Assembly (NCBI GenBank): GCA_014871385.1
Contig: CM026427.1
Coordinates: 14,640,930 to 14,704,929 of the forward strand
Direction of reading: 5' to 3'
Origin: Ceratodon purpureus
Lineage: Eukaryota > Streptophyta > Bryopsida > Pseudoditrichales > Ditrichaceae
DNA length: 64,000 nt
Translations under genes and position numbers: made by a program
Notes under the pieces: generated by a model
Databases searched by the model: none
Told to the model about the DNA's origin: nothing
Seen by the model: the letters and a program-made list of their open reading frames with translations, nothing else
Part shown: piece by piece, positions 1-64,000 of the stretch
Layout of the letters: every line of letters begins with the position of its first letter
Numbering within the stretch: the first letter of the stretch is position 1

Positions 1-80
1 CTCAGTCGCATCTAAAGATTGGTGCCTTACAGTCAGTTATTGGACCTTCAGCTATCTGACCTAACCTCCAATGTTTGCAG

Positions 81-1532
81 AATCACAGTGAAGAGGAGCT
101 CGCAGAGATGCCATCCTGCAACCTTGCTGAATCAATCCACAACCGGTGGAAGCAGCAGTCCGGAGATCGTGGCAGTGACTTGTATGTCGCAGCTGTGGAC
201 GACTTTGTAAGGGCCTTCATGCAATGCGTTGCCTACTTCCAGTTTTTGAAGGGGGAGCGTCCTGGGAAAGGTCCGTCAAAAGAGGAGCTCAAGCTCCGAC
301 GTGCACAGAGATCTGCAGCAAGGACAGGAAACCCGAAAGTCCTTCACGAAGCGATTATGAACATGCCGGGAGCAAACGAATGGTGCACCCGGGACACGCA
401 TCTTGAAGGGGAGGAGGTCTGTGTCTCTCTGAAACGCAAACCTGATGTTGCCTTCGGAGATGAACGAGAGTCTCATAGGCCAGACAAGATCAGCGTGTCC
501 AGACCTCGTGTCCAGACTAGAGCTGCACGCCGGGAAAGCGACTATGCTCCGACGGTGGTAATAGCAGACTCTCCTACAAGCAGCGAAGAGGACCAAGACG
601 ACCTTCAACCTGACCCTTCCCCACCTCCAGTCGGCTACCATCACGTCACTTCAGTTGAAGAAACCGCCTGCAACCCTTCCGAGTGGCACATTGCACGACT
701 TCCTAAGACATCCGCCAAGGCCTGCTTCGCCCAACATGCCGTGACAATGAAGAAATGCGTGGCTCGGATCGTGCAGCACGGGAAGAGCACTCCGGCGCCG
801 ACATACACTGGCCCCATGAAGAACTACAAGAAAGACAGAATAGAGACTCATCAGTTCTTTTTCTGCAATGACGACATTGACAGGTGCGTCAAGGGTAGCA
901 AACGGAAGTGGGTCCTATCGGTGCCAAAGGTACCTGAGGTGTGGCCTGTGAAGCTTGGGACAAAGTTGACGAAGAAAGAGATCCTCTCTCTAGAGAATGC
1001 TGGCTTTAGACTCCCGCAACAGAAGGAGATGTCACCAAGAAGACTCTTTCAAGACCAGGCAGCGGCAGTAGACTTCTCGGCCTACCCTACGCCGGCATAC
1101 CCGGACGAGTTCCCTACCCGGCGATCAGGAAAGCTCATCCGACGGAACAAGAAGGCCCCGTCGACCAAGCATAGCAATAATTGTGCCTCTGCCTTATCGT
1201 TGCACGCGAAGGTTAGCAAGTTGTGCATGCTGCCTGCCCCAGCCCTGGGATGCATCGTCACATTGGACTCTGGGAAGCTTCCAAAGGTACAGCAATATTA
1301 CTTGACCATATCGCAGTACCCTGCGTGCACTTGCCCGAATTTCAAGGAGATGGCAGTTACGGCACTTGGGAAGCGAGGTCAATGGGCTAATTGTAAGCAT
1401 CTGTATTACCTGTTCACTGTAGTTTGCGGTCTTGAATCAGAGTCGGATACATTCATCCATGCAGCTAGTTTTAGCTTCAACGAAGTGAAGCGAGCCCTAC
1501 AGAGCGGCCTTCTGAAATACTTGGAGACCTAG
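81..1532 (+). CDS. 3'-terminal exon of a SWIM zinc-finger protein, probably transposase-derived
   Basis: The reading frame is open from a splice-acceptor-like TTTGCAG (74-80) to the TAG at 1530-1532. An in-frame stop lies just upstream at 57-59, so this is read as the last exon (483 codons) of a gene that begins outside the window. Near its C-terminus it has a SWIM-type zinc site: Cys416-x-Cys418, then Cys438-x-His440 (exon numbering). SWIM domains bind DNA or protein and are typical of MULE and FAR1-like transposases. The start of the exon (NLAESIHNRW, then a hydrophobic helix around VDDFVRAF) resembles the segment after the catalytic core of MULE-type transposases. The middle is basic, Ser/Pro-rich and probably disordered. 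No catalytic core is visible here, so a domesticated or truncated transposase is an inference. The SWIM call is firm; the family is moderately supported. Confidence 0.65.
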   Translation, partial: NHSEEELAEMPSCNLAESIHNRWKQQSGDRGSDLYVAAVDDFVRAFMQCVAYFQFLKGERPGKGPSKEELKLRRAQRSAARTGNPKVLHEAIMNMPGANEWCTRDTHLEGEEVCVSLKRKPDVAFGDERESHRPDKISVSRPRVQTRAARRESDYAPTVVIADSPTSSEEDQDDLQPDPSPPPVGYHHVTSVEETACNPSEWHIARLPKTSAKACFAQHAVTMKKCVARIVQHGKSTPAPTYTGPMKNYKKDRIETHQFFFCNDDIDRCVKGSKRKWVLSVPKVPEVWPVKLGTKLTKKEILSLENAGFRLPQQKEMSPRRLFQDQAAAVDFSAYPTPAYPDEFPTRRSGKLIRRNKKAPSTKHSNNCASALSLHAKVSKLCMLPAPALGCIVTLDSGKLPKVQQYYLTISQYPACTCPNFKEMAVTALGKRGQWANCKHLYYLFTVVCGLESESDTFIHAASFSFNEVKRALQSGLLKYLET

Positions 1533-2244
1533 TGTTATGTGAGTTGGTGTTTGCACATGTGTAGCCTGTATTTATTTTAATTGTGAAGTAGTGAGACTAA
1601 AAGGGCCACTACCAAAAATTTGCAGTAGCACTGGATTCCATTTTGTCAAATTCGTGTAAGTCCCGCTCTGAATATACACAAACTCTGTAAAGAACTATTT
1701 ACCACTAAGCAATGTAAGGAATTATGTAATTCCCAATGAGGCTATGATTAGAACGTTTAGAATGGAGTCACGTAAGTGTGCTCGGACCCAAACCAACATT
1801 TTTCAGGATTTAGGGAGGGGCCACATAAGTGTGTTCGGGACCGAGCAAACGTTTTCCAGGGTTTAGGAGGGAGTCACGAAAGTGTGCTCGGGACCGAACA
1901 AACCTTTTGCAGTGTTTATGAGAGAGTCACGTAAGCGTTTGGGCATTCCCAATCCCTTTTCAGACTCCTAGAACGCAGAGGACTCTGTTCCAAAGGGTGG
2001 TATACGAGTGGCCCACCTTTGTCAGAATTTAATGAATAAGGTGAAAGCTTCAGACCGTATTAACCCCACCACTACATTTATGCATGACCATTGAGACTGT
2101 ACACCGTTTTGAATTCAAGGTCCTGTACAATAATTTATATCCTCCTCAGAACTGCTCTTTCTGTCCTTGATTGTTGTACGTGCGTATGTGTGTATGTTAT
2201 GTTCCATATCTATGTTCCAGTCACTTCTCAGATGCACACTGTAG
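1533..2244. other. Convergent intergenic region
   Basis: This stretch lies between the 3' ends of the SWIM exon (+) and the SPH gene (-). Apart from the 53-bp tandem repeat listed separately I see no coding potential or RNA gene. It should hold both polyadenylation regions. Confidence 0.6.
1765..1945. repeat. 53-bp tandem repeat, about 3.4 copies
   Basis: Successive units begin at 1765, 1818, 1871 and 1924, exactly 53 bp apart, each with a version of GAGTCACGTAAGTGTGCTCG followed by a GGGA-rich and then a TTT-rich half. Copies are roughly 80% alike by eye. No ORF is preserved through the units. Confidence 0.85.
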
Positions 2245-3309
2245 TCATAATTCGTTGTGTTCTAGTTTTTGTCGCTTGCTTGGATTTTCATCGTCCACAT
2301 CGGCTGTTGAGTGACGGTCCTCGACATCCACTACTGCCTGACGACGTCGAATCCAATCAAATTGTTTTACCCACTTAGGGCCGTTCTGCTGACAGGTTCT
2401 GGTATCCAGGAAAATACCACTGTCATTTGCTTTCCAAGCGCAATCAATACACAACATGGGCTGATCGAGGTCATCAGGTGGTATCCATAGAAACACGTCA
2501 TTGCGGGATTGCCTTGTTGCTATTAGAATGAAGTTGCATATCCATTTTGTAATAAAATGTGGATGTGTAGCTCGTCTTAAGATAACTCTTGTGGTACGTT
2601 CATTCTCAGATTCTCTCTGGAGACGGGATGGCAGTGTTCTAACTGTCGTAGCACCATTTACTGGCCCGTAAACCAGCATCAATTCGTGGTCGAGGTCATT
2701 AAGTATTGAAACAAAGTAGTTGCCAAGTCTATCAATCAATTCCCAAGTGTATGGATTTCTCTCAAACTGGCCCTTCTTCACAAAGTGCTTACAACCTCGA
2801 GGAGGACTGAATTGAGAGACGTATACTCCGTCGGCCTGAATTCTCCAACGACATTGAGGTTCCTCAGAATGCGGCCATTCATCACAGATTGGACAATCAT
2901 CGTCCGAGTATCCTGCCAACTTGTTCCGCTTGCTCAGCACTTTTGGATTTTCATAAACGCAGACAGGCTCAAGAATAAAAGATTCCACGCAATTCCAACT
3001 CCTGGTTTCGTACGTAAATCTGTAGAACAGATTGTTTCTAAACATTTCCAAATTCATACGTTGTTGAAGCGGAGAACCAAGAAGAGTTACCGAATTCGGA
3101 CTAAGATTTTTAGAGAAACTGTATGTCATTCTCACTAGTCCATTGGCGGCTTTCTTTTCGGCACAATTCACTATAAGTGGATGAGGAGATGCGTTTTGAA
3201 TCTGAAGGGGACTATGTGTATCTGGTCGCCAAGCATGTAGGCAATGAAAATCTAAGAACAGTAAAAAAATCAGAGCACGAAGTTGATTCTTAGAGACCTG
3301 GTTTTGCAT
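2245..3309 (-). CDS. Secreted-type protein with two tandem S1/SPH (self-incompatibility-like) domains
   Basis: This is a single-exon ORF of 354 residues with an ATG start at 3307-3309 and a TGA stop at 2245-2247. Residues 10-27 form a hydrophobic signal-like segment. Residues ~36-170 look like a plant self-incompatibility S1/SPH domain: an N-x-L/P strand start, a Phe-rich middle, a Cys-x2-Cys pair at 139/142, then CRWRIQADGVYV at 153-164. Residues ~197-322 repeat the pattern: ILNDLDHELML, then TKWICNF, then CIDCAWKANDSGIFL at 287-301. SPH proteins are usually single-domain, secreted, about 110-150 residues long, and act as cell-cell signals. The acidic tail contains a nuclear-signal-like PSKRQKLE at 343-350, which is odd for a secreted protein. 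The family call rests on spacing and Cys/Trp/Gly landmarks, not on a search. It could instead be an unrelated beta-sandwich protein. Confidence 0.55.
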   Translation of the reverse strand: MQNQVSKNQLRALIFLLFLDFHCLHAWRPDTHSPLQIQNASPHPLIVNCAEKKAANGLVRMTYSFSKNLSPNSVTLLGSPLQQRMNLEMFRNNLFYRFTYETRSWNCVESFILEPVCVYENPKVLSKRNKLAGYSDDDCPICDEWPHSEEPQCRWRIQADGVYVSQFSPPRGCKHFVKKGQFERNPYTWELIDRLGNYFVSILNDLDHELMLVYGPVNGATTVRTLPSRLQRESENERTTRVILRRATHPHFITKWICNFILIATRQSRNDVFLWIPPDDLDQPMLCIDCAWKANDSGIFLDTRTCQQNGPKWVKQFDWIRRRQAVVDVEDRHSTADVDDENPSKRQKLEHNEL

Positions 3310-4423
3310 ATTTACGAATGGCCGAGAACTATCACCATGTGCAAGAATGTTATTTTTTGATTCTGCCTGGAATTTGTAATTGAGGAATTACTGGAAGACA
3401 AATATTGTGTTCAAAAAGGATCACGATGTATTCAAGTGAAATTGAAGCAGTCATTCACACGGTTGAGTCTAAGCAAGAACTGATCAATAAATGAAGTTCG
3501 ATGTTTTGAATCGTCAAAGGCATTTGAGGAGGTGACCGGTTGAAAGGTTCTTGACATACGAAAGGTCACTTTAGCATGTTTAGAAAGACATAAATTCCCA
3601 ACTGTCATAAAAGAGTGATAGATTTTGTACTTCGGACCACTGTTTGCAAAATAGCACCAACCGAACTGTTCTTATGACAGCATTCCACGGATGTTGGCCT
3701 GTACTGTCCACTGATCCTAACACCAAGATTTCCACGGTCATAGATCTACGTCCTTCAGTCATTTCACTGAAATTGTCCACGGCCATAGGTCACATTCCGA
3801 ACTATATTTAGAATTTTCAAAAAGCAAAACAATGTTACTCCATAAAATACCGTAATGTTACCGCTCTAATTCACATTTTCATCAAAATTTCTGCAAAGTT
3901 ACCGCTCTCCGCTCTCCGCTCACCGCTCACCGCTCGCACTATAGCGTCGTCCGACTAGGGACTGCGCTTAGCTCTGGGAATTGCTTTCATTCTCGTGTCT
4001 TGTACGTATTATATTTCTCAGCGTAATATAGCAGTGCGCCCTTGAGACATTTCCTGTGGCTTCTCTACGTGAGAGCACTCATTCGCTTCCCCTGCTTGAG
4101 CGGGCGTAATCAATCGGGCGTAATCGATCCGCTGCCCTTGTTGTAGCAAAGTGTGAAATATCATAATCAGCGTCCGTGTCTGCCGATGAAAGAGCATTTT
4201 CTCTGGTGAAGCAGTCGGGTTGCAGCTTAGAATTCCGTTAACGACGGAGGCGTCTTGCTGCTGAGGCTTTTCCAAACTCATCGGCAACTCAACCATTTGG
4301 GCGTGGAAGTTCTGATAATTGCGCTGACGAACTGTGGTCACTGTGCAGATTTTGGAAGTTGCGGAGGTTGAGGAGGGAGCTTCTATCCACGCCGGGGCAT
4401 TAGTAATCCAGACGAAACCCACC
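3310..4423. other. Intergenic region upstream of the ParB-like gene
   Basis: The region holds two imperfect copies of CCACGGYCATAGRTC (3732 and 3777), the left 7-bp minisatellite, and a 14-bp direct tandem (CGGGCGTAATCAAT and CGGGCGTAATCGAT, 4101-4128) about 300 bp before the start codon. The tandem could be a regulatory site; that is inference. A minus-strand ORF at 4018-4431 shows no recognisable features and is not called. Confidence 0.5.
3902..3936 (+). repeat. Left 7-bp minisatellite (CCGCTCW)5
   Basis: Five head-to-tail heptamers: CCGCTCT twice, CCGCTCA twice, CCGCTCG once, followed by CACTATAGCG. The same heptamer array, also five units, occurs at 10121-10155 on the far side of the two-gene block, again followed by an ATAGC-containing stretch. 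Confidence 0.85.
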
Positions 4424-5946
4424 ATGAGCAAATCACCGCATAGGGCCGCCGGGGTCCATTCTCATGATAGACGGTCGAGCGAGGTAAGAGGAGGACGATC
4501 TCTCGCCTCAGGCGCTGCTTCTTCATGCTTCTTTCACTCTACTACATTCCTGAGCACTAAGATTGGTATGTTTTATTGCAGATGACGTATGTACCGGACA
4601 AGGCATGGGCCGGCGACCAACAAGGGGAAGGATATTCATCGGTAATGATACATTTCCCACCTGGGCACTTTGAATTAAACATGCTGCAATGGATCTTACG
4701 TGAGTTTGAGTGTATGTATAAAATGTTGTTTATACATTGACAGGGCCATGGATGATGTTGCAACTTGCTGGCCACCAGGTTAATTGCGATGTGGAGATGC
4801 TGAATTTTGAGGCACTAGAAACCGGCCCAGATAAGTTGATTACTGGTCGTCTAAAACATGACGAAGCGCTGGCGGTAATGGAAGAGACTCTGAGGAATAA
4901 TGTTAGAGGTAATAGCCATGTTGCTCTCATGCAGGCAATGGATACGCTAGGGCTAGAGTTTGATGTCCCTTTGTGTCGAATGATACCAATGACAGACGTA
5001 AGGTTGCCCATGAAAACCGACATTCAGAAACTGAAAGCAGAGTTTTCAAGAGGATATCAGCGGGCGTCCGCATGTTTTTACCTTGCAGTGAAGAGGTTTT
5101 CTATGAAGGAGGCATTCGTAACGCAGGTTGATGGGGAAAATTGGTCTCCTTTATGGCAAAAGGAAGATCGAGAATTTGAGGAACAATTGAAGAATGATCC
5201 TCGTCTGGGAAAGTTCTTTGATCGTTTCTTTTATGTATGGGATGGTAACCATGGGCATATTGCTTGGATGGATATGATAAATGCGCTTCACAGTACGGAC
5301 GCATCGTTCCATGTGCCTGGCCGATCGGTGGTTCTTAATGTCACTCCAGAGAATTGCAACATGCTTCTACATGCCATGACCGATTGGAACAAGTGAGTGT
5401 ATTATATTTTGTGCTCAAGATCAGTTTACTTCACAGCCTCGTTGTCTCAAAATTTGTGCAGAACATTAGTTTGACAAAACGCTCTATTGAATTTCAGGAT
5501 AAACCAGGTTGATCATGTTGCTCAACACTGGACACATGAGGTGAAGCGAGTCCAGCAACTTGGGTTGCTGGACTTTGATCAACTCAAAGGTCTTGTCAAT
5601 GAAGATGATCTTCAAGCTAGCATAGCTGAGCATGCCAGATTAAAGACCAAGAAGTGGTACCACCTCACTGTTCCAGCGTTCATCAATTTTCTATATGAGG
5701 TAAGACTTCTAACCTCATTAGCACCATACCAAAGTCATCAAACATCTTTCCACGAGACTAAATCTGTGTTATCCGTTTTTGAAGCGTGAGATCTCAGCTG
5801 CCCAAGAAGAGGCAATTAGGTGGTACAGAGACAGTCTGATAACTGGTACGGACAATGACAAGATGGGGAGTGCGGATGAGCTTGCGGCAATCGTATTGAA
5901 GGCTGTTGAGAAAAAGAAGACCCAACTTGATTCCCAGCTCGTTTGA
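4424..5946 (+). CDS. ParB/sulfiredoxin-like domain protein, five exons, 396 aa
   Basis: Exons by eye: 4424-4483, 4582-4699, 4744-5392, 5498-5699, 5785-5946. They sum to 1191 nt with no frame break, and every intron except the last has a good GTRAGT-type donor and YAG acceptor. The ATG at 4424 sits in a favourable context (CCCACCATGA). Residues ~140-156 (IPMTDVRLPMKTDIQKLK) match the first strand and helix of ParB-type folds. Residues ~222-234 (FYVWDGNHGHIAW) match the GxxRxxA box, but the usual Arg is Gly. In bacteria such domains bind CTP or cut DNA, and in phages they often travel with DNA methylases. Here the next gene downstream is methyltransferase-like, which supports the call. The linker between the two motifs is unusually long (~70 residues). 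The C-terminus is a charged helix. No search was possible; a different fold is conceivable. Confidence 0.55.
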
Positions 5947-6664
5947 TCTTTGGCAATTGCAAACCGAGCAAACGGATCGGGATTTCTGAAAGAGGTACGA
6001 AGCTCACATATTCATGGTTTTATTGTGCACTGCCTCAACTCCCGGAGGTTGCCTCGGATCCGAGGAGGGGACCAGGGGCCTTTTTCTTTGATGCAGTTTG
6101 TATGCTTTGGGCACTGGAACCGGCTAGCCGCATTGCTGCAGTGGCTGCGGCCTCCATGATGCCACTGCCTTTGGTTGCGAGCTAAGGGGCCTTGAGAGAT
6201 TTTTTTGTGCACTGCCTCCCCTCCCGGAGGTGGCCTCGGATCCGAGGAGGGGTCGGGGGGCCTTTTTCTCTGATGCAGTTTGTTTGCTTTGGGCACTGGA
6301 ACCGGCCAGCTGCATTGCTGCAATGGTTGCGGCCTCCATGATGCTGCTGCCCTTGGGTGCGAGCTGAGGGGCCTTCAGAGATTTTTTTGTGCAGTGCCTC
6401 CCCTCCCGGAGGTTGCCTTGGATCCGAGGAGGGGTCGGGGGGCCTTTTTATTTTATGCAATTTCTATGCTTTGGGCACTAGGTGGGTCGGGGTGCTTTTA
6501 TTTTGTTGCAAATTGTGGCTCCACGGCCCTACTTTGCTTATGTGCTTTGTTCCACGCTGCACCATATTTCCTTATTATTTCTTCTAATCCATGTAGAGTG
6601 CTTATTTAACTCACTGTTTATTTGATGGTTTTGGCACGTTATTCGGCATTTTGATGTATATCAA
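5947..6664. other. Spacer between the ParB-like and methyltransferase-like genes
   Basis: Almost all of it is the 182-bp tandem repeat (listed separately). The remaining AT-rich 140 bp before the ATG at 6665 probably carries the promoter or leader of the second gene. Confidence 0.6.
6015..6520. repeat. 182-bp GC-rich tandem repeat with a palindromic core, about 2.7 copies
   Basis: The anchor TTGTGCASTGCCTC recurs at exact 182-bp spacing (about 6023, 6205 and 6387). Each unit holds the 14-bp palindrome CCTCGGATCCGAGG (6052-6065, 6234-6247; one mismatch at 6416-6429) inside a larger stem of CTCC and GGAG runs. The third unit decays after about 100 bp. The units are GC-rich in contrast to their surroundings. 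Confidence 0.9.
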
Positions 6665-9293
6665 ATGAAATCGGAAATGACACCTGAGAAGGTTCACTTA
6701 ATTGCAACTGCTAAAGTATCTTCTAAGCATAAAGAAAGATGGTGGAATATGAGTAAGGAGAGCCACCAGGAGTATAACTTCCCACCACAGCCTGCTTCGG
6801 TCTCTCATCTTCAAGTCTGGATAGATCAGGCTGCTTTTTGGGCTGGGGTAAGCTGCAATCTTCTTCCTATTTCTTGTGAAATGATCTACTTAATTTTTGA
6901 TGTGATGATTTACCTTTAATACTTGTAATTAACTATGTTCATATTGTTTCAGCTCGAGGAAGAGGCAACTCCTAGGTTCGAGCAGATTGTGGAGGAAGAT
7001 GGTATTATTCTTAATACCGAGGGCTTGTCAACTCCTATTGATGAGATAGGAGCTTGGATTGCTTCCAATGGCATAACTCTCTGGGGGAAGGCCTTCACAG
7101 AGTTCTTCCCCAAATTAGGCACCTTTACAAAGAAGATGCCATTTCTTTCTCAAGTTGGTGCAGAGAATGCCATGAAGAGAGTTATCCTCAGGTATTTCTG
7201 GAGAGAGTTAGTAGTGAAGGGAGCTCTGGATAGGAAGGATGTTCCCGTGCGTTTCAAGAAGTGGATTGATGTTTCTAGTTGTGACTATATCTTCACTGAG
7301 TATCAGAGGAAGCATTTTGGTACTCCCCATCTATTGCAGTGTCCATGGTATCTTGAAATGAAGGATTCTGACAAATGTCCGGGGGATGAGAGAAACTTGA
7401 GAGCAACTTGTAACAAGACAATGCAGCAAGAAGTTGAGACTATTGGGCAGTTTGAAGAGGAGGCATCTGAGGTTGGAGATAAGGACAATTTAAGTGACAA
7501 GCAGAGGAAGAGGTTGGCAGAGAAGAAAGCCAGGGTGGAGGCACGGTTGAAGGAGAAAGAAGAGAAGAAGAAGGGGAAAGAGGAGGAGATCAGGATGAAG
7601 AAGAAGGTTGCTGCAAAGAATAAGGAGTATGCTAAGTTGGTTAAGAAGGAGGGGCCAGAGAAGCTTTTATCTCATGTGGGCATTTCTCCATCTGGAAGTA
7701 GTATGCCCTCTTCTGGTACTCCTTCTAATTCCCAGGTGAATCTTTTTGCTCCCTCTCTGCCTTCCTAGACTGTGTACACAATCCCTTGCACTCAAGCGGA
7801 TGAGGCAGAGAGTGAAGTGGAAATTTATAATGATAGCCCTTCTGGTATTCTGGATTTGTTCAACTCTTGTGCTGAGGGGGACAAGCCAGATATTTGGCTC
7901 CGTATCAAGTCATGGATTAAGGATCATCAGGGTACGAAGACTAGATATTCTGGGGGTATTGAGGCTAATGATGTAGTAGACCTCATCATTTTTGATGTAC
8001 CTGAGGACTTACATTTGCCAGGTCTTAGTCTTTCTGGTGAAATTCCTAGCTGGAACCGACACCCTAAGGTAAAATCAGAGAGTGGGAGGATGGAGTCTGA
8101 GTGGATCAAACACCAATTTGAGTTTGCCATGGACTTTCTTCAAGATGATGGAGCTCTTATTGTCTTCTACCATGATTCCAAGTTCATATCCAATGAGCTT
8201 ATCTCTTGGGCAGAATGGGCCAATTTTCAAGAGGAAGCCAAGTGGTTTGCTATCAATTGCCTTCCTCTGACAGTACCTGATCATCCTTCTCTTAAGCGAT
8301 CTATGCATCCTCCCCGTCAACACAAGTGCTTATGGTGAAGTGCTTTGTTAGAATGGAGAATCCCACGGAGCAGGTACCAAGGTCAAAGTTTGTTTTCTAT
8401 GAGCGTCTTGAACTTGCTTCTCAGGGCATGAAGCTGTCTTCAGATGGACATATCAATAACAAGATTACAAGTGAGACTCTTACTGTCCAATTGGAGACTG
8501 GTGTGCCATTTCGTGGTGCAAGGGAGAAGACCACCAATCTTCTAATGACACTCATTGATCTTTGTACCGTCGAGGATGATATAGTGATGGACCTCACTAC
8601 ATCTACAGGTAATTTTTTCTCCCTTCACTATTTTATTTATTTATTAGTTCAATATTTCTTGTAATTCATTCTAAGTCACTATTGAATTTTAGGCGCTTCG
8701 ATTCAAGCTTCAAAGAATCTTCAACGTCATGTTGTTGCCTTTGAATATGACACCCTTTTGTACAAGGAGGTGCTAGTTCCTCTTATGCCACAATCTGAGG
8801 AAGTTCAGTCTGCCGAAGTTGTCGTTTCATTCCCAACAAAGAAGCGTCTCCTCGAGGATGCAGATGAGCTTGAGAAGAAGACTGCACCCAAGCGTTCTTG
8901 TAAGTAAGTCTACACTATCCCCCTTTTATGCTTCATCGATTTCCAATGTATTGTCATCACTAAACTCTAATCTATTTGTTTCTTTGTAGATGGCGGCAGG
9001 AAACGGTGAAGAAATCTAGAGACAAGAAGTATGAAAGCACAATCTCACACCATCTGAGTAAGATTAGAAGTCCTATTAGACCCCTTGCACTTCCTTACTA
9101 TGTTGAGAATGTTGCACATGCGATGGCAGAAGCTCCTTCCCCACCCCCGCACGCTCGCACTCGTAGTATTTGCAGAGATGCAGAGGTGTATTTGGATGTT
9201 TCGGCAGAAGTTGATGCCATGACCTTGGATAGTTCTAGTGATAGTGAGCAAGGGTGGATTGAAGTTTCTAGTGATGAGGAGATATTATTTTGA
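6665..9293 (+). CDS. Degenerate, circularly permuted N4/N6 amino-methyltransferase-like protein (~770 aa), possibly interrupted
   Basis: Proposed exons: 6665-6847, 6953-7735, 7769-8325, 8326-8608 (frame change), 8693-8903, 8990-9293. The N-terminal third is unrecognised; a Lys/Glu coiled coil follows (about 7490-7670). DLIIFDVPEDL at about 7980-8012 occupies the place of the DPPY motif IV and is followed by an FAMDFLQDDGALIVFY strand-helix. FRGAREKTTNLL (8507-8542) resembles motif X. VMDLTTSTG then GASIQASKNLQRHVVAFEYD, across the intron at 8608/8693, resembles motif I of PF01555-type methylases (usual pattern DxFxGxG, then R, then E). The order IV-X-I is the permuted class seen in beta-type enzymes. 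Catalytic residues are replaced (DVPE; TTSTG), so activity is doubtful. An in-frame TAG at 7766-7768 requires a 33-nt intron, and the frame shifts near 8326. The acidic tail contains WIEVSSDEE, a SUMO-interaction-like motif. Confidence 0.55.
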
Positions 9294-10120
9294 GTTTACA
9301 ATTCCTGTGTTTTCCTTTATTGTATTTGCCTTATTTGCACCATTGGATTTATAAAGCCTATCTAAGTCCTCATGTCTTCTATTATGTCTTATGAGCATAA
9401 TGTATACATATTGCTAGCACAAGTCTCTTCTCTAACCTTTTTTTTTTAAATGTTTTCTATGTAACCCTCACAGAGATCAAGGTTTTGCAAAACTCTTTTC
9501 AGACTTATTTTCCTTCCCCACTACACAAATACCCCCCCGTAGAATCCAAATTCGAAGTCGGAATCGGAAAATAATAATTATTAAGGAAGATATTAACGCT
9601 CTGTTATTATATTCTGCCAATAAAAACAGTCATCTATCAATTCGGATGAAAACTGTGAAAATATTGGATGAGAACATCCAACCGATGGTCGTGGCCTTCG
9701 GCTTTACGATCGATGCCTTCGGCTTTACCGTTTCAAATGTTTATGCGTGGGCTGACTTCCTGGCGTCGCTCTCACTTCGACTAAGGGGCTCCATTGTTTC
9801 CTTACCAAATCAATGGTTTCATTCATTTTTTGCACATTATATCTTTCGGAAATTCATTTCCAATTTCTTTTTTTGTTTTTCTTTATTTGATTTATATATT
9901 TTTATTCTTATTTCATCTAGGGTTTTTTTTTTGATGATTTGGAATATTTATAATAAAAATTATTAAAATCTTAAGTATATTACTACAGCGACTAATCTAG
10001 AAGCCATTATCTTTGGGAATTACCCCAAATCACCTACCACGGTCATAGGTCCCCTACTTGCCATGTAATACAAAAACATCTCAAAATATTCAAATAAATA
10101 GTCAAAAATTCATAAATTTA
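9294..10120. other. Region downstream of the methyltransferase-like gene
   Basis: AT-rich. A duplicated GCCTTCGGCTTTAC lies at about 9694-9730, and a copy of CCACGGTCATAGGTC (10037-10051) matches the two copies left of the ParB-like gene. No gene is seen; the 106-codon ORF at 9646 ends in Phe-rich low complexity and is not called. Confidence 0.5.
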
Positions 10121-10155
10121 GTGCTCACCGCTCACCGCTCACTGCTCACCACTCA
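10121..10155 (+). repeat. Right 7-bp minisatellite (CCGCTCA)5
   Basis: Five heptamers, GTGCTCA, CCGCTCA, CCGCTCA, CTGCTCA and CCACTCA, then CGAGATAGC. Same unit, same orientation and same copy number as the array at 3902-3936. Confidence 0.85.
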
Positions 10156-10185
10156 CGAGATAGCATTTCTGGCAAAACTAATAGT

Positions 10186-10960
10186 AATAGTCTTTTGAGA
10201 ACTCAAGGTGACTTTAAGGATAATTCTATTAAGAAATTTGCAAAGAAAAAAGCCTACGTTGACAAACTTACAAAATAGGAAAGAAAATAAAAATAAACCA
10301 AAATCAAATTTAAAATAAATTTAAAATGAACTTAAAATTTAAAATATGAAAAAATAAAAAAATAAAAAACAAAGATACTTCCATTTGGTACTACTCACTC
10401 ACTCCCTTACTCATTGTATGGAATTCCAATGTTGCTATCTTCACCCTTGAATGAATATTTGTTTTTGAAAAAATAAGGTTCATTTTCTAAAAAGTATAAT
10501 TTTACAATTCTTGTTCTTTTAAAAAATTAAAAATACCTTGAATGGATTAAAAATTGACAAATATGACCTAAAATAATTTTTCATATTTTTGTTTTTTCAT
10601 CCTAAAAACATTCTATTTTTTTATTTTTTTAATTGTTTTTCATAATTATTTATGAACGAACATGCTATCAACCTATAGTAGTCGAGTATCCACTAAAACA
10701 TGAAAACAAAAAGTGTACTGCAATGCAAAAAGACGGCAAGTTGAAGAGTTAAAAAAAAAAAAAACTAATTGAGCATCACAAACAAAGTTCGAGGTGAGGA
10801 GCACCAGCTTGAAAATAAGAATGAATGCCAAAGCCAACGCTATTCTTATACTTCTAAAGGATTAGAGGTCTGAAGGGTTGGAGGGCACTAAAGGCAAGTG
10901 AGTGTTGTATGACATATATAAATAATTAATTAATTTTTTTATTCAAGATGGCAACACCAA
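10186..10960. repeat. Dispersed repeat family R1, copy 1
   Basis: It shares long blocks with 12728-13412: AACTCAAGGTGACTTTAAGG and GCCTACGTTGACAAAC at the left, GGTACTACTCACTCACTCC and CTTCACCCTTGAATGAATAT in the middle, and ATTTATGAACGAACATG then AAGTTCGAGGTG to the right. Poly-A and AT-rich runs separate the blocks. Its class is unknown. Confidence 0.75.
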
Positions 10961-12727
10961 GGAATACAAATCCAATAACACAAGAGGTCCAAAGATTTCA
11001 GTTGATAAATCATTAGTTTGGAGAGTGGTTATTGAAAAACACATGAGGTGTCAAAGTCATAGATGTGATGAGCAAGCACTGCAAGACGTAGTTTCTAATT
11101 GACCTTGATTGATTGCAATAAATGATGATAGTTATAGATCTAAGCGATTGGATTGCGAACGAGCAAATAGACCTCAATAAAGTGTGGGAATCCGTGAACA
11201 CTTTAAAAAATCTACTTGTCACCTTTGATCAAGTAAATCAACAATCATATCAATGGGGTCTATGGCTTGATCAAGTAACCTTGACGTTGGAGCCATTGGA
11301 ACAACAAATTGAAGTCTTGAAGAAAGATATCTCGTTTGTTAAGGTCGTTGCTGAGGGAGGGTTTAAAGAAAGGTTGTCCTCCTTCATAGAGGGTGTTTAG
11401 AACTTGTTTGATCCTACAACACTAGATGAAATTGAAGAAGATAGAAGCGACCGAAAGGAAATTAAAAGGACAACAAGAATCAATACAGAAGCTAAAAAGT
11501 CAAGCAGAGACAATCGCATGATGACTTTAATCTCAAGCTTGTCAACGTGAGGGGAGTTTTGAAGCAAGTCAAATAAGAATTGAGCGCAGGTTTGTCAATC
11601 AAGAAATTGAATAAATAATTGATAACATGTTTTATAGAGTTTTTCATTTTTTCATTTTTTCTCATAGGATGAGTTGAAGCCGGAAATTAGATTTCAAATT
11701 AGCAGCACGTTTTTTTTCCTTATAACAGCTCTGCAAGCTGTAAATGTAATAATTGTTTTTGGACCTAGGTCATCTTTACAAGCCTATCCAGGGCGCCCGG
11801 GGCAGCGATACTTCCCGAATATTGTTGCTAGGGATGTGTAAATATCCCCCTCCTTTGGCAAAACGTTTGAATGGACATCATTCAGTAATTGTAAGCACAT
11901 GTAATGTCAATCATTTATATTTTAGTGCTAAATTGCAGGAGATGCTAGATTGTTGTTTTTTGTTTAGGTTACCATCATTGTACATAACCTTGCAATTAGA
12001 CAATATTGTCAAATTTACAGGACAAGTTCATTTCATGTCACTTGTTCATATAGCAACTAATTCTAATGAAAAAATGGATTTCCTCTAATCTACATATATG
12101 CAGCATGTGCCAAAAGTCAATATGGAGATTCTCTTTGTAGAGGTGTCCAACGATAAGCAACGCTTGATAGACAAGTGCTTACATATAAATTGGAGTTTAG
12201 TTTTTCACAATTATAACAAAGGCCTCACAATAAAAAAACAAAAGCCCCACATTGATAAATCCACTAAAACACCACTAAAAAGAAAATACAACTCACATTA
12301 CAACCTTAAAAAAAAAAAACCGTACATTCAAATCCACTAAAAAGAAAATTGAAAAAAAACTATTGTTCCATGCCACATGTTCACTCACTCCTTCCACTCT
12401 ACTAAACTCTTTTCTACTTCAAAAAAAATAACAAAATTCATGGTATCTTTTAAAAAATCTAGCTTACTTTACAAATGGTTCTATTCACAAATCTATAAAG
12501 CCAATTCCTACATTTACACATCCTCCCAAAAAATAAATTAAAAACGAAATTCCATTTAATACTACTTACTCACTCACTCCTCACATTCCTTCTATTGCAC
12601 TTTGGTTTGAAGAATATAAGTTGGGGTTAGAATTCCACACAAATCTCATTCTCTATTCAACTAACTTCACTCTTTTTGTTATACACAGCTTTATACAATT
12701 AATTTAGAGAATTAAGCAAAATTCATG
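10961..12727. other. AT-rich intergenic DNA with a decayed coiled-coil ORF
   Basis: Positions 11122-11400 encode 92 residues with heptad-like Leu/Gln/Glu spacing. The surrounding sequence has similar composition but stops in every frame, so a relic of a gag-like or structural protein is possible. A second, shorter partial copy of the R1 repeat is visible at about 12440-12620. Nothing else can be supported. Confidence 0.35.
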
Positions 12728-13412
12728 GTAATAGTCTTTTGAAAACTCAAGGTGACTTTAAGGGCAATTCTATTAACAAATCTGCAAAGAAAAAAGCCTA
12801 CGTTGACAAACCTACCAAAAAAAAAAAAAAAAAAAAAAAAAAACCAAAGTAAAATTTAAAATAAAATTAAAATATGAAAAAAAATTAAAAAAAATACTTT
12901 CATTTGGTACTACTCACTCACTCCTTTGCTCATTGTATAAAATTCTAATGTTGCTATCTTCACCCTTGAATGAATATTGATTTTTTTGGTTAAAACAAGG
13001 TTCATCTTCCATAATTTATAATTTTTCAATTTTTGTTTTTCAAAATAAACTGAAATAACCTTAAATGGTTAAAAAATAGACATATACCACATAAATATTT
13101 TTTTATATTTTTTTTTCTCCATCCTAAATATTTTTATTTATTTTTATTTTTATTTTTAGAATTATTTATGAACAAACATGTTGTCAACCTACGGTAGTCA
13201 AGTATTTGCTCAAACAAGAAAAATAAAAACTCTTCTACAATGGAAATGAGCAGCGAGTTGAAGAGTTACAAAAAGCTAATGGAGCATCACTTTGACACAT
13301 TGAAGACAAAGTTCGAGGTGATAATCGCCAGCTTAGAGACAAGAGTGAACGCCGAAGTCGATGCTATATTTATACTCATAAAGGGCTAGAAGGCTGAAGG
13401 ACTAGAGGGATG
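12728..13412. repeat. Dispersed repeat family R1, copy 2
   Basis: Collinear with copy 1 at 10186-10960 over about 650 bp. A 23-nt poly-A tract interrupts it near 12818-12842. The right part encodes short Glu/Lys-rich stretches, as in copy 1, but no intact ORF. Confidence 0.75.
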
Positions 13413-14134
13413 TAAGTGTTGTTTCATTCATTTTCGGGTATACTAGAATGCTCACAATGCTCTAATTCATCATCTTGGTGTCATGTTTGGCACACAGACG
13501 CTGTAGATAGGGCGGTTAGGCCAAGAGACTGGCCTGAGTTGCGGCTAATATACGCTCACATGGGTATTGTCCTTGGGATCCATCTCTCTTCCTATTTGCA
13601 TTAGAATTGATGTTTGTGTTTGGTCTTTCTAAACACATAGTTCGGCAAGATCTGTATGGTTAGTATTGCTATTGGTGTCCACGGAAGGTTGGGAAGGTCA
13701 CGATGCTTGCTAGGTTTTAAACCTTCCAGAAGCAACAGCTATCAGTTGTTCTTCGCGCACACGAAATCTTCACTAGGCACAACTTCTCTCCTAGGCTTCA
13801 TTCTCACACGTACTACAAGGAAATGCTGACCATAACTCGAATGTGTAATGAATTTGCTTCTATCAAGGTCTTACATAGAGGTGAAGGGTTTTCAATGGCA
13901 CTATGACGAAGCATCCTCTCAACTTTCTTAGTATACATCAATTTTAATTACATTGTAGTAAGTTTACAATTGTCTTTATTTACTTGCACCCCAAATGTTA
14001 TAAACAATTTGTATGCACACTTCGTTTTAACGAGTGTTGAGGCAAAAAGTTAAGGCAAATAACGCACTGTGCTATACTTGAAATATCCCTACTTGCTACT
14101 TGGATATTTCAGTTCTAGTTGATTGAAATTCCAA
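13413..14134. other. Unassigned intergenic DNA
   Basis: Moderate base composition compared with the flanking AT-rich repeats. Short ORFs only, with no recognisable domain, RNA gene or repeat. Confidence 0.4.
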
Positions 14135-14600
14135 TGATGCTACCATTTGTTGATAGCAGGTTCCATCACTTTAACAAACATTTTTCTTTTTTTAAAACAA
14201 TAAGGTTTGTCTCCCAAAAACTAATCTTCCAAATTTCATTTAAAAAAAATAAATAAAAAAAAAAAAAAAAAAAAAAAAAACTAAGACCAGATTTAAATAG
14301 ATTAAAAATTAAGCAAATATCACATAAAATAATTTCTTACATTTTTGTTTTTCCTTCCTTAAAATTTCCAATTTTTATTTTTATTTTTAAAATTATTTAT
14401 AAACGAACCTGGTATCAATGTACGGTAGTCAAGTATATCCTAAAACATGAATAACAAAAACCCTGCTGCAGAATTAAACTAAATATGGTATCTTTTAAAA
14501 AATCATAGTGACTTTAAGAATAACCCTATTCACAAACCCACTAAAAGAAACAAATTTTAAATAGAAAATAAAAAATAAAAAATAAAATTCCATTTGATAT
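14135..14600. repeat. Dispersed repeat family R1, diverged partial copy 3
   Basis: It keeps the AATTATTTATAAACGAACC, CGGTAGTCAAGTAT and GGTATCTTTTAAAAAATC blocks seen in the other two copies but lacks the left part. A long poly-A tract lies at 14243-14280. Confidence 0.6.
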
Positions 14601-14816
14601 CACTCACTGAATATAAAAACAAAAATAAAAACCAAAAAAAAAATTTAAAAAAAAATAACGAAAATATAACATAAGTATAAAAAAAATACAAAAGATATAA
14701 AATAAAAAAATATAAATAGAATAAAAAATATTTAAAATATTTAAAAATACTAAATCATAAAATTCCATTCGTCCTCACTCCCATATTAGGGTTAGGGTTC
14801 CACCCGAATTCATGGA

Positions 14817-14884
14817 ATGTAAGTTATCCAGGGTGGTCCACCTGTGCATTCCATCTCATTTGGACCACCCTGGATAACTTACAT
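14817..14884. repeat. Perfect 24-bp inverted repeat with a 20-nt loop
   Basis: The left arm 14817-14840 ends in CCAGGGTGGTCCA and the right arm 14861-14884 begins TGGACCACCCTGG; they are exact reverse complements over 24 bp. The loop is 14841-14860. It may be a tiny foldback MITE or a hairpin RNA precursor. No target duplication is evident. Confidence 0.9.
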
Positions 14885-19627
<4,743 letters not shown>

Positions 19628-21176
19628 GTCACTCTTTCAGCTCCTGTACAATGAGACATGATTTAGAAGCAACTTTGTTTGCACGCGGGAGTTAGTGTGA
19701 GAAAAGGGGTCTGTTGTTCTAGACACAGAACTCTTTCTCTTATTGCAGGAGTTTGTTTGTAAATTGATTATTTGATTATTGACTGTCAATTTTGTCGCCC
19801 TTATATAAACGGGTATACTCAACAGTTAGGTTCTTGCTAAAGTAGCATGTTCGAGAGGAGGTAGTCGTTAAGCTCTTATTTCACTTCAGACAATGTGGCA
19901 TAACGTTCTCCATAGTAGTGGTGTCAAGAACGCCATAGGTAATAAAGTACACGCGTTTGAGAATTGCGTGAAGAAAGTTTCATGAGAAAGGAGTTTCAGT
20001 TGTTTGGATTTTTCTACACTCTGATCTTGATCATTATCAGCCTATGCAATCAATCACATCCTAATGGATTATGTGACACGCCAAATAGGTTTAGTATCAC
20101 TTAACAATTCAAAATTGACAACTCAAAATTGCACCGATGTTTTAGCCTCCCAGTTGAAGAGGTACACTGAAAAGAGCATTGCCCAGCGCAATCTTGCTGT
20201 GAAACCCATACATGTAGTTCAGACGGAGTGGATCAATAGGTTGCAACTTTAGATAAGACTTACATAACTTTGAAAAAATTCACAAATGTGTTACGGTAGC
20301 CTGAGCTACGTTAAGAATAAGCAGATAAATTTAGAATGTCGTGCAGCAGATCCGTACTCATCACACCTATTTTTGTAAAACAGGATGATGCGTGCAAATT
20401 ATCATTTTACTCCCCGTTACGTTCTGGAGTTGGAACAACTTGCAATCCGATTCCAACAGGATTGAAGATTGAGCGCAACCTTTACACAGCGATTTTTGCA
20501 AGTAGAGATTGACCAAATAACTTAGGGCACTTGAAGTGAAAAACTCAGAACTTATTCCAGACAGCAAAGACGAGGCATTGAGCATGACAATTAGTACAGA
20601 AAGTGAGGTCTTAACATTCACAGAAGTCTCTGATCCTTATCGAATTTTCATGTCTCAGGGTAAGCATACTTCGGATCTTTGACTTTTTGGTAACCAGACT
20701 TTATGTTCCAGCAATTTTAATGAAAATGGTTGAGGATCTAAGATAATGTGGCCGTCTTCACTTTTTCTAGGATTTCTTGTCTAACCCATCAACAATTGCT
20801 TGTGAACTCAAACTATCTCCCCAAATCTCTACCGTAAGCATATTCTATCTGTTGGTTAACAAAGAGCCACATGCCTAAGATCTAAAAAGCAAACAACCCA
20901 GGATTTCAGGTAATCAGCCGTGTCATTGGTTCCTCTCGTAAATTGTTTTACGAATGAAGGGTTTCGTAAAAGTCTCCGCTAACTAACCTGCAGCTTGAAA
21001 AATCGTGAATGAGTCTCGAATGCCAGGCTACCAACTCATACCATGTCACACGTCTCAGCTACAAAGTGAAGAGCTGGAGCAGCATGATCTATACATTGGA
21101 AACTAAAGTGGCCGCTTGAGATCTCAAAATTCTCCATCATATCGATCGTGTCGTGACAAACGATGACGGAAGTTCC
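19628..21176. other. Convergent intergenic region between PECT and BTB1
   Basis: It contains the 3' ends of both genes. The ORFs at 20064 (+) and 20367 (-) are short, with no recognisable domain or splice context. No repeat or RNA gene was identified. Confidence 0.5.
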
Positions 21177-22454
21177 TCAAAATGGGTCCAATAGCAGATG
21201 TGTATCTGTACGTTTCTCTGCTTGTGAGATCAGGTGCTTCACCCACATTGAGTGAACATCTGATAAATCATAATCTGCTTGGTGAGCTGGATCATCTTGA
21301 CTGCTGAGCCAAGAACGAAAAATCTCCTCCTGTTCAGCATAAGGTAAGCCCATGATAAATCTGAATAACAATGTCGAACTAAGTGGAGTTTCAGGTTTAA
21401 AGTTATCAGCTGTCAAAATCCAATTCCATCGACGAAACAAAGCAAGCCGCTCCGCCGTTTTCAAGAACAACTGCCCGCTCAAAACGTCCTGAAAGATTGT
21501 GCATATTATCATTTTAGCCCAGCTCCGCTCAATAGTCTTTCGTCTGCCAACCAAGCATTGAAACTTCGACTGCAGAAGTGGCGCAATATCTCCATCCCGC
21601 AAAACAATCTCCACCAACTTCTGAGCAGAGCGAGCCCCTCGCAATGTACTGAAAAGCCAACAGACTTTTCCAGTTTGCTGAAGAAGCATGGCTTCTTCTT
21701 GACAACCATTCTTGATTGAATTCAGAGTATTTTTCAAGTCACCTGTAACAAGGTCAAGGGCAGCCGGTTGAAGCTTGCGAATTTTGCCAGGTCCGGAAGC
21801 ACCCACAACAGCGTTAAACGCTACTGTAAAGACCTCTTGGCTTTTTCTCCTTGACTTCAGAGTGTTAGAGCTAGCTCCCTCCAAGGAGCGGCTCAGCATG
21901 CTATACAACAAACCCAAAAGTTTTCTCTGCCTTTCCTCTCCATTCGAGTCCACCTGTAAACGCCGACACAAGTCGCTCGTGGACTCGGTGGTATAAAGCT
22001 GCCCAGAAGCGTAAAAGCTACGAACCTGCTCTTCTTCCTCCTCAGACCACGGTACTGATGCAAGATACCGAACGCCAATATCCATAACTTCATCATACTG
22101 TATCTGTGATGCAACCTTGAGAAGCTGGATGCAATCATCCACGCTCACAATCTCTGCGCAGGGAGAATACATGCGAGTGAAGCACTCCCGGTAGAATCGC
22201 ACCTCCGTGTGGGCTACAAGATAAAACTCTCCCTGCATCTGCTCAGACATCCACCTCTCGCTCATGCACGCCTCAAAGTACCTGCTGCATTCTCGAAGCT
22301 TGGATGACTCCGCACGTATCTGCACTCGATCAGGCTCTTGATCACTCAGTCTGCGACGCTTCCTGGCGACGTCTCCCTGGTCATGATCCATGGTGGACGT
22401 GGGCCGCGTCAAGATGATGGTCACATCATCCCACTTGAACCGAGCCTTCTCCAT
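21177..22454 (-). CDS. BTB/POZ domain protein, At3g05675-like (BTB1)
   Basis: Single exon, 425 residues, with an ATG at 22452-22454; a further in-frame TTG upstream is not used. The BTB fold spans residues ~10-131: strand DDVTIILT, then LRECSRYFEACMSERW at 53-68, then CIQLLKVASQIQYD at 108-121. A helical BACK-like C-terminal half follows. A basic insert (RKRRRLSDQE, 31-40) sits inside the BTB domain and looks like a nuclear signal. Arabidopsis relatives are single-exon-like BTB proteins of about 440-550 residues thought to be CUL3 adaptors; that role is inferred here. The leader has a splice-acceptor-like ATTGCAG just before the start codon, so a 5'UTR intron is possible. It shares this domain plan with BTB2, BTB3 and BTB4. 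Confidence 0.9.
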   Translation of the reverse strand: MEKARFKWDDVTIILTRPTSTMDHDQGDVARKRRRLSDQEPDRVQIRAESSKLRECSRYFEACMSERWMSEQMQGEFYLVAHTEVRFYRECFTRMYSPCAEIVSVDDCIQLLKVASQIQYDEVMDIGVRYLASVPWSEEEEEQVRSFYASGQLYTTESTSDLCRRLQVDSNGEERQRKLLGLLYSMLSRSLEGASSNTLKSRRKSQEVFTVAFNAVVGASGPGKIRKLQPAALDLVTGDLKNTLNSIKNGCQEEAMLLQQTGKVCWLFSTLRGARSAQKLVEIVLRDGDIAPLLQSKFQCLVGRRKTIERSWAKMIICTIFQDVLSGQLFLKTAERLALFRRWNWILTADNFKPETPLSSTLLFRFIMGLPYAEQEEIFRSWLSSQDDPAHQADYDLSDVHSMWVKHLISQAEKRTDTHLLLDPF

Positions 22455-23344
22455 CTTGCCCTGCAATGATCACTGCTCTCTAAATCGCAGACTAAGATGA
22501 TGAAACCAAGCAAATTGCTAGTACAGTGATCTACAGTCTGCAATTACAATTAAGATGTACAGACTACAGACTACCGACTACAGATGTGCAGACAATGTGA
22601 GTGAACCTTAAACAATCTTTACTTGTTTCCGCACTGGAATCTGCATCTCATGAGTTAGCAGCATGGACTCTCATTGTGCCTCGGAGGTTGCTTTCATCAA
22701 GTTCGAGAGGTTGATGAAGGAAACATGGGCGATAGTTTTAATCGGGAAGCTGCATGGTTGTAAAGGAACATAATTAGCTTTTGAAGGAACAGAACTTAGA
22801 AGATGATGGGAATAGTTTTTATTTATTTTGATTTTGTAGTTTATTTATTTTTATTTTTGTGTTTTGCTTCACTATTTGAGTTTACAAATGGATTTTCTGA
22901 GTCGGTTGTCACCGAGTTTGTGAACTTTAAATAGTATCAACGACCTAGCACTTGGGTTTGGAGGAGCTCGGTTGGAAGTAATGTTTTAAAATAATATTTC
23001 AAAAGTTAAAAAAAATCAGCCGTCATAGACTAAAATTTGCTAAAATTTAATGTCTCACTATATGTTCATAAATTATTTTTTATTTTTTATTTTTTTGATA
23101 TTGTAAATATGGAAAAAAAAAAAAAAAATGTTTTTTTGCAATTTGTTTATTTTCAGTCTCTTTAAGACTATTTTAAACATATCTTTTTGTAAAAATTAAA
23201 ACTAAAAAATTAAAATTTTAGAAGATGAACCTTAGTTTCCAAAAACAAAATAAAAATATTTTTTCAAAAGTGGATGAACCTACTATCTTTTATAGTAATA
23301 GAAACAGACAATCAATCAATGACCATATTTGTTGTATTGAGACT
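22455..23344. other. Upstream region of BTB1 and AT-rich DNA
   Basis: The first 250 bp should contain the BTB1 promoter, with repeated TACAGACTAC-type motifs at 22555-22590. From 22790 the sequence becomes low-complexity T/A-rich. No gene is seen. Confidence 0.4.
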
Positions 23345-23785
23345 TTTTGCTTGATTATGAGAGATAATGGTCATTGTTGAAAAATTTAGTTAAAAAACTA
23401 AAAAAAATTATAACCAAAAATAGATAATACTCAAATAGTGATCCTATAATAAAACTTTAAAAGTTTGTATTGTTATCTATTAATTAAAATTTATGAGCAA
23501 AGAGATGAAGCGGTATATCTTCGAGCGGAGGATAAAAATGAGATTGCAAAAAGTCTCAATATAACAAATATGGTGTTATTAAAAAAACATGATCTTAGCT
23601 TTACAAACATAATACAAAACTTATTAATAGTCACAATACAAAACTTAGTAATAGTGCATTTCACTTGTGTCGTTGATAATAACTATTAGTTTGATAAATA
23701 TATTGTAATTTGTATCCTAAAAAATAGCCACTTACTTGACGATAGTTTACACTGTCAAATAGGAACAATGAGACTTTTCCAGCCG
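23345..23785. repeat. Repeat family R2, copy 1
   Basis: Shares AATGGTCATTGTTGAAAAAT, AAAGAGATGAAGCGGT, AATGAGATTGCAAAAAGTCT and AATAGCCACTTACTTGAC, in this order, with two further copies downstream. Any coding potential (ORF 23465-23689) is broken in the other copies. Confidence 0.75.
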
Positions 23786-23789
23786 GTTT

Positions 23790-24075
23790 AAAGGAGAAAA
23801 GTCCACACAGAAAACAAATTGAAGGGACTGATTGCTTCTGACACTTTAAGAAACAGAAATATTTTTATTTAACATGGAAGCTTAGAGCTGAATATATAAA
23901 TAATACTAAAGATCTCTAAGCCGCTAGAAAAACTAGTAGGAAAACAAAGGCAAAGCCTCCCAAAACGCATCATACTAGAATACTGCTATTAGATTGCCAA
24001 ACTGGAGCTAAATCTTTAATCAACTCCTATCAACCTCCACTACCATCCACAGCCTTCAACCTGCAGCTTCCATTG
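23790..24075 (-). pseudogene. Detached copy of a BTB-gene 3' flank (gene relic)
   Basis: This block parallels 28920-29150, the sequence just 3' of BTB2: AAAACAAATTGAAGGG, AACATGGAAGCTTAGAGCTG and CAACTCCTATCAACCTCCAC occur in the same order and close to the same spacing, followed by ACCATCCACAGCC and CAACCTGCAGCT. The homology stops at about 24075, where the BTB coding region would begin, and repeat DNA follows. It is either the remnant of a lost fifth BTB gene or a partial segmental duplication. Confidence 0.75.
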
Positions 24076-24204
24076 CTTGTTATATTGAGACTTTTTGCTT
24101 GTATAGTAATAGAAATAGACAACCAATTAATGACCATATTTGTTATATTGAGACTTTTTCCTTGTAATATTGAGACTTTTTGCTTGTAATATTAAGACTT
24201 TTTG

Positions 24205-24625
24205 GTTGATTATGAGACATAATGGTCATTGTTGAAAAATTTATTTAAAAATTAAAAAATATTAAAATCAAAAATAAATAATACTGATATAGTTATTCTA
24301 TAATAAAACTTTATAAATTTGTGTTGTTATCTATTAATAAAAAATTATTAGTAAAGAGATGAAGCGGTGAGCGGTTTATCCTCGAGTTGAGGATAAAAAT
24401 GAGATTGCAAAAGGTCTCAATATACCGGATATATGGTGTTATTAAGAAAACATGATCATAACTTTACAAAAATAGATTGTTATAGTTTCAAGTGCATTAC
24501 ACTTCCCTATCATTGATAATAACTACTAATTTGAGAGATATGTATTGTAATTTTTATTCTAAAAAATAGCCACTTACTTGACAATAGTTTACACTGACAA
24601 ATCAAATAGTGACAATGACACTTTT
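24205..24625. repeat. Repeat family R2, copy 2
   Basis: Same block order as copy 1. The stretch before it (about 24076-24200) contains short tandem variants of TTATATTGAGACTTTTTGCTTG. Confidence 0.75.
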
Positions 24626-24929
24626 CTAGTCTATCATGTCATGTTGGACCTTGGTTTGAGCCGCTATTTTTACGACATTTATATCAAATTAGATAACTAC
24701 ATGATTGGCATCAATATCTGTATACTTTGTATGCTGCTGCATGTGGAGCCTATATTCACATTTTGTTTGTTAAGCCACTCTTTTTGTCATATTTATTCAA
24801 AATCAGATAACTACTGATTCGCATCACAATTTGAAACCAGATAACTACTTATTGGCATCACAATTTGTACACTTTGGATGCTACTACTAATGTTGTCACA
24901 TCTAAGGTAAAAGGACTGAATGTTCATTA

Positions 24930-25345
24930 TGTTTTCAGACTGAATGTTCATTATTGAAAATTTTATTTAAAATATAAAAATAAATAAAAACCAAAAATAA
25001 ATAATACTCAAATAGTGATCCTATAATAAAACTTTACAAGTTTGTGTTGTTATCTATCAATAAAAATTTATTAGCAAAGAGATGAAGCGGTTTATCCTTG
25101 AGTCCAAAATGAGATTGCAAAAAGTCTCAATATAACGAATATGGTGTTATTAAAAAGACTTGATCTTAGCTTTACAAAAATAAATTGTTACAATTATAAG
25201 TGCATTTCACTTGTATCATTGATAATAATTATAAATTTGAGAAATATGTATATTGTAATTTGTATTCTAAAAAATAGCCACTTACTTGACGATAGTTTAC
25301 ACTGAGTGACAAATCAAATAGTAATAATGACACTTTTCACTTGTA
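24930..25345. repeat. Repeat family R2, copy 3
   Basis: Same block order as copies 1 and 2. Between copies 2 and 3, and after copy 3, motifs such as GATTCGCATCACAATTTG recur (24815, 25352, 25408), suggesting a longer tandem array that has decayed. Confidence 0.75.
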
Positions 25346-25796
25346 TCATTTCACAATTTGAAACCAGATACTGATTCGCATCACACTTTAAAACAAGATA
25401 ACTACTGATTCGCATCACAATTTGTATACATTAGGTAAAAAATGACCTCACAAAGGGGCCCTCTAAGACAGCCCAGGTTAGGATAACCTAACCCTTCTGC
25501 TGCTGACAGCGGATGCCAGAAATGTTACCCGCACAGTTAAGAGGAGTCCTAGCTAGCGTTGACGTGGTTGAGGTTGAATGGTTGAATATTTAGACTGTGC
25601 TAAAGTGTGACTCCTTCCTTTAATACGATGCCAAATATCCCTACAAACACAAGCTACGAGGCTTGGAATCTGTGCGCAACAACTGTGCTTGCTGTCAGCC
25701 TTGACAGTGGAGTAAATCAGCCCACACGCGCTTCCTCGAGGTGATTGATTTGAACCCCCGTTGTTTAGCACTTATGTACACTTTTAATTTTTTGAT

Positions 25797-26535
25797 GGGG
25801 AGAAGTACAATAAAGTGGACCACAATAGTGCTTAGCTATTTGCCAGTTTCAGGCCTTTTGCAAAAATTGCACAAAACTGATGGAAAAATGAAATTGAAGT
25901 CAAATTGTTTTGCTAATATGGATTCTCAACTTGTTTTTCTACAACATGGAAAAGTTTCGTGCAAAGTAGACACTTCAAAGTTATTGTATGAAGGCTTTAA
26001 ATCCAAGCAAAGTGAATGGTGTCATTTATAAAAGTGACTATAAAAAAATAAAAAATTATCAAAAAATCACTTTTGATGAAGTGGTGCCCTCTATATGTTT
26101 AAGAGGTATTCTAAAATAGTCAATTTATATACTCATTGATTGGTTTAGGGTTCCAAAAGTACCGTAAGGATGTTTTTTTAAGAGGATCACTTCCGCGGTA
26201 CTTTTAGTGCATTTTTTTTCACCGAATATTGTTTTTTAAATCGAAAAAAACATCCTCTAAAGACAATAGAGGGCATCAAATGAAGAAATTAAGACTTTGG
26301 AAAAGTTCATTTTCATAATTTAGAACTAGTGGTCAAATTTAGTTTCAATTGATGATATTCTTTCATGAAGATGCGTGTAAGATACCTTATGACTCCCTAG
26401 AAAGTGACTAAAATGCTCAAAAACTAAACCAAAATGCTCAAAATCAGCTTTGAGCTTTAAAAAACAGCACACTTCATATTCACTTTTTAGTGATCACATT
26501 TTGCACTTTGTGGTCCACTTTACTGTGCTCTCCCC
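25797..26535. mobile_element. TIR element family T1, copy A (739 bp)
   Basis: The left end GGGGAGAAGTACAATAAAGT and the right end ACTTTACTGTGCTCTCCCC are near-complementary termini, with similarity extending about 33 bp into the element. The interior has no intact ORF. Copy D is its closest relative, in reverse orientation. Target duplication is unclear. Confidence 0.85.
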
Positions 26536-26937
26536 ATGATCTCAAAAATTTCCAAAAAATTCTGTACAACTTCAACACATTAAACTTTTTTGGCTCATAT
26601 TCCCTATATTTGCCTAATGTTTATGTATTTTTATCACACCCTATATGTCCATTTAATCAATAGACATGCAACTTCAATTCTGTCAAGTTTTTATAAACAA
26701 ATTTACCTGAAATCAAATAATTCAAGTTTCAACTATTTTCACATACACATCTTTATCAAACCAAATAACTATTATTACATGTTTTGAACCACATATGTAC
26801 ACTACATATCTTATTGCTCTAGTTGTCATATTTATATCAAACTAGTTAGCTATATTCACCTACACATCGGTATCAAACCAAAAAACCATTGTCACCTAAT
26901 TTGCATCACAGTTTGTATAATTTGTATGAATGAATGA

Positions 26938-27671
26938 GGGAGAGAGTACAATAAAGTGTACCACAAAGTGCAACATGTGATCACTAGGAAGTGAATTTGA
27001 AGTGTGTTGTATTTTATTGCTCAAATCTAATTTTGAGCATTTTGGTGTAGTTTTTGAGCATTTTAGTCACTTTTTAAGGTGTCACAAGGTATCTTACAGG
27101 CATCTCCATAAAAAAACATCTTCAATTGAAACTTAATTTGACCACTAGTACTAAATCATGAATTGTATCACTAGTACTTAATTGGGGCCCTCTATTGTCT
27201 TTAGAGGATGTTTTTTCCAATTTAAAAAACAATGTTCCGTGAAAAAAACCTCACAAAAAGTTTCGTCGAAAACAGCTCCCCGAAAACGTCCCAACAAAAC
27301 TTTTCGGCTATACAAACTTTCAAAGGAATTGCTTCGGCCCATTTTTGAAACCGCAATTCACAATCGGAGGGTACAGCGCAGTCAAAAGAGATTTCTAAGT
27401 TTCTAACATTTGTGCACTCTTTTTTGTCCACTTCTTCAAATGATAGCATTCACTTTGGATCACTTGCCGTGACTCGTAAGGCTTCGTAAAAGGCACACAT
27501 CGGTTCCAAAATTTCGTAGACTCAAGATGACCGAGTCTATTTTCTATACCCAAAGCCCCTTCCAACATATCATCAAATTATATGTCACTTTTCTTAGTGA
27601 ACTTTACAACAATGGCTGAAATTGGCAATGAGCTAAGCACTTTTATGGTACACTTTATTGTGCTTCCCCCC
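26938..27671. mobile_element. TIR element family T1, copy B (734 bp)
   Basis: Begins GGGAGAGAGTACAATAAAGT and ends ACTTTATTGTGCTTCCCCC. Its interior is the reverse complement of copy C over most of its length, so B and C form one subfamily. ORFs at 27182 and 27222 are not conserved as proteins. Confidence 0.85.
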
Positions 27672-28919
27672 ATGAATATCATAGTTAATATTCTATTTAA
27701 GTTTAGAGCATTACAAAATTGTATGAATTTTTTTTAATAAAAAATAGCATTTAATACTTGTCAAATATTTTAAATTTTTAGAGCTACAAATATGTTTCAC
27801 AAAAAAATAAAATCTATGTATATTTTACTTATGTGATATTACTCTTGAGTCTTGAAACCTTGTTGCATTACTTCATATTGATGTGTAGATATTAATATGT
27901 TTTATCTTCAAAAAATGCCATATTCAATACACTCGTCAATCCTTATTATAATTTATATTGGCTGTGCAAATAGAGAGATTTCAGTTCATTTTCTCTCTTT
28001 ATTTGATTAGTGTGACGGCCAATCTAAACAAGATTGGTCAATTTTATAAAGATGGCCATAAAATCTAATACAAGGTTTCCCAGAGGATTTGAGAAATGTA
28101 AACAATTTAATACAAACCTTAAATTATGTCAATACGGTGACATTGCTCCTTGTTTGATCACTTGCACAGTCCAATATAAGTATAAACCCCATGATCTGTC
28201 TCCTTAAACGTGCAACAAGCTTAAGCATATGGCCCATGGGGCGTCAGAACCCGTCTGCTCTTCATAATCGACTCAGCGGCCCGATGGGTTCTGTAAGAAA
28301 ATGAATTACATCACAACTAGAACTTCAAAGTTAATAAATCTTGTTTCAATACCTCAATGCACTCAGAATAATATGCGGTAGGCATTTGCAGCAAACGTCA
28401 CTACTCTCAAACAACCATCTATTTAACACTGGATGAACGAACCAAAAGAATTTAAGATACACAATTGCTGCTTGGGATGATTCAAACTCTTGTGTACTTG
28501 GCTGATACAGGACGGTCTTAGTAAACTCACCCCTGGGCGAAGCTCTGCTGCAGCCTTCTTCACGAGTGCCTCCGTTAATTTGATCTGATAGTGTCAACAT
28601 GAAGAATCACAGTAACTTCACTGGATAATCTCTTACAAATTACCACTTGTATCTTGTCAAGACGTGGGGCAGAATTAAACACAAATTTGCAAAACTCTTG
28701 CCAGCTTAAGAGTCAAGACTTCTATGAGCCACTGTATTACTCTGTCATTTTAAAGGTCAAATAATGCCTTTCGACTTCCAGCATCAGTAGATGGAGATGA
28801 CTCAACAACTAGTAGAGAGTCTTCTCCCACAGAAGGAAAGGTGTCACCTTACCACAGATGCGCTGCAGAGCGGAAGGGGGGCTGCGGAGCTCCGGGAGGC
28901 GCTTGGCGCTCCAGACACC
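27672..28919. other. AT-rich intergenic DNA 3' of BTB2
   Basis: No domain is recognisable. A minus-strand ORF of 84 codons at 28346-28600 has better composition than its surroundings and might be an exon fragment, but nothing supports a function. A GC-rich patch lies at 28860-28920. Confidence 0.35.
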
Positions 28920-29178
28920 CCGTTTAAAGCAGAAAAGACCACACTGAAAACAAATTGAAGGGCAACATAAATATTTTTATTTAAGAAACAGAAATATTTT
29001 GATTTAACATGGAAGCTTAGAGCTGAACATATAATTTATACTATCATTATACTGCTATAATTAGATTACCAGACTAGAGCTGAATCTATAATCAACTCCT
29101 ATCAACCTCCACTACCATCCACAGCCCTCAACCTGCAGCTCCATCTGCGGGATCAAACTCTGAACTAGTGCTGGTTGC

Positions 29179-30549
29179 CTAGTGCTGGTTGCTACATCCT
29201 GGTTCATTTGCTGGACCTTTGTCTGCTTTGGAAACAAGGTGCTTCATCCACAGTACGTGAGCCTCTGACAAGTCACAGTCGGCATGGGGGTCTAAATCCT
29301 CCAGATTGCTCACCCAGCAACGGAAAACCTCCTCCGTGAACTCGTGAGGGAAGCCCATCATGAAGTTGGACAGTAGCTGTGGATAGGATGGCGCGTTTGG
29401 ATCAAGGTTAGCGACCTTGAAGAGCCAGCTCCATTGCTTGAACAAAGCAAATCGCTCTGACGCCTTCAGGAACAAGCGCCCATCCAGAACGTCGCGGAAG
29501 ATTGTACTCATCAAAGTGGCCCATCTTGTTTCGTCAACTGACGAACAACCGAGCAAATTAGCGGCTTGGAACCTCGCCCGCAGAAGTGCAGGGAAATCTC
29601 GATCCTTCAAAAGAAGCTCAACCATTGGTTGACCAAAGGAAGCCGATCGGACTGCATCATAGAGCCAACCGAAGTTGCCAAGCTGATCGAGGAGTATGAT
29701 CTGATGCACCCAAATTGCTCTGTCGTCTTGGGGAGTCTCCTCTCGATATCCTTTCTTGATAGAACTCAAGACCTTCTCCGCTTCCCCTGAGATGAGGGCT
29801 GTGACTAGTGGCAGAAGCTTGCGGTACTTCCCAGGTTCCCCCGAACCACGAACGATTGCATTCAGTGTTTCTTTAAATACCATCTTGCACTGACGTCGAC
29901 TCTTGAAAGAACTCGCTAGAGGGTCCGAGTTAATCGTCCGTAGAAAATATTTCAACGACTGCTGAATGAGTCGAAAAAGATTCTCTTGCCTTTCCGCTCC
30001 GTTTGACGGCGCCTGCAACCGCTTCGATAAGTCGCTCGTGATGTTGGAAGGAAGCTGCCAAGAGTGATAGAAAGTGCGGATCTGCTCTTCTTCCTCGGCT
30101 GTCCACGGCACTGCTGAGAGGAACCGCACGCCATTCTCCATGCCTTGATCATACTGGATCTGGGAAGCGACCTTGAGAAGCTCGATGCAAGTAGCGACAC
30201 TTAGAACGGGTCTAGAGTGGGAGTGCATGCTCCTAAAGCACTCCTGGTAGAACCGAACCTCCGTGTGAGCCTCCAGAGTGAACTCCCTCGTCGTGCTGGC
30301 CGTCCATCTCTCGCTCATGCAAGCGTCGAAGTACCTGCTGCATTGGCGAAGCCTTGATGACTTCGCATATACTACTCCCAGCGGCGGCGGAGAGCCTACT
30401 AGACTCTTCCTGGTCCGCTTCCTGGGCGGGACGCTCTGCCCCTCCATGCCGCAACTAGGCGCCACCAAGTTGATGACCACATTGGCTGCAGTGTTGTCGA
30501 TGGCCAATTCACTCCTCACCACCACTGGCCCTACTGCTTGAGACCCCAT
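29179..30549 (-). CDS. BTB/POZ domain protein, At3g05675-like (BTB2)
   Basis: Single exon, 456 residues, ATG at 30547-30549. Same plan as BTB1: NVVINLVAP strand, basic insert PRKRTRKSLV, LRQCSRYFDACMSERW, ELLKVASQIQYD, then AVPWTAEEEEQIRTFY leading into an all-helical C-terminal half. It is about 30 residues longer than BTB1, mainly at the N-terminus and in the C-terminal half. The 3' flank (28920-29150) has a second copy at 23790-24075. The upstream region is partly duplicated (30775-30920 and 31165-31309). Likely an E3-ligase adaptor by family; the target is unknown. Confidence 0.9.
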   Translation of the reverse strand: MGSQAVGPVVVRSELAIDNTAANVVINLVAPSCGMEGQSVPPRKRTRKSLVGSPPPLGVVYAKSSRLRQCSRYFDACMSERWTASTTREFTLEAHTEVRFYQECFRSMHSHSRPVLSVATCIELLKVASQIQYDQGMENGVRFLSAVPWTAEEEEQIRTFYHSWQLPSNITSDLSKRLQAPSNGAERQENLFRLIQQSLKYFLRTINSDPLASSFKSRRQCKMVFKETLNAIVRGSGEPGKYRKLLPLVTALISGEAEKVLSSIKKGYREETPQDDRAIWVHQIILLDQLGNFGWLYDAVRSASFGQPMVELLLKDRDFPALLRARFQAANLLGCSSVDETRWATLMSTIFRDVLDGRLFLKASERFALFKQWSWLFKVANLDPNAPSYPQLLSNFMMGFPHEFTEEVFRCWVSNLEDLDPHADCDLSEAHVLWMKHLVSKADKGPANEPGCSNQH

Positions 30550-30774
30550 CGTCTTCTCACTGCTTGCTCCTTCTCACTGCTTGCTCCTCCGCACAAGTGA
30601 ATATCGACACCAACTGATCAGAACACACAATCATGCAGGTGCTGCTTTGTGTATATATCAGGCTGGGCTAGGCTTGTTTTCAGAAGGTGGGCCTCACACT
30701 CCGATGGCAACGTCATGGAGAGCGCTCACTGTTACTCGGAGATCCATGTATCAAAGCTCAGGCTGAAGGAGGAT

Positions 30775-30920
30775 ATGCCAAGGAAACAGTATTGTCGGGA
30801 CAGGGAGATCTCTGTCGTGTGGGAACGAAGGAATATCTCCTACGTGAATAGGACCTGGCTCTGATCAGTAACTGTTGTGTGCACGTGTGTAGTTGATTAA
30901 TATGATCACATCATCCCCGG
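30775..30920. repeat. Direct repeat in the BTB2 upstream region, copy 1
   Basis: AGGAAACAGTATTGTCGGGA, then TGGCTCTGATCAGTAACT and CACATCATCC, occur here and at 31165-31309. This copy lacks the inverted-repeat insertion found in copy 2. Confidence 0.8.
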
Positions 30921-31164
30921 GTCTCTTCCTTCTCGCCAACGAGCGAGTATTATCTTGATTATTAGTTTGATTAAATTTATTTTGGTGGTAGGATGGTGGT
31001 ACATTGAAGGCTTTGGAGGTGTACTTATTTCAAAAAAAGATACTTATTTTGTTCGGATTTTTTTGCGGGGCGGGAATTTCGCAGGGAAATATGGGAGGTA
31101 ATCTGAGCGTAGATAATGCGATAGAAGGTGCGTTGAATTGTATGGGAGAGAATCCCTAGAGGGA

Positions 31165-31309
31165 GTTATGTGAAGGAAACAGTATTGTCGGGACAGGGAG
31201 ATCTTTGTCACAGAGAAACGAAAAAATATCTCTGTCGTGAATAGGACGTGGCTCTGATCAGTAACTTTTATGCATATATATGATTTTTATGAAGATTACA
31301 TCATCCTTG
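31165..31309. repeat. Direct repeat in the BTB2 upstream region, copy 2
   Basis: About 80% like 30775-30920. At its right end the similarity is interrupted by the element at 31310-31523 and resumes after it (GGGTCTCTT). Confidence 0.8.
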
Positions 31310-31523
31310 CAACATCAGGGTCTCATATGCGATTCCCGGTGTGCGATTCCCTGTGAGTGTCAGTTTTCCCACCGATCCTCATGAGTTAATACATGTTGAA
31401 CTTTCCTTTTACAAGCAGGTGAGTCAATATTAAATTGGTGAATAAGCAGTTTTCAGACTCACTGGGAAAAGTGACACTCGCAGGAAAATCACACAGGGAA
31501 TTGCATATGAGACCCTGATGTTG
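31310..31523. mobile_element. 214-bp foldback MITE with ~62-bp terminal inverted repeats
   Basis: The left arm begins CAACATCAGGGTCTCATATG and the right arm ends CATATGAGACCCTGATGTTG. The arms match as inverted repeats for about 62 bp with a few mismatches. The interior is under 100 bp and non-coding. The paralogous site at about 30910 lacks it. Confidence 0.88.
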
Positions 31524-31912
31524 ATGTGTTTAGGGTCTCTTTATTCCTCCTCAACCAACGTAACTAGGCTATTTCTATTTTTCTGGCCCTCCCCATTTTT
31601 GGATATTGACATTTTTTTGCAAGTTTTTTTATTTTGCTAAATTTGTACCGCATGTTCCAAATTACTTGATGGTGGTCCCCTTGAGATTAGAAGGACTATG
31701 GACATTAAGGATTCAATGAGAAAACCAATTTGCTGAATTTTGAGAGTTAAGTTAGGTTTTTAACCGATTGGTAACATTGTGGTAGAGATATGGCTGATTT
31801 TGATGATTAGGAATCCAATCAAGATAATTTGAGATGTGAACAGGTGGGATTTACTTGTATGAGATAAACGTTGATTGAATATGATGGCTATTTGTTAATT
31901 TGAGGATGTTAA

Positions 31913-32172
31913 CCCCTAAATTTCCTTGGCGCAAAAGTGCCTAAATTACAAAATTTGACCTTCTTCTACTTCAGGCCCAAGAAAGCTCAATCTAAGCATT
32001 ATTTAGAAAATCCAACCGTAGGATCTGAAAGCTAGCTTGAAGTTCTACTTACATACCAAATTTTAACCGTTGATTCTTTTGCATTTGTGAGATAATAATG
32101 GTCAAACTTGGCTGAATTTTTCTCCTGCGGGAACCATTGAAACCCATTTCGGGTTTTAAGGATAGTTAGGGG
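31913..32172. mobile_element. piggyBac-like MITE family T2, copy H (260 bp)
   Basis: Flanked on both sides by TTAA (31909-31912 and 32173-32176); termini CCCCTAAA and TTAGGGG. It is an internally deleted short member in reverse orientation: TTTTAAGGATAGTTAGGGG at its right matches the inverted left end of copies E and G. Confidence 0.8.
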
Positions 32173-32369
32173 TTAATTTGAAGATGTGTAGTGTGTAATG
32201 TGATAATTTGCATTAATTGGAATCTTTGTTGAATAATTGTTGTGTTGAGTGGTGAAGACAATTGAAAGGTACTGGAGTGCTGAATGTGGTTGAGAATATA
32301 ATGATTGAACCAATTTGGTGAAGGCCTATTGTACTAAACTTAAAGATTGACAGTGAGTGAGTTGAATGA

Positions 32370-33114
32370 GGGCGGAAGCACAATAAAGTGTACCACAAAA
32401 GTGCTTAGCTCATTGCCAATTTCAGCCATTGTTGTAAACACTAAGAAAAGTGACATATAATTTGATGATATGTTGGAAGGGGCTTTGGGTATAGAAAATA
32501 GACTCGGTCATCTTGAGTCTACGAAATTTTGGAACCGATATGTGCCTTTTACGAAGCCTTACGAGTCATGGCAAGTGATCCAAAGTGAATGCAATCATTT
32601 GAAGAAGTGGACAAAAAAGAGTGCACAAATGTTAGAAACTTAGAAATCACTTTTGACTGCGCCGTACCCTCCGATTGTGAATTGCGGTTTCAAAAATGGG
32701 CCTAAGCAATTCCTTTGAAAGTTTGTATAGCCGAAAAGTTTCGTTGGGACGTTTTCAGGGAGCTGTTTTCGACGAAACTTTTTGTGAGGTTTTTTTCACC
32801 GAACATTGTTTTTTAAATTGGAAAAAACATCCTCTAAAGACAATAGAGGGCCCCAAATGAAGAAATTAAGACTTTGGAAAAGTTCATTTTCATGATTTAG
32901 AACTAGCGGTCAAATTAAGTTTCAATTGAAGATGTTATTTTTATGGAGATGCCTGTAAGATACCTTGTGACACCTTAAAAAGTGACTAAAATGCTCAAAA
33001 ACTACACCAAAATGCTCAAAATCAGCTTTGAGCAATAAAAAACAGCACACTTCATATTCACTTCCTAGTGATCACATGTTGCACTTTGTGTTACACTTTA
33101 TTGTGCTCTCCCCC
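32370..33114. mobile_element. TIR element family T1, copy C (745 bp)
   Basis: Begins GGGCGGAAGCACAATAAAGT and ends ACTTTATTGTGCTCTCCCCC. Nearly the full reverse complement of copy B. No transposase. Confidence 0.85.
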
Positions 33115-33180
33115 ATAACAAATTGGAAATTGAGTGAAAGTGGTTGATACTATGCACTAAAATGTGCCTGCCACCCAGCA

Positions 33181-33470
33181 TTAATTAATTATTGAGGTGA
33201 AGGGGTGAAGGGGTATGGTGATTGTGATGGTATGGTATGGTGATGGTATGGTTATGGTGATGGTGATGGTATGGTGATGGTATGGTGATGGTATGGCATG
33301 GTATGGTAATGGTATGGTGGTGGTATGACATGCTGATGGTATGGTGATGGTATGGCATGGTATGGTAATGGTATAGTGATGGTATGACATGCTGATGGTA
33401 TGATGTGGTGATGGTGATGGTATGATGATGGTAAAGTATGTATGGTATGGAATTGGGGATTTGTTCCATA
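33181..33470. repeat. Purine-skewed GGTATGGTGATGG minisatellite
   Basis: An array of ATGGT/GATGGT variants with a higher-order unit of about 59 bp present twice (about 33280-33400), each ending ATGACATGCTGATGG. Overlapping His/Ile/Pro-rich ORFs on the minus strand are by-products of the repeat. Confidence 0.85.
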
Positions 33471-34525
33471 TTGTTTGAGAATACATAGGAGGTGAGGAAG
33501 TATGTAGAGTGGGAGTTGTGGGCTGAGAAAATTGAAAGGGTTGTGGGTTGGCATGCTAATCACCAACCCACACTAATTCACCAACTCACATTTATAATTC
33601 AAGGCCCCATTAACTAATTAATACATAAACTATGGCCTATGACACTATACTGTACAGCATATACAGCTACAGAGCTACAGCATATACAATGTTCAGAGAG
33701 ATTGGAAATAAATTAAATCCAATTGGAAGATTAAGTGACAAGTGAGGATCAGTTTCAAAGTGTTGCAATTTAAAGTAAAGGAATGAGGAAATTAATTTGA
33801 AATTATGTGTTATAGTTGGGATTAAACTTGGGTGTACCGTGTATTTGAGAAAAAGATGATTTACTCTAGTTTTCCACTCAAAATTCAACAATTAAGTTGA
33901 CCTAAAACTTGCCTCACTAGCAAATGAACATAAACCTATTTGGAATTATTTCACTGAGGAAAATATACTAAATCAACAATGGCCCCACTCAAACATAACA
34001 ATAGGGGCAAAGATCTACAGCCACTCCTCTTATTTGGAAACCAGATTCTACACTCGAGTATTTTGATTTGTGAGGAATTAAATTTGTGAAAGTTAGAATT
34101 TTTTTTGAGGTAAACGCGTGTAGTGAACTTATTGGAAAAGGATTATATCTTTATACGACTTAATAAAAGGTACATAATTGAGAAACTTTAATATTTAAAA
34201 TATAGAATTTATAATTTTAAATTTCATACTTTTTTCTTTTGAAGAAGTAAAGTTTTCATCTTCTTATTTTATAATAATTAATTTTTGTTCTATTCTTATG
34301 GTGAGCATTGGAGTCTTATCATTCTATGTCATCTAAGCGGCATAGAAAACATTGGACATAACTTTCAAATACAATTAAAATTCATGTATACTTAAAAATA
34401 TAGTAGTTTGAAAGACTTGTAAGTTGTTAGTAACTCTTCTATGCATTTTTTGTTAAGAAAAAAATGATTGTGGGTTCAAATTTTTTTATTTTGTGGTATT
34501 AGGACCATCTTCAAGTATGCTTTGG
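33471..34525. other. AT-rich intergenic DNA
   Basis: No gene, RNA gene or classified repeat recognised; ORFs are short and low in complexity. Confidence 0.4.
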
Positions 34526-34529
34526 TTAA

Positions 34530-35458
34530 CCCCTAACTATCCTTAAAACCCAAAATGGGTTTTGGCTATTTCGGGCAGCCTGGATGGGGAGGTTAAAATT
34601 AATATTTTTTTTCAAGATTTTTACTGGGAGCTCCCTTTACAGTAAGGTCTATGTAGTAAAAAATTTGAAGCCAAATTCCAATTCTAGAACCTTCATCTAG
34701 AAATTTTAGGTTTCAAGTCCAAAACGGGCAGTCTAAAATTAGGCCTTTTAAAAAAAATAAAAATTGAAATATTTTCACAACCAAATCACTAATCAAGTTC
34801 CATAGTGACCCAAGTCAAAAAGTTTACCAGTTTTACAAGGGCAGCCTCCAAAACTTACAAAGAGAAGCTTCAAAGTTTTTAGTAATTTTTGAATTTTTTC
34901 TTTAGAAATTTGTCAAAATTCGAGATTTTTGAATTTTTTTTAAATTTTTTTTCCTAAAAATCACAAATTTATAAAGGTACCTACTCACCGTTCACTTTTT
35001 CTTTAGCTCACAAATAGTTTTTGTAATGCATGTTTTACTATTTTATCAATTTTATACCTTCTTATAGGAAATAATTTTTATGAAGGTCTAAAAAGCGTTT
35101 TTTTGGCCTAAAATTTTGCATGAGCATACCTAACTTAGTAAGCTACATGGAAAAAAATGTGACCAAAATTTTTGAAGTAATAATCATCAAGTCTCCCTTT
35201 GGCCCATTTGCACTATGCCTCTCGGCCAAGGCCCAAAAAAATATTTGCTGAAACTTTGAACACTATGATCTCCCTAATGAAAAACATCCAACGGTTGAAA
35301 TTTGGATCAGTTCTTTCGAGTAGGGTTAGGTACAAGATCTTATGGTTGAAATTCCAAAAAAGGTTAAAATTTTTGTTTCATATTCTCGGGAGGACATAGT
35401 GGTAGAAAATCGCAGTTTTGAGGATTCAAGCTCTCAAAAACACAAGGAAATTTAGGGG
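34530..35458. mobile_element. piggyBac-like MITE family T2, copy E (929 bp)
   Basis: TTAA on both sides (34526-34529, 35459-35462), termini CCCCTAACTATCC and AAATTTAGGGG. It is close to copy G throughout, including a 66-codon ORF (35199) that is also open in G but looks like chance conservation. No transposase domain. Confidence 0.85.
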
Positions 35459-35462
35459 TTAA

Positions 35463-36969
35463 GGTGGACATATTCTTTTGTAAAACAATTACAGGCTTAG
35501 GGACTAAGTGTATTCATGAACTTAAGTACTTAGGATATCTTTAATCTTACATTTTTAAAGTTCTTAAGTATTTATGGCCTTAGGCACCTAAAATATCCAT
35601 GATTTAGATAAACCTAAGGTATTTATAGTCTTAGATATCACATAAGATATCCATGGTCTTAAATATCACAAAAGGTATTTTTGATCTTGGAGTTTATGGT
35701 GTTGATATTCATAATCTTAAATTCATTTATCATCTTCAAATTACAATAAATTGAATAAATGTTTACATTTTTTGAAATTGTTCAGAAATCAACAATGCTC
35801 ATACACCATGCATTTTGTATTTGAATTCTTATAAAGATTCTCACACTTCCAACATAAAAAATTCAATTTGAAGGTGCATACACTAAAAATCATTGATTAT
35901 CAATATTGCTCATTTTTAATTTATAACCATAGAAACTACATTATTTTTAGTTTTTTATTAATTCATTGACTATGGTATTACAGATTTATTTATTCCTTTT
36001 TAGAAGGCTGACAACCATTAAGAAGTGTTTTGTTCAAAGAGGTAGTTTACAACGTAAAATATGAAAATATGAGGTATGTTAATGTAATACAATGCACATC
36101 TATCATATAAAAATACATAATATATACATCTGCTTGTTCATTGAATTGAAATGTTATTAGATGCCTCAATAGAAAAACAACTTTGATTATGGATTATTTC
36201 TTTTCCATTATTTTGAATTCTTTTTTCAATTGGCACCATCAAAGTTCAATTTGAACAATTCTTATGGATATCAAATGTTTTTCAACAACCACATAATACA
36301 CCTTATATAATATTTTGGTATTTTAGTATAATTTGATATTCTTTTATCAAGTAGTGGTGATTAGAGAAAAAAAAATTATCAATATTTTTATTCTAAACTT
36401 CTATACTAATGCATAACTTACTTGTCAGAATTTCTACTTAAGCTTATCAGAATTTGATTTCGGTGTTTGATCTTCAATATAAGCAAAATAATATGCGTGA
36501 CAATATTACTAAGCAATTTTAGAGAAATAGAAAAAGACTTTGTTGATGAAGGTATGCCTTTTTAATTGTAATAATGGTTTTTTTACAAATATCAAGTTGA
36601 TTTTCTAATTTCAAAAATGATATAAAATGTAGATATCATATCAGATGTTATTTCTATAGATTGAGGATAGACAAAAATTTAGAATTATAAAATAATTTGG
36701 ATATCGTATAATTAGACAACTTAATAAAATTTAGTGTTCAAGGCTTTCACTTGGAATAGAGCCCTCAAGAATGATGCAACATAGGCCAAAAAAGATTCTA
36801 GAAGAATCTTTGAGAAGATATAGAGCTTACAACATGTTGGAAAACGAAATGGATGTTCGAAATGTAATACATGTGATGTCTCTGTCTTTAAAACATAAAC
36901 AAATTAGAGAGGCAATTTTATCATTAATGACATGTGTATTATCAATGCTAATGGTTAAAATAATATGAC
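35463..36969. other. AT-rich DNA with a possible exon-like ORF
   Basis: From 35480 there is a run of variants of CTTAGGTATTTATGGTCTTA. An ORF at 36771-36968 (65 codons) is basic and helical and is cut by MITE copy F at 36970. It could belong to the Harbinger-like relic further right; this is only a suggestion from proximity. Confidence 0.3.
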
Positions 36970-36973
36970 TTAA

Positions 36974-37663
36974 CCCCTAACTTTTCTTGTGTTTTTGGAA
37001 GCTTGAAACCTCAAAACTGCGATTTTTTATCTCTATGCACTTCCAAGGGTGTAAAATGTTTTTTAAAACTTTTTAAAGACTTTCAATCATAAGATCTTGA
37101 ATCTAAGTCTACTTGTAGTTCTAGTTCCAAAAACTGACCGTTGAATGATTATCGTTTTCAAGATCGTAACATTCAAAGTTTGAGCAAAAGTTTTTTTGGG
37201 CATTGCTCGAGAGGCATTGCTTCCACGGTGCGAAGGAAGACTTGAAGATTATTACCTCAAACATTTTGGTCCTATTTTTTTCCATGTAGCCAAGCAGGTT
37301 AGGTATGCTCATGAAAATTTTTAGGAACTCAAAACACTTTTCAGACCTTCATGCAAATTATTTTCTGTAAGAAGGTATAAAATTGACAAAATAGTAAAAC
37401 ATGCATTACAAAAACAAGTTTTAAGCTAAGAAAAAAGTGAACGGTGAGTAGGTACCTTTATAGATTTGTGATTTTCAAAAAAAAAAATTCAAAAATTCAA
37501 AAATCTTGAATTTTGACAAATTCTTAAAGGAAAAACTCAAAAATTACTAAAAGACTTTGAAGCACCGAGTAGAAATCTTGAAAAAAAATATTACTTTTAA
37601 CCTCCCCATCTAGGCTGTCTGAAATTGCAAAAATCCATTTTGGGTTTTAAGGATAGTTAGGGA
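36974..37663. mobile_element. piggyBac-like MITE family T2, copy F (690 bp)
   Basis: Flanked by TTAA (36970-36973, 37664-37667), in reverse orientation to E and G. The right terminus reads TTAGGGA, one mismatch from the consensus. Diverged from the others and about 240 bp shorter than E. Confidence 0.8.
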
Positions 37664-37860
37664 TTAAGAAACAATTTAATGAGCCAGTGACAAACATTTT
37701 GTATTTGACAATTTAGTTGCTCTTCAAGTTTTATATACAACCCTATTCTTGATATTACTTATGATTCAGATAATATAACTTATATTATTATACGATACTC
37801 TCAAGTTTTGTGTACCATAAAAAGGTTCATGCTTGATTTGACGAATTGTTGGTCAATGGT

Positions 37861-38596
37861 GGGGAGAGCACAATAAAGTGGACCACAAAGTGCAACATGT
37901 GATCACTAAGAAGTGAATATGAAGTGTGCTGTTTTTTAAAGCTCAAAGCTGATTTTGAGCATTTTGGTGTAGTTTTTGAGCATTTTAGTCACTTTCTAAG
38001 GTATCATGAGGTATTTTATATGCATCTTCATAAAAAGAACATCCTCAATTGAAACTAAATTTGACAACTAGTTCTAAATCATGAAAATGAATTTTTCCAA
38101 AGTCTTAATTTCTTTATTTGGTGCCCTCTATTTTCTTTAGAGGATGTTTTTTTTTAATTTAAAAAACAATGTTCATTGAAAAAAACGCACAAAAAGTATT
38201 GTGGAAGTGACCCTCTTGAAAAACATCCTTGCGGTACTTTCGGAACCCTAAACCAATTAATGAGTATATGAATTGACTATTTTAGAATACCTCTTAAACA
38301 TATAGAGGGCACCACTTCATCAAAAGTGATTTTTGATAGTTTTTTATTCTTTTGTAGTCACTTTTTCAAATGACTCCATTCGCTTTGCTTGGATTTGAAG
38401 CCTTCATACAATAACTTTAAAGTGTCTACTTTGAACGAAACTTTTCCAAGTTGCAGAAAACAAGTTGAGAATCCATATTAGTAAAAAAGATGGACTTTAA
38501 TTATATCTTTCCATCACTTTTGTGCAATTTTTGCAAATGGGCTCAAACTGGAAATAGCTAAGCACTATTTTCGTCCACTTTATTGTGCTTCTCCTC
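37861..38596. mobile_element. TIR element family T1, copy D (~736 bp)
   Basis: Begins GGGGAGAGCACAATAAAGTG and ends CACTTTATTGTGCTTCTCCTC. Reverse-oriented relative of copy A (shared inner blocks such as CATATAGAGGGCACCACTTC). Confidence 0.85.
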
Positions 38597-38739
38597 TAGT
38601 ATGTTATGTGCCCATGTATGACTTGATGTTTTACTTTTTTGATGCAAGAGTATCCTTGACAATTATGGTTTGAAATTTTACATTGCATAAATAAAACCAT
38701 TTATGAACTTACATGATGAGCTAGAAGACGGTTTGCAAA

Positions 38740-39015
38740 AACAAACCACCAATTGGAAAAACCAACTGAAGTTAAAAAAATAATTGTCAGAGTTACACTA
38801 TTTAAATTAAGAAGTGGATCCATTATAAATTTGGTCTCCCATTTATTTAAAATTGGACAATCAAGAGTTTATAAAATATTGACTGATTTTGTGAAAACTA
38901 TGAATTGCAAGTCATCACACAAATGGGATTGGCCTTAAAGTTGGATTAGTTAAAGCATAGTGCAATTAAATTTCAAGACCAAAAAGGATTAGGTCATTAT
39001 CTTCAGGCATTGGAT

Positions 39016-39094
<79 letters not shown>

Positions 39095-39640
39095 CATCAA
39101 TCCACTCTATTGATCGTTAAGTTGAGAAGATTATATTAATAAGAAAGGATTTTGTTGTTTGATTATGCAAGCTATAGTTAATCATGAGTATTAATTTACT
39201 AAAGTTTCTGTTGGACTCCCAAGGTGCAATCATGACTCATCACATTTTCAACAAACCCAATTCTATAAGTTGGCTACATACAAACAAATTTGTAGATTAA
39301 ATGGTAAGCCTAGTGCTTTTACTCCAGGTGTTGCTATTAAACTTTACATTATTGCAGATAAAGCTTATCCTTTAGCACAATGGTTTATAAAATCATTTAA
39401 GCAAGCCCTACTTTAGAATTAACAAAAAATTATAAAATGTTTGATAAACATCATAGTTCAACGAGGGTGATTGTAAACGCACTTTTGGAATTCTTGAAGC
39501 AAGCTTCAAGGAATTGGATAACAAGACAAAAGAGAGAGTGCAATTTGTACTAGAGGTTATTAAGTGTTGTACAATATTCCACAACTTCTTGATTCAAAGC
39601 AAAGATGAATTATTAGCAAAAAATTTAGGATACTTAAAAA
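38740..39640 (+). pseudogene. PIF/Harbinger (HARBI1-like) transposase relic
   Basis: Recognisable fragments lie in order on the plus strand but in shifting frames. KIIVRVTLFKLRSGS and FKIGQSRVYKIL (about 38770-38885) match the helix-turn-helix region of HARBI1-like nucleases. LYIIADKAYPLAQWFIKS (about 39340-39395) matches the DxAYPL catalytic segment. FDKHHSSTRVIVNALLEFL (about 39440-39497) and IKCCTIFHNFLI (about 39560-39597) match the C-terminal conserved blocks. A (TA)n tract and several stops and shifts break the gene, so it cannot make a functional transposase. Confidence 0.75.
39018..39091. repeat. (TA)n microsatellite, about 37 units
   Basis: An uninterrupted AT dinucleotide run inside the Harbinger-like relic. 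Its true length may be unreliable in the assembly. Confidence 0.97.
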
Positions 39641-40611
39641 TTCGTAATGATTTTCAAGCAAGAGGAGTCATTTTTGGAGAAGAATGAAAAGACCCTCGTG
39701 AAGAACATAAGTATTGTGCTAGATTCATTAAAAGAATCATTACAGACTCTATTATATGTAGAAGTAAAAGTTGATTATAGTATAGAAATCTTATGTTATT
39801 CTATTGCCGGTAAAATTTGTCATCATTATAGATTCGTTGCCAATTTTTTCTTTAATGAATATAAATTGAAAAAATAAAAAATATTCTCCATATGCGTCAT
39901 GTTGACCTTTTTTTATATAAAACTTTAAGAATCTACGAAATGCTCTAGTAAGAACTAACTAGGAGCAAACTACACCAATTTTTATTTTGTAATGTCAATT
40001 TTAATTTGGAAGTAATTATAAGAATAATATTATTGATTTGCATTGACATGAGAAACCTCTGAAATTGTCACTGCAATTATAGACTAGCACTTTATTGCTG
40101 CATTTTATCTAGGACTTTATTGTTTTCAAAACATAATTTTACAATTCATTCTAGATTTATGTAAAGGAAGAAGGGAACAAAAATGCATATATTTTAGAGC
40201 ACAAATATATATAAGTGGTATACGTAAGTTTGGCTCTACTTTGGTTTCCATTTTATCTTTAGCTGATATTTTTTTTTTGAAAAAGCTAAATTTAAATCCA
40301 AAAACTCTCATCTCTATTGACATATTTTTGTTCAATCGCATTCAAATATTAGGTATTTTTTAATTCAATTAATATATATATATATAATAAATTAATAATT
40401 CAAATAATTATTACTTGAAATATCTAGCGATTTAAAAAATATATATTTGAACCTTACAACACCTTTACCTGCGCCTTATTGAAAATACCTTAATTGATTT
40501 TATTTTTTATAAACACCTTTACTTTGTACAAATAGCATGTAGTCAATTTGAATAGCTGCAACGTTATGCAATTAATTATAAATAAAAATAAACATGATTA
40601 CAAGAAATAAA
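39641..40611. other. AT-rich intergenic DNA
   Basis: May include the tail of the Harbinger-like element. A short TA run at 40371-40388. No further gene recognised. Confidence 0.4.
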
Positions 40612-40615
40612 TTAA

Positions 40616-41496
40616 CCCCTAACTATCCTTAAAACCCAAAATGGGTTTTCGCAATTTCGGGCAGCCTAGATGAGGAGGTTAAAAGTAATATTTTTTTTCA
40701 ATATTTTTACTGGATGTTTCCTTTATGGTAAGGTCTATGCAGTAAAACTTTTGAAGCTAAATTCCAATTTTAGAACCTTCATTTAGAAATTTTAGGTTTC
40801 AAGTCCAAAACGGGCAGTCTAAAATTAGGTATTTTAAGAAATAGTGACCCAAGTCAAAAAATTTACCAATTTTACAAGGATAGCCTCCAAAACTTACAAA
40901 GACAAGTTTCACAGTTTTTGGTAATTTTTGAATTTTTCCTTTAAAAATTTGCCAAAATTCGAGATTTTTGAATTTTTTAAAAATTATTTTTTCCAAAAAT
41001 CAAAAATCTATAAAGGTACCTATTCACCGTTTGCTTTTTCTTAAGCTCACAAATTGTTTTTGTAATGTATGTTTTACTTTTTTGTCAAATCTATACCTTC
41101 TTATAGAAAATAATTTTTATGAAGGTCTAGAAAGCGTTTTTTTGGCCTAAAATTTTGTATGAGCATACCTTACCTAGTTAGCTAAATGGAAAAAATGTGA
41201 CCAAATTTTTTGAAGTAATAATCATCAAGTCTCTCGTTGGCCCATTTGCACCATGCCTCTCGGCTAAGGCCCAAAAAAATATCTGCTGAAACTTTGAACA
41301 CTACGATCTCTCTAATGAATAACATCCAACGGTTGAAATTTGGATCAGTTCTTTCAAGTAGGGTTAGGTACAAGATCGTACGGTTGAAGTTCCAAAAAAA
41401 GTTTAAAAATGTGTTTCATATCCTCGGGAGGGCATAGTGGTAAAAATTCGCAGTTTTGAGGATCCAAGCTCTCAAAAACACAAGGAAATTTAGGGG
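40616..41496. mobile_element. piggyBac-like MITE family T2, copy G (881 bp)
   Basis: TTAA on both sides (40612-40615, 41497-41500), termini CCCCTAACTATCC and AAATTTAGGGG, same orientation as copy E and roughly 90% like it by eye. Confidence 0.85.
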
Positions 41497-41500
41497 TTAA

Positions 41501-42597
41501 ACTAGATTATGGAAATTGGAGGAATATTTTTTGTGAGGATAGAAGGAAAATCATCCATTTTTCTATAATCATGAGAAAAAAACTTCACTAAATGATCGGG
41601 GCGAACAGAGTTGAATTTGTAGTGTTGTTTTCAAGTATGGCGTGGAAGACCACAGAAGAGAATTTTTTTTCTAAAGGAAAGTAGTTGAGTATTTTTCTCT
41701 ATATTTAATAGAGCCATTCAATATGGCCTCCAATTGTAATCAATCTTAATAAAAAAAACACCTCAAATTTCAACGGGACAACCTTGCGCGATGTCGAGTG
41801 GAGAAACTTTGCTTTGAGAAATCACGGGGATTTTGGTTGCAGCTGAAAATGGCTTGGTAAATTTTAAAAATTTAATGGACCCATGGACCCCAAATTATTC
41901 CAAGGTGATCCACTTAGTTAGATTTAGTTAATTTATACACTTAAAAAAAAAAAAACTAAGTTTTCTTTCATCAACATTTTTTTTGTAGGAGGCTTTTTGC
42001 CCCCCGCTTGAGGGCGAGGTTTATCGCCACGGAGTGAACACAGATGTGTTCTGTGTTCTAGCCTGAGAGTTTCTAAGGATAATGTGATTTTCATAATCAT
42101 GGCATATTCAGAATCACATTACAAAATAAACATTACAGGCTATGACCTCTTTACTTCTGAATCACAGAAGGTTTTGTCAGTCTAAGTTCTCCAGCCTTGG
42201 TTGTAACACGTGCAAATTGACAATAGTAGGTTCAAAGACTTTTATTGAGACAGCACCCAAACACATGCACAACTAACATCACCAAGATTCGCTCATAGCT
42301 GCCGTTCACACAAAACAAGGTCCTTCCACGGCACAGCTTGATCTGAAATCTATGGTCACTTAGTGCCGGATTCATATCCTTCATGTCTCCAAACTATGAT
42401 TGTCACAAGCTGAGAATGCATACTGTACCTGTTCATCTACAAAAAGTTGCGTTACAAATACGCTTCTCAAGATTATTATATGTAGTACTACTATATACAT
42501 TAAACATCACGTAGCAACATGCTCCTGATGATTTGACAAAGGAGAAGTCTAATATGCCGAGTCAGATGTTGGCCTCAAGTTGTTGAGTTCAATCCCT
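41501..42597. other. Intergenic DNA 3' of BTB3
   Basis: AT-rich on the left, becoming ordinary gene-flank composition from about 42100; the right part should carry the BTB3 3'UTR. A small palindrome GAACACAGATGTGTTC lies near 42036-42051. No other feature. Confidence 0.4.
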
Positions 42598-43944
42598 TCA
42601 ACGGGCCCATGTTGATAAGAGATCTTGCTGGTTCAGTTTAAGCGGATCGGAATCCCCATCAGTGCTCTTGGCAACCAGGTGCTTCATCCACAGTGAGTGA
42701 GCCTCCGACAAATCGTAAACCGAGTGTTGCATTGGATCATCCAGGCTGCTCAACCAACGACAGAAGATCATTTCCTGCTCCTCCTGAGGAAAGGTCAAGA
42801 TGAAGCTGCAGACTAGGTTTGCACAGGGTGGAGTTTCAGGGTCAAAATTACCATCCTTTAAGATCCAAACCCATCGCCGGAACAAAGCCAGCCGTTCCGA
42901 CGTTTTCAGGAACAAGCGCCCAAGAAGAACATCTTCAAATATTTTGCGCATCATTGACGCCCATCTGTTCTCCATGCCTAACTGTGCTAGGAAATGGAGC
43001 TTGGTCTGCAGAAGTCGTGGGATCTCCTGATCGCGTAAAACAAGCTCAACTACAGCTTGGGTAGAGCTGGACATCCATAGTGTATCAAAAAGCCAACAAA
43101 ACTTTGAAACTAGCTTCGTGTGAAGGGATGCATGGGGCAGCCTCTCCTGGCATGTTTTCTTAATGGCGGTCAAAAGTCTTTCCGACTCTTGATAAACCAT
43201 AGTAAGGGCGAGCTGCAGAAGCTTGTTGCACTTGCCAGGCCCTGAAGCACGCACAATTGCTTCAAATGTTTCTCTGAACAACATACGGCTCTCCTTTCTG
43301 GACTTGGAATTTGTCCCAGTTGAGCAGAGTTGCAAGGAGCGACGCAAAATCCTCTCTGTAAGGTTCAAACGGCTCTGCTGCCTTTCCTCTTCATTCAAGG
43401 GCAACTGCAACCGCTTACGCAAGTCGGTTGAGGAGTCGGAAGCAAGCTGTCCAGATGCGTAAAACTCACGGATCTGGTTCTCTTCATCCTCGTTCCAAGG
43501 CACTCCCGCAAGATACCGCACACCAATATCTATAACTAGATCATATTGAATCTGCGATGCAACCTTAAGAAGTTGGATGCAATCAGCCACACTCTCAATG
43601 CGCATGCCCGTGACGAGGTGATCCATGCACGCAAAGCAGTCGTGGTAGAAGTGCACATCAGTCTGCACTTCAAGGTAAAATTCGCTCTGCGTCTGGCCAG
43701 CCGTCCACCTCCCACTCATGCAAGCGTCAAAGTACTTGCTACATGCGCGAAGCTTGGATGCATCCGCTTGTATCTCACCCAATGGCGACAACAACGGAGT
43801 CTGAACCCCAGCTTCTAGACTCGGCCTAGATCGCTTCCTGGTGACGCTCCCCAGTTCCGTGGCAGAATTGGGCGGCACCAAGTAGATGGTAACATGAGAT
43901 GTGTTCGACGGACCCCCTTCCTCAGTGGCTGCTTGAGAGCTCAT
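42598..43944 (-). CDS. BTB/POZ domain protein, At3g05675-like (BTB3)
   Basis: Single exon, 448 residues from the ATG at 43942-43944; an upstream GTG in frame is not a plausible start. BTB landmarks: HVTIYLVPP, basic insert TRKRSRPSLE, LRACSKYFDACMSGRW, IQLLKVASQIQYD. Then AGVPWNEDEENQIREFY begins the BACK-like half, which ends with YDLSEAHSLWMKHLVAKS, a C-terminal block common to all four paralogues. It shares more blocks with BTB4 (SPLGEIQ after the insert) than with BTB1, suggesting a later split. Function is inferred from the family only. Confidence 0.9.
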   Translation of the reverse strand: MSSQAATEEGGPSNTSHVTIYLVPPNSATELGSVTRKRSRPSLEAGVQTPLLSPLGEIQADASKLRACSKYFDACMSGRWTAGQTQSEFYLEVQTDVHFYHDCFACMDHLVTGMRIESVADCIQLLKVASQIQYDLVIDIGVRYLAGVPWNEDEENQIREFYASGQLASDSSTDLRKRLQLPLNEEERQQSRLNLTERILRRSLQLCSTGTNSKSRKESRMLFRETFEAIVRASGPGKCNKLLQLALTMVYQESERLLTAIKKTCQERLPHASLHTKLVSKFCWLFDTLWMSSSTQAVVELVLRDQEIPRLLQTKLHFLAQLGMENRWASMMRKIFEDVLLGRLFLKTSERLALFRRWVWILKDGNFDPETPPCANLVCSFILTFPQEEQEMIFCRWLSSLDDPMQHSVYDLSEAHSLWMKHLVAKSTDGDSDPLKLNQQDLLSTWAR

Positions 43945-46223
43945 CTTCACCGGGCTAAGATTACTGCTTGCTCATGCGCATAACATTCAACACACACATT
44001 GAGAACTAATCCCATAAACAAAACTCAGTACATCACATTAGTCCTCTCTCATAAGACAACACAAGAAGCAGAAACACATCTAATTTTTAACTACGCAAGT
44101 AGAGCACCAAAACGTAGCAGCTCTTATGGCAACTAACACAACCAAGTGCAAAAACCCAAATCATCAAAGAGTAGATGAAACCCCGAAACACGGGTCCAGC
44201 ACTTCATGTTCCAAAACCCGGTTCAATCATCATATCAGCACCTCTAAACCATACCCTGAAATACACAGTAATACAAAAACACCCACATTGTAGCTCAATC
44301 CAAGAACAACAACACGCAGGCTTACACAAATAACTTATTGCTAGAAGCGAAGTTACAACACACCTAACCCTCACAGTCGCTTGAAACTGCATGTATCCAA
44401 CTAGATATGAATACGACTACATATGAATACGGAGGAGTAGTGTTCAGAAACTGTGAAGCCATACCTCAAAATGCACTCCGGCACAAAAAAGTGTCTCCTT
44501 GAAATAATCGATCACAGGGGCAAGAGTTGGGCTTTTGGAACCGACGACACGAAGCACACTCAATTGGCACCAGAAGAAGACGAGTACACATATGATTGAT
44601 CACAGCCGGAGGAGGTCCGATCTCCGAAACCCAGAACGAAACGCAAAGCTCCCGCGCATCGGAGCTTTGCAATTGGGCAGTGCGAGTGAGGTGCAAGACA
44701 ATCATGTATGCTTCCAACTTGCAAGTCTGCAATCTGAGTGAACCCTAAACATGTTGTGTCAGCGTTGTGTCGGAGTACGTTTCTCTTGTCAACTTCTGTC
44801 AGCAAAATTAGGGAGGCCAATTCCCCAAACCGTCACTGCACCTAAATCCAAAGTTGTTTACCAGTAACACTCCGTACATTTCAGTTTGTGGATTCTAGAA
44901 ACTGGACACTTCGTGTCGCTTCGGGAGCTCCGTCTCGCATGTTGAATCCGAATGCCAAAACCGCATCAGAATCAAAGCATTTTCATGCTCCATCCATACA
45001 GCATATATGAGGTTGTGACGTTCCAATCAGGGAACTGCTGCCGATCTTCAAGACCAGACCACAATCGAAGCTCAAGAGGGTACGGCAGAATCAGCCTCTG
45101 GCTGGACAATGAATCATTTGTTCCTTCTTCCCATGTTTTTCTCCTTCTTCTTGTGTTCTGTTCTATCTTTACATGCAGCTCTGCAGGTGGACTAGTGTAT
45201 GTGATCCTCCAACCTCTGGAAAATGGGATCAGCATCTGCTTTCACCTTACTTAGTAGCCACATTTCGAAACGTTTTAAAGAGAACATTGCCCAGCTCAAA
45301 TATTCGTATCTATGAAAATATGAGTCCAGACCGGGTGGAGTCGATTTCGACTTCACATGACCACATGATTTACAGGAATTGGGAAGGTGCCACAATCTAC
45401 AGTTGCCAGTGTATACTTGCATGCAACCAACTCCGAAAGGCTCAAGATTGAACGAATAGAAGGACGATTAGATCATGAAAACTGAACTCAGATGGACATA
45501 ACATATTACTAAATAAAATGTCAGAGAACAAGCACACTTCCATAACTTACCTGCACATCAAAAGTCTTGAGGGCAAAACTCGAACTGAGCGCACCCTTTG
45601 TGGCTTTCGCTGGTCTAAGAAGCACATCAAGCTACGTCATTCAAAGTGGGTCACTCGAATTAGACAACAGACAGCAAGACCATGTCGGTGGCAACACAAT
45701 CAGCCGAAATCAACTATCAAGCATAACAGTTGAGCTTGAGTAACATGGATCAATGTTATGCCGAGTTATTTATACAAAAATCCAAGTAATAATCACCACT
45801 GAACTTCAGTCACATGCGAACTAAAGATGGCCTTCGTTACATCACAGAGACATGGAGTCTCTTCGTATGAGAATTCGACACGAAACATGAGACAACAAAC
45901 TGCCAACTGCCAGGAGACAATTAGTTTTGACACCTTTGTATGATATTCCCATCTAGGAGCTCAAGACAATTTAGACGTTTAAATTCTGGCTTTATGAATC
46001 GCAGATTCATAAATTTTCCACTGTTGTCAACTCCGTAGTATCCATTGCGAAGGCCGCGCTCTTGATTGCTGCCAAAAGAACTCCGGTGAAGATCATCGAT
46101 TTTACCGCTCCGAAGTGAGAACTTGGTGCAATTCTATACCCTGAAAACTGAATCGCACAATGGAGACTGATTTACACGGATCGCCCTCCTTCCCATCCGC
46201 GTAATCCTGTCTTACCATGCCCT
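43945..46223. other. Intergenic region between BTB3 and BTB4
   Basis: The 2.3 kb have near-genic composition and probably hold the BTB3 promoter and 5'UTR and the BTB4 3'UTR. The ORFs at 44466-44820 and 44952-45451 overlap on both strands and show no domain. No classified mobile element was seen here, unlike the other BTB spacers. Confidence 0.4.
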
Positions 46224-47576
46224 TTAGATGCTACTACATTTCAACGTCATAGCTTTAGAGATCAAGTGCTTCCTCCACCGTGAGTGAACCTCTGCCATGA
46301 AGTCATACAAAGAATCAACTTGTGGTTTATGAACCGTCGCCCAACTACGGAAGATCTCTTCCTGCTCCTCTTGCGGGAAGGTCAGTATAAATTTCAAGAC
46401 AAACTTTGGACTGGGTGCTGTGTCATGTTGACATTCTTTAGTCACCAATAACCAAATCCATCGCCGGAACAAATCAAGCCGCTCCGACGTTGTCAAGTAC
46501 AAGCGCCCTGCAAGCACGTCTTTAAAAATCGTGCGCACCATACTAGCCCATCGCTTCCTCTCACTAACCTCTTCATCGCTTCCGGCAATGAATCGGAACT
46601 TTGACTGGCGCAGGAGTGTTGGGAAATCTTGATCCTTCAAAAGTAACTGAACAACCACTTGGTCAGAGTTGCCCCATCGTAATAACTTATATAAATCAAC
46701 CAATACTGGAAGTTGCAGCCTCCTGTTCCTGATCTTCTCACGGGTGGATATGGATTCGAATTCGGAATCGGAATCGAATGAGGAGTCGGAGTCGAATTCG
46801 GATTGGGATTCCACACCCTGATTCCTTGTCTGATATGCTTGCATAATACCATCAAAAATTCGTTCTACTTCGCTCATGACAGTGCTGAGGGCAATCTTCG
46901 TAAGCTCCGGGCAACCAGCCTTGGCTACTTCGAAGAATCCGTCCTTGAATTCCGTGAGGCTCGACTCTCGTCTCGACTCGGAAAGTAACGGACTCGAGGA
47001 GAGTTCCAGAGAGCGTTTCAGAGCGCTCTCGATGACATTGAAGTGACTCTGCATCCTCTCCTCTTCGTTCAAGGGCAATTGCAGCCGCTTACACAAGTCA
47101 CTCGCGGGGTTGGAAGATATCTGCCCAGAGTCACAAAACGCGCGGATTTGCTTCTCTTCCGCATCGCGCCACGGCACTGCCGCAAGGTACCGCTCACAAA
47201 CACCCAGAACGTGATCATATTGAATTTGTGACGCGACCTTGAACAATTCGATGCAATCCGTCACACTCTCGATGCGCTTGGAGGGGAACTTGACACGACT
47301 AAAGCAGTCGATGTAGTACCTCAGATCCGTTTGAACTTCAAGGTGAAACTCTCGCGGCACCTTGCCACCCGTCCAACTCTCGCTCATGCAAGCCTCGAAG
47401 TATTTGCTGCATTGGCGAAGGCTTGAAATATCCATTTGTATCTCACCCAGCGGCGACATCGCATCCTGCTTTAGACTTCGCTTGGACCGCTTCCTGCTAC
47501 CGTTCCCCTGCACAAAATAGACAGTCACATGGGCAGTGTCAAACGCATCCATCTCCTCCATTTCCTCGGGTCCCAT
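46224..47576 (-). CDS. BTB/POZ domain protein, At3g05675-like, with acidic insert (BTB4)
   Basis: Single exon, 450 residues, ATG at 47574-47576. BTB landmarks: HVTVYFVQGN, basic insert SRKRSKRSLK, LRQCSKYFEACMSESW, ELFKVASQIQYD, then AAVPWRDAEEKQIRAF. A unique Asp/Ser/Glu-rich insertion (DSDSSFDSDSEFES, about residues 270-284), encoded by GAATCG/GAGTCG-type repeats at 46750-46805, replaces a helix-rich stretch of the other paralogues. The conserved C-terminal block is MAEVHSRWRKHL. It is divergently oriented to IFT56, with 733 bp between the start codons. Confidence 0.9.
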   Translation of the reverse strand: MGPEEMEEMDAFDTAHVTVYFVQGNGSRKRSKRSLKQDAMSPLGEIQMDISSLRQCSKYFEACMSESWTGGKVPREFHLEVQTDLRYYIDCFSRVKFPSKRIESVTDCIELFKVASQIQYDHVLGVCERYLAAVPWRDAEEKQIRAFCDSGQISSNPASDLCKRLQLPLNEEERMQSHFNVIESALKRSLELSSSPLLSESRRESSLTEFKDGFFEVAKAGCPELTKIALSTVMSEVERIFDGIMQAYQTRNQGVESQSEFDSDSSFDSDSEFESISTREKIRNRRLQLPVLVDLYKLLRWGNSDQVVVQLLLKDQDFPTLLRQSKFRFIAGSDEEVSERKRWASMVRTIFKDVLAGRLYLTTSERLDLFRRWIWLLVTKECQHDTAPSPKFVLKFILTFPQEEQEEIFRSWATVHKPQVDSLYDFMAEVHSRWRKHLISKAMTLKCSSI

Positions 47577-48309
47577 CTACAGGATCGACGCAGGATGGGA
47601 GGGAAAGCTTCCTAATCCGAAGACGCCAAAGTGAACCTGAGTAGTTTCAATCGTATCAGCTCCCTCTCTTCTCTGGAACTAGCCAACTTATGTCTCTCGA
47701 AACCAAAACTCGAGTTGAGCAATACTAAACCAGATGTTAAGTGCAGCTCACAGCCACCGAGGTGCTCCAAACTTCCAACTCCGACGGTGAAACCGAGAGC
47801 ACATGATCATCCATGGCCAGGCTTATCCACGTTGGAGCAGTTGCAGACTGCAGTTCATTCTGGCACTTCAGTGTAAGTTATCTGAAAGTAATTGGCAGCG
47901 TAGTTTTCTAAACATGGGTGTGAGGCAATGCAATCTACTTTTACAGTTTCCTGATCTTTATAACAAGTACAGGCTTGTCACGGGACAGGTTTGTTTAGCA
48001 GGGTTTGGTTCATGGGCTGGACTTGGTGAAGAATTAGCACTGGAGGTAAAACTTATGCTCAATTGTTGTTGCAACCGATAGCTAGATCATCCACTGGTTT
48101 TCGTTTGGGAACCATGAACCATTTTGTCAATTCAACATCTGTGATCATGTCTGTTCCCTTTTCAGTTTTAGTTTATATATTGCTTCTCGAAGGTAGTCTG
48201 CACATGATAGAGATGCAGACACATCCGCAAGCTCTGGCCAAGTTCTGCCTATTGTGCTGATCAGTCGTTTGTGTACGTTTTTGGAAAGGTGAGAAAACTT
48301 GGAGCAAGG
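47577..48309. promoter_or_regulatory. Bidirectional promoter region between BTB4 and IFT56
   Basis: Head-to-head start codons at 47576 (-) and 48310 (+) leave 733 bp that must hold both promoters and leaders. No clear TATA pair or RFX-like X-box could be assigned by eye. The call rests on arrangement only. Confidence 0.4.
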
Positions 48310-51300
48310 ATGATTCTCTCAAAGGCGCGCTCGTCCATCTCGGCGCATGGCGAGAAGGGAAAACTCCACTGCGGGGCACAGAGCAAAGCACCGAGCATCC
48401 CAGACTTCAAGCAGCTTTTAGAGATCCGAGATTACAAGGGCGCTGTAACTGTGCTCCAGTTCAAACGCATGGTAAGGCCACACTCACTGCGTTGGGTATT
48501 TGGGCAGCCATTTGTGGTTTCCAAAGTGTTGAAGTAAATGGATGGCTCCATGGATTAGGGTTTTGTAACTGGCTGTAGGCAGATCCATGCGACAAGAAAA
48601 CGCTCGAGTGGCTGGCATACGCGCATTTCCACCATGCAGAGCATGATAAGGCGTTGCTCTTGTACAAGGAGCTCCTGGAAATGCCTGAAGCGGACCCTGC
48701 TTACCACACATATTCGGCCGCGTGCCTGTTCTACATGGCCAACTACGATGAAGCGAAAGAGGCTGCTCTGAAAGGTAAACAAAATCAACCTCTGTAGAGA
48801 TGTGTTGTTGGGCGAAGACAGATATCTGTGATTGGCGTTGTCCTGCCCGCTCGACAGCAGATTTTTGTTTTGTGGATTGATTCAAACCTTGCATGTTGTG
48901 GTTTGTGAAGTGAAGGTCCCGAGAGCCCATTGCAGAGACGGATACTATTGCACGTAGCGCACCGCCAGAATGACGAGAAGAAATTGCTGGAGTATCATAA
49001 CGGCTTAGGGGAGAGTCATGAAGACCAACTAAGCCTGGCGTCCATTCACTTTTTGCGGACGCAGTACCAAGAAGCGATCGACATCTATAAGAAGCTCCTC
49101 CTCAACAACAGGCAATTTTCTCACGAACTCCATTTCTTCCAGAAATGTTGGGAATGCTGCTCCGATATGTTAACAACTCTTGTTGGAAATGAGAGGGCCT
49201 AGCTGGATCAAAGAAAAATTCTGTAGTGTATGACACAGGGTTTTGGCCATGCAACAGAGACTGGCTGGCGCTGAATGTTTTTGTTGCACTGTGCTACTGC
49301 AACATGGATTACTACGACGTGAGCCTTGAGATTTTGGACGTTTACCTGCAGGTTTGTCACCGCCACACGCTTCATTTCCAGCAGAGATTTTTTGTTCATT
49401 TCTATTCCAAGGGTTTATCTGTATCCATTGTAATAATGTAATTGATGCTCGACATTGTGCTGCCAGGTACATCCAGACAGCCCATTAGCAGTCAACGTCA
49501 AGGTCCGAACTCGTTCTCTGTAACTCTTGTAATATTTTCTCAACTTAGGGTTTGCACATTGAATTAATTGTGCCGTCGTCATTTCTTATTGAGTGTGATG
49601 ACGTCGATGAGGCACCTCTTTCCTGGCGCATTCCAGGCATGCAACAATTACAAGCTCTTCGATGGGAAGATGGCCGAGTCAGATTTAAAATCGTTGCAGG
49701 ATGCTCTTAACCCCGCCCCTATCGAGAATGATCTTGTAAATCACAATATCGTCGTCTTCCGCAACGGTGAAGGAGCTTTGCAGGTATTATAACGCGACCC
49801 AGTATGATGTATGCTGACCTGTTCTGAAACTAGTTTTAAGAGTTTACAAGCCTCGGTTATGGAACAGTGAATGAATCGGTCTGGACACGTCCAATTCACC
49901 AACAGAATGTACTTGACTTGTAGGCATTGCCACCGATGATTGATATTCTGCCAGAAGCTCGAATGAACCTGGTTATATACCACCTGAAACAGGGGGGTAG
50001 GTGTTGTGAAGAAACTCAGATACGGAGCCTTTCCTGTTAACGCGAATTTTGGCTTTTATATGCTGTTGTGATTAGTAGTTTAGTTATTAGTGCATACCAT
50101 CTTATTATGCAAACCTGACATGCTCCACTGGACAGAGCAGAGATCCAAGAAGCATACAATATGGTGAAGTCTTTCGAACCAACGACCCCCCAGGAGTACA
50201 TAGTGAAGGCTGTAAGCTGCGCTAGTCTGGGTCAAGATATGGATAATGCAGAGCTCCTGAAGCAAGCCCAGCAGTATTTCCAGGTGGTGGGCGCATCGGC
50301 CAGTGAGTGTGACACGATTCCAGGGCGTCAATGTATGGCTTCCTGCCACTTTCTTCTCAAGCAGTTTGACGATGCTTTGATTTACCTGAAGGTACAACCC
50401 TTGTTGCTTCATTAATCGGAAATAGGTTCATAATCTTGGTCCCAAGCTTATGTTAGTCTGTGATCCGATCTACTTGTCTTGCATTGGTGGCAGTCCATCA
50501 AAGCATACTGTGAAGCTCAGGATGAATTCAACTGGAACTATGGAATTGCCTTAGCTGCGTCAGGCGCTTATCAGGAGGCAGAGGAGGCGTTGCTGCTGGT
50601 CCGCAATGAAAAATTCCGCGGTGACTACTATTACCAAGCATGGCTTTCCTTCTGTTACATTGCCAATGGCAAAGCAGGCCTTGCTTGGGAGCTGCATTTA
50701 CAAACAGTAACTTCCAGTGCATCCTTCAGGTAGCTTTATCTCGAATTGATCCCTAATGCAAATAGCATCTGAACCTGAGCTTTATGGACGATTTGGTTAA
50801 CGAACCCAGTTGTGCATATCTTCATGTGGCTGCAGTTTGTTGCTGTTGATTGCCAACGAGTGCTACAAAACGGGGCAGTATTTATATGCTGCCAAGGCAT
50901 TTGATCTGCTCGGCCGAATGGACGAGTCCCCTGAATATTGGGAAGGTAAACGAGGAGCCTTGGTTGGAGTTTTCCAGAAGGTTGCCTCTGGCGAGGAGCC
51001 CAAAGAGAGTCTCTTGGATATTCTGGCACTCCTCCAAAACTCAAACAAGTCTGAGGTACACATCTCGAAACAAATGTAAACACCATGGACTGAATTTATG
51101 TCACTGTCACGCACCCCGGGCTCCAAGGTTATGACTCATACACCTTTCAATAATATCCCAGGGTATATCATGTTTGTTCATTCTTCGATTCCACTATCAC
51201 GAACCAGGTGTAAGAATTTCACTCGGTGAGTAGAGGGAGACATGTCATGTGAAGCTCTACTCGGTTGAAGGCAAAGTAGAAACGAGGTCCTCATGTTATG

Positions 51301-51381
51301 CTGTTGTTGTCATGAATGAAGGCCGAATACATTGTGCGGATCATCAAGAAATGGGCCAAGGAGTGCATAGCACTTCCGTGA
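48310..51381 (+). CDS. IFT56: Intraflagellar transport protein 56 (TTC26/DYF13), complete, 11 exons, 557 aa
   Basis: TPR-repeat subunit of IFT complex B, needed to carry motility-related cargo into cilia and flagella. Exons: 48310-48471, 48579-48774, 48916-49111, 49258-49351, 49467-49502, 49637-49783, 49924-49996, 50138-50391, 50494-50729, 50836-51055, 51322-51381. Total 1674 nt; phases close throughout. Hallmarks along the protein: [87 protein letters not shown] and a C-terminal [11 protein letters not shown]. The length is close to human IFT56 (554). Intron 3 appears to use a GC donor (AG|GC at 49110-49113), since no GT fits the frame. Expression would be expected in sperm-forming tissue; that is inference. 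Confidence 0.96.
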
Positions 51382-52214
51382 CAGCTGCATCTGCCATATT
51401 ATTACAAATGTGAACATTGCGAACAAATTACTTAATGTAATGACATCGATCTCAATTGGCAAGAATTCAACTCAAGGGTTGTTGGCACTTCATATCGTCA
51501 ACCGTTGCACAGATGATTAGGTGGTGTTAACATTAATCTGAACCAAAAAAAACCCAGGCCCGCTTGTTCACAACACTTCACGCTTTAAGACATTTGTTGC
51601 AACTCAGCTCACATCGGTTTATATTTGCTGCAGCTCAGTGTGTGTGTGAAAAGGAGACAATCAAATCATAACAAAAAAAGAAATGAAATTTTGAAAAATA
51701 AAGCTCTAGAAATGAATCAGAGATGGATGTAGGTCTAGACACTTCAAAATCTAGTGAACATGAACATTCAAATTAGATATTCTTGGTTTTCTGATTGGTG
51801 GAAGATTTGAGGTGGCTTTTTTCCAAATGTAAAGAATTGTGAAATCCATCATTTTTCCTAGTATGGCTTATTTTTGAGATGTCATTTTTATTCAAAAACT
51901 CAATGGAAGAAATAGTGATTTTGGTCTTCGAAATAATCTAAATTAAACTTTTGTTAAAAGTAATACTATTACATCATGTTCAATTTTGCTTTAAGGCAAG
52001 TTGACGACTTAAAGGATGCATGAATTTCACAACCTTGCTGAAGCGCGTCCAAAGGCAATAATCGTAAATGAATATCCTTGGTTGTTTGCTTAATGGAAAA
52101 TTGAGGTGGTTTTTCTGTAAATTAATGCAAAGAATGAAAGAACTTGTTGAAGAACTCCTTTTTTCTGTGATTAGAATTTGAGGTGTCATAGATATTCAAG
52201 AGGTACAACAAGGC
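51382..52214. other. AT-rich DNA between IFT56 and the copia element
   Basis: IFT56 3'UTR and unclassified AT-rich DNA. Copia inserted here, leaving GTGTG at 52215-52219 as the left half of its target duplication. Confidence 0.5.
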
Positions 52215-52219
52215 GTGTG

Positions 52220-52369
52220 TATTAGTTTACAATCTACATTCATTAGGGTTTCTCAGACATTCGGCCCTAACAGCCGCCGGTCCTATGACCGTGTACATTA
52301 CAGAGTACTTATACTCTGTGCCACTACTCAATCGCTCTCTCTTACATTGAGCATTTCACAATACCAACA
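52220..52369 (+). repeat. 5' LTR of the copia element
   Basis: Starts TATTAGTTTACAATC, ends CACAATACCAACA. Direct repeat of 57425-57574. Confidence 0.95.
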
Positions 52370-52381
52370 TGGTATGAGAGC
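52370..52381 (+). other. Primer-binding site (initiator tRNA-Met type)
   Basis: TGGTATGAGAGC immediately after the 5' LTR; one mismatch from the usual plant PBS complementary to initiator tRNA-Met. Confidence 0.85.
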
Positions 52382-52422
52382 TCTCTGTGGTACACAGAAG
52401 CAGATCCGCCTAGCCATTCAGA

Positions 52423-55400
52423 ATGGACTCATTTCTTAGAGAGATGACTGAATCTACGAAGTTAGATGGTCAGAAAAATTACATGCTCTGGAGCTATCGT
52501 GTCAAGATGTTGCTTATGCAAGAGAACTTGTGGAGATTCTTCTCAGCTTCAACGACACCTCCGGATGCTAGTAGCTCCAGCCCCAACTCATCGGCAGCCA
52601 CCTCTACTGTCACCGCAGCTCCAACGAACGTGGCAGCTACCGCACCCTCATCACAGACCGCAGCGACACCCGCACCTGCAACCGCCACACATCTGTCAAG
52701 CAGTGAGGCAGAGCTCAAGATTCGGGCCTGTCGAATTCTTATTTCTACGGTAAAAGATCACATTATCTTTCATATTATGCATCTCACAGATCCATTACAA
52801 ATATGGGACACTCTCAAACGTATGTACGATGTTCAGAGCCCTTCTAGACGATTAGCTCTCAAGGAAAAACTTTACTCACTCAGAATGGTAGAGGGCAAGA
52901 CAGTAGATTCGCATCTTCAAGAAACAAATTCCATCATTACTCAACTTGCTAGCCTAGGAGTGGTCATTCAAGATGAGGATATTGTAGATCAGATGCTAGC
53001 TAGCCTACCTAGATCATGGTCTACTTTCAAAGCTATACAGAAAGGAAGAGATAGAAGCCCTACCTTCCCGGAATTACAAGGCTTAATGCTTCACGAAGAG
53101 AGCTCTAAGCTTCTGGAGAGGGACCAGGACTCCGAAGAAGTTCTCTACGCCAAAGGTAACGATCGCTTCCAGCGACCACCTCAAGGGCGTGATTACAGAG
53201 GGGGAGGACGCTTTAGCCGAAGCAATCGTGCAGGACGCGGCCGCACTTCACTTCACAATCGTCCCTGCAGGACATGCGGCCAACCCCGCCATCATGAGAA
53301 GGATTGCGAAGCAGTCAAGATGGAGCGTCAAATTCGGGACCTCCAAGTCCAACTCTCCAAGCTCAAAATACAAGGCAGCTCTTACCTGGCCATCAGCGAC
53401 GATCTCGAAGATGACTACGATGACACCGATGACATCGACGACAACAAAGCCTCGATCAACGCTTGTATGGCCGCTTTTTCCACGGACGAAGACCCCTGGT
53501 TCTTAGATTCCGGGGCCAGTTCCCACGTCACGGGCAACTCCAGCGCCCTGTCCAATCTGACAGAATCCTCTGTTAGTAGCATTCGCGCTACCGCGGGGCA
53601 AGTGCTTCCCGTTCATAGCAAGGGAACTGTAACCTTTTCTAATCCTATAATAAAGCCTATCAATGACGATCTCTACGTACCCGGGGTAAAGACTAACTTA
53701 GTCTCAGTTGGCACTCTTGCCGACCAGGGCTATGTTATTGTCTTCACAGCTAAACACTGTCTAGTTCTAGACAATCCGTGTCACGACATAATTTTGCAAG
53801 CAGGGCGTGATCCTCGCACCAAGCTTTATAAGCTATCTGCTCAGACGGCTCGTTCTCCCGCCCTGACTCTCTCGGCAGCTACTCATTCGAAGTCCTCCAT
53901 CGAGACTAGTAACTTGTGGCATAGGCGATTAGCCCACATCAACCGACAGTCACTATATCATTTGACTAATCGAAACCTTGTAAATGGAGTACCCAGAATT
54001 CCATACCTTAAGCAACACTGCGACAGTTGTGTTCTTTGAAAATGTCACCGTCAATCCTTTCCGAGACTCCGAACTACATTCTCCGAGAAGCCATTGGAAC
54101 TGATCCACAGCGATATTTGCAGGCCTCTACCAACTGCTACACGTACCCACTGTAAGTATATACTTACTTTTATCGATGATTTCTCACGCAAATCCTGGAT
54201 TTATTTTCTCACAACGAAGGATCAGACATTCTCCTACTTTGTCAAATTCAAAAATCTTGTAGAGACACCACTTCGCAAGATTCAGGCACTACGGACTGAC
54301 AGGGGCGGAAAATACCTGTCGCAAGAATTCCAAGATTATTGTACACTTCACGGAATCCACCATCAGCTCACCACTGGCTACTCGCCCCAACAGAATGGAA
54401 TAGCAGAGCGCCAAAACCGCTATCTCCTAGAGGGCATTCGCGGCGTCGTGGCAGGCACACGCATTCCTCAGTTTCTTTGGGATGAGATCGGCCGAGCCGT
54501 CAATTATGTCCAAAACCGACTCCCCTGTCGCGCCCTCCATCTGCAGACACCAAAGGAGGCATTCACAGGTATTAAACCTAACTTATCCCACCTTCGAGTT
54601 ATAGGTTGTGTGGCTTTTTGTCACATCCCTTCAGAAAAACGGACCAAACTCGATCATAAGGCCATTCCAACCCTTTTTCTAGGCTACGACGAGCAGTCAA
54701 AAGCATATTGTTGTTACAACCCTCAGTCCCGTAAAATTGTTATTAGTCGGGATGTTATGTTTAATGAAGATAGTTTTAGTCTTCCTCAACTACCTAGCAG
54801 ACCCCCATACAACATACTTGAGGACTTAGGGACTCCAAACAATGACTCTGCTCCGGACACATCTCAGTGTCCCATACCCAATGAGACCTTGCAGAATCCC
54901 CAATGCCTTCCCGAAGAACTTACATTAGCATCACCTTCTGCTTCCCCGCCTCGTCCTACCTTTCCCAATCCAACCCCCGAGTCAGAACCAGCAACTCCCC
55001 TGCTTCCAATCACAGCCCGCCGCAGCAGTAGAACAAGAGCCCCTAGTGTAAAACTCGGTGATTACTATGTCTACATGTCTTCGGAGTCCCCAGATTGTTT
55101 CCCAATGCCCGTTTCAGCGTCTACAGTCCCTAGACCCCTAGAGTTCCCTGAACCAACATTTCAACAAGCCATAGCCAGCAAACAGTATTCACAAGAACAA
55201 GACATGGGTGCTAGAAGACCTTCCTGCCGGAGTAAAACCAATCACTTGCCGTTGGGTCTTCAAGACCAAGCCCGGTCTTCCCGGATCATCAGCCACCCAA
55301 AAAGCTCGTTTAGTCGCCCGTGGTTTCGAACAAAAAGCCGGGATCGATTATGAGGAAACGTTCGCTCCTGTAATTAAGTGGGTAACAATCCGCACTGCCG

Positions 55401-56782
55401 TAGCTCTTGCCGCATCCAATGACTAGGAGTTACACCATATGGACGTGAGGACCGCGTTTCTACATGGAGTTCTCAAAGAAACCGTGTACATGAAGCAACC
55501 GCCCGGGTTCGAGGTCCCCGGACACGAGCAAAAAGTCTGCAAGTTGCTGCGGTCCCTCTACGGGTTGAAACAGTCCCCGAGGGCCTGGTACGACCGCATC
55601 GACTCCTCATTGAGAGACATCGGACTTCATCGCAGCTCATTCGACCCTAACCTGTATTATCTACATCAAGGTAACAACATCCTACTCGTTATGTTATATG
55701 TTGATGACTTATTCATTACTGGAAGTTGTTTAAAGCTCATTAGCTGGATTAAATGCTTTCTCAACAAAACCTTCGACATGACCGACTTGGGCCGAATTCA
55801 AAAATACCTTGGGATATTCTTTGAATACTTACCGGCCGGTATTCTTCTTCATCAAAAAGAATACGCCACATCAATTCTTGAGGAATTCCTCCCGCCATGG
55901 CTGCACGCATCCAAGGTACCGCTACCTGCCGGACAGTCTCTCACCTCACAGACCGGCACACCACCAGTTGACTCAACACACTACTCTCAACTCATCGGCA
56001 AGCTCATATTTTTGACGATCACAAGACCCGACATATCATACGCTGTCAACAGGGTGGCTTCCTTCATGTCCAGCCCTCAACAAGCACACCTCGAAGCAGC
56101 GACTCACATTCTGCGGTACCTCAAAGGAACCCCAGACTATGGACTACTCTATGAGCAAAACAAACAATTCACCATCTCAGGTTTCACGGACGCGGATTGG
56201 GGTACCTGTCCCGAAACGAGAAGGAGCATCGGAGCTTATCTTTTTACTGCCGCAGGAGGTCCTCTCAGTTGGCAGAGCAAACGCCAAGTAACCATCTCCA
56301 AATCTTCAACTGAATCCGAATATCGTGCATTAAGCGATGGTGTCCAGGAGGTTGTGTGGCTCATCCGCCTACTCCGAGAACTCCAGGTTCCTTCTACCCA
56401 ACCTGTTCCTGTGTCACACACCAACTCCGAGATTAGCTCTTCTCTCTCTCCTCCACTTCAATTGCACTGCGATAACCAAAGTGCAATTAAGTTAGCCAAA
56501 AATCCGGTTTCCCATGCAAGAACAAAACACATTGATATTCATTATCACTTTGTGAGAGAATGCGTGTTAGAGGGGGAAATAGGTCTTCAATTTATCAATA
56601 CGGCGAATCAACCCGCTGATATTCTCACAAAGCCACTTGGGCGAACCAAATTTGAGCTACATAGATCTAACCTAAACCTCTTCAGCCTCTCCTTTCTACA
56701 AAATAGAAAATCAGCGTCGGAGATACTCCTCTGCCTCGACCAAGGACTTAAAAGCCTTGAACTCACAACCTCTAAACCCTAA
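52423..56782 (+). pseudogene. Copia gag-pol polyprotein gene, interrupted
   Basis: Opens at ATG 52423. Gag is followed by a zinc knuckle (CRTCGQPRHHEKDC, CX2CX4HX4C, about 53266-53307), the protease DSG site (WFLDSGASSH, about 53500) and the GAG-pre-integrase (LWHRRLAHI, about 53916). Integrase carries the D, D and E motif surroundings HSDICRP, RTDRGGKY and NGIAERQ. RT starts in another frame near 55208, has YVDD at 55697-55708 and is followed by RNase H (FTDADW, LHCDNQSAI, HIDIHYHFVR) to 56782. Three defects are visible: an in-frame TGA at 54037-54039, a frameshift (probably with loss of bases) just before 55208, and an in-frame TAG at 55424-55426. With one LTR difference, these lesions are recent, or the copy was mobilised in trans. 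Confidence 0.95.
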
Positions 56783-57415
56783 TACTTGTCTCCTACAATC
56801 TTCCCAGCTTCTAAAAATTCCATTCCATCTACCTTGCCTAGCTGCATAGTACTTCGAAGCTCTAACCTCTAACCTTGATCCTCTGCTGGTATCTCTCGGC
56901 CACTTCTCTATCGGTTCCAAGCTGACACAGACGCAGCCATCATCCTTAGCACAACAACACTGCCGCGGCTTGTCACTTGTAACATACCACTCACGATCAG
57001 CACCGACACCGCACAGGTAGAAGACAATTCAAACAATCAACCCTAGAGATACAACAAGCGGCGAAAACCCTTACCTTTACAAGATCGCCCCCGATGATGT
57101 TTACTGATGCTTGAGGCTCCCTCAAGGTTCTCGTACTGCTCCAACGACGACTCCCAATGACTCTCCCGGTGACGCACAAGACTCGACTCCTTATGGCTCT
57201 CCCGGTAGCGCGCAAAGACCACCTCGACACTCTCCACAACTCGGTTACACACACTACGCACCACGGTTGCCACGGCCCAAATTAGCGTCAACAACGCTTG
57301 AATACATCGGCTCCAACCCTCATCGTCCATCTCCGAAGAGCGTATCAACTCTACCGACTTAATCCACAACAATTAGAAGCTGTAAATATCACAATCTGAC
57401 ACCCTGCGCCAGCTT
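56783..57415. other. Non-coding copia segment between pol and the 3' LTR
   Basis: Plus-strand ORFs here are short. Overlapping minus-strand ORFs (56711-57372) lack recognisable domains. It might have held an extra or antisense ORF in the parent element; this cannot be shown. Confidence 0.5.
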
Positions 57416-57424
57416 GAGAGGGGA
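57416..57424 (+). other. Polypurine tract of the copia element
   Basis: GAGAGGGGA directly abuts the 3' LTR and is placed where plus-strand synthesis starts. Confidence 0.8.
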
Positions 57425-57574
57425 TATTAGTTTACAATCTACATTCATTAGGGTTTCTCAGACATTCGGCCCTAACAGCCGCCGGTCCTATGACCGTGTA
57501 CATTACAGAGTACTTATACTTTGTGCCACTACTCAATCGCTCTCTCTTACATTGAGCATTTCACAATACCAACA
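57425..57574 (+). repeat. 3' LTR of the copia element
   Basis: 149 of 150 positions identical to the 5' LTR. Confidence 0.95.
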
Positions 57575-57579
57575 GTGTG

Positions 57580-59205
57580 GGATCTCAAGGTTCACCTATA
57601 AAGACAAAACTCGGAGGAAGTTGAAACTAAAGTATAGGGTTCAAGGTAGGAGTACATGAGCATATACATGTAAAAAAAGAAGTGCATCAAGCCAACAATT
57701 TATGGCTTTGCATTTCTGGGGTTTCATGGTCCCGAATTTTTGTGACAATTTTGCAATATAAATACATATTTCATCATTAATGTATGTTGTGATACCTTAC
57801 CAATATAATTTATTCAATTGTGAATTCATAGTAGTATGCATTTTATCAATTTTGTCACAGTCAACTAATTTGTTAATAAGTTTGTGAAGATAAATATTCT
57901 AGCATTGTGTTGATGACTCAAAGCTGTAAATACACTACTTTTGCTTCTTTTAGCTGTAGTTATCAAATTCACCATATCAAAGATGAAACTGATGTTGAAT
58001 TTCATATTGTATGAACTACAATTTGTGATTACTTTGTATATTATGCTTGTAAAGATGCTCCAACTCACATCTTTAAATTGAAATCAAAAGGAGGATCAAT
58101 ATCCAGTATCCACATCTTTTCCTAACAAAATCATTCAAATACTCTACACTTTTTATCAAGCATTTACCTTGACTATTCTTTCAAAACTTGTATAGTTTTT
58201 ATCAATTATTTGCGTCAATTATTATAATAAAAACTATTTTTATCAACTAGAAAGTTATGTATTGTTATGAAAAACAACTTAACTTGATGTATACTCAGTT
58301 GGATTTCACAAGTGGTATACTGGATGCATGACCAGGCTAAATGTTAAATGAACACTTTCTATATATTTTTGAATAGGTTTGGGATTTTCAATCACACTAT
58401 TCTACAACCTTACACAAGAGAATTGCATCAGGGTCTTCTAATATGATAATGATTTTATATGTCTCAACAATTTTGGCTTCTAAACGGGAAGATCTCTCGA
58501 CACTCTAATATTGATATCCCAAAATCACATATCCGCACAAGATAAAACAACCTATGATAGGAAGTATGATTATTGTGCCTTTTTGCCATTGTTAAATTTT
58601 TTCAAAAATTCCACATAAAGACAAATGTCAAAAATGGAGAGTGGAAATGAAATTTATTTTTTAGACCAAATATGAGTTTGTTATGAGCTTTTGAAGTGTG
58701 TGCTGTCCAATTGACTCAAAAGAATATCTACATTATCCTCAAACCAAGAAAAAGTGTATTTATAAAGGCCATCTAATTCACTTGTAATGTTCAGTTTATG
58801 TGACAAATCCCAACTTCTTTGAACTATATTAAAAAACTTTGTTTGTTTGAATACGAGTATTCAACCCAATAGTTTTTATTGCAATGGAACGGTATACAAC
58901 AATCCTTACTTTTCCTGATCATGGTACACACACATGCACATGGAGACATTGTGTAATGCGTCTAAGATAGATAAGTGGTAAAATAGTACGTGAAATGCCA
59001 TACATCCGTAACCAAATGATTACCAATTTTCATATTCTAATCATGCAAACAACAAAGCAATTGTCTTTGTCTCCTTACATATTTTTTTTTTTGTAAAACC
59101 AAAGATTTCCACACATTTAAACTTTACAACTATGTTTACACTTTATTATTGAGTATCTTACGTTTCACAGGATTGAAATCATCAATCGTAAGTTATCTAT
59201 GTAAG
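57580..59205. other. AT-rich DNA right of the copia insertion
   Basis: No domain-bearing ORF, RNA gene or classified repeat recognised. Confidence 0.4.
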
Positions 59206-59590
59206 CTATCTAGGTATCATAACATATTTGTTCATTCTTTCTTTTGATAACAAAACATATGGTAATCCTAATGTGAATGCCTCGCAAATGCCAATGATAA
59301 CTTTTGCACCAACATTGGCTCCTTGAGCTTTATGTCCAGTCATGGCATAAGCCAAAGTCAACAAAAATATAGACTTAAAGTAGTTAAACTTGGTCTTTCC
59401 TTTCTTCAACTTTGTTTTGTAGCCGGATTCCAACATACTTTTTGTAATTCCTTCAACATTTGTATCTTTTTTAAAATGAATAGCTCCTATTTTACCCATT
59501 GCACAATTGTTGACTCAATTTTCAATATTAGTATTGTCTAAAACCATGACAAGCGCACCTAGAACGGCTTTTTTGAATTAGTTGAATTTG
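59206..59590 (-). pseudogene. PIF1-like (Helitron-type) helicase relic
   Basis: The 97-codon ORF ending at 59206 contains LTLAYAMTGHKAQG (residues 47-60), matching helicase motif VI surroundings (T-x-HKxQG), and PYVLLSKE (80-87), matching the YVALSR block that follows it in PIF1 helicases. Upstream, across an in-frame stop, minus-strand codons about 59517-59561 read GALVMVLDNTNIEN, like the GxxVMxLxN segment that precedes motif VI. Spacing and order fit the C-terminal part of a Helitron or PIF1 helicase. The upstream Walker motifs are not found in the window. Decayed; source element unknown. Confidence 0.65.
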
Positions 59591-60810
59591 CGATGCTAGA
59601 TTCAATGATCACTAAGTTCTTCAATATCGAATGCATTAGAGTCAATGGGCACTAAGAACACTTCACTAGGATTGAATAGCTTATGAATCAAGATGTTACA
59701 TTTATTGACATCAATTCAATGGATATATAGAGTTGTTGTTTAATTATCAAGGTCCGTTGTAAATTTGTCTTCACCAATCACACAAGATTTTATGCCTAAA
59801 AATTTTATTAAAAATTTGATGCCTTAAAAGTTTATTTTGCAAAGATATTTGATTTTTATAAGGTCATTGGTTCTTGTATGCATTGAACTTAGTTTTGCAC
59901 TCACCAAATTTGAGCCCCAATGCCCCATGTCTTTATTTTAACCGTAAAATAAAATTCTCTTGGTTATTAGAGGTGTCTTGAATTTCCTTTATACTCTTCA
60001 ATTCAAAACATCAAAAGAGTAATCTTTTCATGTCTAATTGAAAACCCAAGTGATAGGTATATTTCCATCCCTCATAAGAAACACAAAAACTACAACTCAA
60101 TTGTAGCAAAAATTAGATTTATGGACATTATTGAAGTTGAATTAGCTCAATTTTAATCAAATCCTTGGAGGCAGTCACTATAATTGTGATTTCTGTGGAA
60201 GGACATGCAGAGTGGATGAATTTTTTGAGTGAACAAAAACTTCATATATCAAATTGGATGAAAATTTATCATTAGATGAGAATCAGATGAAAATTGCCCA
60301 TTTGATGAAATTTGCATGTCAATAAAAACATGGAATGAAATATGTCCTTTGCCAAAAACTAAATGAAATCTGCTCCTTGAATGAAATCTTCCACCTAAAT
60401 GAAATATGCTCAACAATGAGAACTGCTCATGTATGAATGTATTCTCTTTGGAAATTAGTCTTGTCCCTTTTTGTCCTAGTGTATAATTGGTAGCATATGC
60501 AAATTATGTTAGAATGTAAGTGGCTGTGGTTTGCCCAAATTCAGATCATATCCTAGTAAAAATCATAACTTTTGCTTGATTTCTTCAAAAATTATCTCAG
60601 TAGAAAGCTACTGGTGTAAAGTATGTTTGGAAAAAATAAATAAATCACCAAAAATTATGCAGCTCAAAATAGCATGCTCAAAAGAGTTGCAACAAGAAAA
60701 TCGTCTCAAAGAATTTAAAGGATTAAATTATTTTAGATTTAAGATTTTCTTTTCAAAAAAAATTATACTATTACATATAATTTTACAACGGAACTACTTT
60801 CATAAGTTCT
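59591..60810. other. AT-rich DNA
   Basis: Possibly further decay products of the helicase-bearing element. Tandem-like variants of ATGAAATTTGCTC/ATGAAATATGCTC occur at 60290-60420. No gene recognised; the ORF at 60531 is Lys/Phe/Ile-rich and not called. Confidence 0.4.
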
Positions 60811-61266
60811 TCAAAGTTGAATTGGTAAGTAGTTTGGTTTGAAATATTGTAACTTAATAGTTTGTAAATATTGCAACTTATTCTTTTTCCATTTTGAATA
60901 ACAAACATGATATTTGGTAAAGATTTTAATTTGCTTACTACTATTTTTTTTAAATCTATTAATTTTCCTAATGAAGTGTAATTGCTGTTGTATATAATCT
61001 TCAAACTTGGAATGATTATTTATCTCTGGAACTTCTTGTATACCATCATCTTGGTTTAATGATACAAAAAAATTCACTTTGGAACGACAGATTGGACATG
61101 TTGCTTCCATTTTTTGTTCTGTTATCCATTTTTTAAAGCATACCTTACAATATAAATGATTACATGTTGTACGAAAACTGTCTTCAACAACACTGAGACA
61201 AATGTTACAAATATTTTCTTCTTTACAACAATCTAATGGTGATAAATTATTTGTCGAGAATTCCAT
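60811..61266 (-). CDS. RING-type (C3HC4) zinc-finger protein, 151 aa
   Basis: ATG at 61264-61266. Zinc ligands Cys20, Cys23, Cys35, His37, Cys40, Cys43, Cys57 and Cys60 give a textbook C3HC4 RING (x2, x11, x1, x2, x2, x13, x2). RING proteins usually act as ubiquitin E3 ligases by binding E2 enzymes. The segment after the RING (SKFEDYIQQQLHFIRKINRF) is helical and loosely recalls the region after the RING in RNF170-like proteins. The C-terminus is Lys/Tyr-rich. The gene lies alone in very AT-rich DNA and its codons are AT-rich, unlike the other genes in the window. It may be a gene carried or captured by a mobile element, or a truncated copy with missing downstream exons. Confidence 0.6.
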   Translation of the reverse strand: MEFSTNNLSPLDCCKEENICNICLSVVEDSFRTTCNHLYCKVCFKKWITEQKMEATCPICRSKVNFFVSLNQDDGIQEVPEINNHSKFEDYIQQQLHFIRKINRFKKNSSKQIKIFTKYHVCYSKWKKNKLQYLQTIKLQYFKPNYLPIQL

Positions 61267-62732
61267 TGATTAATTCAACAAAACTTTGTTGGAAAATTGA
61301 CTCAATGTTAAAATTTAGATTCAACTACTAAAATGTTATGTATTTGTTATATATGAATTATATATGAATTATATATGTATTATATATTTATTATATATTT
61401 ATTACCAATGGAAAATAATACTTTTGATGCAATTATATATTCAATATTTTAAAGTAAAATCACCTAAATATATTAAAAACATATATAAATATAAAAGTGG
61501 AAGTAAAAACACTAGTATCATTTTTGTTTTTGTTTCTCAAGAATCATACCAAAATAAAGTAAACCAGCTTCTTTTTTAATTGATTACAGGATTAGCACAA
61601 TTATTATTTATGATTTTTTTTTTTCATCCCATCAACAAAAAAAATATGATTTTAATGCATTTCATGACATATAACTAGACCCTCCATGAATAAATTACAA
61701 AATTTAAATATGCTTTCTATGGCTTTTCATGATTCTAGGCATAGACTTTAACGTTTTACTATTTTAGTAATTATAATGATGATGTAGTACGGCGTTGTGT
61801 TAGTATTCCTTTCAAAAGTACTTAATTTGTCGTAAAATGCCTTCTAAAGTAAATCACACCGGTTTTGTTCCCACAAAGACCTATAATTTTCCTCCAACTA
61901 GCAATAAACTACCTTTACCTTCCGTATTCTCTCGTTCCCGTTCCTCACCTAACAGATGCTCCGTAGATATGGGTCCTTCTAGGTACCAATTTTTGGATGC
62001 TTACTTTAACCCCTTAACGTCCTCACCCATGTCTAGTTTAAGCAGTTTTGTAAAGATACATTATAAAATGCAATTAATATGAATATTTAGAACTTGATGT
62101 ATAAATAAAAGTTATACATCTTGAATTTCAGATTCTATCTATACGGGTAGATCTATGATTGCTTTGATTAATTTTTTTTTTAAATTTTGAAACATAAAAT
62201 AAAAAAATATTTTGTAATTCAATTACAAATAAGATATTGACAATAAGTGGATGAAATTTGTTGTAATGGGTTACAATGTAGTACTTTAGGTATAGTGATT
62301 TTTGGAGATTTTTTGGATGCTTGATTTTATGAGTTCACTTTTTCAAGAACACTTTTAGACTAAAATCTTCAAAATTTTGGATGAAACAATGCAACTCAAA
62401 ATGAAGCATAATTTCTTCAAAAATTGTTTCCTTTTCGATGGGATGACACATACAAGAAGCTAGCTTTCCATAGAAAATTCAATAAAAAAATCACACCACA
62501 AAAAGTGCATGACGGATGAGAAAATGCAGATGGAATCTATACATTAGGCCAAAATGGCCTCCTTGGGCAGTTAGAGATTAAGAAATACCCTTCTTTTATC
62601 TAGACTTTTTAACTAAGTGGCTAACTTCCACTAATCCTCAAATTTAAAAGGGGTCAGATTCTCCATTACACTGTAGCTTAGAGTGGCTAGACGCCTACTG
62701 ACTTCCTCTTGTAATAACCAGTAGGTTGGTAT
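61267..62732. other. AT-rich DNA with one small ORF of unknown status
   Basis: Runs of TTATATATTTA at 61340-61400. An ATG-started ORF at 61837-62082 (+, 81 codons) is Ser/Pro-rich and less AT-biased than its surroundings; it could be a small gene or an exon fragment, with no domain to decide. Nothing else recognised. Confidence 0.35.
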
Positions 62733-62849
62733 CACTAGTAGAAATATGGTCCGTAATGACTCAAATGGTCCAAAATGACCCAAATTTGAGTCATTTTGGA
62801 CCATTTGAGTCATTGTGGACGAGTCATTACAAACCATTTTCTACTAGTG
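62733..62849. mobile_element. 117-bp CACTA-type foldback MITE
   Basis: Ends CACTAGTAGAAA and TTTTCTACTAGTG are inverted copies starting with CACTA, and the element is nearly palindromic throughout (GACTCAAATGGTCCAAAATG against its complement). A 3-bp duplication TAT flanks it (62730-62732, 62850-62852), as expected for CACTA/EnSpm. Confidence 0.88.
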
Positions 62850-64000
62850 TATGTATTCCGGATTTTTGTCCTTCTCAGTCTAGATGGCTGTCCGGCAGCA
62901 GATATAAGGACGGAATCATAAACTATAATAACATTATGGTTGAGGCCCTAGTGCTTCCAGATACTACCTTGCATTGGCCAAAAGGTTAATCGGGTTACAA
63001 GTAACAAGCTTTTGTCCCGTCGTCAAGGAGACACCGGTCTTATCTAAGACTCCGGTTTTGCATTAGCATCGATGCTTTAGGAACTACCAATCATACCTCC
63101 ACAATACGTTCCTGCCCATCGGGATTGCTTCTGGACTTTGAAGGCCATCAAGTCTTTCGCTCAATAGCCCTCTAACTCTTCCATATGATCTCTTGCTTTT
63201 AATCCGATCAATCCTCTTCATTCCGATTTCCTGACAGCGAATACAACACTCAAACCAAAACTACAATAGACCATATTCTTTTCACTCCACAACCGGAATA
63301 CCAAAGATACACTCTAATATTACAGAGGAAAAAAGTGGTTAATGTAAGAAAAACAAGGTCTCCGCCTTTAGAAAACTTTAGGTTTAAGTACTATCAACCT
63401 CAAATCCATATTTAGCTAATTATAGACTTTTTAAAGTCCATATTAATAGTCAGCTTATCTGCCGAAAACTTGTTTGTGATACATAATTCAAAATCATTAA
63501 AATTTTAAGAAAAAATAGGATAAATACTATGAAATAATAAATGTTTCAATAGATTCACAAAAAATTGAACTTAAAGATGTCTAAATGTACAATTTATGGC
63601 TGAAATAAAGTCAAAACAATGAATTTAAAGCAAAAAAAAACGATTTTTACAACATGTTTTGGGCGGACGGTCCAACCGTCCGTTTTTACAACATTGGCCT
63701 TAAATGGCTACTAACGGTCCAACCATTGGCTTTGCAACTATCACCTTCTTTTGCACTAAGGCCAGACTTCTGGCATCCATTGTTACACCTAGAGTTGCCT
63801 ACAACCGGAAGCTGCTAGTCTAGTTCCTTATTTTTTGGGCGGTCCACTTGGAATCCAAGAGAAACTCCCATCGTATACTTCATGTCGTAGATGTTCCTGT
63901 TTAATGGTCTAGAGTATTCCCTACGAAGATCCCTCCACCATCCGATTGTTTGGTCTCGATATTGGACTTGGAAGCAGCTTGTTCCAGTTCATTGACGACG
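62850..64000. other. Unassigned right end of the window
   Basis: Mixed-composition DNA without a recognised gene. It contains a short hairpin CGGACGGT-CCA-ACCGTCCG followed by TTTTT (63664-63687). Confidence 0.4.

Follow-up and report, generated by a model that had tools for sequence, protein, structure and literature searches.

In Ectocarpus, as described in the accessible part of the source, the transposon Sola1-1_Ec32 encodes a ParB-like and DNA methylase accessory protein, a single polypeptide of 1104 amino acids (PMC12477816); accessory proteins of the same composition are also cited for green and red algal transposons (Iyer 2011 and Petroll 2025, as citations). Marchantia sperm and bdelloid rotifers are two settings in which amino-methylases of bacterial type have been recruited, and the Marchantia enzymes MpDN4MT1a/b are described, in the portions of the articles available, as active, sperm-specific N4-cytosine methylases of bacterial origin (PMC8566409, PMC8885841). 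In phages, according to the accessible text of PMC12704722, ParB folds are frequently fused to methylases of the PF01555 kind. No ParB-methylase pair from a land plant was found in the literature searched, where subscription papers are only thinly covered.

The sequence analyzed here, referred to as the window, is a stretch of 64,000 nt. Two neighboring genes with introns can be read directly on the + strand between 4424 and 9293, separated by 718 bp. Every peptide quoted in the preliminary description is located on this strand, in the order and span claimed, and the splice joins agree with the adjacent, same-strand, intron-bearing genes reported there. The relevant features are the following.

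60..1532, + strand: upstream open frame whose end carries a SWIM-like C-x-C...C-x-H pattern, read from the sequence, close to the window edge
4424..5946, + strand: gene 1, exons 4424-4483, 4582-4699, 4744-5392, 5498-5699 and 5785-5946
4977..5390, + strand: claimed ParB box, IPMTDVRL and DGNHGHIAW, within exon 3 of gene 1
6018..6563, no strand: tandem repeat of a 182-nt unit, present three times in the gap that separates gene 1 from gene 2
about 6665..9293, + strand: gene 2, degenerate permuted amino-DNA-methyltransferase gene, introns 6848-6952, 8609-8692 and 8904-8989
7766..7768, + strand: stop codon TAG in the reading frame, a nonsense mutation unless it closes an intron (possible starts 7607, 7640, 7676, 7736)
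7979..8005, + strand: DLIIFDVPE, counterpart of the catalytic motif DPPY, in the D-x-P-Y column of the HMMER and MAFFT alignments and within the PADLOC match
8273..8358, + strand: frame-change zone, coinciding with a weak 86-nt candidate intron; the change falls between 8296 and 8338
8515..8751, + strand: GAREKTTNLL ... VMDLTTSTG, with intron 8609-8692, ASIQASKNLQRHVVAFEYD; motif I region, placed C-terminally in the manner of permuted methylases

The open frames in 4424-9293 exceed chance length: the longest three measure 279, 224 and 189 codons, while in 300 dinucleotide shuffles of the same region the third-longest frame never exceeds 144 codons, the top frame of one shuffle reaching 277. 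Rfam, at gathering scores, reports no match.

As judged from its translation, gene 2 clearly originates from a permuted amino-DNA-methyltransferase, and its description as methylase-like is borne out by several profile libraries, with shuffled and reversed controls. The PADLOC profile MTase_II (PDLC03371) matches it with an E value of 5.9e-8, aligning residues 68-300 to positions 28-242 of 260, and all 15 families reported by PADLOC are methyltransferases. PF01555 aligns over positions 30-212 of 221 (E 0.0019; 18.6 bits, under the 26.7 cut-off), CcrM matches at E 9.4e-4, and PHROGs contributes four methyltransferase families (top E 0.0047). A profile built from seven phage methylases, three of them chosen because they matched gene 2, scores 28.3 bits, as opposed to 7.3 or less for 2000 shuffles and -2.0 for the reversed sequence; the match is domain-wide, none of the 2000 shuffles scoring as high, and motif IV lies ahead of motif I, the permuted order. 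In hhalign comparison with methylases a probability of 58 is obtained, 40 shuffles giving 1.6 or less.

When a 103-aa piece of gene 2 around motif I was used as tblastn query (E-value limit 10), 34 phage records were found, the best at E 4e-3: among the 20 listed, 18 are annotated as methylase, one as 'ORF13' and one is unannotated. The reversed piece matches nothing. Plasmids provide 23 records (best E 0.03), and 19 of the 20 listed are annotated as methyltransferase, the remaining one being unannotated. Some results count against the preferred explanation given below: no methylase family is found in Pfam for gene 2 split into separate frames, nor in PADLOC for its first half alone; the joined sequence is required. 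For a short C-terminal piece, Pfam places PrmA (E 0.002), likewise a class I methyltransferase, slightly ahead of PF01555 (0.0027).

The two central motifs of gene 2 are altered. DLIIFDVPE scores just 0.7 bits in HMMER by itself; relative to the catalytic (D/N/S)-x-P-(Y/F/W), DVPE keeps D and P, with E in place of the aromatic residue. Of the SAM-binding G-x-G of motif I, TTSTG retains the second G alone, the first being replaced by Ser. Among the seven phage methylases compared, DIPY or DLPY occurs in three and DMTMGSG in one, so that neither the Val of DVPE nor the Thr that opens TTSTG goes beyond natural variation. Of the changes proposed earlier (DPPY to DVPE, FxGxG to TTSTG), only part is therefore retained: in the predicted protein, what has truly been lost is the aromatic residue, now Glu, together with the leading Gly of motif I. 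Because its DPPY-type motif reads DVPE and its motif I TTSTG, the gene 2 product probably lacks enzymatic activity.

The three introns of gene 2 with good signals (105, 84 and 86 nt) agree with the preliminary description, which left out the in-frame TAG at 7766-7768 and the frame change. An explanation held to be rather doubtful is that gene 2 is intact after removal of two more introns, its product being a non-catalytic, DNA-binding methylase derivative retained for function. The two extra candidates would indeed take out both stop and frame change. Those ending at 7768 would measure 33, 93, 129 or 162 nt, the last three of ordinary size, and feature a pyrimidine tract of 14/15; the 8273-8358 candidate, with 86 nt, is also of ordinary size, but its signals (donor 5/9, tract 7/15) are below those of the seven accepted introns (donor 6-7, tract 9-12). 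A codon-position GC bias is seen on either side of the lesions, in favor of an intact gene. The sequence lacking 8273-8358 fits the PADLOC methylase profile equally well (E 4.6e-8 spliced, 5.9e-8 unspliced with X); since both readings match alike, the profile cannot decide between them. Against an intact gene, searches reaching close relatives only found no relatives of the gene 2 tail in viral and genome contigs, nor of its N-terminal part in viral contigs.

The preferred explanation, to which about an even chance is given, is that gene 2 is a degenerate bacterial or phage-type methylase gene, perhaps former transposon cargo, beside a gene 1 of unnamed family. Gene 2 would descend, in the nucleus, from a permuted PF01555-kind amino-DNA-methyltransferase of bacterial or phage type, with motif IV first and motif I last. 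The methylase would most likely have been brought in by a mobile element, whose DNA the active ancestor would have marked. Gene 2 has gained introns, and the catalytic aromatic residue and one glycine of the SAM-binding motif have been lost. Gene 2 would have been degenerating since its arrival and most likely does not methylate; the present copy may also be broken. A partnership of the two genes may be supposed.

As for the mobile element, the algal transposon provides a published parallel to the suggestion that a eukaryotic element carries the pair as cargo, but a search of 1-16500 revealed no element ends. No terminal repeats were detected there by exact matches of 12-mers and longer, nor as pairs of at least 60 nt; imperfect short repeats would escape detection, and the left side may fall beyond the window. 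The exact inverted pairs in 1-16500, five in number and 12-13 nt long, are unconvincing as terminal repeats, and the GCTCACC-type arrays at 3901-3935 and 10123-10156 were judged low-complexity. Profile searches found no transposase. This result, the missing element ends, the presence of two genes where the algal case has one protein, and the lack of relatives of gene 1 and gene 2 in searches reaching close relatives only all count against the preferred explanation. The upstream frame at 60..1532 may be a transposase part; it has no match in Pfam and no relatives among viral contigs, in a search reaching close relatives only. Within the window, a search for paralogues produced self matches only, apart from gene 2 exon 1, which matches 47048-47161 at E 0.051.

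It is rather unlikely that gene 2 is a pseudogene with gene 1 as an unrelated, lineage-specific neighbor, the arrangement being accidental. This would fit the tandem repeats that separate the two genes (likeness to copy 1 is 90% for copy 2 and 62% for copy 3), the stop and frame change met when gene 2 is read straight, and the failure to find linked relatives in viral and genome contigs, where close relatives only are reached. On the other hand, the genes lie on the same strand within 718 bp of each other, the searches for relatives are blind to plants, and a methylase with a partner recurs in mobile elements, as far as the accessible text of PMC12704722 describes them.

Gene 1 is, in the predicted splice model, an intact gene, whose family is not named by any library. 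Its five exons join into a single intact frame of 396 aa; the four introns (98, 44, 105 and 85 nt) are all GT-AG, the second being just 44 nt long. It is considered unlikely that gene 1 encodes a ParB/sulfiredoxin-type protein that has diverged strongly, and that the pair corresponds to the ParB-methylase accessory protein known from algal transposons, split in two. Gene 1 does contain DGNH with an IPxxxV stretch upstream, in the right order, and adjoins a genuine methylase relative; the phage fusions and the algal transposon mentioned above are precedents, within the accessible parts of PMC12704722 and PMC12477816, and three methylase-annotated proteins with a ParB-type N-terminus were retrieved. 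Yet no ParB family matches gene 1, or shorter pieces of it, in Pfam, PHROGs, NCBIfam and PADLOC, where the positive control, Dewdrop gp2, matches PF02195 at 9.3e-10. The scores of gene 1 with two purpose-built ParB profiles, of 13 sequences each with four in common, are equalled by 150/2000 and 183/2000 shuffles. In an ordered-block score built on the first set of 13, gene 1 reaches -3.5, the source sequences 79-122, and 102/400 shuffles are as high. The hhalign probabilities are 0.5, exceeded by 1/40 shuffles and in a register different from the claimed box, and 0.1.

No ParB signal emerges from tblastn against phages and plasmids, from comparison with solved structures, or from free alignment with ParB sequences, and the conserved Arg of the GxxR/GxHR box is absent from DGNHG both in the sequence and in that alignment. 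ParB identity is consequently unsupported by libraries, tblastn, profiles, ordered blocks, hhalign and alignment, while not disproved. The Arg-to-Gly change suggested for gene 1 would require a ParB box, for which these tests gave no support. Weak matches of gene 1 to PHROG 34640, of unknown function (E 0.36), TIGR01880, an amidohydrolase (E 0.029), Utp13 (E 0.06) and PH_3 (E 0.11) were attributed to chance, as were PDB chains, at best E 0.29. AlphaFold2, run on exon 3 alone as a single sequence, gives a mean pLDDT of 34. Gene 1 has no relatives in viral or genome contigs, as searched for close relatives only. Improbable is the most far-reaching reading, by which a split ParB-like and methylase-like pair from a mobile element, retained in plant nuclei, both proteins having lost their catalytic residues and with gene 2 spliced intact, would form a DNA- or nucleotide-binding module.

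Among known systems, gene 2 resembles the PF01555 and MTase_II methylases (DpnA, CcrM type) in having D-x-P first and D-x-x-x-S-x-G last and in aligning across most of the domain; it differs in Glu for the aromatic residue, Ser where motif I has its first Gly, the introns, a possibly broken frame and an N-terminal part that matches no accepted family. The methylases of Streptococcus phage Javan128, Verrucomicrobia phage P8625 and Faecalibacterium phage Epona, where a ParB-type N-terminus combines both proposed activities, feature a clear ParB box and DPPY in one polypeptide, unlike gene 1 and gene 2. With Sola1-1_Ec32, as far as its accessible description goes, the locus shares a methylase-type gene in a eukaryotic genome and a possible DNA-binding partner; there, both domains are in one protein within a defined transposon, while here two separate gene models are present, no element ends were found and the ParB identity of gene 1 is putative. 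MpDN4MT1a/b, compared with gene 2 by description only and from partly accessible sources, are likewise of bacterial origin in a bryophyte; they are reported to be active and sperm-specific, whereas gene 2 is probably inactive. The present gene 2 copy is a lead, not proof. With a relative in land plants whose active motifs have degenerated, the series formed by Marchantia, rotifers and algal transposons would be extended, and this would make testable the role of mobile elements as an entry route of such methylases into plant nuclei.

The downstream gene of the pair at 4424-9293 (gene 2) is genuinely a methylase of bacterial type, though degenerate, and lies in an apparent plant nuclear genome; its neighbour (gene 1) is an intact gene without assigned family. 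Both same-strand, intron-bearing genes claimed in the preliminary description are present, and the peptides quoted for them were all found, in the order stated. The pair and its surroundings are as follows.

60-1532, + strand: open frame, with a C-x-C...C-x-H pattern at its end
2245-3387, - strand: S1-like frame, 380 codons; PF05938 E 0.0053, under cut-off, in two stretches
4424-4483, 4582-4699, 4744-5392, 5498-5699 and 5785-5946, + strand: exons of gene 1, by splice join
between genes 1 and 2: tandem repeat of three 182-nt units
about 6665-9293, + strand: gene 2, with well-signalled introns at 6848-6952, 8609-8692 and 8904-8989
21177-22469, 29179-30573, 42598-43971 and 46224-47576, all - strand: four related frames of 430, 464, 457 and 450 codons
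52220-57574, + strand: Copia retrotransposon, with gag, integrase and reverse transcriptase

The long open frames of 4424-9293 (the longest being of 279, 224 and 189 codons) exceed chance: in 300 dinucleotide shuffles the third-longest frame never passed 144 codons, while the longest reached 277 in one shuffle. The four introns of gene 1 (98, 44, 105 and 85 nt) are all GT-AG, and its spliced form encodes a protein of 396 aa without stops.

Judging from sequence comparison, gene 2 is derived from a methylase. All 15 families reported for it by PADLOC are methyltransferases; with PDLC03371 (Type II methyltransferase), residues 68-300 of the 350-aa query are aligned to positions 28-242 of 260. 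PF01555 is matched over positions 30-212 of 221, with 18.6 bits (E 0.0019), under its cut-off of 26.7, and PrmA, another class I methyltransferase, follows in Pfam at E 0.025. In NCBIfam the top model is CcrM (E 9.4e-4), with one for ribosomal L11 methyltransferase next (0.094); PHROGs reports four methyltransferase families, the best at E 0.0047. No methylase match is obtained from the separate frames in Pfam, nor from the first half alone in PADLOC. Seven phage methylases, including three picked for their match to gene 2, were combined into a profile, against which gene 2 scores 28.3 bits, a value reached by none of 2000 shuffles (1217 reported, maximum 7.3); the reversed sequence scores -2.0, and the DVPE stretch alone adds just 0.7 bits. 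By hhalign, the probability of a match to methylases is 58, with 40 shuffles at or below 1.6.

The 103-aa C-terminal piece, containing motif I, when searched alone in Pfam, ranks PrmA first (E 0.002) and PF01555 narrowly second (0.0027), followed by two unrelated families (0.04 and 0.16). Among phages (E limit 10) it matches 34 records, best E 4e-3; the 20 listed comprise 18 with a methylase annotation, one called "ORF13" and one unannotated. Among plasmids it matches 23 records, best E 0.03, and 19 of the 20 listed are annotated as methyltransferases, one being unannotated. The reversed piece has no match in phages. The single match in solved structures is DpnA (E 1.4).

The claim that key residues of gene 2 have changed stands in part. 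DVPE occupies the D-x-P-Y column in both HMMER and MAFFT alignments, and the catalytic-motif aromatic (replaced by Glu) and the first Gly of motif I are lost. The Val of DVPE and the first Thr of TTSTG fall within natural variation, since the seven phage methylases include DIPY (two), DLPY (one) and, in one, a DMTMGSG motif I. In such enzymes, loss of the aromatic and of the first Gly should abolish or strongly reduce catalysis, and the same should apply, by inference from the motif losses, to gene 2.

Two irregularities absent from the preliminary account are found when gene 2 is read without further introns: an in-frame TAG at 7766-7768 and a frame change between 8296 and 8338. Gene 2 may be an intact gene or a pseudogene, or the irregularities may come from an assembly error. 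For both there are candidate introns whose splicing would remove the irregularity. Four that end at 7768 were considered (33, 93, 129 and 162 nt); the tract before this position, with 14 pyrimidines out of 15, surpasses those of the seven accepted introns (9-12). Several candidates cover the frame-change zone, such as 8273-8358 (86 nt), whose signals are weaker (donor 5/9 and tract 7/15, versus 6-7 and 9-12 in accepted introns). The PADLOC MTase_II profile favours neither reading, as E is 5.9e-8 with an X at the frame change and 4.6e-8 for the form lacking 8273-8358.

The proposed ParB nature of gene 1 found no support. At E limits of 10, no ParB family was reported by Pfam and PADLOC, nor, for exon 3, by PHROGs and NCBIfam; a phage ParB, as positive control, matches PF02195 at 9.3e-10. 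Two ParB profiles of 13 sequences each, four in common, were used: against the first (12 phage sequences and E. coli YbdM) gene 1 has a score of 0.2 bits, which 150 of 2000 shuffles also attain (1293 reported), and against the second (phages and archaeal viruses, three sequences being annotated as methylases) one of 0.1 bits, a level that 183 of 2000 attain (1090 reported). An ordered three-block score gives -3.5, equalled or bettered by 102 of 400 shuffles; of 93 frames scored, the 13 used for building range from 79 to 122, and the best of the other 80 has 4.9. By hhalign, residues 224-393 align to the whole ParB profile with probability 0.5 and score 9.4 (one of 40 shuffles higher), in a register by which the claimed box (starting at residue 226) would fall on the start of the profile instead of its middle; with the other set the probability is 0.1. 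MAFFT does not align DGNH over the GxxR box, and a single-sequence structure model of exon 3 has a mean pLDDT of 34. Since these tests compare one diverged sequence with prokaryotic profiles, a distant ParB relationship is conceivable; we consider it rather unlikely.

The host looks like a plant nuclear genome, as suggested by intron style, the Copia element and the S1-like frame, whose weak match is to plant self-incompatibility S1. The Copia element carries a direct repeat (150 nt shown at both ends) of 99% identity, by which its insertion is probably recent; a stop at 54037-54039 breaks the frame of the element. The frame at 60-1532 is possibly part of a transposase beginning outside the window: its terminal pattern is like the SWIM zinc finger that certain transposases carry. 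Pfam gives no match in this frame. No terminal inverted repeats were found as exact 12-mers or longer in 1-16500, where imperfect short ones would escape, or as pairs of at least 60 nt.

Downstream of gene 2, a direct repeat of about 700 nt (10172-10885 and 12716-13409, 76% identity) is followed by an imperfect palindrome of about 76 nt (14813-14888, 83%) and by a minisatellite (15540-15611; 4.5 copies of the 16-nt unit TACCCACCTCCCCACC, 100% matches). The four related frames share DNA repeats D6 and D10; the two examined in Pfam have no accepted domain, and the group may resemble plant BTB/POZ proteins. The network of direct and inverted repeats at 25840-41490 (arms up to 527 nt, 79-98% complementary) is perhaps formed by nested mobile elements. 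A RING finger (PF13920, E 1.6e-8) lies in a 152-codon frame at 60811-61269 (- strand).

No ParB-methylase pair from land plants was found in the literature searched. Marchantia and rotifers are reported to possess 4mC methylases of bacterial type that are active (PMC8566409 and PMC8885841). Fusion of phage ParB folds to PF01555 methylases is described as often seen (PMC12704722), and a nicking activity is mentioned for a Bacillus cereus ParB-methylase (PMC5512222). The broad idea of a ParB-methylase association is already in print for algae, where PMC12477816 describes a ParB-like and methylase accessory protein of the Ectocarpus transposon Sola1-1_Ec32.
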